Positions 1 through 48,156 of a stretch of DNA of 48,156 bases are shown here, piece by piece. Numbering within the stretch: position 1 is the first letter of the stretch; each line of letters starts with the position of its first letter. Both the position numbers and the translations under genes were made by a program. The stretch covers positions 1 through 48,156 of IMG/VR virus record IMGVR_UViG_3300045973_000083. One strand, given 5' to 3'. Source of the DNA: a virus. The notes under the pieces were generated by a model. It searched no databases and was not told the origin of the DNA. It saw only the letters and a list, made by a program, of their open reading frames with translations.

Positions 1-69
1 AATTTCATTAAATCCTTCGAACATGTCCCTTTCAGATTTAATTGATTCGAATATGTTAACTAATTTCAT
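1..69 (-). CDS. Partial hypothetical phage protein (N-terminus only)
   Basis: Only the first 23 residues are inside the window; they begin MKLVNIFESIKSERD. The ATG shares its A with the TAA stop of the upstream gp25-like gene (TAATG), which suggests translational coupling in the baseplate operon. The short sequence cannot be assigned. Its first residues contain I-F-E followed by S, and two other proteins of this window (at 30143 and 35258) also have an I-x-E tripeptide within their first eight residues. The next gene after gp25 in T4-like clusters is often a baseplate wedge protein, but the visible part does not show this. Confidence 0.6.
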   Translation of the reverse strand, partial: MKLVNIFESIKSERDMFEGFNEI

Positions 70-518
70 TATATATTAAGAATTATAAAATCTGAAGTGG
101 TAAATGCTCCATTATTTACGGTGTAATCGATTTTCACCTTAGCTGTATATGGTTTTGTTGATCCATCTGATACTCGGAATAATCTCTCATCTTCTAATTG
201 TTGCATGGATGTTACTGTATCCGGGTCATCTTCAGCATTTACTACCGTTATTGAATTTACGTCTAAATTTGGAATGTATGTCTTTATTGTTTCCCTAATT
301 TCATCTTCAATATGATTAAAGGTAACTGCATCGTTTTGATCGAAAATATATTCATATAACCTAGTACCAAAGTCAGGTAGAAAATATCTTGATCCTTTTC
401 TGGTCAATAAAAGGTGAATAAGGTCAGCTCTTACTTCTCTCTCGGGGGTGTTAGTCATTCTAACATAATTTCCGAGTTCACTATCCCTAAATGGAAAATC
501 TATACCATATGTACTCAT
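69..518 (-). CDS. Baseplate wedge protein, gp25-like
   Basis: This 149-residue protein belongs to the gp25/GPW baseplate wedge family, which has a lysozyme-like fold and joins the inner baseplate to the sheath. The family signature is near the N-terminus: N-T-P-E-R-E-V-R, then LIHLLLTRKGSRYFLPDFGTR and LYEYIFD, which initiates sheath assembly in relatives. The length is close to T4 gp25 (132 aa). The C-terminal half carries the usual beta-strand region, ending in DYTVNNGAF. The ATG is preceded by TTTGAT and no Shine-Dalgarno sequence; an ATATTTAT motif ends 5 nt upstream. Its stop overlaps the start of the next gene. It is separated from the RNR gene by a terminator and therefore probably belongs to a late unit of its own. 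Confidence 0.9.
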   Translation of the reverse strand: MSTYGIDFPFRDSELGNYVRMTNTPEREVRADLIHLLLTRKGSRYFLPDFGTRLYEYIFDQNDAVTFNHIEDEIRETIKTYIPNLDVNSITVVNAEDDPDTVTSMQQLEDERLFRVSDGSTKPYTAKVKIDYTVNNGAFTTSDFIILNI

Positions 519-523
519 ATCAA

Positions 524-531
524 ATAAATAT
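524..531 (-). promoter_or_regulatory. Putative late promoter motif ATATTTAT upstream of gp25
   Basis: The coding strand reads ATATTTAT, ending 5 nt before the ATG. The same 8-mer precedes most virion gene units of this window. If it works as a -10 element the transcript would start at or next to the ATG. Confidence 0.55.
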
Positions 532-552
532 ACTGAAATCTAAAATGATATT

Positions 553-591
553 AAATAAAAAAAGTCCACACATTTGATTGTGCGGACTTTG
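553..591 (-). terminator. Rho-independent terminator after RNR
   Basis: A 12-bp hairpin (AAAGTCCACACA, 562-573, with TGTGCGGACTTT, 580-591, one A/C mismatch) has a 6-nt loop. On the minus strand it is followed by a U-rich run. It lies just past the RNR stop and separates the replication block from gp25. Confidence 0.8.
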
Positions 592-612
592 ATAGGACAA
601 ACTCCTATATAT

Positions 613-3516
613 TTACTTTATGGGGCAGGCACCACTTGAACATTCTTGCATGTCCATATCCTCTTCATTAACTTCAACCGACGTAATCGGATTGGTTTTT
701 GATACCATTTCTTCGTACACTTCTTTTGATATTGTTTCGTATGGTGCTTGAACAAATCCATGACCATGATACAATAAAAATGAAATAGATTTGATTTCAT
801 TTCTGAAATGTTCCCGGAGATATTGTTTGATATCGTCAAGATCCTCCAATTTATAATAAACAGTACAACTTACTGAATTATCTGACCATTCACGTTGTAT
901 TCTTCTGATCATATCAATTTGTTCTCTCCATCCATAATCTGCTGCAACCGGCGTTGTTTCAGGAACTTTACATGGAAATGATATAACCATTGTTGATCTA
1001 TCATCTGACCCATCGATTCTTTTATTATATTCAAGTGGGTAACCGTTTTTTCTACAAACTTCAACTAATGGTGATTGGGTAGAGATTCTCACACGTCTTA
1101 TATAATATGGGCCAGCGGGATTTGGATGAACCCCGGGGGTTACACCGGCTAATAAACTCACAGTACCACTCGGTTTAACCGTGGTTAACTTAATACTTGG
1201 CGGAAATCCATGAGCAAGAGAATAGTGAACGTCAAAATCTCTCAACCAAAGATATGCGTCATTTAACCAACTTCTTTGTTCATCAGTTGCTTGTAATATC
1301 CCGGACATTCCAATTCCCATTCTCATATTCTTATTAACAATTGCTTCGGTTTCTTTAAGTGAACATGGTAATGATAATGAATGTTTATTCATACGGTATG
1401 TGTACATTAACACTTCCAAAAGTTCATTGTAGTTTGAAATATTAGGTAAGAACACTTCAGACAAACAACAAGTTTCATAATTATTTAAACCTTGTTCAGC
1501 ACAATTTGAAACACTAAGACCACCAGTCCAATATGTGTGAGAATTATTATCAACCGTAATATCAAATACCTCAAATTCACCCAAATATTCTGTTTCATTT
1601 TTTGATGTATATGTTTCAGATTTATTTCCCTTATAATTATTACTTGATTCAATAATCTTTTCATTTTTGTATTTTTGTATAAACCCAATAAGATTATTAA
1701 ATATCATAAAATCTTTTGTTATATTTACATCATACGATTCTTTAGATTTATATTTACCATTTTTAAATTGTACAATTTTTTCATTATTTGTTGTAATATA
1801 TGATCTTATACCTATTGATGATAACATTTGCTGAACTTGTCTCGATAATTTCTTTGATGCTGTTTTATATGTTATTCGACAACTATTACCATGTTGAGAA
1901 ATAACAGAACCGTCTGCCGAATAAAGACCTCTTAATAATGATAATGTTGTTTTTAAATCTTTTAAATAATATCTTTCCGGTATAATTATATCATATGCTT
2001 TCAATTTTTCTTCTGACGTAATAGACGTTTCAACATTAAAATCTTCTCTATTATTTCCTTTTCCAAATCTATTTTTTATTAAATGTGATATTTCTGAGGT
2101 AAAATAATCTTGATCGTTGCAACCTATCACTAAACATGGATATGTATATGTTCTATCTTTCATTTTTTTATGATATCCATCACCTAAAAATAAACCATCC
2201 ATTATAATTTGATTATCAAAATCACATTTATTTTGAGGATTTCCTCCAATCGTTAAAATAGATTCTGCATCCTTAATTTCAATTTTGCCATCTGGTGTGT
2301 CAACTTTATGGTTTTCTGTACCAACAAAAACTCCACCGGTAGTATAATGATTATATACTGGTTTAATTCCGGTAGACCATTTATTTAAAATTTTTGTCCA
2401 ACCTTCTTTAGACCAAATTTCATCGCCAACATTTATTTCATCAAATAATTTTACACCATCCTTAGTTAATAATGTGGCAAATCCGGGTTGACATGGGTTA
2501 AAACCTTCAACATCTGGGTCTGGATATTGAGTTTCACCGGTTCTTCCGATTGTTCTCGATAATTCCAAATTAATTAAACCAAAAGGTTCACCTTGATTGT
2601 AAGTATCCCAGAATTCGTTAGGAATATCGTCAATATTTTCCGGGGTAACTATTGAGTTATTACTCATTACTCTCCAATTAGGTATTTGTCCTAAATCCCA
2701 TCTTTTTGATTTCAAGAAGTCCAAATCATCATAATCGCCAATGGCTATTTGTGCTGAACGACGAACATTTCCTGAAACGACAATTGCTCCGATTATATTC
2801 ATTATATCGAGACAATCTATCGGTCTAAGTTTCTTATTTGCTCTTGAATTTAAGATTTTATGAATCTCATTTATACCCCAACAAAGATCTTCTGGCCCGG
2901 AAGCAGTTCCTCCGAATCCTTTGATTACAGCACCTTTTGACCTGATACAAACAGTCGAATATGTAAAACCATTGTCCTGACTATAAAAATGTGCCTTTAA
3001 TACTTTTCCAAGTAATTTAACCCAACCCTCCCGGGTGTCTGGTACAATGAAATCAGCGTCGTTGGTATCTTTTCTTTCGATCTTTAATTTTCCTTTTAAT
3101 TTAGGTAATTGATAGACATTTTGTTTCTGAATATTGTATCCAACCCCACTACCTAACATCAACATTTCAAATGCCCATGTAAAGGGTCTAATTGGGTCAT
3201 TTACGACAACGAAAGAACAATTTTGTAGTGATGGTAACCCCAATTTATCAACGGTCTTAGTACCCAATTGCCACATGAAACGACCTGCGGTTGTAAATTT
3301 AAGGTTCATTCTCAATTCGCCATATCGTTGTTTTTCTTCTTCGGTAAATCCTACTTTTAATTGTTTGTCAGATGCGTCAATTTCTCGTTGAACTACTTGC
3401 CAAAATTCCTCGGTTTTTGATGATGGATCTTCCTCTTTTAATCGTCTTGAATAGGTACGTTTAAAGGTAACGTATCCTATCTCCCCCCAAGGGACTTTAA
3501 TATTTCTAAAGCTCAT
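613..3516 (-). CDS. nrdJ: Class II (adenosylcobalamin-dependent) ribonucleotide reductase with intein
   Basis: This enzyme reduces ribonucleotides to deoxyribonucleotides for phage DNA synthesis. The precursor is 967 aa; removing the 330-aa intein (residues 342-671) leaves about 637 aa, shorter than Lactobacillus RTPR (739 aa). Class-typical segments are visible: the first redox cysteine in LQNCSFV (C100), SGNVRRSAQIAIGD (about 248-261), NP-C-AEQ formed across the splice junction (radical cysteine C672, glutamate E674), NNYETCC (C683, partner redox cysteine, 11 residues after the radical cysteine as in RTPR C408/C419), and KPSGTVSLLAGVTPGVHP (781-798). The tail ends C-SSGA-C-PIK, the usual swinging redox pair. 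No small-subunit or activase gene is nearby, which fits a B12-type enzyme, although B12 use itself is inferred. The start has no Shine-Dalgarno sequence. A terminator follows. Confidence 0.88.
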   Translation of the reverse strand: MSFRNIKVPWGEIGYVTFKRTYSRRLKEEDPSSKTEEFWQVVQREIDASDKQLKVGFTEEEKQRYGELRMNLKFTTAGRFMWQLGTKTVDKLGLPSLQNCSFVVVNDPIRPFTWAFEMLMLGSGVGYNIQKQNVYQLPKLKGKLKIERKDTNDADFIVPDTREGWVKLLGKVLKAHFYSQDNGFTYSTVCIRSKGAVIKGFGGTASGPEDLCWGINEIHKILNSRANKKLRPIDCLDIMNIIGAIVVSGNVRRSAQIAIGDYDDLDFLKSKRWDLGQIPNWRVMSNNSIVTPENIDDIPNEFWDTYNQGEPFGLINLELSRTIGRTGETQYPDPDVEGFNPCQPGFATLLTKDGVKLFDEINVGDEIWSKEGWTKILNKWSTGIKPVYNHYTTGGVFVGTENHKVDTPDGKIEIKDAESILTIGGNPQNKCDFDNQIIMDGLFLGDGYHKKMKDRTYTYPCLVIGCNDQDYFTSEISHLIKNRFGKGNNREDFNVETSITSEEKLKAYDIIIPERYYLKDLKTTLSLLRGLYSADGSVISQHGNSCRITYKTASKKLSRQVQQMLSSIGIRSYITTNNEKIVQFKNGKYKSKESYDVNITKDFMIFNNLIGFIQKYKNEKIIESSNNYKGNKSETYTSKNETEYLGEFEVFDITVDNNSHTYWTGGLSVSNCAEQGLNNYETCCLSEVFLPNISNYNELLEVLMYTYRMNKHSLSLPCSLKETEAIVNKNMRMGIGMSGILQATDEQRSWLNDAYLWLRDFDVHYSLAHGFPPSIKLTTVKPSGTVSLLAGVTPGVHPNPAGPYYIRRVRISTQSPLVEVCRKNGYPLEYNKRIDGSDDRSTMVISFPCKVPETTPVAADYGWREQIDMIRRIQREWSDNSVSCTVYYKLEDLDDIKQYLREHFRNEIKSISFLLYHGHGFVQAPYETISKEVYEEMVSKTNPITSVEVNEEDMDMQECSSGACPIK
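1504..2493 (-). other. Intein with LAGLIDADG homing endonuclease inside RNR
   Basis: The intein is 330 residues. It starts at C342 (CQPGFATLLTKDGVKLF, block A), has block B around GTENHKVDTPDG (399-410), and ends with HTYWTGGLSVSN followed by the +1 cysteine C672. The terminal Asn and +1 Cys are the canonical splicing residues, although the penultimate position is Ser rather than the usual His. Two dodecapeptide motifs, MDGLFLGDGY (439-448) and LLRGLYSADGS (528-538), mark a double-motif LAGLIDADG (DOD) endonuclease that is probably intact. Splicing would rejoin NP with CAEQ at the catalytic cysteine. No stop or frameshift interrupts it. Confidence 0.92.
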
Positions 3517-3536
3517 AATGTGATTTGTTTAATAAT

Positions 3537-4967
3537 TTATTGTGTATCTTGTGCGGATTGTTTTAGTTTGTAGGCCGCAAAGTCTTCTTCTCTTTTTTTA
3601 CGTTCAAGTTGTTCTTTAAACACGTCATGAGCCCGGTTTTTCTTTTCTTCCTGTTTTCCTTCATTAAAACCAAGCATAGTATTTTGAATGTCAGTATCGA
3701 TAACAAGAAATTCATTATCAAACGTACAATTTGCAAATACGATTCCATCCGGGCCAATCCGTGATTTAAGTAATGTAACGGTTGCAATTTTATGTTCTTT
3801 TTGTTCCAAAGTTTTACCTATTGAAATAACCACATGACCAATTTGTGCTTTCTTAATAGAACCGCCCATTTGATCAGTAGTAACTACTTCAGATGCAATT
3901 GATGCACGATTACCTTGTGTTGCAATCCATATCGCAATGTTAAATTCATCACACATGGATTCAAGTTGTCTCATGACCGCTCCTTCACCTTTCCATTCTT
4001 CGTCATAAACGGCACCTTCACTTGAAATACAATCGACATAATCTATAAGAAGTAAATCGAGTTTATCACCCTCGGCTAACATTTTTCTTATTTTGTTTTT
4101 AATGTCGGATACGGTTGTTCCGAAACTTGGGAGTTTTAAAAGTTTTAATGAACCGGTTGATCTCTCTTGTGCCGCTTCAACTTTCATTTTCACCTCATCA
4201 GCTCTGAATGGTTGTTCGTTAGGGGTAATTTCTGTCCAAATACAATAATGCTTTCTGAGAATATTATTAGTATTATCTTCGAAAAACACTTGTAGTACAT
4301 GGGCACCATCATTATATCCAGAATTACCTATTTTAGTAATCATAGTTGTTTTACCAACCCCAGTCGGAGCTAATATAACACCGAATTCACCCCTACTTAA
4401 TCCCCCATTTAATAAACGGTCGATTCCGGAAACACCGGTAGGTATGGGTTTTCTTGAGTCAGCTTGTAATGCATCCAAAATATCAAAGAAAGCGTCCCGG
4501 GCATCATCAACTGCAACACCAACACTAAGAGCCCGTTGAATAATTGATTCAACCTCTTTGTATTTATCAAAATCGCCTTGTGCCATAATACCCTCAACGT
4601 CTTTTATAGCCTTTTTCAACACTTGTTGTTTACAAAAGTTGAGAGCGAGATCTTTAATCTTAGATGGATTTTCAACCTCATGGGTTTTAATTGATTCTAA
4701 AGTATCAAGATGTATTTGATATGTTGTTTCTTTAATATTTTCACTTTTTATCTTATGTTCCAACGTAATATATCCGGTGGATTCATTGGGATATAGGGTA
4801 TGCATTTCCTTAATGTTCTGCATAAGGTAACGGAAGTACGGCCCGTCAAAGTACGTACTTTCCATTACATCGATAATTGTAGATCCAAATTTTTTATCTT
4901 CAATAATCGTTTTTAAGAGCGACATTTGAAATGTTTGACCTAAATGGCCAAAATTCTTTTCATCCAT
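3537..4967 (-). CDS. Replicative DNA helicase, DnaB/gp41 family
   Basis: This is the hexameric 5'-3' fork helicase, the counterpart of T4 gp41 (475 aa, against 476 aa here). The N-terminal domain (about 1-150) is followed by the RecA-like domain, which begins IPTGVSGIDRLLNGGLSRGE (175-194). The Walker A motif is APTGVGKTT (200-208). The Walker B motif is LDLLLIDYVD (303-312). WIATQGNRAS and MGGSIKKAQIGHVVISI are the DnaB motifs that sense nucleotide and carry the arginine-finger region. The C-terminus is rich in K and E (KKREEDFAAYKLK) and may be a coiled contact surface. The start is one of the few with a good purine-rich site (AGGAAAAGGA) 5-8 nt upstream. It lies between an unknown gene and RNR in the replication operon; a separate primase is not visible in the window. 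Confidence 0.93.
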   Translation of the reverse strand: MDEKNFGHLGQTFQMSLLKTIIEDKKFGSTIIDVMESTYFDGPYFRYLMQNIKEMHTLYPNESTGYITLEHKIKSENIKETTYQIHLDTLESIKTHEVENPSKIKDLALNFCKQQVLKKAIKDVEGIMAQGDFDKYKEVESIIQRALSVGVAVDDARDAFFDILDALQADSRKPIPTGVSGIDRLLNGGLSRGEFGVILAPTGVGKTTMITKIGNSGYNDGAHVLQVFFEDNTNNILRKHYCIWTEITPNEQPFRADEVKMKVEAAQERSTGSLKLLKLPSFGTTVSDIKNKIRKMLAEGDKLDLLLIDYVDCISSEGAVYDEEWKGEGAVMRQLESMCDEFNIAIWIATQGNRASIASEVVTTDQMGGSIKKAQIGHVVISIGKTLEQKEHKIATVTLLKSRIGPDGIVFANCTFDNEFLVIDTDIQNTMLGFNEGKQEEKKNRAHDVFKEQLERKKREEDFAAYKLKQSAQDTQ

Positions 4968-4991
4968 AAAATTCCTTTTCCTTTTTAGTTT

Positions 4992-5447
4992 TTATAATTC
5001 TTCGTACTGAAGATAAGCTGTCTCTAATTCTTCTGAAGAAAGGACATCGGTTAAATCAGCAAGAATTCGTCTTATTTTGGTTCTGATATTTACCGAGTAC
5101 CTAGCCTTGGGATGGAAGTACTGGGCGGGAAATATCCTAGAAATAAATACTTCGTCGCCGAGTTTAATTTCAAGCAAATAGTTCTCTTCTCGACTAATTT
5201 CTGATGCGGGTAAAACCTCTATATCGGTAAAATAACCGAGATTTTCACTCATATATTCCAAACTTTTTAGTTTTAAATCTTCCGAAATTTCTTCGCAGAT
5301 TTCTTGTGTACAATAGTACAAATCTAATGATCTTCTCGACTTCGGGTTATAATCCTTAACGTTGAAAAATCTTTGGATAATGATGTTCTTTTCCAAAGTT
5401 AATATGAATTCGAACTTACTAATTTCGGGTATGTATTCTGTTGCCAT
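4992..5447 (-). CDS. Conserved-context hypothetical protein with internal duplication
   Basis: I do not recognise this 151-residue protein. It has two similar halves. Residues about 11-58 (FEFILTLEKNIIIQRFFNV, then YNPKSRRSLDL, then a helix) match residues about 89-135 (YLLEIKLGDEVFISRIFPA, then YFHPKARYSVNI, then a helix). Each half reads hydrophobic strand, acidic turn, I-x-R-x-F, Y-x-P-K-(S/A)-R-x-S and an amphipathic helix. No catalytic motif is seen. It sits between the RNase H-like exonuclease and the gp41-like helicase with gaps of about 20 nt, so a replication-accessory role (for example a helicase or recombination mediator) is plausible but unproven. The start lacks a Shine-Dalgarno sequence (AAATAAACAAATGG). 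Confidence 0.75.
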   Translation of the reverse strand: MATEYIPEISKFEFILTLEKNIIIQRFFNVKDYNPKSRRSLDLYYCTQEICEEISEDLKLKSLEYMSENLGYFTDIEVLPASEISREENYLLEIKLGDEVFISRIFPAQYFHPKARYSVNIRTKIRRILADLTDVLSSEELETAYLQYEEL

Positions 5448-5467
5448 TTGTTTATTTTTTAGTTATG

Positions 5468-6499
5468 TTATTTTATTGCTAATCGTTCGTTTTTATTTTT
5501 TGATAAACAATTATTTTTCTCTTTTCTTGTTAATTTGAGGAACGGATTTAAGAATTTTATCCAAGCATCCTCGTATTTTGGAAGGACATTAAATATTCCG
5601 TCACTCATCATCATTTTCATGGTATTTTTGTATGAACGGCCTTCCGGATCTAAAACATCATTGAATAATAGCAATATGTTTTCTTTTGCTTCATCAGTTA
5701 AAATTGGATTGGTTAAGTTAACTAGTTTATTATTGGTCGCGTAAAATTCTTCACCTAACATTCCACGTTTTGTTGTCCCGGTTACTAAATTTTGTAGTAA
5801 CTTGTTCTCATGGTTTTGTTCGAAGAGATAGAGAGTTTTGTTCCTAATATAATCCAAAGTTAAAACTTGGGTTTTTATTTCAGGAAAAAGTTCGATAATT
5901 TTTTTGATTCCCAGACCCTTTATTCCGGGGATGTTGTCCGAATGATCATTACACAACATTTTCACCAGATATACATTATCTACTAAAATTGTTTCATGCT
6001 CAAACTCAATTGGATCTTTTGGTTTATAAAATTTTCTGTGTATTGGATTGTAAATGGTGGTTTCAAGAGAAACAAGCTGTGTTAAGTCACCGTCAGATGA
6101 AAATACAATCTTTTTTTCACCTTTTGAATTTTGTACGTAATATGCAATACCGTCATCTGATTCACAATAATCAAACTCACCTTGACGGATAAATAATTCT
6201 TCAAGATATTGTTTAATTCTGTTTCGTTGATACTGATAGGAGTTAATTTCTTCCTCGGATTTGACTTTGTTTTTACGATTTTCTTTATATTCACTATAAA
6301 TCATCTTACGTGATTTTGATCCATCTAAACCGTCCCAAAATACAACTACTTTATCTACATGATATTCGTCAATAAATTTTCTAAGGATATTGAGGAAATG
6401 GAATATTCCCCCAATATGTGTACCCTTAAAAAAACAATTTTTAACCCCGTAAAAACCTATTGTTAGTAGATTATCACCATCAACAACTAATGTTGCCAT
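5468..6499 (-). CDS. RNase H / 5'-3' exonuclease (FEN family, T4 Rnh-like)
   Basis: This nuclease would remove RNA primers and 5' flaps during lagging-strand synthesis. The metal-binding acidic residues of the FEN/PolI-exonuclease fold are in order: VVDGDN (D7, D9), FWDGLDG (D56), CESDDG (E113, D115, D116), SSDGDLTQL (D136, D138) and NDHSDNIPGIKGLG (D185, D188), the last leading into the helix-3-turn-helix DNA-binding loop. The length of 343 aa is close to T4 RNase H (305 aa). The helical arch sequence SRKMIYSEYKENRK (63-76) is typical. It sits 15 nt downstream of UvsX in the replication operon. The C-terminal stretch RKEKNNCLSKNKNERLAIK is basic. No Shine-Dalgarno sequence precedes the ATG. 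Confidence 0.9.
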   Translation of the reverse strand: MATLVVDGDNLLTIGFYGVKNCFFKGTHIGGIFHFLNILRKFIDEYHVDKVVVFWDGLDGSKSRKMIYSEYKENRKNKVKSEEEINSYQYQRNRIKQYLEELFIRQGEFDYCESDDGIAYYVQNSKGEKKIVFSSDGDLTQLVSLETTIYNPIHRKFYKPKDPIEFEHETILVDNVYLVKMLCNDHSDNIPGIKGLGIKKIIELFPEIKTQVLTLDYIRNKTLYLFEQNHENKLLQNLVTGTTKRGMLGEEFYATNNKLVNLTNPILTDEAKENILLLFNDVLDPEGRSYKNTMKMMMSDGIFNVLPKYEDAWIKFLNPFLKLTRKEKNNCLSKNKNERLAIK

Positions 6500-6514
6500 T
6501 TTTTTTCTTGTTCG

Positions 6515-7537
6515 TTAATCTTCAATTAATATCTCAGCTTCACCGAATTCAATATCATCCGTGTCACTAACTTTTTCGCCAAAGAGAAAACTGAAATACT
6601 CGGCATTATCTTTGTAATACTTTTCTTTTGACTTTTTTTCTTCGTCCGGAGTTGTCATTTTTAAGAACCCATGAGGAGTTACCATAATTTTACAATCAGT
6701 AAATCCACTTCCGTTTACGTGATTTTTAATAATGGAAATTTTAGTTCTACTTCCAAGAAAAATTGTTCTTTTATTTCTTGTGAGTGAAATTTTACTAATT
6801 CCGGCATTTTTTTCATTACCAAATAAAAAAACTAAGGTTGAATTCAACCAAATTGCTTCACCACCCTTAGCTTTAATCTTTGGTTGACCAAATGAATTAT
6901 CTGGCAATTCAACCCATGGTTGGTTTACAATAATTAAAGTATTTGTATGTTTCTTATCTTCTCTTCTCGATCCGGTAATTCTTTGATTAATTCCCATTCC
7001 AATTTTATCAGCTAAAACTCCGGCAGTATGTTGTTTTCCACCCTTACCTTCATATGTCATTTTACATGGCACAGAACCCACAGAATCCCATAAGAAACAT
7101 AAGTCATAGTCTAACTCACCTTTTTCCTGAGAATCCAATAAAAGGTTAATATAATCTGTAATTTGTTCAATATATTGGAAGTCATTGTTAAATAGATAAA
7201 ATCCATCCCAAGTTATACTTCCGGTTGTTGGATCAACTTCCTTTTCACAATCAAGACCCATTATCTTTGCATGAGCAAAATCCCATTTCTGTTCTGTTAT
7301 AATAAAAACAGGTAAAATCCCTTTCTTTTGCGCGTCTGCGGCAGTTTTAAGTAAAGCCGTGGTCTTTCCGGTATCGGAGTGACCGAGAAACATATTTAAA
7401 TGTCCCATAGACGGGCCGGGAATACCGGTAGCATCCAAAAATGCAGTTCCAAGGTCAAAAAACCTATTTTCCTTAAATGCTGCCTCTTTCGAAAATTTCT
7501 TTTTTATGTCTGAAAAACTATTTTTCTTAATAGCCAT
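6515..7537 (-). CDS. uvsX: RecA-like recombinase, UvsX family
   Basis: This is the strand-exchange protein for recombination-dependent replication and repair. The core begins GPSMGHLNMFLGHSDTGKTT (41-60), with Walker A GHSDTGKTT (52-60). FIITEQKWDF supplies the catalytic glutamate region, and LCFLWDSVGSVP is the Walker B strand. NTLIIVNQPW (loop L2 region) and KAKGGEAIWLNSTLVFLF follow as in RecA and UvsX. The 340-aa length is close to T4 UvsX (391 aa). The C-terminus is acidic (DTDDIEFGEAEILIED), as in T4. It is the first gene after the GGACA-repeat region and runs into RNase H. The ATG follows TATATATT without a Shine-Dalgarno sequence. Confidence 0.93.
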   Translation of the reverse strand: MAIKKNSFSDIKKKFSKEAAFKENRFFDLGTAFLDATGIPGPSMGHLNMFLGHSDTGKTTALLKTAADAQKKGILPVFIITEQKWDFAHAKIMGLDCEKEVDPTTGSITWDGFYLFNNDFQYIEQITDYINLLLDSQEKGELDYDLCFLWDSVGSVPCKMTYEGKGGKQHTAGVLADKIGMGINQRITGSRREDKKHTNTLIIVNQPWVELPDNSFGQPKIKAKGGEAIWLNSTLVFLFGNEKNAGISKISLTRNKRTIFLGSRTKISIIKNHVNGSGFTDCKIMVTPHGFLKMTTPDEEKKSKEKYYKDNAEYFSFLFGEKVSDTDDIEFGEAEILIED

Positions 7538-7553
7538 AATATATATGTTGTTA

Positions 7554-7700
7554 ACTTGGACAAAAACTTGGACACCATGTCCAACCTTGTCATTTTATGT
7601 ATGATTTTGTCCAGATACTTGGACATTATCGCTTATTATTTAATAATCAGGACAATAATCGAGGAATTGTGTCCTGATTATTGTCCAGATAGTTGTCCAT
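7554..7700 (-). repeat. Cluster of nine GGACA/TGTCC motifs between SSB and UvsX genes
   Basis: The 164-nt gap between SSB and UvsX holds nine copies of the 5-mer GGACA or its complement. On the plus strand they are TTGGACA at 7556, 7568 and 7619; TGTCC at about 7580, 7609, 7671, 7683 and 7695; and AGGACA at 7649. Several form inverted repeats: TTGGACA-cca-TGTCCAA (7568-7584), TGTCCA-6 nt-TGGACA (7608-7625) and the long hairpin at 7642-7682. No ORF is present. It may be an operator array, a structured leader of uvsX, or the 3' regulatory end of the SSB message. Confidence 0.7.
7642..7682 (-). promoter_or_regulatory. Perfect 13-bp inverted repeat in the SSB-UvsX gap
   Basis: AATAATCAGGACA (7642-7654) pairs perfectly with TGTCCTGATTATT (7670-7682) around a 15-nt loop. 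It is not followed by a clear U-run on either strand, so it is not a standard terminator. It could be an RNA structure bound by a phage protein or a DNA operator. Confidence 0.65.
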
Positions 7701-7701
7701 A

Positions 7702-8586
7702 TTAAAATGGTAATTCTTCTTCTTCAACCGGTGGTTCACCTGCTTGAGGATCGGCAACCGGTGGTTCAGATTTCTTAATCGGGAAGACAATAGTGTCTTC
7801 TTCTTGGGTTTTAGCTACCCAACCGTTAGTGTCGTTACTCCATTTTGGAGTTTCACCCTTAGCCACCATTTCAAGATAATCTTCCGGTTTCTTTGTATAA
7901 ACATCAGACCATGTTAAATCATGATCCAACCATGCTTTCAATTGTACCGGGTCTTTTGATAATGCACTCGGGTCATCATTCAGAATCGAGTTAATTGTGG
8001 TATATTCTTTACCATTGTTAGCTTTCGCTAATACCAATGAAAGAATTAAGTCACGACCGGTAACCGGGTCAGCGATATCTTCTTTGTTACGGTAGATTGG
8101 TACTATTTTGTCAAAAATACCATCTCCTTTTACTGAATATTTAAATCTCCAAAATTTTGGGCCATCGGCTTCATTGTCGCGGTCAATAATTTTAACGATG
8201 TAAAATGTTTTTGAACGGTAATCTTTTGCAAGTTCTTTGTCAGAATCTACGCCTGTTTTTAACAGACTCTCACGAACTTCGTTCAAAGGTGAACGTTTAC
8301 CTTCTTGTGCAGGGTCATATAATTTTACCCATTTTCCATCCACGAACATTTCGTGGAATCTTACTTCAACAAATGGAGATGATCCATCTTTTGTTGGCAG
8401 AATACGAATGTGTCTTTCTTCACCTTTTGAATTCTTAGGTAAAATTGTTGTGAAATACCTTTTAAGGCGATCTTCTTCAGACATTCTTTCTTTTCCATTT
8501 CCGCTTGCGGACTGTTTGTTCTTCTCATACTGTGCCATTACTGAGTCGAACGATTTGCTACTTGTACCTGTACTTGGTGTTGCCAT
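7702..8586 (-). CDS. Single-stranded DNA-binding protein, gp32-like
   Basis: This is the probable replication and recombination SSB. Its 294-aa length matches T4 gp32 (301 aa). It has a basic N-terminal region (RMSEEDRLKRYFTT), a central OB-fold-like core with R-H-I-R-I-L-P near residue 60, VEVRFHEMFVDGKWVKLY, FYIVKIIDRD and FWRFKYSVKGDGIFDKIV, and an acidic C-terminus ending EEEELPF. The gp32 core normally carries a zinc site built from one His and three Cys; this protein contains no cysteine at all, so the site is missing. The acidic tip resembles the protein-docking tail of bacterial SSB (DDDIPF). It heads the replication block, upstream of UvsX, with the GGACA cluster in between. The ATG is preceded by AATTTATT without a Shine-Dalgarno sequence. 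Confidence 0.83.
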   Translation of the reverse strand: MATPSTGTSSKSFDSVMAQYEKNKQSASGNGKERMSEEDRLKRYFTTILPKNSKGEERHIRILPTKDGSSPFVEVRFHEMFVDGKWVKLYDPAQEGKRSPLNEVRESLLKTGVDSDKELAKDYRSKTFYIVKIIDRDNEADGPKFWRFKYSVKGDGIFDKIVPIYRNKEDIADPVTGRDLILSLVLAKANNGKEYTTINSILNDDPSALSKDPVQLKAWLDHDLTWSDVYTKKPEDYLEMVAKGETPKWSNDTNGWVAKTQEEDTIVFPIKKSEPPVADPQAGEPPVEEEELPF

Positions 8587-8635
8587 AATAAATTGTTTTT
8601 AAATTAGTAATTGTTTACTATAATACAAAATATAC

Positions 8636-8666
8636 AAAAAAAAAGTCTGATAACAAAATCAGACTT
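8636..8666 (-). terminator. Rho-independent terminator at end of tail operon
   Basis: The hairpin AAGTCTGAT (8643-8651) with ATCAGACTT (8658-8666) has a 6-nt loop and is followed on the minus strand by about nine U. It closes the unit that ends with the gene at 8712 and isolates the SSB/UvsX unit. The remaining 49 nt up to the SSB start must hold the SSB promoter; I do not recognise its elements. Confidence 0.82.
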
Positions 8667-8711
8667 GATTATTTTTCATAATAAAATGAAAATATTTTTG
8701 TAACCCCCGGT

Positions 8712-9425
8712 TTAATTGAGATAATTACTTTCGGTTGGATTAAATGTTTTTGTGATTTGACCTCTTCCGTAATTTTCAACATCATCTTTGGTTAAAACAT
8801 ATTCATTTTTACCTGACGCTCTCATCTCACCTTGTTTTTCTCTGAAAAAATCATCCGGTTTCTTATTGAACGGATATGAATCGAGTGAACGCATTTCCAG
8901 TTTTTCAATTGGCGTTTTTGGCTTCATTTCTTTTACTTCCATACCCAATTGATCAATTTTCGCTAGAATGTTATCCATTTCAGCTAATTTTGATTCCAAT
9001 TCACCTAATTTCGAGAAAACGTTGTTCATTTGTTGACCATCATTGATTTTACTGTCAGAAGCCGCATCAATCTGTTTCTTAATGTCTTTCGTCATATTAA
9101 CCAAATCGGTAATGTCAATCTCTTCGGTAGTATCATCCGATTCAGTATCAGAGGAAACCTCATCACTTGTTTCATCACCCATATCAGCTCCAAGATCCGC
9201 ACCCGGATCCGCACCCGGATCAGCTCCCGGATCAGCTCCGGCACCCATACCCATATCTTCCGGTTCACCACCCGCACCTTCGGGAGGAACATCACCACCC
9301 GGAGGTGGTGGGGTTGCATTTGGGTCAGCAGGAATTGGTGGTGCCTGTTCATTCATTAATTGTTTTACGTATTTATTAATACCGTTAAACCTATTCAATT
9401 CTTCTTGTAGTTGTTTTTCTAACAT
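8712..9425 (-). CDS. Acidic low-complexity protein with GAD-P repeats, probable virion or assembly protein
   Basis: I do not recognise this 237-residue protein. It has an N-terminal helix (1-26), a Pro/Gly-rich linker (27-62), a GAD(P/L/M) repeat (63-83), a Ser/Asp/Glu-rich stretch (84-105), a heptad-like helix (about 125-167, with KLGELESKLAEMDNILAKI) suited to a coiled coil, and a C-terminal part ending TFNPTESNYLN. The architecture of coiled coil plus flexible acidic linker suggests a scaffold or connecting role, which is inference. It is the last gene of the tail operon, 3 nt after a 64-residue protein, and is followed by a terminator. AGGGG lies 10 nt before the ATG but is also coding sequence of the preceding gene. 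Confidence 0.8.
   Translation of the reverse strand: MLEKQLQEELNRFNGINKYVKQLMNEQAPPIPADPNATPPPPGGDVPPEGAGGEPEDMGMGAGADPGADPGADPGADLGADMGDETSDEVSSDTESDDTTEEIDITDLVNMTKDIKKQIDAASDSKINDGQQMNNVFSKLGELESKLAEMDNILAKIDQLGMEVKEMKPKTPIEKLEMRSLDSYPFNKKPDDFFREKQGEMRASGKNEYVLTKDDVENYGRGQITKTFNPTESNYLN
9177..9239 (-). repeat. 12-nt tandem repeat encoding Gly-Ala-Asp-Pro
   Basis: Five GAD(P/L/M) units (residues 63-82 of the acidic protein) are encoded by near-identical 12-nt units such as GGATCCGGTGCG. The array is expected to expand and contract by slippage without changing frame. Confidence 0.85.
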
Positions 9426-9428
9426 GGC

Positions 9429-9623
9429 TTAGTCCCCTAATAATTGTCTACCGTCTTCGGTAACATATTTTTTATTGATTCTTTCTACGATTCCGTCTAC
9501 GGATCTTATTGTATAACATTCACCGGTTTGAAGATCACAAACTTCTTCTTCACCATCGATTATTTTTTTTGATGTGGTTGGCTTGTTTAAAAAACTATCC
9601 AACACTTCTTTAATGTCTGTCAT
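9429..9623 (-). CDS. Small hypothetical protein with Cys pair
   Basis: This is a 64-residue protein with no recognised family. It has an N-terminal helix (TDIKEVLDSFLN), a beta-rich middle and the segment CDLQTGECYTIRSVDGIV, whose two cysteines are seven positions apart. It lies 3 nt upstream of the acidic GAD-repeat protein and 36 nt downstream of the giant hub-like gene. An ATATTTAT motif ends 11 nt before the ATG, so it is probably expressed late with the virion genes. The compact length and regular codon use argue for a real gene. Confidence 0.75.
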   Translation of the reverse strand: MTDIKEVLDSFLNKPTTSKKIIDGEEEVCDLQTGECYTIRSVDGIVERINKKYVTEDGRQLLGD

Positions 9624-9634
9624 ATTTTTTTTAT

Positions 9635-9642
9635 ATAAATAT
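9635..9642 (-). promoter_or_regulatory. Putative late promoter motif ATATTTAT
   Basis: An exact 8-mer ends 11 nt upstream of the 64-residue protein, in the short gap after the giant hub-like gene. Confidence 0.55.
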
Positions 9643-9659
9643 CTGAATTTTCCTTAATT

Positions 9660-12600
9660 TCATTTAATCAGACGGAAATAAATGACTTCGCCAATTTTAA
9701 CATCCAATTCGTTCATTAAATGTTGGGAAAGTGAAATTCCCATTCCAGAACTAATCGGGCCAGAATATGTATTTGTTATCGGATCGATAATCGAATTTAT
9801 AGTTAAAATCGGATTTTGTGGTGTTGATATTATTTGTTTTGGGTTTAAAAATTCCGTTTTAGTATAGGTTGATATAATATCTGGTGAATTAGTATCAAAA
9901 TGAGTTATATAAAAGTTTTGTGTTTTTTCATATTGTTTAATTTCACCCCATATTGTTGGGGTTTTAAACATAGTCATATGTATATTATCCGAAGTTTTAA
10001 TTCCGGTAACATATGATCTTAACCATTGACCAGTATCTTTATAATTTATTAATTGAATTTCATTAAACCCGGTATATCCATTGTAAGCTATCTTATAATC
10101 AGTAATACCATAATCATTTACTAATGTTTCACCCGGAATTCGTGTTACTCCCATATCGGTAGTACTAGACCCTTTATTTGTTGTAATCGTTGTGCTCGTA
10201 TTTGTAATTCCGGTATTATTTGTGGTTACCCCCGTTAATTCATTCTTTGTTAATGTCTTTGCGGTAGCACTCATTCTATCGAAGAATCCACGATAACTAG
10301 CTAAGAATGAGTCTTCTGGTTTTGGCAACGATTCTCTGGGTATTCTTGTTCCTTTAAATGAAGTTTCGATTCCGGTTGGCTTAATATTATGTGTAACTTC
10401 AGTAATCCAATATGATCCCCGGAATAGTGGTATGTTTTTGATATAAAAATACATTGTTGGTTGAATCATTACATTACCCATACACGTAACTTCACATTGG
10501 TACGATGATTGTCTAAAAATATCAAATAATCCAACATCAATTTGTGCTGTACTTGATCCTGTTTCAGTTGTTCCTAATCTTTCCAATACTTTAAAGGATT
10601 CTGAAGTGTTTCTTATTGACGTTTGGTCTAAATTTACTGATTTAAAAATAGATTGATTTTGATCACCGAAACTAACTTCAAATGCAACTACTTTATTTGA
10701 ATTTGTAAAATCCGTACCTCTAAAAATATCTGGTGTAATAATTATTGGGTTTTTACTTGCACTTCCAATATTAAATCCATCATCCTTGAACATATAATAG
10801 TTTTTACTGATGTCAGACATATCAAGATGTTTTGATGTCGGGCCAATATATTGTAAAATTGTTTTAGGGGTAGCGTCTTCATAATCTACTTCTAAGAATG
10901 TTCCAAACATAGTTTGAGCAATTGTTTTCGATGGAGCAACCTTAACTTTACCGTTTACGTTGGTTTGATAAAAATTAACATATGCCGGGATAACCCGGAT
11001 GTCAAATCCGCTATCTTGTATAAGTAAAGTTATTGCACTAAACAGATTAATGTCATTATTTTTTCTATTTGTTAATGATAATAATTTAATCATATCAAGA
11101 TACACTAAATTACCAACATCTTTATTTGCACGATCCAGAAATAGAAATTCTTCCATTAATAATCGTTGACCTAAAGAATTACCGGCAACCCATTTATCGT
11201 TAAATGATTTAAAATAGTTATATAATTCCAGTTTTATTGGATCCTCATTATATCCCTTATTTGCTGTTAATGTATCCTTTCCGTCATCGTATTTCAAACT
11301 ACTGAATTTAGAAATAATGTTATTTAAAAATAACGTTAATTGGTTTGTTGATGTAGTGGAAAAAATTGGCGTAAGATATTCAATTAACTTATTATTATTT
11401 AATGATTGATTATTTGCTCTCAATCCGGCATAGATGAAAATAATTAATCTGAATTGTTTAATATTTTCATTGTTTAATTCAATATTATTCACTCTGAAAA
11501 AATCGACATAATATCCATCTAAATCTTCGCCTAAAAATAGTTTAATATTATTTACGTTTGGTAATACTTGTGATTCATTGAAGTTATTTAATGGTAAATT
11601 TTGTTTATAAGTATGAATGAATCCGTCTAATACGTATGTGTCAACTTCTCTCGGGTTTCCCAACGTTATTTTAACTAAATTATCGTTAGACACCATATGT
11701 GTTGATAAACTCTCTAAATTACTAATTTGGTTATTTTTAAGTACGTTAATTAAATCCCCGGTTGTTAACCCGGTCATACTAGATATAATATCAATCGATA
11801 CAATCTCTTTTAAAAGTTCTTGAAAATTAGAGTATTTGATATTAAGGGGATTATATGTTAACTCAGTGTTAACCCTTTCACCGGCAAAATCTAAAAACAT
11901 TCGTTCGAACTCGTCCAATATGTCGGGTTTAAATGTGGCAATTAAATCAAATACTTTCTTATTATTAGATGATAATGAATATTCATTATTTATTGAACGA
12001 AAATATTGATCGGGTGTTGGAAATGTCTGTATAGAATAATCAACCTCATCGTGAATATCTGCCGTCCATATACATCTAAAACTGTCTTGAATCGATAAGG
12101 AGTAATCACTTGACTCTATTGTAATGTGACCGTTTGATGGTAATAAAGTGTATCTTAAATCGTTTTCATCATATTTTGTGTTATCAATGAATGATGCCCA
12201 TGACGTGAATAATCCATTATTTTCATAAATTAGATTATTACCCCCTTTAGTTATTGTTTCTGTATATAGTGAAGTTGCACCTGTTGATCCTTGATCGAAA
12301 AATTCATATCCATTTACAATTCCATTAAATATATTTTGATAATATGGAAATAATCCGACATTATTTTTTGTTGATGGATTTACTGTCATTACAATATTAT
12401 TATTAACCCCCGGAATTGTTGAGTATGTTCTATTCAACAAATTATCAAAAAATAAATTAATATCGATTGGGACTGTTATTCCATTTATAATATCTATTGA
12501 TTCAGTTATATATTTTTTATATCTATGGTATATTGATCCCCATTTTAATATTAAATGATATGGTACAAAATGTGTTGATCCAACTTCTCTAAAAATACTT

Positions 12601-15302
12601 GAGACTAAAGTTAAATCTATTGTAGGTTGACCGTTATTTACTTGTTTATCAAGAACGCTTGACGATATTTTACTATCTAAATCAACAAAGGGTAATGAAT
12701 TTAATAATAAATAAGCCGACCCAGTGTATTTTCCGTCAATATTATTGCTACTAATAAAATCAGTATATAATTGTTTGTGAAAATATGGCGTGTTTAAAAT
12801 TGATTTTTTTATTTCTCCATATTCGGTATTAAAATTAATCTTACTATTAAAAAGGTTTAAATTTCCTGTGGATGACTTTACCCACATCATTCCGTCTAAT
12901 GGAGAATTTATGAACCCATCTTCATTACTAATTGATAACATTTTATTTAATAGTAAATTATTAGGATTAAATGTCTTTTGTCCTAAATATGTTAGGTAGG
13001 TTTTTGAATTAAATGGATAAATTGATGATCTGTAATCTTCCGGTTTGTAATTCAAAAGATAATTTGATAAATTGGTATAATCGGTATCGTGAATTACGTT
13101 TTTAATTGATTTATCATATTTTTCAATTTTAAAATCATTTTGAACGCCATTAACAATATATGGAATTGTTGGCTCCTGACTAATTAAATAAGGAAATCTA
13201 TCATATAATGAGTTTTCTTTCATTTTGGTAGTGTACTCATTAATATTATGAATATTAGATTTAAGAAAATTAATAAGGTAAGCGTCTTCATTTATTTGTT
13301 CCTTCAAAGTGTCAAATTCAATGTTTGATAACTCAACTATTGTATTATTATCAAACGAATTATATGACGTTAGGTATCTTCCACGTTCGAAAAGTTCATA
13401 TAGTATTGATATGGTGGATTTATCAGTATATGGAATAATATTCATTACTTCTGTAAATGAACATAACTGTTTATTTTCAACAGTATTTACATCATCAAAA
13501 ACGTAAATTAAATTTTCAGGCGTACCTTGCTTATCTTCTAATCCGTCACTTTTCTTGGTTGAGACTTGATAATAATTTTCAACGAAATCAACTTCCGGCC
13601 ATAATATTGGATTATCTGAATTTAATTTTCCGATCATTTCTAAACTTCCCGGATACATCAATACCGATTGTGCTCCGTCCGATCCTTGTTTTTTTACTTC
13701 CGGCCATGGGTATATGTCTTCACTATTCGTAGATTTATCTGTTAAAACATTTTTTAACACCTTTTTTCTATCATTTCCCTGATCATATGCCTTTTGATGT
13801 ACATCTTTTAATAATCGAATATATGCATCAGCATTAGCCATTATAACCCCGAAAATATTACGAATTGTTGGTTCAAATCCGATACCATTTACATCATCTC
13901 TAACAATGGTATTCATCTTTTTCTCAATCAAGTCTTCTAAGTTTTTTCTTTGGGCAGTATAATCTTTACTTGCATTGACAATAATATCTTGTATTGATGT
14001 AATATCAACCCCAATTACAGGATTATTTAATCCGTCTTTACCTTGTATGTAAAAATTCTTTATATTTTTTAATTTTTCGAGAGAAATGGTATGCGTGTGT
14101 AAATCTTTATCAATAATAAGTGAATTATCAATTTTTAATCCAAATACCACGTTATTATCCAAATTTAGTGTTGCCCGTTTTAATATCAATTCGAGACTAC
14201 CATTACCGTCACCAACCACTAAATTAATATTATTTTTATTTTTATCCACTAATTCGAAATATGGTTTACCGGGATAAGATATGTAAGCATTTACCAGATT
14301 TCTACTTTTCCATTGTTGTACCGCTGAATTAAGAGTCATAAAATCATTTTCATAATCCTTTATTCCTGCCAACGCTTTATGATCAATTATTGTTTTAAAG
14401 ACATTTGTTTCGAGAATTTTATTTAACCTACCCGCGGTAATGATAATTTCTCTCAGGGTTTTTACAGGAAAATCATTTGGTAATAGTCCCTTATTTTTAT
14501 ATTCTTGATATACCGCAGATAATGTTTGGTATCCTTTTGTTGACCTCTTTATTTTTTGTTCGATATAACCATCCTTATCTTTTGCTCCCGGGTCACCAAC
14601 CTTAACTTTATACATATATGCGGCATTTAAAATACCTTCTAATGGTATGTCAGTCATAAAGGCATATGTTGATCCAACAAAACTTGAATCAATTTCAAAA
14701 TTTCCGGACGATGCATTATATTTTGAATTGAATTTAATTAAATGTAATCTATATTTTAATGCTTTACCATAATAACCTTTAATTGTTAGATAAAAAATTG
14801 GCCAAGGTAAATGAAAGAACGCTTTATATGGTGAATTCTCGGGTGATTCAAATAGTGTTTTACCTCTAACATCAATAAATTTAATAGTTACTCGGGGAAT
14901 AAAATTTGTTCCACCAACAACTACTGAAATACTGTCAATACCGAAACTTTGTCCAGTTTCATCATTTTGACGAAATATATCGTTCGTTGTCTTACCTTTA
15001 AATTCAGTATATGGATTAGTCCATGTAGTATCGAAATCTTTACCACTAATACCATTTTGCATGAAATTTAAATTACCTTTTGCTATTGATAATAAAGTTT
15101 CTTGATTATTACTTGTTGCTAGAATTGTTCGTGGTATTAAATCGGCTTCTAAATTAACATACATCATTAAGTTTTCCGGTTCAACACTCCTTGGCACGAC
15201 ATTACCATCCGATACAACACTATTTGGATCAATAAAGATCAAATTGTTTTGGTCGGTTTTAATTAGAATATCATTCGTTGACGTTAAGTTATTATTCCCC
15301 AT
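9660..15302 (-). CDS. Giant baseplate hub-like structural protein (1880 aa)
   Basis: This is probably a baseplate/hub component. The N-terminal region contains VTIKFIDVRGKTLFESPENS and then FHLPWPIFYLTIKGYYGKAL, KYRLHLIKFNS and STYAFMTDIPLEGIL (about 115-235), a beta-rich pattern like hub domains of contractile tails. Near residues 1600-1660 the segment CEVTCMGNVMIQPTMYFYIK and then GSYWITEVTHNIKPTGIETS resembles the C-terminal hub domain of gp27/gp44-type proteins. The middle of about 1300 residues is unassigned, rich in Asn and Ser and without catalytic motifs that I can see. A Thr/Ser-rich linker (about residues 1695-1725) precedes a C-terminal domain. It overlaps the LysM/gp53-like gene by 11 nt. 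That order (tape measure, large structural protein, LysM-like, hub) fits a baseplate operon. T4 gp27 is only 391 aa, so the size is notable. Confidence 0.72.
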   Translation of the reverse strand: MGNNNLTSTNDILIKTDQNNLIFIDPNSVVSDGNVVPRSVEPENLMMYVNLEADLIPRTILATSNNQETLLSIAKGNLNFMQNGISGKDFDTTWTNPYTEFKGKTTNDIFRQNDETGQSFGIDSISVVVGGTNFIPRVTIKFIDVRGKTLFESPENSPYKAFFHLPWPIFYLTIKGYYGKALKYRLHLIKFNSKYNASSGNFEIDSSFVGSTYAFMTDIPLEGILNAAYMYKVKVGDPGAKDKDGYIEQKIKRSTKGYQTLSAVYQEYKNKGLLPNDFPVKTLREIIITAGRLNKILETNVFKTIIDHKALAGIKDYENDFMTLNSAVQQWKSRNLVNAYISYPGKPYFELVDKNKNNINLVVGDGNGSLELILKRATLNLDNNVVFGLKIDNSLIIDKDLHTHTISLEKLKNIKNFYIQGKDGLNNPVIGVDITSIQDIIVNASKDYTAQRKNLEDLIEKKMNTIVRDDVNGIGFEPTIRNIFGVIMANADAYIRLLKDVHQKAYDQGNDRKKVLKNVLTDKSTNSEDIYPWPEVKKQGSDGAQSVLMYPGSLEMIGKLNSDNPILWPEVDFVENYYQVSTKKSDGLEDKQGTPENLIYVFDDVNTVENKQLCSFTEVMNIIPYTDKSTISILYELFERGRYLTSYNSFDNNTIVELSNIEFDTLKEQINEDAYLINFLKSNIHNINEYTTKMKENSLYDRFPYLISQEPTIPYIVNGVQNDFKIEKYDKSIKNVIHDTDYTNLSNYLLNYKPEDYRSSIYPFNSKTYLTYLGQKTFNPNNLLLNKMLSISNEDGFINSPLDGMMWVKSSTGNLNLFNSKINFNTEYGEIKKSILNTPYFHKQLYTDFISSNNIDGKYTGSAYLLLNSLPFVDLDSKISSSVLDKQVNNGQPTIDLTLVSSIFREVGSTHFVPYHLILKWGSIYHRYKKYITESIDIINGITVPIDINLFFDNLLNRTYSTIPGVNNNIVMTVNPSTKNNVGLFPYYQNIFNGIVNGYEFFDQGSTGATSLYTETITKGGNNLIYENNGLFTSWASFIDNTKYDENDLRYTLLPSNGHITIESSDYSLSIQDSFRCIWTADIHDEVDYSIQTFPTPDQYFRSINNEYSLSSNNKKVFDLIATFKPDILDEFERMFLDFAGERVNTELTYNPLNIKYSNFQELLKEIVSIDIISSMTGLTTGDLINVLKNNQISNLESLSTHMVSNDNLVKITLGNPREVDTYVLDGFIHTYKQNLPLNNFNESQVLPNVNNIKLFLGEDLDGYYVDFFRVNNIELNNENIKQFRLIIFIYAGLRANNQSLNNNKLIEYLTPIFSTTSTNQLTLFLNNIISKFSSLKYDDGKDTLTANKGYNEDPIKLELYNYFKSFNDKWVAGNSLGQRLLMEEFLFLDRANKDVGNLVYLDMIKLLSLTNRKNNDINLFSAITLLIQDSGFDIRVIPAYVNFYQTNVNGKVKVAPSKTIAQTMFGTFLEVDYEDATPKTILQYIGPTSKHLDMSDISKNYYMFKDDGFNIGSASKNPIIITPDIFRGTDFTNSNKVVAFEVSFGDQNQSIFKSVNLDQTSIRNTSESFKVLERLGTTETGSSTAQIDVGLFDIFRQSSYQCEVTCMGNVMIQPTMYFYIKNIPLFRGSYWITEVTHNIKPTGIETSFKGTRIPRESLPKPEDSFLASYRGFFDRMSATAKTLTKNELTGVTTNNTGITNTSTTITTNKGSSTTDMGVTRIPGETLVNDYGITDYKIAYNGYTGFNEIQLINYKDTGQWLRSYVTGIKTSDNIHMTMFKTPTIWGEIKQYEKTQNFYITHFDTNSPDIISTYTKTEFLNPKQIISTPQNPILTINSIIDPITNTYSGPISSGMGISLSQHLMNELDVKIGEVIYFRLIK

Positions 15303-15615
15303 AATATAATTTATACAATTCTACGTTTTTTTTATAATCTTGTAAAGTTGATACTAAAGGAAATGGTATCCTAAGTAATGAATTGTTCGGTATTTCAAAT
15401 TCAATACTTCCCACCGTTGGGTTTGCTAATAAAATTAACCAACCAAAAAGAGGGGAATTGTATTTATCCTGTGATATTTTATCCAACCTGTCTATATTCT
15501 TTTTAAATTGAACAACTTGATCTGTTGATTTAAAAGGTATATTAATTCCGGGAACGATATTAAATGATCCTTCCGTATAAAAATATTGGTATCTATCAAA
15601 ATATTGGTTGCTCAT
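15292..15615 (-). CDS. LysM/tail-X-like baseplate protein (gp53-like)
   Basis: This 107-residue protein has the layout of the tail-X / gp53 / LysM-like baseplate proteins that connect the hub and wedges. It has an N-terminal extension, then KNIDRLDKISQDKYNSPLFG, WLILLANPTVG (residues about 56-71), and LLRIPFP near the C-terminus, matching the family pattern of ordered period, W-(L/V)-I-x-x-A-N-P and L-R-I-P. The C-terminal helix is LQDYKKNVELYKLYYG. Its start shares a base with the stop of the 1578-aa gene (TAATG) and its end overlaps the next gene by 11 nt, so the three are translationally coupled. The family call is by pattern only. Confidence 0.68.
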   Translation of the reverse strand: MSNQYFDRYQYFYTEGSFNIVPGINIPFKSTDQVVQFKKNIDRLDKISQDKYNSPLFGWLILLANPTVGSIEFEIPNNSLLRIPFPLVSTLQDYKKNVELYKLYYGE

Positions 15616-18600
15616 TATCTATAAAAATTTAATTTATTTGTTAAAGGTGATTTTGATGTATTAAATACTTTAGCTAACTCTTGACTCTCCAATGTGTTGA
15701 TAATTAATATTGGATCACCCACTACATCATAAGTAGCTACAAAATCGTTTTTTGTAATTGGATATTTGAAATTAAATGTTTTTTCACTTTCAGGATATGG
15801 AATATATAAATCCAACGTTGTTCCAACCATATTGATAGTATTTTGAGAGAAGATATTTGGACGGGTTTTATATAATTCAATTATCCCTGAAATTTTATAT
15901 CTCAATAATGTTTTTAAAAATCCTTCCATGTCGTTAACCGTCATAGTTGATGTTTTAAAATTATATGTAACCGGAGTTAGATCTTCATAAAATTTTGAGG
16001 CATTATCGGTAATAAAACTAATCACTTTAGAATAATTATCATATATTTCAGTACCAACAATAGGGGTACTATTAACAATGGTTTTTGATACTCCCTTATC
16101 AATCATACCATCCTCATGATAATCAACAAGAAAATTTAATTTATCTAATGTTAAAATGAGTTTATTGCGTTCTGTTTCAATAGGTGTTATTCCAGTTGAT
16201 TTGTAACTATTAAATCCATCAATGAGATCGTTAATTGCCCCAGTAACATATGGTTTTAATAAAGATTCGGATGATGTGATTTCAGATGCAGACATAAAAC
16301 TATTAAATCCAAATAATGTTGTTAAATTAACCGTCGATAAATTTATGGTTGATATCATATCATTCTTAAATTTCATTGATAATTGTTCAAATTCTTGTCC
16401 AATTGGGTATTCTCCAAGTAAATTAATTGTTCCACTTCCGGATACGTCATATTCATAAATTGATCTATATGTCGGAGATAAAAACATTGAAGCAATGGTT
16501 AATCCATATTTTGTAATTAAAGCATTATATCCAGATTGAAATGACTTAAAATATGATGAAACATAATCAAATACATCATTTGTTGTTTCATTATATGATA
16601 ATGTTGTTCCATTATTAATAAAAAATCCGATAAATGTCCCTTCAATTACTTTATTTGTGTCCGTTATTTTACTAACTGGAAGTAATTCTTCATATGGCGG
16701 GTTTGATAAAACTCTTTCATATTGTTCTTTATTAAGTTTTAATCCTTCAGCATCTTGAGTTGATGTCGCTCTAGGATCATAAACCTCAGTATTTGCGTAG
16801 AAGTTTGATGATAATGCGTTTTGTAATCTTTCAACCGGTTTTTCCATACCATGACCACCGATAAATGAGACCTGTAAGGTCACGTTCGCTAACATTGGTT
16901 GTACACCTATACCTTCAGGGTTTAAGTCCCAAATTCCTTCTTCAAATGTGATATTAACGTCTCTAATAATAATTTTGGAATGGTAGAAGTCACCAATTCT
17001 CATTACACAAATTGGTGGAGGGCCAAATGTCGTATTTCTAGCTCTAAGATCACTCTCATCTGAGATACCTTTAATCGGCATAGTGTCCCCGGGTCTAACA
17101 CATTGTTGTAAAAATGTTAACCTACTATTTAACCCCTCCGGGGTCATTGAGTGAAATGCAGGATGGAAATATTTCAATTTTTCCCTTAATGAGGAAAATT
17201 GAATTGGACTAATATCTTCGAGTTTTTTAAAATAATAACATTCCGATAATGATCTCATAACTATTTTTTTCAATTCATCTATCGGTGGGGTTGTTTTTTT
17301 TGATGTTGCCCTTTCGCTTGACATTGGTAGTGCCGTTTTAGGTAATGTTGTACTTGAAGAGGCGTACATCATAGCTATTGGGTCATTTTTTGTATCGGTT
17401 GAATCTTTAGTTGAATATTCTAAAGTTACTTCAGATTGTCTACAATAGAAATTAGTTATTGCTGTTCTTTTAAGTTCAGGTGAATTAAGTAATATTTGAT
17501 TTGCTTGACTACAATCAACACCATGACTTCCGGGTGATTGCTCTCCCATATTTTTTACATAATTAATAATAAATGTACCATCAGAATTATAACCTAAATC
17601 TGCAAAACTAAATGTAATATCAGACTCAACGGACGTAATATCGTTTGGAGTTACAGTATTTTTCCATGTTACTAAATCTGTACTGGAATTCGATGATGAT
17701 AAACGATTTATAATATCAAGTATAATACTATAACTTCTTCTATATGAAAGTTTTAAATTATAATTTGAGGTATCAACCGATGATGTTGAGGATAATAGGT
17801 TTAAAGTGATATTACTTATAGTATTTCCCGATAACCCAGATTTTATTTCATTTAAGGTATTTGTATAATCACTATAATTTTTTGTTAATTCTATGAACGC
17901 ATTATCTAAATCCGTAAACATTTTTGATTTTAGATCATCAGGATTAGATGGCCACGTATCAAGATCATGTCCAAATATTGATTTGTAATCGTGTTTTCTT
18001 ATTGGCCCCCAAATTTGACCTGTACTTGGATATAATAAAAAGTTTAAACCACGTCCTAAATCAGTTGTATATTGTGCCTCACTATTTAAAAATCCGTTGT
18101 ATAATGATGTAAAATTATCGTTAGTATATAATTCATTTGGAACACCACTACCTTTTGCCCCCGGGTAATTATCATTATAATATAGAGTTGTATTAAAACT
18201 ATGTTTTACAGTTTTATTTGTATCAACATTAATTGGTTTAGTTGGTAGAACAGGGGGTAATATCTCATTTTTTATTGTTGATGCAGTATTTGGATCTTTT
18301 GATCCACCAACAAACATTTTAACTGTATTAATATCTGTTTGAGATAATGTTGGGTATTGTCTTATTAAACTATAAAAATCCACATTAACACACCCGGCAA
18401 AGAACGCATTAATATAATTATCAGATTCTTCATCTGACATACCTTTAAATAAATCACTCACCATTAAGTTTAAAATACTGGGGTGGTCAACAATCACTTT
18501 AAATGATACCGTACCATTTCTTTCAGTATTTTGATAGGTATATACCGGTTCCGGTCTTCCTAAGAAGGTATTTGATTCCCATTTGGCAGAATTTTGTTCA

Positions 18601-20351
18601 GTTACCTTTAAATCATATGGAGGAAACCACATTACACGACCATCATTCGGGCCACGTTCACAATATGGTAAATCATTATATGTAAATCCCGCTGTGTTTG
18701 ATGTCTTCCAAGCTAAATTCTCAATCGAGAACATATATTTCTTAGCGTAGAACCCCCCTCCGGGGTTTTTTACGATATTTGTTGATGCACTGAAAGCGTC
18801 ATCACCCTTTGTTCCATTCGAGTTTGGATATATATTTAAATTCCATGGGGCGGTTAAAATACTTCCACTATATTTTCTAATTAGATCAGTTCTTTTCATA
18901 GTGTCGGAATTATGTAGATATGGACTATCTTTTGTCCAAACCCGACAATATTCAACACCAGTTTCTTGATGAGTAAATTTATTTACATATTGTACCGCAC
19001 TACCTCTGGAGATCATTTGATCACCTTCCCGGAATACTCTACTTGTTTGATCGATTACATTAGCAACGTGTGATCTGGAAGCACCGGCATCTCCCGGTAA
19101 TGTCTCTAGTATATCTTGTGTTATACCTAATATTGATCCCGATCTAAATGTAATTTGACTTGACTGATCAACTAAATTAGAACTATTTGGTTTATTTTTT
19201 GATTTTGAACTTATCCATGTAAGATCACTTCCGGGTAAACTTCCTTCAACAATACTCTTAGTTCTTTGAAATAATTTAGCTTGAACTGGGTCGAACATTA
19301 AACTTAGGTAATATGGACTTTTAACCGGTCTGTCATTAAAGTCGCTCATAGCAAATTTAACATCTTCACCACGATCATCCCCGATATAAGACCCCCCTTG
19401 GGGGGCTTCCATACCGAAGGTATTTCTTACACCTTGAGCAAAATTATCAATGAAATTAAATAATTTCGACGAATTTTGAGATCTGGCGGTAGTGGTATAG
19501 TTTGGTGCATATTTTGAATATAATAAATTATCATAAAGAATAGATTTCTGTCTTTCCCCCATATAATTAATAAACAAATCAGACGGTTTTTGTGACATTT
19601 TTGGCCTTCTTTGTATTCCAAGTATAGAACCTAATACTCCGGTTACATCTTGTATTAATGCACCGGATTGTGTTGTTGATTCAGGTCTAAAGTTTGTTGG
19701 ACGTTGGGGGTTTGATAAATAATCACCCGGGATTTCAGTCCATGGAAATTCTACCCCTGTAACAGTTTGTAAAAAATCAACACCCTTACCTAATAATGTG
19801 TTTGCTACGGTAATATTTGATGTTCCTTCGATCAATGGTTCTCTACCGGTGAATAGATTAACTAATGTTGCGGTATTACCTTCCAACGCGTCGATAACTC
19901 TAAGTTTACCTACGGTTGTTCTATAAATATTTTGTTGAATTCTAGCGTTTACCGGCCCGTTTTGTGGATCTTTAATATAAGATGCCGCGAATTTCATTAA
20001 TTCCGATTCGGTATCATAATTTGAAGTATTCATAATACTAATCAAACTATATTCTTGTCCACCTAAGAAATATGGATATAATTGTAGATTTGCTCGTCTT
20101 GGTTGTGTTAATAAATTATCTTTAACCATATAGTCTAATGGTTTAAAGATGTTTGTTGTTTGAGGGGTTAATAGATCTTGGGCTCTATTATTATCAACCG
20201 CCCCCGAATCAATATCCGGAAGAGTTCTTAAATTACTAACTGTATAATTTGTTGAATTAAACGTTTGTGGGCCGTTTGGTACAGACAATGTTTTTGATAA
20301 TATAACATCTCTGAAACGTTTAGTTGAATCAAAGTCTAATTGAGTTCCCAT
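15615..20351 (-). CDS. Giant tail/baseplate structural protein (1578 aa)
   Basis: This large virion protein has no enzyme motif. Around residues 510-640 it has WNLNIYPNSNGTKGDDAF, KYMFSIENLAWKT, MWFPPYDLKV, then FLGRPEPVYTYQNTERNG and SFKVIVDHPSILNLM. Around 1130-1190 it has RIGDFYHSKIIIRDVNITFE, MLANVTLQVSFIGGHGMEKP and VERLQNALSSNFYANTE. These beta-rich segments resemble conserved baseplate and tail-cap proteins of environmental T4-like phages, but I cannot name a T4 counterpart. The N-terminus (1-60) is a flexible Asn/Thr/Ser-rich arm. The gene lies between the tape measure (36 nt upstream) and the LysM-like protein. A one-mismatch copy of the late motif precedes it. Confidence 0.75.
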   Translation of the reverse strand: MGTQLDFDSTKRFRDVILSKTLSVPNGPQTFNSTNYTVSNLRTLPDIDSGAVDNNRAQDLLTPQTTNIFKPLDYMVKDNLLTQPRRANLQLYPYFLGGQEYSLISIMNTSNYDTESELMKFAASYIKDPQNGPVNARIQQNIYRTTVGKLRVIDALEGNTATLVNLFTGREPLIEGTSNITVANTLLGKGVDFLQTVTGVEFPWTEIPGDYLSNPQRPTNFRPESTTQSGALIQDVTGVLGSILGIQRRPKMSQKPSDLFINYMGERQKSILYDNLLYSKYAPNYTTTARSQNSSKLFNFIDNFAQGVRNTFGMEAPQGGSYIGDDRGEDVKFAMSDFNDRPVKSPYYLSLMFDPVQAKLFQRTKSIVEGSLPGSDLTWISSKSKNKPNSSNLVDQSSQITFRSGSILGITQDILETLPGDAGASRSHVANVIDQTSRVFREGDQMISRGSAVQYVNKFTHQETGVEYCRVWTKDSPYLHNSDTMKRTDLIRKYSGSILTAPWNLNIYPNSNGTKGDDAFSASTNIVKNPGGGFYAKKYMFSIENLAWKTSNTAGFTYNDLPYCERGPNDGRVMWFPPYDLKVTEQNSAKWESNTFLGRPEPVYTYQNTERNGTVSFKVIVDHPSILNLMVSDLFKGMSDEESDNYINAFFAGCVNVDFYSLIRQYPTLSQTDINTVKMFVGGSKDPNTASTIKNEILPPVLPTKPINVDTNKTVKHSFNTTLYYNDNYPGAKGSGVPNELYTNDNFTSLYNGFLNSEAQYTTDLGRGLNFLLYPSTGQIWGPIRKHDYKSIFGHDLDTWPSNPDDLKSKMFTDLDNAFIELTKNYSDYTNTLNEIKSGLSGNTISNITLNLLSSTSSVDTSNYNLKLSYRRSYSIILDIINRLSSSNSSTDLVTWKNTVTPNDITSVESDITFSFADLGYNSDGTFIINYVKNMGEQSPGSHGVDCSQANQILLNSPELKRTAITNFYCRQSEVTLEYSTKDSTDTKNDPIAMMYASSSTTLPKTALPMSSERATSKKTTPPIDELKKIVMRSLSECYYFKKLEDISPIQFSSLREKLKYFHPAFHSMTPEGLNSRLTFLQQCVRPGDTMPIKGISDESDLRARNTTFGPPPICVMRIGDFYHSKIIIRDVNITFEEGIWDLNPEGIGVQPMLANVTLQVSFIGGHGMEKPVERLQNALSSNFYANTEVYDPRATSTQDAEGLKLNKEQYERVLSNPPYEELLPVSKITDTNKVIEGTFIGFFINNGTTLSYNETTNDVFDYVSSYFKSFQSGYNALITKYGLTIASMFLSPTYRSIYEYDVSGSGTINLLGEYPIGQEFEQLSMKFKNDMISTINLSTVNLTTLFGFNSFMSASEITSSESLLKPYVTGAINDLIDGFNSYKSTGITPIETERNKLILTLDKLNFLVDYHEDGMIDKGVSKTIVNSTPIVGTEIYDNYSKVISFITDNASKFYEDLTPVTYNFKTSTMTVNDMEGFLKTLLRYKISGIIELYKTRPNIFSQNTINMVGTTLDLYIPYPESEKTFNFKYPITKNDFVATYDVVGDPILIINTLESQELAKVFNTSKSPLTNKLNFYR

Positions 20352-20366
20352 TCTATTCTTTTAATA

Positions 20367-20374
20367 ATAAATAG
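20367..20374 (-). promoter_or_regulatory. Putative late promoter motif (CTATTTAT, 7/8 match)
   Basis: This variant of the ATATTTAT motif ends 15 nt upstream of the 1578-aa structural gene, in the 35-nt gap after the tape measure gene. Confidence 0.4.
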
Positions 20375-20386
20375 ATCGATAAAAAT

Positions 20387-22324
20387 TTACGTAGTTGGGT
20401 TAGGTTTAAATTGTTCTAAGAAACTTCCGGCACCTTCTTGAGCAAATGCCGGCATTTGATAAATATAACTAGCCATTTTATCAGTTATTGGGCCTAACGA
20501 TTCAATTTGAAGTTTAACCGTATGTTTGGTTTCAACCATTCCAGTAGTTTTATTATCCGGAGCCGGTGATGTTACTGGAGCGGGTGTTGGTACAACGTTT
20601 TTAGGTTTTTCAGGCGAAGATACATTTGACGGTTTAACTATTCCTTTAATTTTATCACCCAATCCGAGTATTGATGTATCAAAACTCTTACCAAGACCAT
20701 CAATGAATTGTGTTGTAATACCACCAATTTCATGTGCTTTATCAACTATTTCATTTTTATTTTCTCTGGTAACACCAAATTCACTACCTAATCTTTCAAG
20801 ACCCTTTCCTGTTGTGACCGTTATTTTTTGTAAAATTGAATTTACAATATTTTCAATATTATGAAGTGCCGTATATTGTCTTTGAGCAATATCTTCAACG
20901 GTTAATGCATCAAACCCTTCTTTTTGTTGCATAATACCATTTCGTTGTGCTTCCGTTAATGAATCTAATGCTAGTGTTGTTTGTTTTAAATCCATTCCTA
21001 AACTTGTACGTAATTTTTCGGGAATTTCAATGACCATTTTACCACCTTTCATTTGAGCTAAATTGGTAATAAATTCTCGGTCTTCTTCTTTCATATTTAA
21101 CCCAGATGACATTAAATCATTTGCTGCGGCGGTTCTTTGAGCTGATTGAATTGCTGTATTTGATAATTCTTTATATGAAATACCCATTTCAGCGGCCATA
21201 GCCTTTGCTCGTCTTAAATCCCCACCAAATATTTGAAATCTACCTTGTTCTTGGTTAAATGTTACCAAACTTTCAGCACTCTTAGCCAATGCGGTTTGTA
21301 ACCCCTCAACATCATTCGTTGCCATGTACATCATTTTGATTGGATCATTGAAATCACCTAACGATCCACCAATTACCTGTAAGTTTGCCGACATTTCTAA
21401 TGCCTTTTCAGGATCCATTACTTTATCAGCAATACCTAAAACGGTATCCATGGACATTCTTAATTCTTGAGCCTTTTGAACCATTCGGTTTAAACCATCA
21501 ATTCCATTCTTAAAACCGAACTGATTCATTTTATCTAAGTTTACTGATAATGTTTTGGTTGTTTCCCGAGCATTTAATCCTAATTTAATTGATGATAATC
21601 CAGATTTCATAATAGCGTCCGAGGCATCCTTAACACCCATAGACACTTCTTGGAAATTAGGCATCATCTCCATGGTTTCACCCATAGTACCCACAAGTTT
21701 ACTGGCTAACGCGACATTTTCAATAGTTGTTTGGTCAATTAATTTAAATCTACCCGACTTTGTTACCATATCGGTAACTGAAGATGCCATTTCTTGAAAT
21801 GAAATACCTAATTCAACGGCTCTTGGAATTGTTTGAGTAATTTCTTCCCTTAATCCGTCAGACATTTCATTCATTAATCCGGTTTGTTGATTAATGGTTT
21901 CTAATAATTTAGTTTGTTCATCAACATATTCAACCGCATAATTTCCTACCTTACCCATAATATCCTTGAAAAGGGTAGCAGGGTGACTTAAAGATTCAAC
22001 AATTGATTTGAATGATACAGCATTACTAATATCGGCGGCACTAAACCAAGTTTCTTGAGCATTAATAGGTCTGGATGATGATGCCTTTAATAATTCGGTC
22101 ATAAAACCACCTTTACCACCTATCGGAGCATAAGCACCACCGGTTCCTCCACCACCACCAGTTCCTCCACCACCCCCTGCACCGGCAGTAGGTATTGGGG
22201 AAGTAAATACGGTATACATACTTAAAATTGTTGCCGGGTTATTTACACCACCTTGGGCTATCCATTCAACACTGAAATCAGCTATTCCTACTGTTGCGGC
22301 ACCACGTAATCTTACATCATTCAT
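20387..22324 (-). CDS. Tail tape measure protein
   Basis: This 645-residue, largely helical protein lies between the tail tube/gp26 genes and the baseplate genes. After a short N-terminal domain there is a glycine hinge (GGGGGTGGGGGTGG, about 53-66) and then a long helical region (about 100-560) with few aromatic residues. The tail PTPAPVTSPAPDNKTTG is a Pro-rich linker to a terminal domain. No peptidase or transmembrane segment is evident. Tape measures set tail length at roughly 0.15 nm per residue, so about 95-100 nm would be expected, close to T4, whose gp29 has 590 residues. An exact late motif lies 5 nt upstream, and the 40-residue ORF just upstream may be its chaperone. Confidence 0.78.
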   Translation of the reverse strand: MNDVRLRGAATVGIADFSVEWIAQGGVNNPATILSMYTVFTSPIPTAGAGGGGGTGGGGGTGGAYAPIGGKGGFMTELLKASSSRPINAQETWFSAADISNAVSFKSIVESLSHPATLFKDIMGKVGNYAVEYVDEQTKLLETINQQTGLMNEMSDGLREEITQTIPRAVELGISFQEMASSVTDMVTKSGRFKLIDQTTIENVALASKLVGTMGETMEMMPNFQEVSMGVKDASDAIMKSGLSSIKLGLNARETTKTLSVNLDKMNQFGFKNGIDGLNRMVQKAQELRMSMDTVLGIADKVMDPEKALEMSANLQVIGGSLGDFNDPIKMMYMATNDVEGLQTALAKSAESLVTFNQEQGRFQIFGGDLRRAKAMAAEMGISYKELSNTAIQSAQRTAAANDLMSSGLNMKEEDREFITNLAQMKGGKMVIEIPEKLRTSLGMDLKQTTLALDSLTEAQRNGIMQQKEGFDALTVEDIAQRQYTALHNIENIVNSILQKITVTTGKGLERLGSEFGVTRENKNEIVDKAHEIGGITTQFIDGLGKSFDTSILGLGDKIKGIVKPSNVSSPEKPKNVVPTPAPVTSPAPDNKTTGMVETKHTVKLQIESLGPITDKMASYIYQMPAFAQEGAGSFLEQFKPNPTT

Positions 22325-22329
22325 ATCAT

Positions 22330-22337
22330 ATAAATAT
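22330..22337 (-). promoter_or_regulatory. Putative late promoter motif ATATTTAT upstream of tape measure
   Basis: An exact 8-mer ends 5 nt before the ATG, with the same spacing and the same TGAT-ATG junction as at gp25. Confidence 0.55.
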
Positions 22338-22341
22338 TATA

Positions 22342-22464
22342 CTATGAATTTTCCTTTTCATTAATATATTGAATTAAATATCTCCGGATGTGTATCGGCA
22401 TTAAACGTACATCCGAATAAGTAAAATTACGATTAACAAGAAAGAGAATTTCATCCAATTGCAT
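22342..22464 (-). CDS. Small ORF between gp26-like and tape measure genes, possible tail assembly chaperone
   Basis: This 40-residue ORF begins MQLDEILFLVNRNFTYSDVR and continues LMPIHIRRYLIQYINEKENS. It starts 5 nt after the gp26-like stop; the same frame also has an upstream ATG at 22479 (MEYKKMQLDE) inside the end of that gene. The pattern of helix, Y-(S/T)-x-x-(D/E)-(L/V), M-P, R-R-Y-(L/F) resembles short proteins encoded just before tape measure genes in many contractile and non-contractile tails (the lambda GT-like chaperone extension; DUF6760-like proteins in injection systems). It lies in the +1 frame relative to gp26-like, so expression by reinitiation or by a frameshift is possible. 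Its position and charge pattern argue that it is real. Confidence 0.6.
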   Translation of the reverse strand: MQLDEILFLVNRNFTYSDVRLMPIHIRRYLIQYINEKENS

Positions 22465-22468
22465 TTTC

Positions 22469-23221
22469 TTATATTCCATAGAAAGGGCGAAAAAACTCTA
22501 CCCCAAATCCAATTTGAACTTGGATATTTTCTCCTGATGGGGTGGTTACAATTTGTGTCAGGTCTAAACCCGGTTTATTTTCATTAACATATTTTCTGAA
22601 TTTTTGTTGATCAACAATTGGAATTTTAGCAACAAAGTTATGAATTTCCATCATATCTTTATTTCCATTCACCGATTTAATCATCATTTCAATTGGTTTA
22701 GATACTATTGGAGCAACACCAATTCCATTCCAACTAAGTTTAATTTTTTCATTTTCGTCCTCCTGTGCCTTTGTAAGAAACTTAAATGTAATATTAACGT
22801 TACTCCGTTCCATAAAATATGGGTATTCTCCGTTAACATCTTCAACTAAATTGAATTCCTTAATTTTTAATACCGATAAATCAACTGTTGTTTCAAACGG
22901 GTTTTTAGTGATTGGGTCAATTAAGTCTTTAATTTTATATTCAGAACCAAATGACGTGTTTCTTAAAAATATTAATACCGCTTGACGATCTTCTTCAACA
23001 ATGTCTTCGAATTTAACGTCCCGGTCTAAAATTTTTCTTTTTAACAACTCGTTAATAATTTCGCCACTTTGGGCTAAATTTGGTGATGATAATATATCTT
23101 CATCTGGGCCGGTTAAATAAGCCACTTTAATTGTTTTCTTTTTATTGGGGTAATATATACCTCTACTCGGTAACTCTACCATATCAAATGCAATTGTTGG
23201 GTCAACTCTATATTCGTCCAT
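22469..23221 (-). CDS. Baseplate hub protein, T4 gp26-like
   Basis: This 250-residue protein matches the pattern of the T4_baseplate family (gp26, 208 aa): VELPSRGIYYP, then VAYLTGPDEDILSSPNL, IINELLKRKILDRDVKFEDI, VEEDRQAVLIFLRNTSFGSE (residues about 16-115), followed by a beta-rich domain and FLTKAQEDENEKI. The N-terminal pattern also occurs in structural proteins of other contractile systems. The gene is downstream of the homing endonuclease and upstream of the 40-residue ORF and the tape measure. No exact late motif is present upstream, only TATATAAAC. The last codons contain a T6 tract (FFRPF) relevant to possible frameshifting into the small ORF. Confidence 0.72.
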   Translation of the reverse strand: MDEYRVDPTIAFDMVELPSRGIYYPNKKKTIKVAYLTGPDEDILSSPNLAQSGEIINELLKRKILDRDVKFEDIVEEDRQAVLIFLRNTSFGSEYKIKDLIDPITKNPFETTVDLSVLKIKEFNLVEDVNGEYPYFMERSNVNITFKFLTKAQEDENEKIKLSWNGIGVAPIVSKPIEMMIKSVNGNKDMMEIHNFVAKIPIVDQQKFRKYVNENKPGLDLTQIVTTPSGENIQVQIGFGVEFFRPFYGI

Positions 23222-23249
23222 AATTCTTGTTTATATATAACTATTATAA

Positions 23250-24845
23250 TTATTTTTTTTCATTTAGTAAATTATATTCCCATCTAATGTGACCACAATC
23301 GTAAATTCGATATATTTTACGATCAAACATAATTTCTCGTTCACTTTTGGTTTTATCAAACCCTTCTTTTATTAATATTGATTTCCGGAAGTTGAATCGA
23401 TAATATCTTAAACCATTTATTACATACCAATAATTTGGCTTTGATTGTGATTTTTCAATAAATCCTAATGAATTATACATTTTTCCATTAAAAAGTCTAA
23501 TATCCGAATATGAAATAACCCTCTGGGGAGTATATTTTTTCACAAAATATTTAAATAACTTACTAGATGCTCCGATTATGTTTGTATTAATTTTATTTAC
23601 AAACCGGTTTAGTTCCCACTCATCTTCTTTTCCTCCCATTATAACTCTACCTTTGGAAAAAGTCATTAACGATACCAATTCGTTTTTAAAAAATAACCCG
23701 AGTCTTACTTTTGAATTAACATTACCTTGAATGTGATTTTCATTTAAGAATTTTTTAGAAATCTCCGAAGAAACCTCATTAATTATACATTTTCTACCAA
23801 AAATAGTATTATCAGTTTTATTCAATCTATATTTGATAATAGATTTAATAATTTCAGATTTTTTTACCCATTCGTCTTCAAATATGTGAATTAATTCAAT
23901 GTTTTTTTCATTACATCTAATTGTCTTTTTTAAATGATAATCTGGGGTAACAAATAATTCATTATGCCAATAATTTCCATTAACTTCAATTCCTAATTTA
24001 TTATCCGGAATGTAAATGTCGATTTCTTGATTATTTTCCATAATTTTAGAAGATGGGGTATAAATTACGGATAATTCATTTAAAAAATTCCCAATTTCAT
24101 GTTCATATCCACTTCTAAATGATTGTCCTATTGGATTGCAGTGAGTACAAGAATCATAATTTCGTTTTTCTCGTTCGTATAATAATTGCTTAGTAATTTC
24201 AGATTCATTACCACATTTTTTACATTTTATTTTGACGATCAATTTTCCAATGTCAATAAAATTAATATTAGGATGTAATGTTTTATACTTCGATATTATT
24301 TTATTTTTATATGTGTTGGATGTTGAATAATTATCTGAATTGTATCGGTTTTGACAGGTTATTTTATATTTTTCAATGTTAACATAATTTTCATTACCGT
24401 ATTTTTCCAATCTAGTCTTTTTACTTTTTTCTATGTTAACAAAATTTTCGTCACCATATCTTTCCATTTTTGTCTTTTTCTGTTTTTTAATAAAATCGGG
24501 ATGTTCTGGATAAAAATCAACACCATATTTTTTATTAAATGTTTCTTTTTGTCGTTTCGTCATCTCTTCTTTATTTTCATTAATACATTTTAAAGAGCAA
24601 AAATTACCATATGGTTTATCAAATCGATTTCTAAAATTAATTTCATTACCACATGTAACACATTTTGGCCTTTCGGTTAATTTATTAAAATAAAACCAAA
24701 TTTTTTCTTTAAAATTCATTACTAAATTAAAATTGTTTGAATATTCAATGATATTACAATGTAATTCAGGGTAATTTTTTGAAATCCATATTTCATTTGT
24801 TTTATATCCAGATTTATTATCTGTGGTAAAAAAAGAAAATTCCAT
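23250..24845 (-). CDS. Free-standing homing endonuclease, Vsr-like (EDxHD) type
   Basis: This 531-residue protein looks like a mobile endonuclease rather than a virion part. The N-terminal part has zinc-binding pairs (CVTCGNEI and FCSLKC, about residues 62-85), and the middle carries repeated Y-G-(D/N)-E-N-(F/Y)-V-N-I-E-K segments (about 130-160) of the kind that contact DNA. A second zinc set is CKKCGNES and CTHC. The nuclease core (about 250-320) shows SGYEHEIGNFLNEL, EIDIYIPDNKLGIEVNGNYW and H, then IELIHIFEDEW, a Vsr-like PD-(D/E)xK arrangement known from the I-Bth0305I group. It is inserted between the tube gene and the gp26-like gene and has its own late motif 14 nt upstream. It is likely functional: there is no stop or frameshift. 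Confidence 0.82.
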   Translation of the reverse strand: MEFSFFTTDNKSGYKTNEIWISKNYPELHCNIIEYSNNFNLVMNFKEKIWFYFNKLTERPKCVTCGNEINFRNRFDKPYGNFCSLKCINENKEEMTKRQKETFNKKYGVDFYPEHPDFIKKQKKTKMERYGDENFVNIEKSKKTRLEKYGNENYVNIEKYKITCQNRYNSDNYSTSNTYKNKIISKYKTLHPNINFIDIGKLIVKIKCKKCGNESEITKQLLYEREKRNYDSCTHCNPIGQSFRSGYEHEIGNFLNELSVIYTPSSKIMENNQEIDIYIPDNKLGIEVNGNYWHNELFVTPDYHLKKTIRCNEKNIELIHIFEDEWVKKSEIIKSIIKYRLNKTDNTIFGRKCIINEVSSEISKKFLNENHIQGNVNSKVRLGLFFKNELVSLMTFSKGRVIMGGKEDEWELNRFVNKINTNIIGASSKLFKYFVKKYTPQRVISYSDIRLFNGKMYNSLGFIEKSQSKPNYWYVINGLRYYRFNFRKSILIKEGFDKTKSEREIMFDRKIYRIYDCGHIRWEYNLLNEKK

Positions 24846-24859
24846 ATACTTATTTTTAG

Positions 24860-24867
24860 ATAAATAT
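24860..24867 (-). promoter_or_regulatory. Putative late promoter motif ATATTTAT upstream of homing endonuclease
   Basis: An exact 8-mer ends 14 nt upstream of the endonuclease ATG. The inserted gene therefore has its own copy of the late motif. Confidence 0.5.
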
Positions 24868-24900
24868 ACGGAATTTAATTTTAGGATGGAAGGGTTATTT

Positions 24901-24945
24901 AAAAAAATATTAAAATTAATTAAACATTTTATATGTGTTTAATTA
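24901..24945 (-). terminator. Possible terminator after tail tube gene
   Basis: A perfect 10-bp inverted repeat, TAATTAAACA (24917-24926) with TGTTTAATTA (24936-24945), has a 9-nt loop. A U7 run lies about 9 nt further on the minus strand. It is AT-rich, so it may be weak. Confidence 0.45.
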
Positions 24946-24953
24946 TCAATTTT

Positions 24954-25442
24954 TTAATAAACAAGTATGCAACGATCCATACGAATTGAACAATCAATAG
25001 ATGCCAAATCATCAGCTTTATAATCTAAATCACCAAAGTTTAAGCTAGTAAGGAAACATCCTTGAATAATCCATTTTTCGATAACTACACCGGTCGGGTC
25101 TAGCATTTCAAGTTCAATATCTTTCTTATATCCCGCTGCGTAACCCATTCTACCGGTAACAGACTCAGCATGTAAACGAAACCATTCCATCAACGCTTGT
25201 GACGCAGATGGGCCAATTGGATCTTTGAAAGTTATTTTCATTTCTTCCCATACAAATCTACCTGCAACATAAGTTGAGGTGTTCAAAAATTGAATCTCAG
25301 TTGAGTTAATTTTTGCGGAAGGTCTAGCACTGGATGTCACATACCATTCGTTGATACCCATGGATGAGGGGAATCTCAATATAAACCTATTTTTTCTCTT
25401 CGGCTCGAATGGAACCGGCATTTTCATCAGTAAATCAGCCAT
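24954..25442 (-). CDS. Tail tube protein, gp19-like
   Basis: This 162-residue protein is the major tail tube subunit, matching T4 gp19 (163 aa). Visible features are the N-terminal KRKNRFILRFPSSMGINEW, then ARPSAKINSTEIQFLNTSTY, the KITFKDPIGPSASQALMEWF loop, and the beta-rich C-terminal half with ELEMLDPTGVVIEKW and IIQGCFLTSLNFGDLDY. It is expected to stack in hexameric rings inside the sheath. A 336-nt leader with palindromes and two late motifs lies upstream and an AT-rich hairpin follows, as expected for a highly expressed single-gene unit. The homing endonuclease inserted next to it separates it from the other tail genes. Confidence 0.92.
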   Translation of the reverse strand: MADLLMKMPVPFEPKRKNRFILRFPSSMGINEWYVTSSARPSAKINSTEIQFLNTSTYVAGRFVWEEMKITFKDPIGPSASQALMEWFRLHAESVTGRMGYAAGYKKDIELEMLDPTGVVIEKWIIQGCFLTSLNFGDLDYKADDLASIDCSIRMDRCILVY

Positions 25443-25475
25443 TTTATATTCTTATTAATTTTCGTTATTATTCTT

Positions 25476-25483
25476 ATAAATAT
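25476..25483 (-). promoter_or_regulatory. Putative late promoter motif ATATTTAT upstream of tail tube
   Basis: An exact 8-mer ends 33 nt upstream of the tube ATG, so a transcript would have a leader of about 25-30 nt, rich in A and T. Confidence 0.6.
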
Positions 25484-25574
25484 GTTGGATTAAAAATATT
25501 TTCAATTATTTTAACATAATATCAATTTATGCTTGATTTTGTCATTTTTTTTCCGTATTTTTTTAAAAAATTCT

Positions 25575-25714
25575 ATTGGGCCCAAAACGCCACCAGTATC
25601 TCATAATAAATATTTAGAATAAAATAATTGCTAGCAAAGTCGCTAGCGATTATAATATTATTTAATAATTGCTAGCAACTATAATATATATTAGCTCTGC
25701 TAATTGGGCCCAAT
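25575..25714. repeat. Cluster of palindromes in the sheath-tube intergenic region
   Basis: The gap between the tube and sheath genes is about 336 nt and has no ORF. It contains two ATTGGGCCCAA palindromes (25575-25585 and 25703-25713) that bracket three GCTAGC palindromes (25630, 25642, 25671). Two of the GCTAGC sites sit in a 15-nt direct repeat AATAATTGCTAGCAA (25623-25637 and 25664-25678). A further small hairpin is TTAGC-tct-GCTAA (25691-25703). The rest is AT-rich. Confidence 0.75.
25606..25613 (-). promoter_or_regulatory. Second ATATTTAT motif in the tube leader
   Basis: An exact 8-mer lies about 163 nt upstream of the tube ATG, inside the palindrome cluster. It could be an additional late promoter that would place three small palindromes outside the transcript. 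Confidence 0.4.
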
Positions 25715-25730
25715 ACAAAAATTTGAAAAC

Positions 25731-25755
25731 AAAAAAAGGGTGACGAACACCCTTT
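25731..25755 (-). terminator. Rho-independent terminator after tail sheath
   Basis: The hairpin AAAGGGTG (25735-25742) with CACCCTTT (25748-25755) has a 5-nt loop and is followed by a U-run on the minus strand. It lies 24 nt past the sheath stop. Confidence 0.88.
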
Positions 25756-25778
25756 CTTTGTTTAAACACATAGACCAA

Positions 25779-28619
25779 TTAAATATTTTCAAATGAAGCC
25801 CCGGTTGGTGTTATTACAAATTCAATATCAATAAATTCTAATGAACGGGTCGGTTTGATATAAATCTTACCTCTCAATGTGTTTGCATCTATATCTTCAG
25901 GATCACTTGAAACTGTAACTCTGAAGTCATAAAGTCCTCTTTCCTTTTTAATTGCTTCAAGAATAGGATTAACCAATCTCAAGAATTCATTTCTTACTTC
26001 ATCATCGTTTTGTTGAAAGATTAATCTGATTGCAACGGCAGATATTAATTTTCTTGTTCTCAACAGTAATCTTCTTACATTTATTCTATCTAATGCCGAT
26101 TCTCTAACTTGAAGAGTTTTATTACCCCAAATAATCGTTCCGGTATCGGAGAATGTTGCAATTGGATTTATCCTATTTTTATATAAAGTATCTCTTTCGT
26201 CTGCGGTTAATTTTTTAACTGCTTTAACAGAATTTACTAGACCTCTTTGGTATCCTGCAATTGCAAACCAAGGATATGACACGTTGTCAGTCAATGCAAT
26301 ATTTCTCACAACTTCACCGGTTGGTGGAATAAATAGTTGTGTTGAATTATCATTGTCTCTGATTTGAATCCAAGGCCAATAGGTGGCTGAATAGTTAGTA
26401 TCCAACGAAGCAGTATCTAAATCACCAACAACTTCATCAACTGTTGAACGGTTAGGTGTACCGATAATATATAATGAATCGGCTCTATCTGTTTCAACCA
26501 TATCGATTGATAAGGATGTTAAAGATGCGTGATCGTAGAAATTAATTCCGGGTGTTGCAAAAACATTAATATCAATAGCTTCCGGGTTAGCAAATGTTGC
26601 AATACCTTCTAAATAAGCATAATAATCAGAGTTTCCAACAGAGTCGTTAAATACACCACCATTTGTTTGATTTCTTGCTGTATATGATGATTTACCAAAG
26701 ATATTTGAATCATCATAAGTTCTAACATTACGATAAATGTCCCAACCGTCAAATCCACCATATACAGCAAATGTGAATTTACGATAATTTATATCAGATA
26801 ATTTACCTTTGTTTGTTCCTTCCAAATCGTAAGGTGTACAATCATATGCAAATCCAGAATTTGTTCCTCCGGTAATTGTACTTGCATTTACCGATAAGTG
26901 GAATCCGGGGGTTACTTTATTATGAGTGTTTACACCTTTGAATTTAAATAAATCCTTATCGAATCCTATTTTTGAAGATACTCCCAACGAAACTTTTCTT
27001 ATTTTATCACCGGCTTCATCCAATGGATTTCCTGCATCATAATATTCAGTTTTATAGAAGATATTTCCCAACGTAGTACCGGTAGATCCGTTATTACCAT
27101 ATAAAGTATTTGATACATAACCACCGAAACCGGCAGGAATTGCATCTGATGGAGCGTTATCAGCAATCGACAACATAATGTTTTTCGATTTTAATTCGTA
27201 TTCCAAATTAGACGTTCCAACTTTTAAACCAACATATCCCGGTTTATCTGGATCCATTGTACATCTTGAAAATTTTTCGATTACAACTTGATTTTCATCG
27301 GTGTCATTAAAGTCACGAACAAGAATATCAAATTCACCTGTTTCAAGGTTAATATTTACAATTGAAATTTTAATTTGATAGTTAGCGGCATTACCGTCAG
27401 AAATGGTTAATACTTGAAATAAATCATGTACTTGTCCACCACGTACTTCAGAAACGACCATAGGGGATTGTGTAGCGTCATAATTCCATGATGTCATAAA
27501 TTCTGTATCTGCGTTGTAAGATATTTTGCTAACATTTAATCCTCTGATTAACCCTCTATCATGTAAAACTTTAACCAATTTTGGATATGATTCACTTACA
27601 TATAATGGAAAGTCTTCTTCTTTTTTATCAAAAACATCAACTCCCAATACTTTTGTAATGAATTTTGAGTTTGTGGTATCCATACTACATGTAAATTTTT
27701 TATTAATTTGAAGATCGGTAGTTATACTGATATCAAATGTTGCTAATGGATCTGAAGATATATTTGTTCCGGTTGTTGGAGTAATTGTAACCCCAGAATC
27801 ATGTGTTACCTCTAACACTAATGTATTACCACTATAATGACCCCTTGAACTTAAATATGCAACTGTTAGATTATTATATGTACTATTAACAATTGCTCCA
27901 GTATACACATATTGAGTTACGTCAAATTGTGTTGTTCCATAATTATAAACGAACAAATATGAATAAACCAAATTTGGCGATACAAAATATTCATTATACC
28001 AAGGTGATCCAACTTCAGAACCAATCGGGCCGGTAATTTTATTTATTGGTAATAACCCAGTTGTTCCAGAATCAGGAACCAATCCAATTGTAAACCAATT
28101 ATTATCAGCATAAGTTTTACTTGTTAAAAATGTTGGTACTGTTCCATCTGTTGATGTTTTTCCAGATAACAATGAATAATAATCACTATCAGTAATACCG
28201 GTAATTGGATCAGTTGTTGGTACTAATGTACCGGTGGTAAATGTTGGTGCAATACTCGATGGGTCGTTAATTCCACCCAAAGTTGTAATACCAAATACTC
28301 TATTTGGTTTATACCCCGTTAAACCAAGAATTCTGGTAACGAATAGTTGATTAGATTCCTGTAAATAGGATTTTGCAACATACGGTAGTTCGTATTTCGG
28401 ATTTTTAATTGTACTTCCGTCTTTTTCCGGTGAAGTAGATCCAAAATATGTTTTAAAATCGTCGAAATTTGTAATTAAAATAGGTTCGAAAGCGGGGCCT
28501 TTAAGTGTTTCCCCAACTAAACCTAAAGTAGTTACTCCAACGCTTTGAGCCACAAATGTTAGATCTTTCTCTGAAGTGTAGACCCCGGGAGAAACGAATA
28601 CTTTGTTTGAATTTGCCAT
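25779..28619 (-). CDS. Tail sheath protein, gp18-like
   Basis: This is the contractile sheath subunit. The N-terminus SNKVFVSPGVYTSEKDLTFV and then GLVGETLKGPAFEPILITNF (residues 4-55) is the standard sheath start, followed by FGSTSPEK and YLQESNQLFVTRILG. The conserved C-terminal domain has VNPILEAIKKERGLYDFRV, then DANTLRGKIYIKPTRSLEFI and IEFVITPTGASF (about 880-945), which form the inter-subunit handshake strands. With 946 aa it is longer than T4 gp18 (659 aa); the extra sequence is an inserted, surface-type middle region (about 100-560) rich in Thr, Gly and Asn. It has an exact late motif 38 nt upstream and a strong terminator downstream, so it forms a single-gene unit. Confidence 0.93.
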   Translation of the reverse strand: MANSNKVFVSPGVYTSEKDLTFVAQSVGVTTLGLVGETLKGPAFEPILITNFDDFKTYFGSTSPEKDGSTIKNPKYELPYVAKSYLQESNQLFVTRILGLTGYKPNRVFGITTLGGINDPSSIAPTFTTGTLVPTTDPITGITDSDYYSLLSGKTSTDGTVPTFLTSKTYADNNWFTIGLVPDSGTTGLLPINKITGPIGSEVGSPWYNEYFVSPNLVYSYLFVYNYGTTQFDVTQYVYTGAIVNSTYNNLTVAYLSSRGHYSGNTLVLEVTHDSGVTITPTTGTNISSDPLATFDISITTDLQINKKFTCSMDTTNSKFITKVLGVDVFDKKEEDFPLYVSESYPKLVKVLHDRGLIRGLNVSKISYNADTEFMTSWNYDATQSPMVVSEVRGGQVHDLFQVLTISDGNAANYQIKISIVNINLETGEFDILVRDFNDTDENQVVIEKFSRCTMDPDKPGYVGLKVGTSNLEYELKSKNIMLSIADNAPSDAIPAGFGGYVSNTLYGNNGSTGTTLGNIFYKTEYYDAGNPLDEAGDKIRKVSLGVSSKIGFDKDLFKFKGVNTHNKVTPGFHLSVNASTITGGTNSGFAYDCTPYDLEGTNKGKLSDINYRKFTFAVYGGFDGWDIYRNVRTYDDSNIFGKSSYTARNQTNGGVFNDSVGNSDYYAYLEGIATFANPEAIDINVFATPGINFYDHASLTSLSIDMVETDRADSLYIIGTPNRSTVDEVVGDLDTASLDTNYSATYWPWIQIRDNDNSTQLFIPPTGEVVRNIALTDNVSYPWFAIAGYQRGLVNSVKAVKKLTADERDTLYKNRINPIATFSDTGTIIWGNKTLQVRESALDRINVRRLLLRTRKLISAVAIRLIFQQNDDEVRNEFLRLVNPILEAIKKERGLYDFRVTVSSDPEDIDANTLRGKIYIKPTRSLEFIDIEFVITPTGASFENI

Positions 28620-28657
28620 TGAATGATATTTAATTAAATTTATTTATTAGTTATTCA

Positions 28658-28665
28658 ATAAATAT
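28658..28665 (-). promoter_or_regulatory. Putative late promoter motif ATATTTAT upstream of sheath
   Basis: An exact 8-mer ends 38 nt upstream of the sheath ATG. It overlaps a small hairpin, ATCTTTG-7 nt-CAAAGAT (28664-28684). Confidence 0.55.
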
Positions 28666-28702
28666 CTTTGTTTTTAGCAAAGATTTACGTAAGTTTTATA
28701 TT

Positions 28703-28722
28703 TAAGATAGTATACTATCTTA
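28703..28722. promoter_or_regulatory. 20-bp perfect palindrome, candidate operator
   Basis: TAAGATAGTATACTATCTTA is a perfect palindrome. It lies 24 nt before the start of a ribbon-helix-helix-like regulator and about 80 nt upstream of the divergent sheath gene. RHH proteins normally bind such operators as dimers of dimers, so autoregulation or control of the sheath gene is a reasonable inference. Confidence 0.65.
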
Positions 28723-28746
28723 TTTTATATTAAATTATCCTTCAAT

Positions 28747-28902
28747 ATGAAAAACGCACCAAAAAACGTCAAAATCAGTTCATATCACCATGATATGTTA
28801 AAAAATCATTGTGAAAAAAGTGGTATAAAAATCTATAAATTTTTAGAAAAATTAATTGATGAGAATTGTAAACCTAAAAAAAAGGATATTTACGACGAAT
28901 AA
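28747..28902 (+). CDS. Small ribbon-helix-helix (CopG/Arc-like) DNA-binding protein
   Basis: This 51-residue ORF is encoded opposite to its neighbours and begins MKNAPKNVKISSYHHDMLKN. The pattern fits an RHH fold: a short basic beta strand (N-V-K-I-S), helix A (YHHDMLKNHCEKSG), the turn SGIKI, and helix B (IYKFLEKLIDENC), followed by a basic tail KPKKKDIYDE. RHH repressors use the strand to read DNA and bind as dimers. The gene stops exactly where the convergent neighbour stops (28902/28903), and it has a 20-bp perfect palindrome 24 nt upstream. It is shorter than most annotation cut-offs. The fold is assigned by pattern only. Confidence 0.72.
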   Translation: MKNAPKNVKISSYHHDMLKNHCEKSGIKIYKFLEKLIDENCKPKKKDIYDE

Positions 28903-30156
28903 TTAATATGCATAACAAATACTAATTGAAGATGGGTTTACCGGGGTATTTAACAACGTTACACTCATTCCATCGATACTAACTGAGTACGCACTGTTTA
29001 AAATCTCTACTAATCCATTAATAACTAAATAAATAATTGAATCTACCTTATGAGTAAGATTAAAGGTTAACGTTGAACCATTATATATAAAATTTTCGGT
29101 TTCAAAAAAGATTGGTGTTCCAAAAACATTATAAAATTTATCATGGCCACACGGTGAATACAAAATCATTATAATACTACCAACCACCGGGGGTGTTGGA
29201 AAGGTAATTTTAGAGGTTGATCCTATATGAAAATAGTTTACTCCCAATTCTTGAATATCACCATTTACGGTAACAAAAAATAACTGACAAATTGATTCCC
29301 CAACACTAAATACAGATTGACCTTCTGCGGTGTATGTTGCTGTTTTTATTATCACACTACCTTCATGAGGATTAACGGGTTCAATTGGTCTAATAACCAC
29401 GTTAGGTGACGTAATAAATTCCGTCATTACCAACATTCTACTAATTGCCGGTTTAACATCAAATTCATCTGAATCTAATAAAAATCCTAACATAGTTAAT
29501 TCATAATTTTGGACGTAAAATTTACGACCGTCTAATGAATCAATTGGTGAACTATCGACAATTCGATCCAAAACAATTGGGATATAATGACCTTTTACCA
29601 TTGTATACGATTGTCTCGATGAGAATTTTTGTAAAACCATTTTATTAAACCGGTTTAAGTCTCTGAATTTATGACAAACAATGGTGACTTCAAAACTAAT
29701 ATCAACGGCTACCGGTTGCGGTATTTTATATACATCAGCCCCGATTTGTGATCCATTCCATGTTTTTATTGTTGAATAATAAAAATCTCTTCTATCTGGA
29801 ATGGTTCTTTGTATTGAGGGATTTGTTCCGGGTTGAACATCTGGTTTTCGAATAATACCAATAAACGGAACTTTGATATTTCCGTCAACGTCAGCAAACG
29901 ACCAATTGTTTTTAATTTCGCCCCATCTTTGAATTGTTAATATTTTTGGAATAATAGGTATTTGTTCACCGTCCGATATAACTTTTAGATTTTCTTTAAC
30001 AAATTCAAGCATACCCATATCAAGATCATCATGTAAAATTGAATCAGGTAAAAAAGTATCAGATTCAGTTATACTATCCAATAATTCCTGTCTTCTTTCG
30101 GTTAATTCCTTTGTCCGATATACACTTATGTCATTTTTTCTTTTAGGTACGCCCAT
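28903..30156 (-). CDS. Tail/neck structural protein (possible gp15-like sheath terminator) with appended beta modules
   Basis: This is a 417-residue virion protein. The N-terminal two thirds has IQRWGEIKNNWSFADVDGNI, the segment PQPVAVDISFEVTIVCHKFR and NRFNKMVLQKFSS (about 145-185) and FYVQNYELTMLGFLLD. This resembles proteins that cap the sheath and tube (gp15-type), in which a strand P-x-(P/D)-(I/V)-x-x-x-(F/Y)-E-(V/L) precedes a helix. The C-terminal part holds two similar beta modules (about 280-335 and 356-417), each with the core V-(T/I)-V-N-G or V-I-N-G and ending I-x-(M/I)-x-Y, as in phage appendage repeats. It overlaps the previous gene by 14 nt and abuts the RHH gene. The gp15 assignment is tentative. 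Confidence 0.6.
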   Translation of the reverse strand: MGVPKRKNDISVYRTKELTERRQELLDSITESDTFLPDSILHDDLDMGMLEFVKENLKVISDGEQIPIIPKILTIQRWGEIKNNWSFADVDGNIKVPFIGIIRKPDVQPGTNPSIQRTIPDRRDFYYSTIKTWNGSQIGADVYKIPQPVAVDISFEVTIVCHKFRDLNRFNKMVLQKFSSRQSYTMVKGHYIPIVLDRIVDSSPIDSLDGRKFYVQNYELTMLGFLLDSDEFDVKPAISRMLVMTEFITSPNVVIRPIEPVNPHEGSVIIKTATYTAEGQSVFSVGESICQLFFVTVNGDIQELGVNYFHIGSTSKITFPTPPVVGSIIMILYSPCGHDKFYNVFGTPIFFETENFIYNGSTLTFNLTHKVDSIIYLVINGLVEILNSAYSVSIDGMSVTLLNTPVNPSSISICYAY

Positions 30157-30565
30157 ATTGTTGTTTTCTAATATTCATTCTTTTTATAAACCCCTCAACT
30201 TCCTTCGGATCATATTCTAATAATTCACCGATTTTTCGAGAATCTTCTTCAGTTGCCATAGCATCCAAGTAACCGCCATATTTCTCTGCAATATTTAATA
30301 ATTCCTGTGCCTGTTTTTCATAACCTTTACGATATACAATAAATGCTATATGTGGATTTGAAGGTACATTGATATGACGTAATTTACAATCACAAATCAT
30401 CTGAGCAACAATACGAAATGTGGTAATATTCATTCCGGCAAGAAACGCTACCCCACGTTTTTCATCACACAATGTTTTAACCGAATCCACCTCATTATGA
30501 GCTTCGGATGGGTCAATATATTCATTGATAATTTTTTGTTGTTCTTCGGTAATTAATATTTTCAT
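30143..30565 (-). CDS. Hypothetical protein with N-terminal MKILITEEQ
   Basis: This 140-residue, mainly helical protein has no recognised family. The N-terminus MKILITEEQQKIINEYID resembles that of the 431-residue protein at 35258 (MKILINESQL). Both carry an I-x-E tripeptide that fits the (L/I)-x-E cleavage rule of T4 prohead protease. Residues 31-75 (CDEKRGVAFLAG, then FRIVAQMICDC) contain three cysteines. The C-terminus is basic (FIKRMNIRKQQYGRT). It is coupled to its neighbours: the start shares a base with the previous stop (TAATG) and the end overlaps the next gene by 14 nt. Confidence 0.78.
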   Translation of the reverse strand: MKILITEEQQKIINEYIDPSEAHNEVDSVKTLCDEKRGVAFLAGMNITTFRIVAQMICDCKLRHINVPSNPHIAFIVYRKGYEKQAQELLNIAEKYGGYLDAMATEEDSRKIGELLEYDPKEVEGFIKRMNIRKQQYGRT

Positions 30566-30972
30566 TATACACCTCTAAATTCGTTTTCTTGGGTCGGTAC
30601 ACAAGTTATTGTCCGGTAATATGGTTTATATCCAAATAGGTTGTGTTTGTTGTCAGAAACGACCCTACCATCGTTAGAAACGGTGTAGAATCGAATTCTT
30701 CCTTCACTTTCAGGATAACCGATGTAATCTCCAAATTTTATTTCTATTTTCAATTCTTCCAAATGTTTAAGATATACAGAAATAGTTAAATTTCCGGGTT
30801 CATTATATCTTATCATGCCACCTTTATATGAACTATTTTTAGGAGGTTCAATTTTTACCAATCCATTAAATTCTACCGGTGAAAAGAATTTAATACTATC
30901 TTTTCCCGATTCTGCATATACGTCATCATTTTCGGTTCTTTCTCTGTCAACACGATATAATACTAATTTCAT
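30565..30972 (-). CDS. Hypothetical virion-associated protein (neck/tail region)
   Basis: The frame is open from an ATG at 31005 (146 aa), but I prefer the ATG at 30972 (135 aa, starting MKLVLYRVDRE). The upstream ATG overlaps a late-type motif and lies only 10 nt past the terminator of the GIY-YIG cassette. The protein is beta-rich, with KFFSPVEFNGLVKIEPPKNS, FGDYIGYPESEGRIRFYTV and a C-terminal GYKPYYRTITCVP. It has no catalytic motif. Its place next to tail and neck genes suggests a connector or completion protein, but I cannot name the T4 counterpart. It is coupled to the next gene by TAATG. Confidence 0.7.
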   Translation of the reverse strand: MKLVLYRVDRERTENDDVYAESGKDSIKFFSPVEFNGLVKIEPPKNSSYKGGMIRYNEPGNLTISVYLKHLEELKIEIKFGDYIGYPESEGRIRFYTVSNDGRVVSDNKHNLFGYKPYYRTITCVPTQENEFRGV

Positions 30973-31003
30973 ATTCAAGTCACCATGAAGATATTCTTCT
31001 CCC

Positions 31004-31011
31004 ATAGATAT
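31004..31011 (-). promoter_or_regulatory. Putative late promoter motif (ATATCTAT, 7/8 match)
   Basis: This variant of the late motif follows the endonuclease terminator and ends 31 nt before the preferred ATG at 30972. It would restart transcription after the inserted cassette. Confidence 0.4.
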
Positions 31012-31015
31012 CTGT

Positions 31016-31043
31016 AAAAAAAAAAATCTTCTTCAGAGAAGAA
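31016..31043 (-). terminator. Terminator of the GIY-YIG cassette
   Basis: The hairpin TTCTTC (31029-31034) with GAAGAA (31038-31043) has a 3-nt loop and is followed, after two bases, by 11 U on the minus strand. It lies 25 nt past the endonuclease stop. Confidence 0.7.
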
Positions 31044-31068
31044 TCGACCTAATCTTGTTATAGGTAAT

Positions 31069-32076
31069 TTATTTTCCATGTCTTTTTAAAAAATTGAAAA
31101 TTATTTTATTTGAACATCCATATATTTCACCGATGTTCTTTAAATTTAATCCATTTTCTTTATATGTAATTATTTCGGTTAGAGATAAATTATATTTATT
31201 TGAATTTGGTTTTTTTATTTTATATTCTTTTAATTTTTTCTTAATATTTGATATACTACACCCATATATTTTTGAAATATTAATTAATGTTAACTGTTTA
31301 TTTATATACATATCAAAAAGTTCATTTTTATTTATATCGTATTTATAATTTGGATTATTTTTTCCTATATATGTACCATTTTTCTTAACATTTTTGGATC
31401 GTTTTAATGACGATTCTTTTGATATTGTTTTACCAAACATAGGATTATTTACCCCTGAATTATTAACACTCATTTTCATCTTTGTAATATCTGAATGTTT
31501 ATGTCCTAGACAATAGGTATTACCTAAACTATGTCCGTTTTTTTTATGAATTTCGCTAATTAATTTTTTAGTTTTATCTGAGCATATTTGTCCTAATCTT
31601 TTGGGCCTTTTTTTAAATTTTTCTCGAACAATTATTGACCAATTTATATCATTCCACAATTCTTTTAATCTTTCTTTTTGTTTATTTTTCTCATCAATTG
31701 TTCGTATTCTTCCTTTTTGTACTTCTGATATTTTTTTTCTTGATTCTTCGGTATGATGTTTACCTTGCATTGGGTTTATATCTCCGCCGTCCGACATATT
31801 ATATAATATTACACCTAATTCTCGATATTTTTTGATTTCATTAATTTCGCCTAATAATAAATCGTCATAATTATTATATTCTGTGATTAATTTTATAAGA
31901 GGTTTCTGATTATTTTTGTTTAAAGAATTAATCCAGTTATTTATAATATGATTTGTTGGATGTTTTAAATGCTCATTAAATCTAGTAATTAAATTTCTTG
32001 TGGTGATTCCCACATATTTAATTTCAAGCGTATTAGGGCAAAATAAACCATAAAGTAAAAAGGATATCTTTTTCAT
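31069..32076 (-). CDS. GIY-YIG homing endonuclease with NUMOD motifs
   Basis: This is a free-standing mobile endonuclease of about 335 residues. The frame opens at 32082 (MYMKK), but the ATG at 32076 (MKKISFLLYG) is preferred because a late-type motif abuts the first ATG and lies 6 nt from the second. The GIY-YIG core is YGLFCPNTLEIKYVGITTRN and then RFNEHLK near the N-terminus. Two NUMOD3-type DNA-binding motifs follow: NPMQGKHHTEESRKKISE and NPMFGKTISKES. The C-terminus has two helix-turn-helix-like repeats (IYGCSISNIKKKLKEY and IYGCSNKIIFNFLKRH). It lies between the SNF2-type gene, which diverges from it, and the tail/neck genes, as a cassette with its own promoter motif and terminator. 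Confidence 0.88.
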   Translation of the reverse strand: MKKISFLLYGLFCPNTLEIKYVGITTRNLITRFNEHLKHPTNHIINNWINSLNKNNQKPLIKLITEYNNYDDLLLGEINEIKKYRELGVILYNMSDGGDINPMQGKHHTEESRKKISEVQKGRIRTIDEKNKQKERLKELWNDINWSIIVREKFKKRPKRLGQICSDKTKKLISEIHKKNGHSLGNTYCLGHKHSDITKMKMSVNNSGVNNPMFGKTISKESSLKRSKNVKKNGTYIGKNNPNYKYDINKNELFDMYINKQLTLINISKIYGCSISNIKKKLKEYKIKKPNSNKYNLSLTEIITYKENGLNLKNIGEIYGCSNKIIFNFLKRHGK

Positions 32077-32082
32077 ATACAT

Positions 32083-32090
32083 ATAAATAC
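32083..32090 (-). promoter_or_regulatory. Putative late promoter motif (GTATTTAT, 7/8 match)
   Basis: This variant of ATATTTAT ends 6 nt before the preferred start of the GIY-YIG gene. Confidence 0.45.
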
Positions 32091-32125
32091 TTTAATTATA
32101 CATTATATTTTCTTATATTAAACAC

Positions 32126-33865
32126 ATGGAGACAAAGATTCCCGAAATTGAAGCTAGAGAGATATTATCAACATATGAAGGTTCGAATAATCAACTTTTA
32201 GAATGGAAACAGAAGTTCATCTCAACTAAAAATCATAAACTAACCAGAACACAATCTGATTATGTTTTAAAATATCATGCAATTACCCCAAAAGTTGCAA
32301 GAAAACCAATAAAAATAGTAATTTCGTTTGCCGAACGTTTAATGGAAGACCAATTATTACCTGTTCCCCCAGAATCTATCTGGTGTGAAAAATTATTATG
32401 TGATTCCGATAAGGCATTTCATATTTGGGGTAAAATTGTGGATACCCAACAAAATCATGCGTTTTGGATACCAAAATCTGCGGTAATTCAACCTGAAAGG
32501 AAATTAAATCGAATTATAGACTATTCACCATATGATTCTCGTCCACCAATGGATCATCAAAAGGTTGCTATTGAGAAATTATTATGTAATAATAAATTCA
32601 TTTTAGCTGATGATATGGGATTAATGAAAACTGGATCATCAATTATTGGTGCACTAGAGAGTGGATCTAAAAAAGTTTTAATTGTTTGTCCTGCATCTCT
32701 TAAAATAAATTGGAAACGAGAAATTGAATTTTATACTAATCGTCCAACATTGATTGTTGAAGGAAAAAAATGGAGTTCGGAATATAATTTTTACATTATA
32801 AATTATGACATTGTTAAAAATTATTATTCATTAGAAAATAATGAATCAAATCAAATAATAAATGAAAAGTTTGACTTAGCTATTATAGATGAAGCTCATA
32901 TGATTTCTAATCCGTCGGCTTTGCGTACAAAATTATTAAATGATATCCTTGATAAAATACCTAAAGTTTGGTTATTAACTGGAACGCCAATGACATCTAG
33001 ACCAATAAATTATTTTAATTTGCTTAATATAATTAATTCCCCGGTAGCGTTGAACTGGCAACAATATGTTTATCGTTATTGTGCCGGATATCGTTTTACT
33101 GTAAATGGTCGAAAAATATGGAATACAAGTGGATCAAGTAATTTGGATGAATTACGAGAAAGAACAAAAAGTACAATTCTTAGAAGAATGAAAAGTGAAA
33201 TTCTTGATTTACCTGAAAAAATTATTACGCCAATATTTTTAGAACTAAAAAATACTAATTATGATGATGAATTAGAAGAATTTATGAGAATTACCACCGA
33301 AAATAAACAGAAAGAAAATATAAGCGTAACTATTAATAGATTAATGAAAATTAGACAATTAATTTCATATGAGAAAATACCATATACTTGTGAATTAATT
33401 GATAATATGATTGAACAGGATAAAAAGGTAATTGTTTTTACTAATTTTACAATGACCTTAGATATGTTACATGAAAAATATTCTAAAAATTCTGTTGTAT
33501 TAGATGGAAGAATGACTAAAGAAAAGAGACAAAATAGTATTGATAAATTTCAAAATGATCCAAAAATTAAAATATTTATTGGAAACATTGTGGCTGCCGG
33601 TGTGGGAATTACATTAACATCTTCCGAATGTGTTATTATGAATGATTTATCATTTGTTCCATCACATCATAGTCAGGCTGAAGATCGTAGCTATCGTTAT
33701 GGTCAAAAAAATAATGTACTTGTTTATTACCCAATATTCGAAAACACTATTGAAATGATTGTTTATAATATTTTGAATAAGAAAAAAAATATTATTGATC
33801 AAGTATTAGGAGACGGTGAGTATGCTGAAGGGTTTAGTAAAGAATTACTTAAAGAGATCCTTTAA
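32126..33865 (+). CDS. SNF2-family DNA helicase/translocase
   Basis: This 579-residue protein has a superfamily 2 SNF2 motor of the SMARCAL1-like type, probably acting in recombination or fork remodelling (a role filled by UvsW in T4). Motif Q/I is MDHQKVAIEKLL, then ADDMGLMKTGSS (161-172), where the usual Gly of GLGKT is Met167. IVCPASLKINW is motif Ia, IIDEAHMI (253-260) is motif II, WLLTGTPMTSRP is motif III, and NIVAAGVGITLTSSECVIM followed by HSQAEDRSYRYGQ are motifs V and VI. The N-terminal 130 residues are a separate domain. It is one of the few plus-strand genes, its end overlaps a convergent small gene, and it has no late motif upstream. Confidence 0.88.
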   Translation: METKIPEIEAREILSTYEGSNNQLLEWKQKFISTKNHKLTRTQSDYVLKYHAITPKVARKPIKIVISFAERLMEDQLLPVPPESIWCEKLLCDSDKAFHIWGKIVDTQQNHAFWIPKSAVIQPERKLNRIIDYSPYDSRPPMDHQKVAIEKLLCNNKFILADDMGLMKTGSSIIGALESGSKKVLIVCPASLKINWKREIEFYTNRPTLIVEGKKWSSEYNFYIINYDIVKNYYSLENNESNQIINEKFDLAIIDEAHMISNPSALRTKLLNDILDKIPKVWLLTGTPMTSRPINYFNLLNIINSPVALNWQQYVYRYCAGYRFTVNGRKIWNTSGSSNLDELRERTKSTILRRMKSEILDLPEKIITPIFLELKNTNYDDELEEFMRITTENKQKENISVTINRLMKIRQLISYEKIPYTCELIDNMIEQDKKVIVFTNFTMTLDMLHEKYSKNSVVLDGRMTKEKRQNSIDKFQNDPKIKIFIGNIVAAGVGITLTSSECVIMNDLSFVPSHHSQAEDRSYRYGQKNNVLVYYPIFENTIEMIVYNILNKKKNIIDQVLGDGEYAEGFSKELLKEIL

Positions 33866-34072
33866 TTCAATTAACTTAGATGAAAGTAAAATTTCCAAAT
33901 TATTGTCAGACATATCAACAAATTTAAATGATAATATATTGTTTTCTTTTATTGGTAAGGTTATTGAATTTTTTTCACCTTCATGATCCAAATACCAATC
34001 AAACTTATGTTGTATATGTAAACTCCAATATTCTTGCATTAATTCATCATATCTTTCATTTGTAATTTCCAT
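33845..34072 (-). CDS. Small acidic hypothetical protein
   Basis: The ORF is open from 34123, but the ATG at 34072 (MEITNERYDELMQEYWSL, 75 aa) gives a better start; the 17 extra residues are hydrophobic and would overlap the divergent promoter region. No family is recognised. The protein has an N-terminal helix (ERYDELMQEYWSLHIQHKFD), a short beta segment and an acidic C-terminal helix. The gene overlaps the 3' end of the SNF2 gene by 21 nt on the opposite strand and diverges from the neck gene. The reverse strand of the neighbouring motif reads TATAAATA, which is the T4 late promoter consensus, 23 nt upstream. Confidence 0.6.
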   Translation of the reverse strand: MEITNERYDELMQEYWSLHIQHKFDWYLDHEGEKNSITLPIKENNILSFKFVDMSDNNLEILLSSKLIELKDLFK

Positions 34073-34093
34073 GATATATAATCGATTTAAAAA

Positions 34094-34101
34094 GTATTTA
34101 T
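34094..34101 (+). promoter_or_regulatory. Putative late promoter motif (GTATTTAT, 7/8 match), upstream of neck protein
   Basis: This is a plus-strand copy ending 39 nt before the neck ATG. The overlapping complement reads TATAAATA towards the divergent small gene, so the site may serve both directions. Confidence 0.5.
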
Positions 34102-34140
34102 ATACAAAGATACTAAATAACAATCATAAAACAAAACAAT

Positions 34141-35256
34141 ATGTCAGAAATTATTTTACCCGCATCAGAAGATAAATTATTTACACAAGTATTTCATTTA
34201 CTTGGGATGCCAATGCGTAGTATTGAACTTACCGTAGAACAGATGGTGACCTTCTTGGAATTATCAATTTCTGAATATGAACAATACGTAAATGATTGGT
34301 TAATTGAATCTCAATGGTCAGCGTTAGCCGGTATTGATGTAGACGTACAGTCATTAGCCCGGGCATTTACAAATAGAAGTTTAGATTACGAAACACAATA
34401 TTCATATTCCTACTCAAAAATTGTGGGATTACAAGCAAATGGCCCATACGAAATGAAAAAGGATTATATCCAATTAGTTGCGGGTCAACAAATGTATAAT
34501 ATTCCGGCCGGACGTGAAATTAATGAATTGTTATGGTTCAGTAGAGCAGAATTGTCGGATTCAATTGTTGACCCCTTCTTAGGGGGTTTTGGTGGTCTTG
34601 GTGGTGTTGGTTTTGGTGGTGTGGGTGGATTTGCTCAAGTTGGTGTTTCCGGGTCTTATTTCATGATGCCCGCATATGACTTATTAGCTAGGATGCAAGA
34701 CAGAAATATGAAAAACCGTCTTATCGGTGGGGAATTAACATATAGAATCACCGCAGGGCCAAATGGTACAAAAAATGTACACTTATATAACGTCCCGGGT
34801 GGTAGATTCGACTTCGGATCAATACAAAATAATAACTTTAAAGTATGGTATTGGTATTACCCAACAGATGATCACGACACCTGTCTTGATTTAAATAAAG
34901 ATGTTATAAAATTACCTTCAGACGTTCAAACCGAAATTCTAACATGGGAAAGTTTAAATAGTCCGGCACAAAACTGGGTTAGAAAATTCTTAATTTCTTA
35001 TGCAAAACAAGGATTAGGTAGAGTTTGGGGTAAATTCTCCGGGGATCTTAAAGTTCCGGATAGTGAAGTAAAATTAGACTATCAATCATTACTTACCGAA
35101 GGTAAAGATGAACAAACAAAACTTATTGAAGAACTAAGATTGAGATTAGAAAGATTACGCCCAGATAAACTTCTTGAAAGAAAGGCAAGTGAAGCCGAAA
35201 ACCTAAACAGAGCAATGAAAATGAGACCAATGGTTTATCCAATTCAAGTAATCTAA
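34141..35256 (+). CDS. Neck protein, gp13-like
   Basis: This 371-residue protein is a probable head-tail connector protein. It begins with helices, EDKLFTQVFHLLGMP, IELTVEQMVTFLELSISEYE, matching the N-terminal pattern of T4-like neck protein gp13 (long helix, LG-(A/M)-P, E-L-T-x-E-Q). The C-terminal part WVRKFLISYAKQGLGRVWGK, then FSGDLKVPDSEVKLDYQSLL and a terminal helix, also fits. The middle has an unusual glycine-rich insertion (LGGFGGLGGVGFGGVGG, about 147-163). Length is slightly above T4 gp13 (309 aa). It is on the plus strand and is followed 1 nt later by the 431-residue gene, so the two form a short plus-strand unit. Confidence 0.68.
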   Translation: MSEIILPASEDKLFTQVFHLLGMPMRSIELTVEQMVTFLELSISEYEQYVNDWLIESQWSALAGIDVDVQSLARAFTNRSLDYETQYSYSYSKIVGLQANGPYEMKKDYIQLVAGQQMYNIPAGREINELLWFSRAELSDSIVDPFLGGFGGLGGVGFGGVGGFAQVGVSGSYFMMPAYDLLARMQDRNMKNRLIGGELTYRITAGPNGTKNVHLYNVPGGRFDFGSIQNNNFKVWYWYYPTDDHDTCLDLNKDVIKLPSDVQTEILTWESLNSPAQNWVRKFLISYAKQGLGRVWGKFSGDLKVPDSEVKLDYQSLLTEGKDEQTKLIEELRLRLERLRPDKLLERKASEAENLNRAMKMRPMVYPIQVI

Positions 35257-35257
35257 T

Positions 35258-36553
35258 ATGAAAATATTAATCAATGAATCTCAGTTAATAAATCTATCTG
35301 AAAATGTTCAGTTAGCGGATAAAGTTTATTTTAATACGGGAAAATTAACCCCGGAAGATAAACATTTCATTATGAACATCACTCGGGGTGATCAAACCAC
35401 TAAATTGATATCTGATATTTACTTTCATTATAAAGATAATTGGGGGTTTTATAATGTTAAAAAGAACTTATATTATATTCATAGGTGTATATTAAACTAT
35501 AATAAAAATGTCTTTCCTATTAAAGGATTCAACATATATAACCCCTCCGGGGAGAGTTTATATAATATAATATCAGATAGACAAAAAAATATTGACAACC
35601 TTAAAAATTTACCATCAATTGCTATTCGAAATCTTAGATCTGATATTAGAAAAGAACGAGATGTATCTGAAATGAATCGTTATGATGATCTATTCAGATA
35701 TTTTCTTACAAACATTTCATATCTTGATAATAGGGACGAAAAGACAAAGAATAAAATTCTTCAAAAAATGTACAAATCAAATGTTACCATGGAAGATTTA
35801 GCAAGATTTACTGATGAAAAAGAAAATCTAATAGGTGGTGGAGATTTTGATAGGAAAAAAATTGAGGAAATAATCGAGCAAAGTGATGGCGATATTATTC
35901 CAATCTATGATAAAAATAATGTCTTAGTACTTGAAGTTCTAACTGCGGATGCAATTAAACTAATTGGTTGTAATTCATTATGGTGTTTTACATATGGAAT
36001 AAATAACTATCAGACATGGAACAATTATAGTCAGTATGGATTTGTGTACGTTATTGTAAATTTAAATGAGGAACCCAATTCACAAGAATTTATGTGGACA
36101 TTAATTAAACCATTAAAAGAATATTATGATGACGAGGATGATGGTGATTCTCCATTATTTAATATGGGTAATGATAATTATTACAATCCTTATGATGTTT
36201 TAAACCAAATTATCGGGGATGATGATTTAATACATAGTATTTTCAATTTTGGGGATGATTCTGATGATGAGGATGATTATGATGACGAAAATCATTATTC
36301 CGGGGAACAATACGAAGAGGATAAAGAAACACTTAAAAACATAATCAGAAAATATTTTAAAGGATCTCTTACTCTTAATAATGATAATGTGGAAATTGAA
36401 ATTAATCAACGAGGTAATATTAATCGGAAAGACGGTACTATAAACATAACACTTTATAATAAAAAAACCGGTAAGAGAAATACCGGTAATATAAAAGTTG
36501 ATAAATTAGTTACTTACGCAACAAATTATCAATTATTTGAAAGCAAAAAATAA
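35258..36553 (+). CDS. Hypothetical protein with MKILINE N-terminus, W-C motif and acidic stretch
   Basis: This 431-residue protein has no assigned family. The N-terminus MKILINESQLINLSENVQ resembles that of the 140-residue protein at 30143 and holds I-N-E, which fits the (L/I)-x-E rule of T4 prohead protease. The core (about residues 225-275) reads VLVLEVLTADAIKLIGCNSL, then WCFTYGINNYQTWNNYSQYG and FVYVIVNLNEE; a similar pattern of G-x-x-(S/T)-x-W-C followed by Y-x-x-x-G-x-(L/V)-Y-x-I recurs in unassigned phage proteins. Around 330-360 is a strongly acidic stretch (GDDSDDEDDYDDENHY). It lies 1 nt after the neck gene and ends in a bidirectional terminator. Confidence 0.75.
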   Translation: MKILINESQLINLSENVQLADKVYFNTGKLTPEDKHFIMNITRGDQTTKLISDIYFHYKDNWGFYNVKKNLYYIHRCILNYNKNVFPIKGFNIYNPSGESLYNIISDRQKNIDNLKNLPSIAIRNLRSDIRKERDVSEMNRYDDLFRYFLTNISYLDNRDEKTKNKILQKMYKSNVTMEDLARFTDEKENLIGGGDFDRKKIEEIIEQSDGDIIPIYDKNNVLVLEVLTADAIKLIGCNSLWCFTYGINNYQTWNNYSQYGFVYVIVNLNEEPNSQEFMWTLIKPLKEYYDDEDDGDSPLFNMGNDNYYNPYDVLNQIIGDDDLIHSIFNFGDDSDDEDDYDDENHYSGEQYEEDKETLKNIIRKYFKGSLTLNNDNVEIEINQRGNINRKDGTINITLYNKKTGKRNTGNIKVDKLVTYATNYQLFESKK

Positions 36554-36573
36554 CCCCCCTCCGGGGGTTATTT
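36548..36573. terminator. Bidirectional terminator between convergent genes
   Basis: An 11-bp stem, AAATAACCCCC with GGGGGTTATTT, closes a 4-nt loop. A-runs precede and T-runs follow the stem, so it can terminate both the plus-strand 431-residue gene and the minus-strand polymerase gene. Confidence 0.85.
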
Positions 36574-36574
36574 G

Positions 36575-39493
36575 TTAAACATATATTGCATGTAACGCAT
36601 AATCATTACCATTTGATTCGATAATTTCATCTTCATTAACCGTTTGGTTACTTTCTTCTTGAAACTTAACCACTTTTCGGTTGAAATCAACCCATTTTTG
36701 ATCAGCAAGTTTAAGGGTGTCCTCAACATACATAAAGTAAGGATCGCGGTCTATACGGTTCCAAAACAGTACTTCACTATCGGATAATGTCATTACTTCA
36801 TCGAGTTTATCTTGACCGGATTCTTTTAATGGAAATCCATTTACGAGTTCGGTTTGAGATTTTGTAAAATATCCTCTATCTTGTGGGTTCTCAATAATAA
36901 TTTCGTCTCTAATATCAGGATGAAAAACCACGAGTAATGGTTCAACACGTTTATTGAAATTTGTGATATAACGAGCAACATTATAGTTCCCGGTTAAATT
37001 CGGGTTGTTAATCATATCTTGTTCGTTAATCATATAACAATTGATATTAATAACTTCGTTATCATACGGAGGATTTTTACCGTGTTCAAGTTTATATTCC
37101 TTTTTTTCCTTTACTGACCATTTTCTATTGTACGATCCAATTTTCTGAACGTCACCAGAGGATTTTTTAGTTCCATTGTTGATATAGAAAATAGTTTCAC
37201 CCAGAGATGGTTGATAGTCGTTTTGGATTACCAATTCCATATGTGCCTGTCTTGACATAAGTGACCCGGACTTGGTTGTTTTCTTAATATGTTTCTTATA
37301 TGATTCAATACTTTGTTTAACCCGGGATTTATTTGCAATCTTGGCTAATGGGATTTGCATACTATAAATCTTCTGTACGTACTCATAGTAAAGTTCAATA
37401 AACGACAAACCGTCACCATTTAGTAGGAAAATTAATCCTTCGTCCAAGAACTCAACGATAAATTGTTGTAATTTCTTTGATTTAATAGTGTTACCTGTCA
37501 ATTTGATTTTTTCTTTACCTTTTTTCATCATTTTGATGATATAGTTCTTCCGGGAAACGTTAATACATGATACTGCGGTATAGTCTATATCCAGACCCAT
37601 TTCATTTCTCATGAAGATGTCGTTAAATTCTGCTGTATCTGCGTGTATTCCCTTATACTCCTTACCTAATTCAGATAATTCATTGAAACCTTTACCAACG
37701 TAAGTATGGGTATCGATATCGTCCGGGGTAGAAAAGTTAACACCGTCAGTATCCATTACGAGTGGAACATAACCTTTTTTCATATAGAACATAATCATCA
37801 TACGTAAACATTGTCTTCCGACGCAAGTGATAGTTTCTCCCTTATCCATATCACCCCATGGAAATACCAATGGTGCGGATAATGAACCGAAATATGCGTT
37901 GATAAAGATTTTGATAGGTAACTGTTTTCTGTCATACATTTCCGATAAAATTGGATTTGTTTTTTCGAACTCAGCGGTCATCCTTTTATATTTGATACGA
38001 ATATTTCTGAAGTACTTTAACATGGATTTTTGTACACCCATAACATCACATTCCGGGAATACATCATAAACCAACTGAATTGATGGATAAAGAGATGCAT
38101 AGTCAAATTTTACGATGTTCTTAGCATAACCCACGTTTAATAAACGTGACAACCCCCCGGTGATTGATCTCTTTTCACCTTTTTCCGGAATAGCCAATTT
38201 GTTTTCATATGACCATGCTAACATGATAAGTTTCCATAATGTAGCTGTACCCATCGTTGCAATACGTTCGTATGTAGTTGGAACCAGTTTTGACAACAAG
38301 AATGTTGATTGACTAAACGAATCGTCCACAACCATTGTTTCATATAAGTCATCGTCGAGATATTGTTCAACAACTTTTTCACCGTTCCAAATTTCATATT
38401 TACCGGGAAATCTTTCCATTAAATTTTCCGTCCCGGGTGACCCAACTAATCTATATTGACCAGTTTTAGGGTTCATGTAATAATTTTTGTTTTCCAGATA
38501 TATTTTCGAGATAAATGCACCGTCAACATATACACGATTTGGTTTTTCCTTTTCCAAATAGGTAGTAATATATTTCAACCCCCATCTTTTAATATCAGAG
38601 TTGATTGCCTGTGCTCTACGAACCGAATGTGAAATATCTATGATGTTAAACCCCCAAAGAATGTATTGGTTATATGGTTCAACTTCGTTAGCTAACTTCA
38701 GAGATCCGTCTTTTCTTTTAATACCGTCTTTGGTAATATATTTGGTTAGATCTTTTATGTTAAGACCCAAAATTGCGGCTCTTCTTTCGATAAACGGAAA
38801 GTCAAAGGAAGCTGAATTATAACCCCCGATGATTGTTGGCATCCTATCACCGATCCACGCAAAAAATTCGGCAATACATCTCATTTCACCATCTTCACCG
38901 AATGCATTAATGGTTTTCTTCATTCCACGATTATCCTTTATACCAATTAAGATAATCTTACAGGTTTCAGGATCCAAACCGGTGGTTTCGATGTCAAATA
39001 CAAGTCTATGTACGTCGGCATACTCGTCAATACCCTTAAATAACCGTTTTTTATTTTGTATTAAGAATTGTTCGACCGGGGATAATACTTGGAAGTATTG
39101 TTTGGTTTTTTCACCCCATGGATCAAGTCCACCGTCTTTAAAGAAACTTATCAGATCGGTATAACTTTTTATACTCCTTACCATGTGAGTAAGTCCGTTA
39201 TCCAACCGAGCGTCACCATAGGTTTCCAATTTTTCAATCAGGATTCCATGTTTTGACATCTGTTTCTTTTGTAATTCCTTACTGTTTTTGTAAAAATTCA
39301 ATCCGGTTAAATCACCAATCCATAAGAACGGAGTAAGTGTGTCTGGTTTAACCATTTTTCCCTGAACAGGGTCTTGAATAATTTTGTAAATGGTGTTTGT
39401 CCGGTAATCATACTCAACACCAACAATAAACTCTTCGGGGTCTTCCCCGTTTAGAAAGCGCTCAATGACTTCCTGTGAAATAATTTCTTCCAT
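36575..39493 (-). CDS. DNA polymerase, family B (gp43-like)
   Basis: This is the replicative polymerase with proofreading. The exonuclease domain has VFDIETTGLDPET (Exo I, D167 and E169) and GGYNSASFDFPFIERR (Exo II region). Polymerase motif A is KFDYASLYPSIQ (about 461), motif B is KIFINAYFGSLSAP (about 526) and motif C is VMDTDGVNFS (about 579). The length of 972 aa is a little above T4 gp43 (898 aa). Motif C reads DTDG rather than the common DTDS. The C-terminus (QKWVDFNRKVVKFQEES, then an acidic segment) may hold the clamp-binding tail. It sits away from the SSB/UvsX/helicase block, facing the plus-strand neck unit, and has a late-type motif 62 nt upstream. Confidence 0.95.
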   Translation of the reverse strand: MEEIISQEVIERFLNGEDPEEFIVGVEYDYRTNTIYKIIQDPVQGKMVKPDTLTPFLWIGDLTGLNFYKNSKELQKKQMSKHGILIEKLETYGDARLDNGLTHMVRSIKSYTDLISFFKDGGLDPWGEKTKQYFQVLSPVEQFLIQNKKRLFKGIDEYADVHRLVFDIETTGLDPETCKIILIGIKDNRGMKKTINAFGEDGEMRCIAEFFAWIGDRMPTIIGGYNSASFDFPFIERRAAILGLNIKDLTKYITKDGIKRKDGSLKLANEVEPYNQYILWGFNIIDISHSVRRAQAINSDIKRWGLKYITTYLEKEKPNRVYVDGAFISKIYLENKNYYMNPKTGQYRLVGSPGTENLMERFPGKYEIWNGEKVVEQYLDDDLYETMVVDDSFSQSTFLLSKLVPTTYERIATMGTATLWKLIMLAWSYENKLAIPEKGEKRSITGGLSRLLNVGYAKNIVKFDYASLYPSIQLVYDVFPECDVMGVQKSMLKYFRNIRIKYKRMTAEFEKTNPILSEMYDRKQLPIKIFINAYFGSLSAPLVFPWGDMDKGETITCVGRQCLRMMIMFYMKKGYVPLVMDTDGVNFSTPDDIDTHTYVGKGFNELSELGKEYKGIHADTAEFNDIFMRNEMGLDIDYTAVSCINVSRKNYIIKMMKKGKEKIKLTGNTIKSKKLQQFIVEFLDEGLIFLLNGDGLSFIELYYEYVQKIYSMQIPLAKIANKSRVKQSIESYKKHIKKTTKSGSLMSRQAHMELVIQNDYQPSLGETIFYINNGTKKSSGDVQKIGSYNRKWSVKEKKEYKLEHGKNPPYDNEVININCYMINEQDMINNPNLTGNYNVARYITNFNKRVEPLLVVFHPDIRDEIIIENPQDRGYFTKSQTELVNGFPLKESGQDKLDEVMTLSDSEVLFWNRIDRDPYFMYVEDTLKLADQKWVDFNRKVVKFQEESNQTVNEDEIIESNGNDYALHAIYV

Positions 39494-39555
39494 AATTCAT
39501 TTAATTTAAAGTGACACATTAGCTTACGAATAAAATCGTAGTTAGTCTTACAAAA

Positions 39556-39563
39556 ATAAATAT
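39556..39563 (-). promoter_or_regulatory. ATATTTAT motif upstream of DNA polymerase
   Basis: An exact 8-mer lies 62 nt upstream of the polymerase ATG in a 106-nt gap. It is the only motif copy in front of a replication gene, so it may be a chance match or a second promoter. Confidence 0.35.
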
Positions 39564-39599
39564 AGGAAATATTTTGTTAATAAAAAAATTAGTGAGGAA

Positions 39600-39968
39600 T
39601 TATATTACGTTAATAAATAATTTTTCCTTAATTGGAACAATAAGTTTTGTTGTCGGTTGTTGTGATGAATCAAAAAATTGAACCGTGAATTTACCTTCAT
39701 ATCTACCAATGTCGGATGTTTGATCTTCAGTAAATGTGTAAATTATATAATAATCGTCGGAAACTTGGTTAAATTTGTTAACCCGGGTAGTTATTTCACA
39801 TATACCACCCAATATGACAGGAAACTTAGTTTTATTATCGATCATCTCGAATGTTACATCAGAATTTTCCAATAAATCATTGAAATATGATTTATCGTTT
39901 TTTCCGTCATCAATCAACTTCATTTTTAATATCGGGTCACTAGCCCCTTGTCTTATATAGAATTCCAT
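39600..39968 (-). CDS. Baseplate/tail protein with BppU-like Ig fold
   Basis: This 122-residue beta-rich protein has an N-terminus that reads like the BppU-type domains that attach receptor-binding proteins: YIRQGASDPILKMKLIDDGK, then VTFEMIDNKTK, and a C-terminal half YIIYTFTEDQTSDIGRYEGK, FTVQFFDSS and KLIVPIKEKLFINVI. In that family the pattern is a nonpolar strand, (D/S)-V-T-F-x-M, then a D-(I/T)-x-x-x-G-x-Y-x-(A/G)-x-F strand pair. It lies directly after the LRR-like adhesin gene (24 nt), so it may be the attachment part of the same fibre complex. An exact late motif ends 4 nt before the ATG. Confidence 0.6.
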   Translation of the reverse strand: MEFYIRQGASDPILKMKLIDDGKNDKSYFNDLLENSDVTFEMIDNKTKFPVILGGICEITTRVNKFNQVSDDYYIIYTFTEDQTSDIGRYEGKFTVQFFDSSQQPTTKLIVPIKEKLFINVI

Positions 39969-39972
39969 AATA

Positions 39973-39980
39973 ATAAATAT
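39973..39980 (-). promoter_or_regulatory. Putative late promoter motif ATATTTAT, 4 nt from the ATG
   Basis: An exact 8-mer lies 4 nt upstream of the BppU-like start. This is the shortest spacing seen and would give a leaderless transcript. Confidence 0.5.
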
Positions 39981-39991
39981 CTTGTTTTTTA

Positions 39992-41941
39992 TTAGGCGGT
40001 TCTAACATCAAACCCCATATTGGCTAATGCTGTTCTTGCCGCAATTCCGTTATATCCCCCACTTGTGGCGTCTGGTGGAAAATTTCCAGTTAAGTCAATT
40101 TTTCTAAAATTATATCCCGATGTTGATATTGTTACAAAATCAGTTAATATATGGTTAACACTTTCAGTTGAAAAATTATTATGAGATAAATCATATGTGC
40201 ATGGATCTCCTACCCCGGGAGCATCACCACTTCGATTAGTTAAATTAGGAAACATCTTCACATCAAAATAATCTGGTTTAATTTTATGAATTTGTAAAAA
40301 AGTTAATGGTGAATCGTTTGATAATCCCTCGATGGTTTCCAATAATTGACAATCTTTTATTATAATGGTATGATCGTAAATTGATGTACCACTTTGAACA
40401 ATATGTATTACCGGTAACGATGTTAGTTCCAATCTATGTACTCTACCCATACTTGGTAATTTTACCACCTCAATATTCTCACAATACCAAATTTGTATTT
40501 TATTATCAACATATTCTGAAAGTATCATTGATGACATATCAACTTCTTTTAGATTTAATACGTTGTATAAATGAAAGTCAAACCCCAAATCAGAATTGGC
40601 GGTATCCGGTAATCTTAATGTAGAAAAATCTGAAAATGCAATATCCAAATGGTTAATATTAACAAATTGGCTAACATCTAATGTGTTAATTATGTTTAGA
40701 TAATATAAATCTAATGAATATAATGATTCTGATGTATTTGTACCATTCGAGAAAAAATTAACTCTAAATTTAATTGGGTATTCTTCCCTAGTAGTTCCAG
40801 AAAATATTGGATATTGAACATGAATTAATGGATGGAACGGATCATACGTATATCGATAAATTAAACTACCATTATCATTAGTAACCCCGATTTGAGGAAA
40901 CGGAAACATTGAATATATTGGAATTGCACCACCTCCGGGCTCAATCCAACCATTTCCAATTTCGGTTGGAGTGTATTGATGAGTAAAACCTGTATCATTC
41001 ATGAAATATAGTTCTACGAACCCCCAATCTTCCATACCTTCAAACGATAACATTGGTTTGACAACATAGGTAAAGAACGGATATAAATCCGAACATGGTT
41101 CATAACATTCAGTAATATCATAATGTAATTTAGCGTCAAGATAACTATTCCGAACTAGAAGATATGATAATGGCTCTTCATAATACATTATTCGTTTGAT
41201 ATTAAAACCTGATACTCCACGATGTATTTCACCGGATCCAGTTGTTCCACCCCCAATAACTTGTATAATAGGATTTAATGACGCTCGTACCGTTGGAATA
41301 ATTTCTTCCCAATTAATTATTTTATAAAATAGTCTACCATTTAAGTAAAATTTAAGAGTACCCATTCTCATTTCACTTTCCTTTAACCATTTTTCACCTA
41401 ATTGATCAACTAAAGTAAACTCTTCAGTATCCCCGGTTACAACCCCGTAGGGGTTTGTTACTGTGTATCCCGTAATTTGATCGTTTAATCCCCCTTGATT
41501 CTCTATATCACAATCATAAAACGATCTATCTCTCTCAAACGTAATTGTTAAATTAAAATCGGTTGATGTACCAGATGAGCATAAAACCGGTGTAGATCCT
41601 GATGTTAGTATATATTCTTCGGTGTATCCTGATACTGTATCACAATATTCATTATATCTATATGATTTCCAATTTATTTCTCCGTCATTAGTAAATGAGA
41701 ATGAAAGATTATTATCTAAATAAAAAAATGGATTTAGTTCATCTTTTATACCCCAATAATAAAATGTTTTACCAGAATTCCATGTTAATGATTCTTTATT
41801 TATAATATAGTCTAATGTCCATCCTTTTTCGGTTCTAGGTCTTATCGTGACAATTTCGTCATCAATTGTTATTCCGGTATTAATATTAAATTCTAATGGA
41901 TTGGTAATATTTTCAATATTATAAAGAGGGGTAATTAGCAT
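39992..41941 (-). CDS. Large adhesin-like tail protein with leucine-rich-repeat-like C-terminus
   Basis: This 649-residue protein is likely a receptor-binding or decorating tail protein. The N-terminal half (about 1-250) is beta-rich, with two similar Ser/Thr-rich loops (SGYTEEYILTSGS and TGDTEEFTLVDQL) and a laminin-G-like core containing MGTLKFYLNGRLFYKIINWE. The region from about 425 to the end has irregular leucine-rich repeats (for example HLDIAFSDFSTLRLPDT, LYNVLNLKEVDMSSM, VVKLPSMGRVHRLELTSLP), ending NFRKIDLTGNFPPDATSGGY then GIAARTALANMGFDVRTA, a cap often seen at the end of phage LRR proteins. It follows the APS kinase gene and precedes the BppU-like gene. A late motif lies 11 nt upstream. 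Confidence 0.72.
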   Translation of the reverse strand: MLITPLYNIENITNPLEFNINTGITIDDEIVTIRPRTEKGWTLDYIINKESLTWNSGKTFYYWGIKDELNPFFYLDNNLSFSFTNDGEINWKSYRYNEYCDTVSGYTEEYILTSGSTPVLCSSGTSTDFNLTITFERDRSFYDCDIENQGGLNDQITGYTVTNPYGVVTGDTEEFTLVDQLGEKWLKESEMRMGTLKFYLNGRLFYKIINWEEIIPTVRASLNPIIQVIGGGTTGSGEIHRGVSGFNIKRIMYYEEPLSYLLVRNSYLDAKLHYDITECYEPCSDLYPFFTYVVKPMLSFEGMEDWGFVELYFMNDTGFTHQYTPTEIGNGWIEPGGGAIPIYSMFPFPQIGVTNDNGSLIYRYTYDPFHPLIHVQYPIFSGTTREEYPIKFRVNFFSNGTNTSESLYSLDLYYLNIINTLDVSQFVNINHLDIAFSDFSTLRLPDTANSDLGFDFHLYNVLNLKEVDMSSMILSEYVDNKIQIWYCENIEVVKLPSMGRVHRLELTSLPVIHIVQSGTSIYDHTIIIKDCQLLETIEGLSNDSPLTFLQIHKIKPDYFDVKMFPNLTNRSGDAPGVGDPCTYDLSHNNFSTESVNHILTDFVTISTSGYNFRKIDLTGNFPPDATSGGYNGIAARTALANMGFDVRTA

Positions 41942-41952
41942 AGTTTTTTATT

Positions 41953-41960
41953 ATAAATAT
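41953..41960 (-). promoter_or_regulatory. Putative late promoter motif ATATTTAT upstream of adhesin
   Basis: An exact 8-mer ends 11 nt upstream of the ATG, in the 63-nt gap after the APS kinase gene. Confidence 0.55.
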
Positions 41961-42004
41961 CATTAAACCTCAAAGATGATTTTGATTTTTATAGTAATGA
42001 GATT

Positions 42005-42436
42005 CTAATATTTCTCAATTTTTTCCAATAATTCTTTTAATGAATCTAATTCAGATATATTTGTGGTGTTTATATCTATATATTTTTTTTGGGGAGGTTG
42101 ATAATTTTGGACATGAAAATTTTCTCTACCTCGAATATCATCTGTATGAACATATATTTCTATCACATCGTTATCATTTTTAAATTTTTCTCTTTGATCT
42201 TCATACGGTGAAACTAATGATACAATTACGTTAAATCCCTTAGATTTTAAAAATATTGATATATCCTGTGCTTTTTGAATATTTATTCGTCTACCGTTCT
42301 CTGAATAGTCTTTATTCTTAAATATATCTCTTATATCGTCGCCATCAATATGAATGACATTTGAAATATACTTTTCTAAAAGTTTAGCTAATGTAGTTTT
42401 TCCTGCTGCAGGTTGACCAGTAAACCAATAAATCAT
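42005..42436 (-). CDS. cysC: Adenylylsulfate (APS) kinase-like protein
   Basis: This 143-residue P-loop kinase matches the APS kinase pattern: Walker A GQPAAGKTT (7-15), IDGDDIRDIF (30-39) as in the D-G-D-x-(V/I)-R motif, SENGRRINI (45-53), and SLVSPYEDQRE (73-83), where APS kinases have F-I-S-P-Y. The terminal part YQPPQKKYIDINTT replaces the usual YEAPENPELVI. It would phosphorylate APS to PAPS, the donor for sulfotransferases. It is shorter than typical CysC (about 200 aa), with a shortened lid region. It overlaps the preceding DUF2061 gene by 4 nt (ATGA). A generic nucleotide or polynucleotide kinase is the main alternative. Confidence 0.72.
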   Translation of the reverse strand: MIYWFTGQPAAGKTTLAKLLEKYISNVIHIDGDDIRDIFKNKDYSENGRRINIQKAQDISIFLKSKGFNVIVSLVSPYEDQREKFKNDNDVIEIYVHTDDIRGRENFHVQNYQPPQKKYIDINTTNISELDSLKELLEKIEKY

Positions 42437-42639
42437 TCTTTACCCCATTTAATTTTATTCCATAATCTTTCGTGAAAAATATAAAGAACAAACCTAATAC
42501 CATTAAACCAACCGGATATCAATAAGCTTTCTGTCCATAATCCGGTGAAACTATATGAAATTATACCTAGTATAATAAACCCGCTTATTCTCCAACACAA
42601 TGATTTAACGGCTGACCTAATTAATGTTTCATTAATCAT
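42433..42639 (-). CDS. DUF2061 membrane protein
   Basis: This is a 68-residue membrane protein with two likely helices, ISGFIILGIISYSFTG (18-33) and SLLISGWFNGIRFVLYIFH (about 38-56). The DUF2061 signature is clear: RSAVKSLCWRISG at the start and LYIFHERLWNKIKWG at the end. The function of the family is unknown. From memory, DUF2061 genes often neighbour APS kinase or sulfate-activation genes in marine bacteria; here the gene is coupled to the APS kinase by a 4-nt overlap, which supports a joint role. It would sit in the inner membrane of the infected cell. Confidence 0.82.
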   Translation of the reverse strand: MINETLIRSAVKSLCWRISGFIILGIISYSFTGLWTESLLISGWFNGIRFVLYIFHERLWNKIKWGKE

Positions 42640-42650
42640 ATAATTTTTTA

Positions 42651-43109
42651 TTATGGTTTATTTTCAATTGTTATTACACCAGCAAGTTGATCGATTAAAT
42701 TCTGATGCTCCGGTAAAATTTCATTACAATAACAATATAACATTTCATTTTTATTTACTATCGGGAGATTATTTATTCTAAACCAAACTTCAAATTGTGG
42801 ATATTCTAATACTAACGAAACTGGGGTAACAATTCTTTTTATAAATTCAGAATATGTCCAATCTGTTGGTTGAACAAATAAGGCATCTTGATCTTTATTT
42901 TTAATTAAGTATATATATTTCCAAGTAAGTACAGAACTTTTTTTATAAATAAGAATAGTTCTTTCGTTAATACTATCATTCACTTCAACCATAACATTAG
43001 CATCTGATGTTTCTAATGATTCATTAATTCCCACCACATTTCCCGAAATAAATGTTCCGTTTTTACATAATTCAATTAAATATTGAATAACTTCATCTTC
43101 AAATCTCAT
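42651..43109 (-). CDS. Hypothetical protein in glycan cassette
   Basis: This 152-residue protein has no recognised family or catalytic motif. It is a mixed alpha/beta sequence: an N-terminal helix (EDEVIQYLIELCKNG), a beta region with the acidic segment EVNDSINERTILIYKKSS, then DWTYSEFIKRIVTP and a C-terminal part with two cysteines (CYCNE). It lies 11 nt upstream of DUF2061 and 21 nt downstream of a glycosyltransferase, so a role in the cassette is likely. It has no signal peptide or membrane segment. Confidence 0.7.
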   Translation of the reverse strand: MRFEDEVIQYLIELCKNGTFISGNVVGINESLETSDANVMVEVNDSINERTILIYKKSSVLTWKYIYLIKNKDQDALFVQPTDWTYSEFIKRIVTPVSLVLEYPQFEVWFRINNLPIVNKNEMLYCYCNEILPEHQNLIDQLAGVITIENKP

Positions 43110-43130
43110 ATCTTTAAATTATTTTAGTTT

Positions 43131-43973
43131 TTAATAACTGTATATTAAATTAATATTATTGTTATTTATATTTTTAGAGAATATTTTGTTGTTTTCTCTA
43201 ATTATTAGTATTTTTTCTGGTATATAATTCCATTCTTCTAATTTAGTTATAAATAATTCTTCATTTTTAACAATGGAATCAAACATATAAATATTATTAC
43301 CCCCAGTCTTATTATTAACATGATATGTTATTGCCATAGGATTAACCAATAATTCATATCCTTTTCGAAATATAGAATGTGTAAAAACCGTGTCTTCTCT
43401 ATGCCCGGCAGGAGAAAATTCTAAAGAATATGTTTTAATTAATTTTGTGTTGAATAGATAATTACTATATAAATGTTCACATTTTTTAATTGATTTATCT
43501 TGTCCTCCACAAAATTGTATATTAAAATGTGAAAAAATGTTACTTAAATCGTTAAAAATTATTGTTTCTTCCGATAATCTATTTTTATCTTGTTCGCAAC
43601 AAAAAATTAGACCAGAAATCGCGCCAGTTTTCTCATTTACTGAATTAGATAATAGTTCTAAAACATTATATTCTAATATATTATCATCATCAATTTTATA
43701 TAACCAATCTGTTTCACAATTATCTAATGCTATTTGTTGTGCATATACTTGGCCTTTCGATTCTCCGTGATAATATGAGAATTTAATATTTTTCAACTTC
43801 ATGAGTTTTAAAATAATTTTAAAAATTTCTATATCATAAAATTCTTTTTTTTCATTATCATCAACTAAAATTATTTCATATGGTAATAAAGTTTGATTTA
43901 TTACTGATAACATAGTTAACGATAATGTAGTGTGGTATCTATTTTTAGTTGTTATTGATACTGTAATTTTCAT
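43131..43973 (-). CDS. Family 2 glycosyltransferase (GT-A)
   Basis: This 280-residue GT2 enzyme transfers a sugar from a nucleotide donor. The N-terminus VSITTKNR and IILVDDNE (34-41) form the nucleotide-binding strands; DDDN (95-98) is the metal-binding acidic motif; GAISGLIFC is the acceptor strand; and AGHREDTVFTHSIFRKGYE (about 189-207) has the ED catalytic-base region typical of the family. No membrane helix is present. It overlaps the preceding glycosyltransferase-like gene by 29 nt. The donor and acceptor are unknown. Confidence 0.85.
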   Translation of the reverse strand: MKITVSITTKNRYHTTLSLTMLSVINQTLLPYEIILVDDNEKKEFYDIEIFKIILKLMKLKNIKFSYYHGESKGQVYAQQIALDNCETDWLYKIDDDNILEYNVLELLSNSVNEKTGAISGLIFCCEQDKNRLSEETIIFNDLSNIFSHFNIQFCGGQDKSIKKCEHLYSNYLFNTKLIKTYSLEFSPAGHREDTVFTHSIFRKGYELLVNPMAITYHVNNKTGGNNIYMFDSIVKNEELFITKLEEWNYIPEKILIIRENNKIFSKNINNNNINLIYSY

Positions 43974-44592
43974 ATTTCTTTATAACTTCCTTACATTTAT
44001 TTATAAATTGATATTCATAAATTTTTAAATTTGGATGCTTGTAATATCTACCAAGTTCAAATTGATGATATAACCAATCTTCATATGTTGTACCATTTCC
44101 GAAAAATTTATCTCCACACTTCCATTTTTTATTTAATGACTTTTTAATGTTAAATAGTTTCACGTTTACGTTTTTATCAATAGACGAAAATGTGAATTCA
44201 CCGGCAGTATCGGATCTATATGTGGGTTTAAAAGATGGTTTTTCTAATTTATTAAACACATCTTTTGTTATACCAAAACATGAGGGGCCAGCATAAATTC
44301 CTTCTTTTTTCATATTACATTGTTCAACGCCCAAAATGGAATTATTATCCGATAATTTGTCAATAATATAGGAATATAAATTTGGATTAAGTGGTATACA
44401 GTCTATATCAAAAAAAACTAAAATATCAAAATCGATGTTATTAATTTTTTGGTCTAGGTATTCGGGATGATCAATTTCTGTATATTCCTGAATTAGATTC
44501 ATTCCAAATAAATCAAATACCATTTTTTGATATTTTACAATATTTTCAGAAATATTATTTTGATAACACGTAAAAGCTTGAATTTTAGACAT
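43945..44592 (-). CDS. GT-A-type glycosyltransferase-like protein
   Basis: This 215-residue protein has the DxD motif of GT-A enzymes in ILVFFDIDCIPL (D62, D64), preceded by a beta-alpha repeat and followed by IYAGPSCFGITKDVF (a strand-helix seen at the acceptor site). The pattern resembles nucleotide-diphospho-sugar transferases that act on small or protein-bound glycans, but the family is not fixed. The later segment GNGTTYEDWLYHQFELGRYY contains a conserved-looking E-D-W. The end overlaps the next GT2 gene by 29 nt and the start lies 4 nt after the methyltransferase-like gene. Confidence 0.68.
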   Translation of the reverse strand: MSKIQAFTCYQNNISENIVKYQKMVFDLFGMNLIQEYTEIDHPEYLDQKINNIDFDILVFFDIDCIPLNPNLYSYIIDKLSDNNSILGVEQCNMKKEGIYAGPSCFGITKDVFNKLEKPSFKPTYRSDTAGEFTFSSIDKNVNVKLFNIKKSLNKKWKCGDKFFGNGTTYEDWLYHQFELGRYYKHPNLKIYEYQFINKCKEVIKKYENYSINNN

Positions 44593-44596
44593 TTTA

Positions 44597-45136
44597 TTAA
44601 TAGTAATTATTATCTTTTATCACATTGATTTTTTTCTTTAATGATACTATTCCTTGTCCATCCGTTAATTGTTCAATAACATCATAATATTTTTCAACTA
44701 ATTGATAATCCGGTCTATTATAATCATGAATCATAACAATTACATTTTCGTCTATCATATCATATATTGATTTTGCACAATATTTTCTAGCTCTACCGTC
44801 AATAAAAACTTTTGTAAATTTTACATTATTATTTTTAGGAAATTCAACATAATCTTTAAATTGTTCGTATCTGCAAGGAATTGGATCTGGAGTATGAGAT
44901 GGTATATAATTTAATTCAATGTTTGGTATGTTATATGTATTTATACCTATTTGAATATTATTAATCCAATCATTATCATGTTCAATAGATATAATCTTTG
45001 TCACTAAATCTGAAAAATATAACGTACTATTACCTGATCCCCATTCCAATAAAATATCATTTTTATTTAAATATTTTTCAATAAATTCATATTCGTGTTT
45101 ATGCATTAATGGGGTGAAAAATCCGTATTTATTCAT
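44597..45136 (-). CDS. Methyltransferase-like protein (paralogue 2)
   Basis: This 179-residue protein shows the class I SAM-methyltransferase nucleotide motif LLEWGSGNSTLYFSDLV (about 29-45), followed by IISIEHDNDW where the acidic residue after strand 2 binds the cofactor ribose. FIDGRARKYCAKSI and IVMIHDYNRPDY are the later strands. It is about 45% identical by eye to the gene immediately upstream, so the pair is a tandem duplication. It could O-methylate a sugar or be an adjunct without methylation. It overlaps its paralogue by 8 nt. The fold is assigned by motif only. Confidence 0.65.
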   Translation of the reverse strand: MNKYGFFTPLMHKHEYEFIEKYLNKNDILLEWGSGNSTLYFSDLVTKIISIEHDNDWINNIQIGINTYNIPNIELNYIPSHTPDPIPCRYEQFKDYVEFPKNNNVKFTKVFIDGRARKYCAKSIYDMIDENVIVMIHDYNRPDYQLVEKYYDVIEQLTDGQGIVSLKKKINVIKDNNYY

Positions 45137-45656
45137 TATTTTTTTTTATTTTTAATGCAACAATTCCCATATTTTCGTGGGATGACAGTTGTTTTATTAT
45201 ACTATAATTTTCTAAAATTTCCTGATATTTTTTATTATTAAAATCATGTACAAAAACTATAGTATTCTCATTTATTATATTAACAATAGATTTTGCACAA
45301 AAATTTCTTGCCTCACCATCTATTAAAACCTTGGTAAATTTTATATTATTATTTTTTGGATATTCAATATAATCAATAAATTTTCCATATTCAGTTAAAT
45401 TATCATTTGGCGGAATGAAAATTTGTTTAATATTTGTTATACCATATCCATTTTTCACTTTTTCCACAAAATCATAATATTTTTTATGATGTTCTATTGT
45501 AATAACTTTTTTAACTAATCCTGACCAATATATTGTAGAATTTCCTGATCCCCATTCCAATAAAATATCATCGTCATTTAAAAAATTAGAAATAAATTCA
45601 CATTCGTCATTATACATCAACGGTATAAATGAATCAAATTTATTCTTTATTATCAT
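45129..45656 (-). CDS. Methyltransferase-like protein (paralogue 1)
   Basis: The frame opens at 45737, but I place the start at 45656 (MIIKNKFDSFIPLM, 175 aa) because the longer version lies inside the preceding gene and lacks counterpart sequence in the paralogue. The core LLEWGSGNSTIYWSGLVKK and VITIEHHKKYYDF matches paralogue 2, as do LIDGEARNFCAKSI and IVFVHDFNNKKY. As with its twin, a SAM-dependent sugar methyltransferase is the best guess. It overlaps the GT8-GT9 fusion by 17 nt. Confidence 0.65.
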   Translation of the reverse strand: MIIKNKFDSFIPLMYNDECEFISNFLNDDDILLEWGSGNSTIYWSGLVKKVITIEHHKKYYDFVEKVKNGYGITNIKQIFIPPNDNLTEYGKFIDYIEYPKNNNIKFTKVLIDGEARNFCAKSIVNIINENTIVFVHDFNNKKYQEILENYSIIKQLSSHENMGIVALKIKKNNE

Positions 45657-47241
45657 ATATGTCAAAAATTTCATTAACAACCGTATCAACATCAGGTAGA
45701 TAATCATACATAGTTTTTCCTGATGGAATGGTATCAATAGTATCTGGATATGATTCCGTATGTCTAATTTCTAAATCATCTAATAGTAATTTTTTATATA
45801 AAACCTTTGTTTTATAATTTTGAGTACCATTCCTAAATGGAATCATATGATCAGGATGTTTACATGTTGGTATTGTTACTAACCAATTATCAAATGCTCC
45901 GGCAATATGTACTGGTGAACTATCATTCGTTAATGTAACTTTTGATAAAGAAATTAACGCAATCATTTCACCTAATGATGTTAAATCTCTAAAATCTATT
46001 CCATCTTTAGGACAAGTTATTGGTAAAAATCCTTGTTTATCGTCAATTGTCTTACCAATTATTCCAACACAAAGTTTTTCCGATAATTTATCGACAACTT
46101 CTTGCCACCACTCAATTGGAAATGTTTTAGATGGCCACCATTTTCCGGGATGAACTAAAACTAATTTTTTATCTGTCGGTTTTTCTCTCGTCATATCGAT
46201 TATTGTGGACACATCTTCGATATCAACTTTTATTTTAATTGTTTTTTCAATGTTTGGTATTGTTCTCTTAATCATTGACATTGAAGCAAAATCTGTTGGG
46301 TGAAATAAAACGTGGGACAAATGATGTTCAGATTTATCATCATCTGGACAGGTATACATAGTTAAAATAGCTTCTGGTGATCCAGTCCAATCATCATATT
46401 TTAAAACTGGTAAATCTAAATGTTCAAACAATCTTGGAAAATGCGTTACAACAAACATATTAGCATCTGGATATAATTTTTGTGTAAATCTAATAACTGG
46501 TTCTGAGCATAATTGATCTCCCATTCCTGCAGTAACAGATATAAGGATGTTTCTTTTATAATCATATTCCGGAGAGTCGGATTTCCATTGTTCAATATCT
46601 TTTTTTAAAACATCAATAATAATTTCTTGTGGAGCTCCAGCATAATGTACGACATATGAATCTAATCTTGATATTCCTAAAAATTTATCCAATATGTCCA
46701 TTCTATTAAATTTATAATTCAAATCAAACATGGAAACTTTATCATTAGTAATTCTAAGATTTATATATGGTTGATCGGTTTCAACAAAATTAATACCTTT
46801 TGGTATTTTAAAAATTTGTTTATGTATTCTTGATATAACCATTACGCCAGAATTATAAAATTTTCCGTTCCATTCTTTTACTGGTTCTTTATAATATTCT
46901 GATGCTTGTTCGAGAAATTCGCCACGTGGAGTATATTGACCTTCATTAAACATTCCTAATTTATTTTCAGGGACGATATCAAAAAGATTTGGTGTATCTT
47001 CCCTAACGATTAAATCTATATCCAGATATATGATTCTTTTATATTTATTTAAAAGTTCATAGATATAAAATTTATTCCATTTTTGTGTAATGTAATCTTT
47101 ATTGAATTCTGAAATGTTTAAAAAATCGGCCCCTATTTTTTTTGCGTATTTTTTAATTGATGGTAATGTGTGTGACGATAATTCTTCATAATACTTACCA
47201 ATTGAAATAGTTAACACTAAATTTTCTTTATTAATACTCAT
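45640..47241 (-). CDS. GT8-GT9 glycosyltransferase fusion
   Basis: This 533-residue protein has two glycosyltransferase folds. Residues 1 to about 215 look like a GT8/GT-A enzyme: IIYLDIDLIVRED (70-82, DxD), GKFYNSGVMVIS (126-137) and HYAG (199-202), the family order. Residues about 230 to 470 look like a GT9 / heptosyltransferase GT-B enzyme: LISVTAGMGDQLCSEPVI, LVLVHPGKWWPSKTFPIEWW (360-379) and LTNDSSPVHIAGAF (437-450). The remaining tail is short and helical. A single protein could add two sugars in succession. Position 45640 ends just inside the next gene. The start follows an AT-only hairpin (TATTATATT with AATATAATA) and has no Shine-Dalgarno sequence. Confidence 0.82.
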   Translation of the reverse strand: MSINKENLVLTISIGKYYEELSSHTLPSIKKYAKKIGADFLNISEFNKDYITQKWNKFYIYELLNKYKRIIYLDIDLIVREDTPNLFDIVPENKLGMFNEGQYTPRGEFLEQASEYYKEPVKEWNGKFYNSGVMVISRIHKQIFKIPKGINFVETDQPYINLRITNDKVSMFDLNYKFNRMDILDKFLGISRLDSYVVHYAGAPQEIIIDVLKKDIEQWKSDSPEYDYKRNILISVTAGMGDQLCSEPVIRFTQKLYPDANMFVVTHFPRLFEHLDLPVLKYDDWTGSPEAILTMYTCPDDDKSEHHLSHVLFHPTDFASMSMIKRTIPNIEKTIKIKVDIEDVSTIIDMTREKPTDKKLVLVHPGKWWPSKTFPIEWWQEVVDKLSEKLCVGIIGKTIDDKQGFLPITCPKDGIDFRDLTSLGEMIALISLSKVTLTNDSSPVHIAGAFDNWLVTIPTCKHPDHMIPFRNGTQNYKTKVLYKKLLLDDLEIRHTESYPDTIDTIPSGKTMYDYLPDVDTVVNEIFDIYDNKE

Positions 47242-47302
47242 ATTATATTTTTTTATTAATATAATATTTTTTTTTGTAAAAGTCTAATGTTTTTGAAAAA
47301 AA

Positions 47303-48019
47303 TTATAAATAATTATTAATTTTTAAAATTAATTCATCGTTCATAAAATTTACAAATCCTCCGGATATTCCTTTTCCGGGATTAAAATTTGGAAGTTTTT
47401 TACAATTTATGTCAGGTATACTATTTCCTATTTTTTTACCTATATAATTCTCGATTATTAATTTTTGATTATTAAAATCCGATAATAAATCTTCATAGTT
47501 TAATACTAATATATTATCTTTATATTTTAACCAACCTTCTGTGTGCAATTTCCATCTTTCTATATAATTGTTTGGTTCAATAATAACATGAGGATCCGGA
47601 TAATCGGCAAAGAATTTATAACCAATTTCTTTTGGATTTGAAAATATCCATTCTTTTAATGTTGGAAAATTTGGTATAGGATTTAATTCATTATCCGCAT
47701 TTAAAAATCTATGATAACTTACTAATACATCTTTAATATCTCTTTTCAAATAAATAACATTATATTTATCAAATAAAAAATCCATATATGGTAAGATAAA
47801 TTCTACTTGATGATGTGATTTAGATACTGAATTTTCCAGATAAGTATTTACTATAATATCTTTATATGTTTGGTGTTTATAATTATCTAATATAAATTTT
47901 TCGGTTGGATTCATATAACCAATTGTTAGAAAATCTCCATTTTTATCATAATTAATTAAATTAATTAATAGATGCGTTCCTGAACGTTCATGCGTTATCA
48001 CTATTATTGGTTTTTTCAT
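47303..48019 (-). CDS. Sulfotransferase
   Basis: This 238-residue protein is a PAPS-dependent sulfotransferase. The 5'-phosphosulfate loop is THERSGTHLLIN (9-20), the catalytic His region is SKSHHQVEFILP (66-77), where His69 is the likely base, and the 3'-phosphate motif is IYLKRDIKDVLVSYHRF (89-105) with R93 and S101. The later NYIERWKLHTEGWLKYKDNI and VLNYEDLLSD match the family. The terminal KGISGGFVNF supplies the usual PAPS loop. The acceptor is not known, but five glycosyltransferase or methyltransferase genes follow it, so a glycan is likely. The gene lies 61 nt upstream of the GT fusion and 19 nt after an RCC1-type gene. Confidence 0.87.
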   Translation of the reverse strand: MKKPIIVITHERSGTHLLINLINYDKNGDFLTIGYMNPTEKFILDNYKHQTYKDIIVNTYLENSVSKSHHQVEFILPYMDFLFDKYNVIYLKRDIKDVLVSYHRFLNADNELNPIPNFPTLKEWIFSNPKEIGYKFFADYPDPHVIIEPNNYIERWKLHTEGWLKYKDNILVLNYEDLLSDFNNQKLIIENYIGKKIGNSIPDINCKKLPNFNPGKGISGGFVNFMNDELILKINNYL

Positions 48020-48035
48020 GTTATAATAAAAAGTT

Positions 48036-48043
48036 TATTTATA
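48036..48043 (-). promoter_or_regulatory. Possible late promoter TATAAATA upstream of sulfotransferase
   Basis: On the minus strand this reads TATAAATA, the T4 late consensus, ending 16 nt before the sulfotransferase ATG. It overlaps the stop of the RCC1-type gene. The other late motifs of the window read ATATTTAT instead. Confidence 0.35.
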
Positions 48044-48156
48044 TTGTTGTAATCATTACTGGCGTCGTTCGGTATGGAAAATCATTATTACCTAATTGAC
48101 CATTAAAACCATATCCCCAACCCCATACTTTTCCATTATCATCTATTCCTATTGTT
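48039..48156 (-). CDS. Partial RCC1-repeat protein (C-terminal end)
   Basis: Only the last 38 residues are in the window. They read TIGIDDNGKVWGWGYGFNGQ then LGNNDFPYRTTPVMITTI and stop. The pattern (D-G-x-V-W-x-W-G-x-G-x-x-G-Q-L-G-N, then P-x-x-(V/I)) is one RCC1 blade, so the gene probably encodes a beta-propeller of RCC1 repeats. Such propellers occur in some phage tail or structural proteins, so an adhesin is plausible. It is next to the sulfotransferase and the glycan cassette. The 5' part, and therefore any domain beyond the propeller, is outside the window. Confidence 0.7.
   Translation of the reverse strand, partial: TIGIDDNGKVWGWGYGFNGQLGNNDFPYRTTPVMITTI

Follow-up and report, generated by a model that had tools for sequence, protein, structure and literature searches.

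GGACA hairpins at the 3′ end of gp32-like ssb genes in uncultured phages

Repetitive extragenic palindromes and other small mobile palindromes are short and imperfect and recur in unrelated backgrounds. Uptake-signal terminators are hairpins in which one specific short sequence, about 9–11 nt long, is present in inverted copies. Intrinsic (rho-independent) terminators are normally thought to be free of sequence requirements, provided that they fold. In such terminators, including those of T4, a hairpin lies soon after the stop codon and is accompanied by a T-run on the sense side (PMC2988022). The 5′ leader of T4 gene 32 contains the gp32 operator, a pseudoknot with UUAAA repeats (PMC535899).

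The element described here, which follows gp32-like ssb genes, shares features with each of these systems. As with intrinsic terminators, its hairpin lies soon after the stop codon with a sense-side T-run, and ssb is enclosed by such hairpins on both sides. Unlike them, its arms are conserved in a few types that are almost confined to the 3′ end of one gene, its GGACA units are phased at 12 nt, and its form in the window comprises three blocks with competing folds. It resembles uptake-signal terminators in being built from inverted copies of one specific short sequence, and REP-type mobile palindromes in that short palindromes recur in unrelated backgrounds. Like the gene 32 operators of T4 and RB69, it is a structured RNA element on a gp32-type ssb whose sequence diverges between relatives, but it is attached to the 3′ end of the gene (PMC535899). 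A literature search by theme found no description of such an ssb 3′ element, and searches with the motif strings led to unrelated fields.

The ssb–uvsX gap and its array

The window is a 48,156-nt stretch of viral DNA (IMG/VR record IMGVR_UViG_3300045973_000083, positions 1 to 48,156). Genes for a 5′–3′ exonuclease, a DnaB-like helicase and ribonucleotide reductase are located downstream of uvsX. Because ssb is followed by uvsX and both are on the minus strand, the transcript corresponds to the strand opposite the printed one, and the interval between the two genes is the 3′ side of ssb. The features of the region are as follows.

6515–7537, minus strand: uvsX/RecA-like recombinase, 340 aa (PHROG 97, E 1e-16; Pfam RecA)
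7538–7701, minus strand: intergenic gap with the array (fold z −5.7)
7556–7584, minus strand: block C, GGACA-N3-TGTCC-N7-TGTCC on the transcript (match of covariance model R1)
7562–7584, minus strand: terminator-like hairpin TTGGACA-TGG-TGTCCAA with 7 bp and a 3-nt loop (7568–7584), then G and five T (7566–7562)
7608–7625, minus strand: block B, facing pair TGTCCA-N6-TGGACA forming a short hairpin (motif positions and fold)
7642–7654 / 7670–7682, minus strand: 13-bp perfect hairpin with a 15-nt loop (inverted-repeat search)
7646–7660 / 7676–7690, minus strand: 15-nt inverted repeat, 93% complementary, overlapping the 13-bp hairpin and mutually exclusive with it
7650–7698, minus strand: block A, three tandem GGACA (7694–7698, 7682–7686 and 7670–7674) in 12-nt steps, phased as in relatives
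7650–7654, minus strand: TGTCC of block A, 20, 32 and 44 nt downstream of the three GGACA
7702–8586, minus strand: ssb, gp32-like single-strand DNA-binding protein, 294 aa (Pfam PF08804, E 3e-12; PHROG 224)
8643–8666, minus strand: ordinary terminator-like hairpin upstream of ssb, without GGACA

The 164-nt gap holds nine exact copies of GGACA/TGTCC, all between 7558 and 7698, where 0.16 would be expected at the genome's own rate (Poisson 1e-13). The other 46 copies are scattered across the remaining 48 kb, and the motif is not enriched over the window as a whole (55 found vs 64 expected). When all 5-mers were scored over all 160-nt stretches, nothing in the window clustered as strongly as the array. 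In transcript order, the pattern of copies is F F F R / R F / F R R, with F for GGACA and R for TGTCC; same-direction copies are 12 nt apart three times, and opposite copies within blocks are separated by 8, 20, 32 and 44 nt. These nine copies, the 13-bp perfect hairpin and a gap free of open reading frames had all been described in the original prediction, and each was confirmed, the last at a threshold of at least 60 aa.

The predicted RNA fold of the gap, which had been proposed as a check, has four stems with the motif in each and an energy of −48.3 kcal/mol that no shuffle equalled. The gap also folds strongly as single-stranded DNA (z −7.3), and its opposite strand likewise folds well. 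No Rfam 15 family matched at the gathering score in the window or in eight relatives. The strongest hairpin of the window has no T-run; only the hairpin at 7568–7584 has one (T5), and it is short, with three G-C pairs. Termination in the window may therefore be weak, and the function of its array may differ in strength from that of the relatives' hairpins. The array exceeds in size every relative's element seen.

An ordinary terminator-like hairpin also lies upstream of ssb in 42 of 53 clusters of related genes (gaps of at least 35 nt), as it does in the window, and GGACA is absent from all the examples listed. With this upstream hairpin and a dedicated one at its 3′ end, ssb looks like its own transcription unit.

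Position, phasing and sequence types in related phages

Loci of relatives were gathered by the ssb or uvsX protein alone, with the motif ignored, giving 316 ssb genes in 74 clusters at 90% identity. The gap behind ssb is only 7–14 nt in 18 of the 74 clusters, without room for the element. In all 55 clusters with a gap of at least 35 nt (window included), a hairpin is predicted; its fold z is below −3 in 48 of them against simple shuffles, and its 5′ arm begins a median of 9 nt past the ssb stop codon. TTTT follows the 3′ arm on the sense (ssb-strand) side in 39/55 vs 8/55 on the antisense side (Fisher 1e-9). In the pattern-found set, the hairpin lies 12–26 nt from the end of the ssb match, and uvsX lies 18–849 nt away. 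Genes are inserted before uvsX in several lineages, and the hairpin remains beside ssb. The element is thus not an ssb leader and probably not a uvsX leader, and the T4-like gp32 leader autoregulation on which the original prediction drew does not fit a 3′ element, the T4 operator being in the 5′ leader (PMC535899). The broader proposal of a structured, conserved element in a recombination operon held: the comparison with relatives that it had called for found the motif, its 12-nt phasing and its position in many of them.

Many unrelated hairpin sequences occupy the same ssb 3′ site, and many relatives have one small terminator-like hairpin there, without repeats. The nearest SSB relatives of the window (62–67%) mostly bear other hairpin types. 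No close relative with the same three blocks was found, and three tandem GGACA units gave at least 120 matches in viral contigs, none of them behind ssb among the matches listed. In four loci (L081, L532, L534 and L548), the gap 3′ of ssb keeps the loop-side sequence GGAGATAACGTCA (one variant) while a GGGG/CCCC stem varies, and this hairpin type looks like a small conserved RNA motif.

The spacing of the units is phased. In the motif-blind gaps, window included, 15 of 18 same-direction RGACA pairs are 12 nt apart, and 35 of 39 RGACA–TGTCY distances are 8, 20, 32 or 44 nt; common descent links many of the gaps, so that the pairs cannot be counted as independent. Nearly all exceptions come from the window's own block-to-block distances, and after its pairs were subtracted by hand, the phasing is kept by 12/12 same-direction and 30/31 opposite pairs. 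Among the matches listed, the 45 ssb-linked hairpins found by pattern have loops of 15 nt (31), of 27–28 nt (11), or of 3, 9 or 14 nt (one each). When all hairpin types were compared, quantised loops held for the GGACA types only. The typical element is ACTTGGACA-CAT-ACTTAGACA-TTG-TGTCCAAGT, in which a second copy is kept inside the loop; as two copies point forward and one backward, the backward copy could pair with either of the other two.

Twenty-two type-1 hairpins, most of them motif-blind and two motif-selected, were compared for pairing. All 11 pairs hold in every row, which is partly by construction because the rows were chosen for having a hairpin; the informative part is the both-sided changes at 5 of the 11 pairs (e.g. 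ACTT/AAGT, GCTT/AAGC and GCAT/ATGC). The TGGACA core is nearly constant, and G-U pairs of the sense transcript account for seven cells of the comparison. A covariance model of the type-1 rows matches only ssb 3′ ends among 53 relatives. Its single match in the window is to block C, on the plus strand (20.6 bits, E 0.03), where the block reads TTGGACAaaaacTTGGACAccaTGTCCAA, the same arrangement as in the relatives' type-1 hairpins. This match weakly suggests that the array of the window is an inverted member of this family.

The link to ssb is near-exclusive in the scans made. Among the matches listed in a scan of IMG/VR contigs for ACTTGGACA-N3-30-TGTCCAAGT, 89 of 119 palindromes are directly behind a gp32-like ssb, and two further loci are on incomplete contigs with uvsX next; a control palindrome read backwards gave 38 matches in viral contigs, 0/38 behind ssb. 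One of the ACTTGGACA hairpins that are not behind ssb, a ACTTGGACA-N15-TGTCCAAGT form (L215, 3545–3577), follows a crAss-like capsid gene. The motif-blind set also revealed another palindrome type, ATGTTCCCGACA-N2-10-TGTCGGGAACAT, which gave 85 matches, 84 of which were read; 81 of the 84 are directly behind ssb and one more is in front of uvsX. Its loop is 4 nt in every case, although 2–10 nt were allowed. The ssb proteins accompanied by the ATGTTCCCGACA type are down to 53.5% identical and those with the ACTTGGACA type down to 49.8%, and between ssb genes of 50–54% identity the loops and flanks vary but the arms remain exact. Terminator-like hairpins at ssb 3′ ends have GGACA arms in 14/37 cases, vs 5/152 for those elsewhere in the same loci, and three of the latter five are ssb hairpins read on the other strand.

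An exact TTGGACA hairpin is present in 33 of 50 phage records and the reversed control in two; the 50 were largely picked via the motif or ssb, so that 33/50 is no population frequency. Most of the 33 records have one such hairpin, and most extra ones are in near-identical phages.

Hairpin types turn over on a quick SSB tree of the 74 clusters, to which types were assigned by simple patterns. The TGGACA type requires 10 changes for 12 rows, at least six of them forced by well-supported branches, and the CCCGACA type four changes for four rows. The no-gap state is nearly one group, and the window's SSB is on a long branch of unsure placement. Sister SSBs often have different types, which favours exchange of short intergenic pieces or repeated origin and argues against SSB as the reader of the hairpin.

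Explanations of the ssb 3′ element

On balance we favour, with confidence somewhat better than even, the reading that the array is a 3′-end hairpin element of the ssb transcript that combines a terminator or attenuator with sequence-specific recognition. The RNA hairpin after ssb would end or attenuate transcription, a role suggested by its anatomy, and may also protect the 3′ end of the ssb transcript; the outcome would be much SSB and less UvsX. A putative trans-acting factor would recognise the hairpin sequence as a layer on the shared terminator function. In the window the element would be enlarged to three blocks, with two or more folds in competition, and the function of this divergent copy is inferred. 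The added sequence-specific role is argued by the conserved arms, the copy kept in the loop and the near-exclusive link to ssb.

The strongest competitor, though rather unlikely in our view, is a plain intrinsic terminator for which any hairpin would do, with types recurring via exchange or a common ancestor and the 12-nt phasing left as a trace of slippage or template switching. Position, stability and T-run would suffice for such a terminator, the many unrelated hairpin sequences at the same site suit it, and the scatter of types over the SSB tree is what exchange predicts. It accounts poorly, however, for arms that stay exact while loops and flanks diverge between such distant ssb genes, for the rarity of GGACA arms in terminator-like hairpins elsewhere in the same loci, and for a second copy kept in the loop, where pairing needs none.

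The original prediction had also offered an operator array or an origin-like element. Both have less support: the T-runs are on the ssb-strand side, the pairs vary on both sides and include G-U, and most genomes with exact TTGGACA hairpins have just one. A DNA operator, at which a phage or host protein would bind GGACA half-sites about one helical turn apart and control transcription into uvsX, would explain the 12-bp steps, both orientations and the dense sites in the window; we consider it improbable, because the T-run has a polarity, G-U pairs appear in the sense transcript, loops are 3, 15 or 27 nt within one family, and the element is attached to ssb and not to uvsX. Less probable still is that the repeats act like iterons, next to replication genes, in an origin of replication or a site of single-strand initiation. 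The gap contains direct repeats of 12 nt. The AT-rich surroundings, the replication genes nearby, the strong single-stranded DNA fold and the one exact TTGGACA hairpin in most genomes having any would suit an origin. Yet the relatives with a small hairpin and no repeats, those without a gap, and the way the element tracks the ssb stop codon all speak against an origin. We give equally little weight to an RNA operator through which SSB or another phage protein would regulate uvsX translation: T4 gp32 does regulate its own mRNA through a structured target (PMC535899), but up to several hundred nucleotides of genes separate the hairpin from uvsX in several lineages, and the differing types of sister SSBs make SSB itself an unlikely reader.

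Two further candidates were rejected. An uptake-signal terminator would entail hundreds of motif copies, and uptake signals number about a thousand or more per genome, whereas the phage hairpin occurs once in most genomes and TTGGACA by itself stays at background level, with a genome-wide enrichment in 14 phage records close to that of the reversed control. A mobile palindrome of the REP or MITE kind is not indicated either, since the element has one place per genome, fixed to ssb, with no sign of copies elsewhere in the phages tested.

More tentatively, the hairpins could form a class of regulatory RNA new to phages. Each would be a 3′-end hairpin specific to ssb, with a sequence that is recognised by a trans-acting factor; a few types would exist, interchangeable and transferred from one phage lineage to another independently of the genes around them, and the GGACA units in 12-nt steps could multiply into arrays whose folds compete, the window being an example. 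The recurrence of arm sequences across ssb genes that share only half their residues would be difficult to account for unless some factor recognised them. The element offers a ready assay for how the SSB:recombinase ratio is set in these phages, which are uncultured and probably infect Bacteroidota, and a marker with which to follow the exchange of short segments among phage genomes.

Cultured phages, bacterial palindromes and other observations

A DNA search found no match to the region in cultured phages. At the protein level, SSB has only distant matches in cyanophages, and the only cultured phage with a similar UvsX (43%) is Flavobacterium phage immuto, which has the same gene order with an ssb–recA gap of 2 nt. 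The UvsX likeness to immuto points to a Bacteroidota host, which is likely for the window phage.

The ACTTGGACA palindrome is also found in many bacterial genomes (at least 120 matches), with none near a gp32-like ssb among the matches listed. Several Bacteroidales and one Pedobacter have it downstream of genes that encode a HATPase_c_4 domain, and several of these share the same 15-nt loop and the forward-forward-reverse order. Exact palindromes do not clearly outnumber the reversed control in most of those bacterial genomes. Because the bacterial palindromes are in other settings, they do not explain the phage element. The HATPase_c_4-linked ACTTGGACA arrays in forward-forward-reverse order on Bacteroidota chromosomes, which have a similar geometry, are at L408 3149–3181, L438 1738–1831, L456 6902–6990, L466 4833–4914, L414 6782–6814 and L363 1545–1723. 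Some of the HATPase_c_4 genes ahead of them also have a deaminase domain, and the array regions read in frame as LGQ/LGH/VQV repeats broken by stops. In loci L353–L471, many of them from Patescibacteria or Verrucomicrobia, ACTTGGACA-N5-TGTCCAAGT hairpins, whose loop is 5 nt, are common (57 among the matches listed), and some Patescibacteria have several per contig.

Two observations concern other parts of the window. The ribonucleotide reductase (613–3516, 967 aa) has LAGLIDADG and Hom_end matches at residues 525–601, which probably represent an intein. A 336-nt intergenic stretch at 25443–25778 contains GGGCCCAAT inverted repeats and a GCTAGC cluster and folds with z −6.2; among all 5-mer clusters in the window, that of CTAGC ranks third in strength.

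Follow-up and report, generated by a model that had tools for sequence, protein, structure and literature searches.

A phage gene block joining an APS kinase–DUF2061 pair to an RCC1 cassette as a possible route to sulfated tail-adhesin glycans

The window analyzed here, a 48,156-nt stretch from IMG/VR record IMGVR_UViG_3300045973_000083, is from a virus of bacteria. Between positions 42005 and 48019 its minus strand carries nine genes which, judging from sequence comparisons, represent a join of two recurring modules, an RCC1 cassette and an APS kinase–DUF2061 pair. In our view the chance is about even that the block decorates the tail adhesins of the phage itself with a glycan that is sulfated and probably also methylated; the likeliest recipient is the RCC1 propeller protein encoded immediately upstream. 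An earlier interpretation of the block, made from the sequence alone, is supported in part: its gene inventory of the minus-strand run was confirmed by ORF and Pfam analysis, whereas the targets it had named fared unequally.

Organization of the gene block

All named ORFs are present and form one densely packed run, with intergenic distances of −29 to +61 bp, as in an operon. The G+C content of the block (24–26%) is below that of the rest of the window (∼31%), which suggests that the block was acquired by import. The Pfam matches within it (Sulfotransfer_1, GT8, GT9, GT2, DUF2061, and APS_kinase) all exceed the gathering cut-offs. The block and its flanks comprise the following features:

39992–41941, minus strand: flanking protein, previously read as LRR-like; no Pfam match; related ORFs near PolB in 32 PolB-clade loci
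42005–42436, minus strand: putative lid-less APS kinase (short CysC), assigned by Pfam APS_kinase (1.8e-16), fold, and cellular operons
42433–42639, minus strand: DUF2061 small membrane protein; Pfam DUF2061 3.1e-10
42651–43109, minus strand: 152-aa cassette protein; no family match; a 35% relative follows GTx in the L257 cassette
43131–43973, minus strand: GT2 family glycosyltransferase; Pfam Glycos_transf_2 2.2e-13; other copies of the cassette encode 46% relatives
43945–44592, minus strand: DxD-type glycosyltransferase-like protein; DxD motif; no Pfam match; other copies of the cassette encode 57% relatives
44597–45136, minus strand: methyltransferase-like paralogue b; relatives 46–83% identical; PDB 3cvo, E=5e-4
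45129–45656, minus strand: methyltransferase-like paralogue a; 51% identity to paralogue b; start corrected to ATG 45656
45640–47241, minus strand: GT8-GT9 fusion glycosyltransferase, 533 aa, the cassette core gene; Pfam GT8 2.1e-9, GT9 1.3e-9
47303–48019, minus strand: PAPS-dependent sulfotransferase (Sulfotransfer_1), 238 aa; Pfam E=4.9e-14
48042–48155, minus strand: C-terminal RCC1 repeat of an RCC1-propeller gene truncated by the contig end; Pfam RCC1 E=4.3e-6

The first module consists of the RCC1 gene, the GT8/GT9 fusion, and a methyltransferase-like gene, with the sulfotransferase and further glycosyltransferases as optional members. As to synteny in other phages, a question raised by the earlier interpretation, the complete nine-gene block is absent from all relatives found, whereas each half recurs widely in other viruses.

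A lid-less APS kinase

The kinase and DUF2061 genes have 4 bp in common. The kinase scores 61 bits against Pfam APS_kinase (cut-off 21.1), and alignment to E. coli CysC reveals the P-loop, DGD..R, S..(D/G)R..N, and SP..R motifs. In a Foldseek search with an AlphaFold model of the protein (pLDDT 92), 50 of the 50 matches listed are APS kinases or fused enzymes containing an APS kinase domain, with a TM of ∼0.8 on the query among the kinase matches listed. Pfam, PDB, and fold searches all place the protein with APS kinases, as had been claimed, rather than among the nucleotide kinases, and cellular cysC-DUF2061-cysD-cysN operons concur. Since the lid segment DPKGLYKKAR is missing throughout the short kinase subfamily, and the window kinase reaches 60.9 bits where NCBIfam apsK (TIGR00455) demands 138.7, we refer to a lid-less APS-kinase-like subfamily and not to canonical CysC. 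The APS-pocket motifs apart from the lid are retained. In Flavobacteriales genomes the same short kinase lies within cysC-DUF2061-cysD-cysN operons, which makes APS the expected substrate. Sequence and model thus support a lid-less APS kinase that would convert APS to PAPS.

A CysC-like kinase of Campylobacter has been reported to act as a CDP-phosphoramidate kinase, and the phage enzyme could likewise use a substrate other than APS, with the block making a different decorated sugar. The missing lid and the score under the apsK cut-offs would fit such a role, as would the usual viral partner of the kinase, a NadM-like nucleotidyltransferase. However, both the retained pocket motifs and the occurrence of the same subfamily in operons where APS is expected argue against it, and we give this alternative only a slim chance.

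The kinase–DUF2061 pair in other viruses

The small membrane protein matches Pfam DUF2061 with 40.8 bits (cut-off 23.1); of 36 virus records with the kinase, 35 also encode DUF2061. No fewer than 80 viral loci from the environment contain the pair, and almost all of them have a small HxGH nucleotidyltransferase (NTase) as well. In 17/80 viral loci a sulfotransferase unrelated to that of the window lies beside the pair, and the window kinase groups in the kinase tree (86/92) with loci of this type, which often adjoin tail-fibre-like ORFs or tail sheath genes. INPHARED contains no relative of the window's DUF2061 protein or sulfotransferase and only weak matches to the kinase. As single-sequence queries, the window sulfotransferase and DUF2061 gave no matches; an alignment query and whole-record Pfam searches performed better.

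Phage cysC has been interpreted as a gene of assimilatory sulfate reduction (PMC10914622), and the kinase could in principle be an auxiliary metabolic gene that supplies cysteine during infection. As the mark of this pathway we took the presence of CysH (PAPS reductase) or CysD together with the kinase. Neither scored above its cut-off in any of the 36 records that carry the kinase, some of which may be fragments, while sulfotransferases are enriched. The absence of CysH and CysD makes cysteine synthesis unlikely; we rejected assimilatory sulfur metabolism as the role of the kinase and regard it as highly improbable. Together with the recurrence of the pair beside a second, unrelated sulfotransferase, this absence supports the view, put forward in the sequence-only reading, that sulfation is a purpose of the block.

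The NTase found in relatives carries HxGH and ISGT motifs and is NadM-like. Its best protein scores 23.4 bits against Pfam ATP-sulfurylase (cut-off 24.3), and all remained below the cut-off in the record search. We regard it as a candidate minimal ATP sulfurylase, apparently a new one; the window encodes no such candidate. A search of 395 Bacteroidota genomes gave no NTase match, which is uninformative as the search had no positive control. More broadly, a minimal ATP sulfurylase (∼120 residues, NadM-like HxGH fold), the lid-less kinase, and DUF2061 may constitute in large environmental phages a route from sulfate to PAPS for sulfating tail-adhesin glycans, of which the window would be the version joined to an RCC1-adhesin glycosylation cassette; we offer this tentatively and would sooner bet against it than for it.

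Among proteins encoded near kinase cassettes, cluster 45, a large protein considered as an adhesin, turned out to be a fusion of an FkbM methyltransferase with glycosyltransferases. Two candidates for further sulfotransferases were left out of the counts, cluster 29 with modest profile support (hhalign probability 61) and cluster 19 with next to none.

Sulfotransferase and RCC1 cassette

The window sulfotransferase scores 52.8 bits against Sulfotransfer_1 (cut-off 22) and contains the 5′-PSB loop, the catalytic His, and the 3′-phosphate-binding motif. THERSGTHLL, KSHH, and KR..DVL.SY are invariant among relatives at 57–68% identity; the two PAPS motifs noted before and the catalytic His are thus kept in every close relative.

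Both the GT8 and the GT9 domain lie in a single ORF, in agreement with the proposed fusion, which has 37 viral relatives, mostly 72–77% identical. An RCC1 gene is located immediately upstream of GT8/GT9 in 14/16 non-redundant orthologues, compared to 0/160 background loci. Such a glycosyltransferase gene fixed beside an adhesin-like gene is what we regarded as diagnostic of a virion glycosylation cassette, and the RCC1 propeller protein probably belongs to the phage tail.

The RCC1 cassette could be a genuine glycosylation system to which the APS kinase–DUF2061 pair was added as an independent passenger with another role, the sulfotransferase using host PAPS. Consistent with this, and counting against the proposed sulfation route, an APS kinase is found in 0/14 searched records (fragments) of RCC1 cassettes with the same sulfotransferase, implying that a phage-made donor is not strictly required; moreover, kinase or DUF2061 are present in 0/52 RCC1-cassette loci, and most viral kinase loci have no clear sulfotransferase close by. 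On the other hand, the pair lies inside the same operon-like run in the window and adjoins the unrelated sulfotransferase in the 17 other loci mentioned above, and short kinases of Verrucomicrobia are likewise found near sulfotransferases. We consider a passenger role rather unlikely.

Alternatively, the sulfated sugar might be placed on host LPS or capsule, leading to receptor masking and exclusion of other phages. This target would also fit the GT9 domain, which is nearest to LPS heptosyltransferases, and the GT2 enzyme is closest to exopolysaccharide enzymes. For marine bacteria, sulfated capsules made with sulfotransferases and APS-kinase genes have been described (for example PMC11641403). 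However, family searches of the block proteins revealed no flippase, polymerase, or lipid-carrier enzyme, the cassette core follows an RCC1 gene in 14/16 cases, and the other kinase–sulfotransferase cassettes sit between tail-fibre-like and sheath genes. Because of this adjacency to RCC1, tail-fibre, and sheath genes, virion fibres, one of the two targets first suggested, are better supported than masking of the host surface, which we consider unlikely.

Proposed mechanism

For a sulfated glycan on the tail adhesins, APS would have to be supplied by the host, as the window has no ATP sulfurylase candidate, a lack that counts against the proposal. The phage kinase would convert it to PAPS, as its sequence, fold, and cellular operon context suggest, and DUF2061, so regularly associated with the kinase, may assist sulfate activation. 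The GT8-GT9 fusion could attach and extend a sugar on the adjacently encoded RCC1 protein, which the GT2 and DxD proteins might lengthen and the methyltransferase-like paralogues might cap. Finally, the sulfotransferase, which has the required motifs, would transfer sulfate from PAPS to this glycan.

Relation to known systems

AAH/TibC-type heptosyltransferases modify bacterial autotransporter adhesins. Compared by description, they share with the GT8/GT9–RCC1 pair a dedicated glycosyltransferase gene beside a large repeat-adhesin gene; these systems are bacterial, whereas the window cassette is from a phage. We know of no GT8 fusion, methylation, or sulfation in the AAH/TibC type, nor, to our knowledge, does mycobacteriophage virion glycosylation involve sulfation, PAPS supply, or an RCC1 pairing. 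In the latter, phage glycosyltransferases decorate virion proteins (Freeman et al. 2023, cited in PMC12619734), a resemblance again by description.

The cellular sulfate activation operon cysC-DUF2061-cysD-cysN in Flavobacteriales MAGs has the same lid-less kinase subfamily and an adjacent DUF2061 gene, as in the phages, but includes CysD/CysN, which the phages lack; they usually carry the small NTase, plus sulfotransferases and glycosyltransferases. The COBRA study (PMC10914622) described large freshwater phages that encode cysC and cysH. Like the window phage they possess an APS kinase gene, and theirs is transcribed in lakes; the main text of that study does not mention sulfotransferases or DUF2061, both encoded in the window. 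Our literature searches found no study of a phage sulfotransferase and no work tying DUF2061 to sulfate. As an auxiliary gene, cysC has been recognized in phages before; the sulfation context and the RCC1 cassette appear to be new.

The cysC genes of phages are widespread and have been assigned to sulfur assimilation (PMC10914622). Should their product serve sulfotransferases instead, the meaning of a recurring auxiliary gene changes, and some catalogued genes "for cysteine synthesis" would be sulfation machinery; phages would also sulfate their own adhesins, for which we found no description in the literature. The RCC1–GT8/GT9 pairing represents a testable enzyme–substrate pair, and the kinase–NTase–DUF2061 trio gives a functional hint for DUF2061 besides the candidate ATP sulfurylase.

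Remaining cassette genes and flank

The sequence-only reading had named two GT-A enzymes, and both hold: one is GT2 by Pfam, the other is glycosyltransferase-like, with a DxD motif and 57%-identical cassette relatives. The paralogy of the two methyltransferase-like genes likewise stands (51% identity), whereas the methyltransferase label, with no Pfam match and one PDB methyltransferase-like match (E=5e-4), is weak. For paralogue a, the TTG start at 45737 is probably wrong, as the paralogue alignment favours the ATG at 45656. Paralogue b is present in 43/52 cassette loci and lies downstream of GT8/GT9 in most relatives. Regarding the adhesins thought to flank the block, the last repeat of the truncated gene confirms RCC1 by Pfam, in contrast to the supposed LRR-like protein (39992–41941); in relatives, the locus of the latter has variable neighbours, tail-fibre-like ORFs among them.

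The block and its source phage

The record (48,156 bp, virus, IMG/VR), probably a fragment, derives from a myovirus: it encodes a tail sheath, UvsX, a DnaB-type helicase and ribonucleotide reductase, along with a family B DNA polymerase (PolB). One IMG/VR scan detected at least 85 relatives of this PolB at ~70–77% identity, on contigs of up to 269 kb, and the order PolB – helicase – sheath is kept among them. Such collection scans sample via conserved peptides and stop at a maximum number, so that counts of relatives are lower bounds; the viral records are fragments, and the sequence sets contain related members. The features discussed here are:

23250–24845 (−), homing/HNH-endonuclease-like ORF amid conserved structural genes (PHROG 3339, E=2e-107)
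39992–41941 (−), protein flanking the block, called LRR-like in the sequence-only reading (no Pfam match)
42005–48019 (−), block of nine genes
42005–42436 (−), short APS kinase lacking the lid
42433–42639 (−), DUF2061 small membrane protein

The nine genes are separated by −29 to +61 bp and have a G+C content of 24–26% versus about 31% elsewhere. A sulfotransferase, a GT8-GT9 fusion, a GT2 enzyme, DUF2061 and the APS kinase exceeded Pfam cut-offs, and no family match was obtained for the DxD protein, a 152-aa protein and the two methyltransferase-like paralogues, which share 51% identity. An RCC1 repeat occupies the final coding bases ahead of the contig end, bearing out the RCC1 flank of the sequence-only reading.

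The kinase groups with APS kinases

Profile searches against Pfam, NCBIfam (scores under its cut-offs) and the PDB agreed in placing the kinase with APS kinases. In the PDB search the first 24 solved sequences, ahead of other kinases, were APS kinases or fused enzymes with that domain, as were all 50 matches listed by Foldseek for the AlphaFold model (mean pLDDT 92). A grouping with nucleotide kinases, which the sequence-only reading had named as counter-evidence, was thus seen neither in the profile searches nor among the listed fold matches. Compared with E. coli CysC, the P-loop, DGD..R, S..(D/G)R..N and SP..R motifs are retained, and the segment bearing DPKGLYKKAR is missing.

A viral kinase – NTase – DUF2061 module and the short kinase in cells

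Relatives of the kinase were found in at least 364 IMG/VR stretches, of which 80 (~58–69% identity) were retained. Counting the window, 78 of 81 kinase loci carry a small nucleotidyltransferase (NTase) gene and 77 of 81 carry DUF2061; the window itself has DUF2061, and no NTase was found in it. At the record level, DUF2061 is present in 35/36 kinase-bearing versus 0/8 kinase-free records.

The NTase family (~120 aa) resembles NadM, with HxGH and ISGT-type motifs and a weak ATP sulfurylase score, and follows directly after the kinase in L002–L081 (e.g., L008:10432–10809), almost always in tandem with kinase and DUF2061. No ATP sulfurylase exceeded the cut-off in the kinase-bearing records, where sub-threshold matches coincide with the NTase positions. 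A single 256-aa ORF in a Bacteroidetes MAG (L227:6148–6918) fuses the lid-less kinase to the NTase, and is a natural link between the two predicted activities. The NTase may be a small ATP sulfurylase, a candidate minimal form. In L008–L034 and L051–L081 the trio is neighboured by extensive modification islands of the viruses, which encode NodU-type carbamoyltransferases and tryptophan-halogenase-like, 2OG-Fe(II) oxygenase, radical-SAM-like and glycosyltransferase-like proteins.

In a scan of public genomes the short kinase subfamily also turned up in MAGs, among them those of Flavobacteriales and Verrucomicrobia. The Flavobacteriales genes share operons with DUF2061, cysD and cysN (CysD- and CysN-type proteins Pfam-checked), which is good context evidence that APS is the kinase substrate and that DUF2061 takes part in sulfate activation. 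In Verrucomicrobia, sulfotransferase genes lie nearby (L222 weak; L226 and L229 over cut-off). Crocinitomicaceae-type cysDN operons carry a short APS kinase with a C-terminal extension resembling a HAD-type domain (DFDGVIH motif):

L208:10001–10801, APS kinase with HAD-like extension
L211:4294–5094, APS kinase with HAD-like extension
L218:10001–10801, APS kinase with HAD-like extension
L221:10001–10801, APS kinase with HAD-like extension

L218, labelled Euryarchaeota, is probably mis-binned, since it contains the Flavobacteriales operon.

Some viral kinases accompany sulfotransferases

Sulfotransfer_1 exceeded the cut-off in 12/33 kinase-bearing records, in 11 of these adjoining the kinase, and in 0/43 records of the window's PolB clade; for Sulfotransfer_3 the counts were 12/36 versus 0/43. 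Fisher's test (Sulfotransfer_1, 12/33 versus 0/39) gave 2e-5, which overstates independence, given the kinship among records and the difference between clades. Dereplication reduced the 17 loci with this sulfotransferase to 9 sequences. A typical arrangement runs tail-fibre-like repeat protein – (GT9) – sulfotransferase – kinase – NTase – DUF2061 – GT9, followed in several cases by tail sheath genes (sheath Pfam-checked). In L004 and L007 (both 4145–8488), a 1447-aa protein with FkbM methyltransferase, DXD sugar transferase, GT1-type and GT9 domains (Pfam) is encoded next to the cassette of sulfotransferase and kinase.

A tree of the kinases places the window with L002, L005 and L007 (support 86/92), all three of which have this cassette. 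The combination of kinase, DUF2061 and sulfotransferase pointed out in the initial reading recurs in other viruses, but their sulfotransferase has no profile match to that of the window. The kinase – DUF2061 pair thus appears, from these comparisons, to have been combined with two distinct sulfotransferases.

A predicted RCC1 – GT8/GT9 glycan cassette

A scan with the methyltransferase-like protein (MT) revealed the order RCC1 – GT8/GT9 – GT2 – GTx (DxD-type) – sulfotransferase – MT in L235–L240, and RCC1 – sulfotransferase – GT8/GT9 – MT in several of L241–L250. Searching with an alignment of the sulfotransferase and with GT8/GT9 enlarged the set to 52 loci, some overlapping on one contig: GT8/GT9 is present in 51, the methyltransferase-like gene in 43, an RCC1-type gene (called by motif count; three examples Pfam-checked) also in 43, a sulfotransferase match in 21, and the kinase or DUF2061 in none. 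Likewise, no APS kinase was found in 14 RCC1-cassette records. Among 16 non-redundant GT8/GT9 orthologues (≥70% identity), RCC1 is directly upstream in 14, at 42–99 bp or with the sulfotransferase in between; the other two are a 5-kb fragment and a locus with a different large protein upstream. RCC1-type genes occur in 0/160 other viral loci. The core is therefore RCC1 – GT8/GT9 – MT, with the sulfotransferase and further glycosyltransferases optional. Flanking genes vary among loci, suggesting a mobile cassette. In L257 a short ORF (509–724) immediately precedes the sulfotransferase gene; it looks like the zinc-ribbon end of TnpB/OrfB proteins and is a possible trace of such movement.

Proposed role and joining of the modules

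Hosts that reduce APS directly produce little or no PAPS, so that an APS kinase of its own would benefit a phage needing a sulfotransferase. The kinase would supply PAPS to the sulfotransferase, which would modify a glycan assembled by the cassette glycosyltransferases. Because the GT8/GT9 gene follows the RCC1 gene in very different contigs, the RCC1 protein, a predicted adhesin, is the most likely carrier; the main rival is that the host surface is modified instead of a virion protein. Glycosyltransferases have been reported in freshwater jumbo phages (PMC12619734), in a paper that also cites virion glycosylation in mycobacteriophages (Freeman et al. 2023). Freshwater phage cysC has been read as assimilatory sulfate reduction (PMC10914622); CysH/CysD-type genes over cut-off occur in 0/36 of our kinase-bearing records. 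A literature search, with subscription journals mostly outside its coverage, returned no study of sulfation by phages and none that ties DUF2061 to sulfate metabolism.

In the window, kinase module and glycan cassette occur together, adjoining the 39992–41941 protein and PolB. The corresponding site in PolB-clade relatives holds tail-fibre-like and other ORFs and none of the block's genes, and in the four kinase-bearing clade members the kinase is far from PolB. Thus, the block was probably put together and inserted at this site rather than inherited within the clade.
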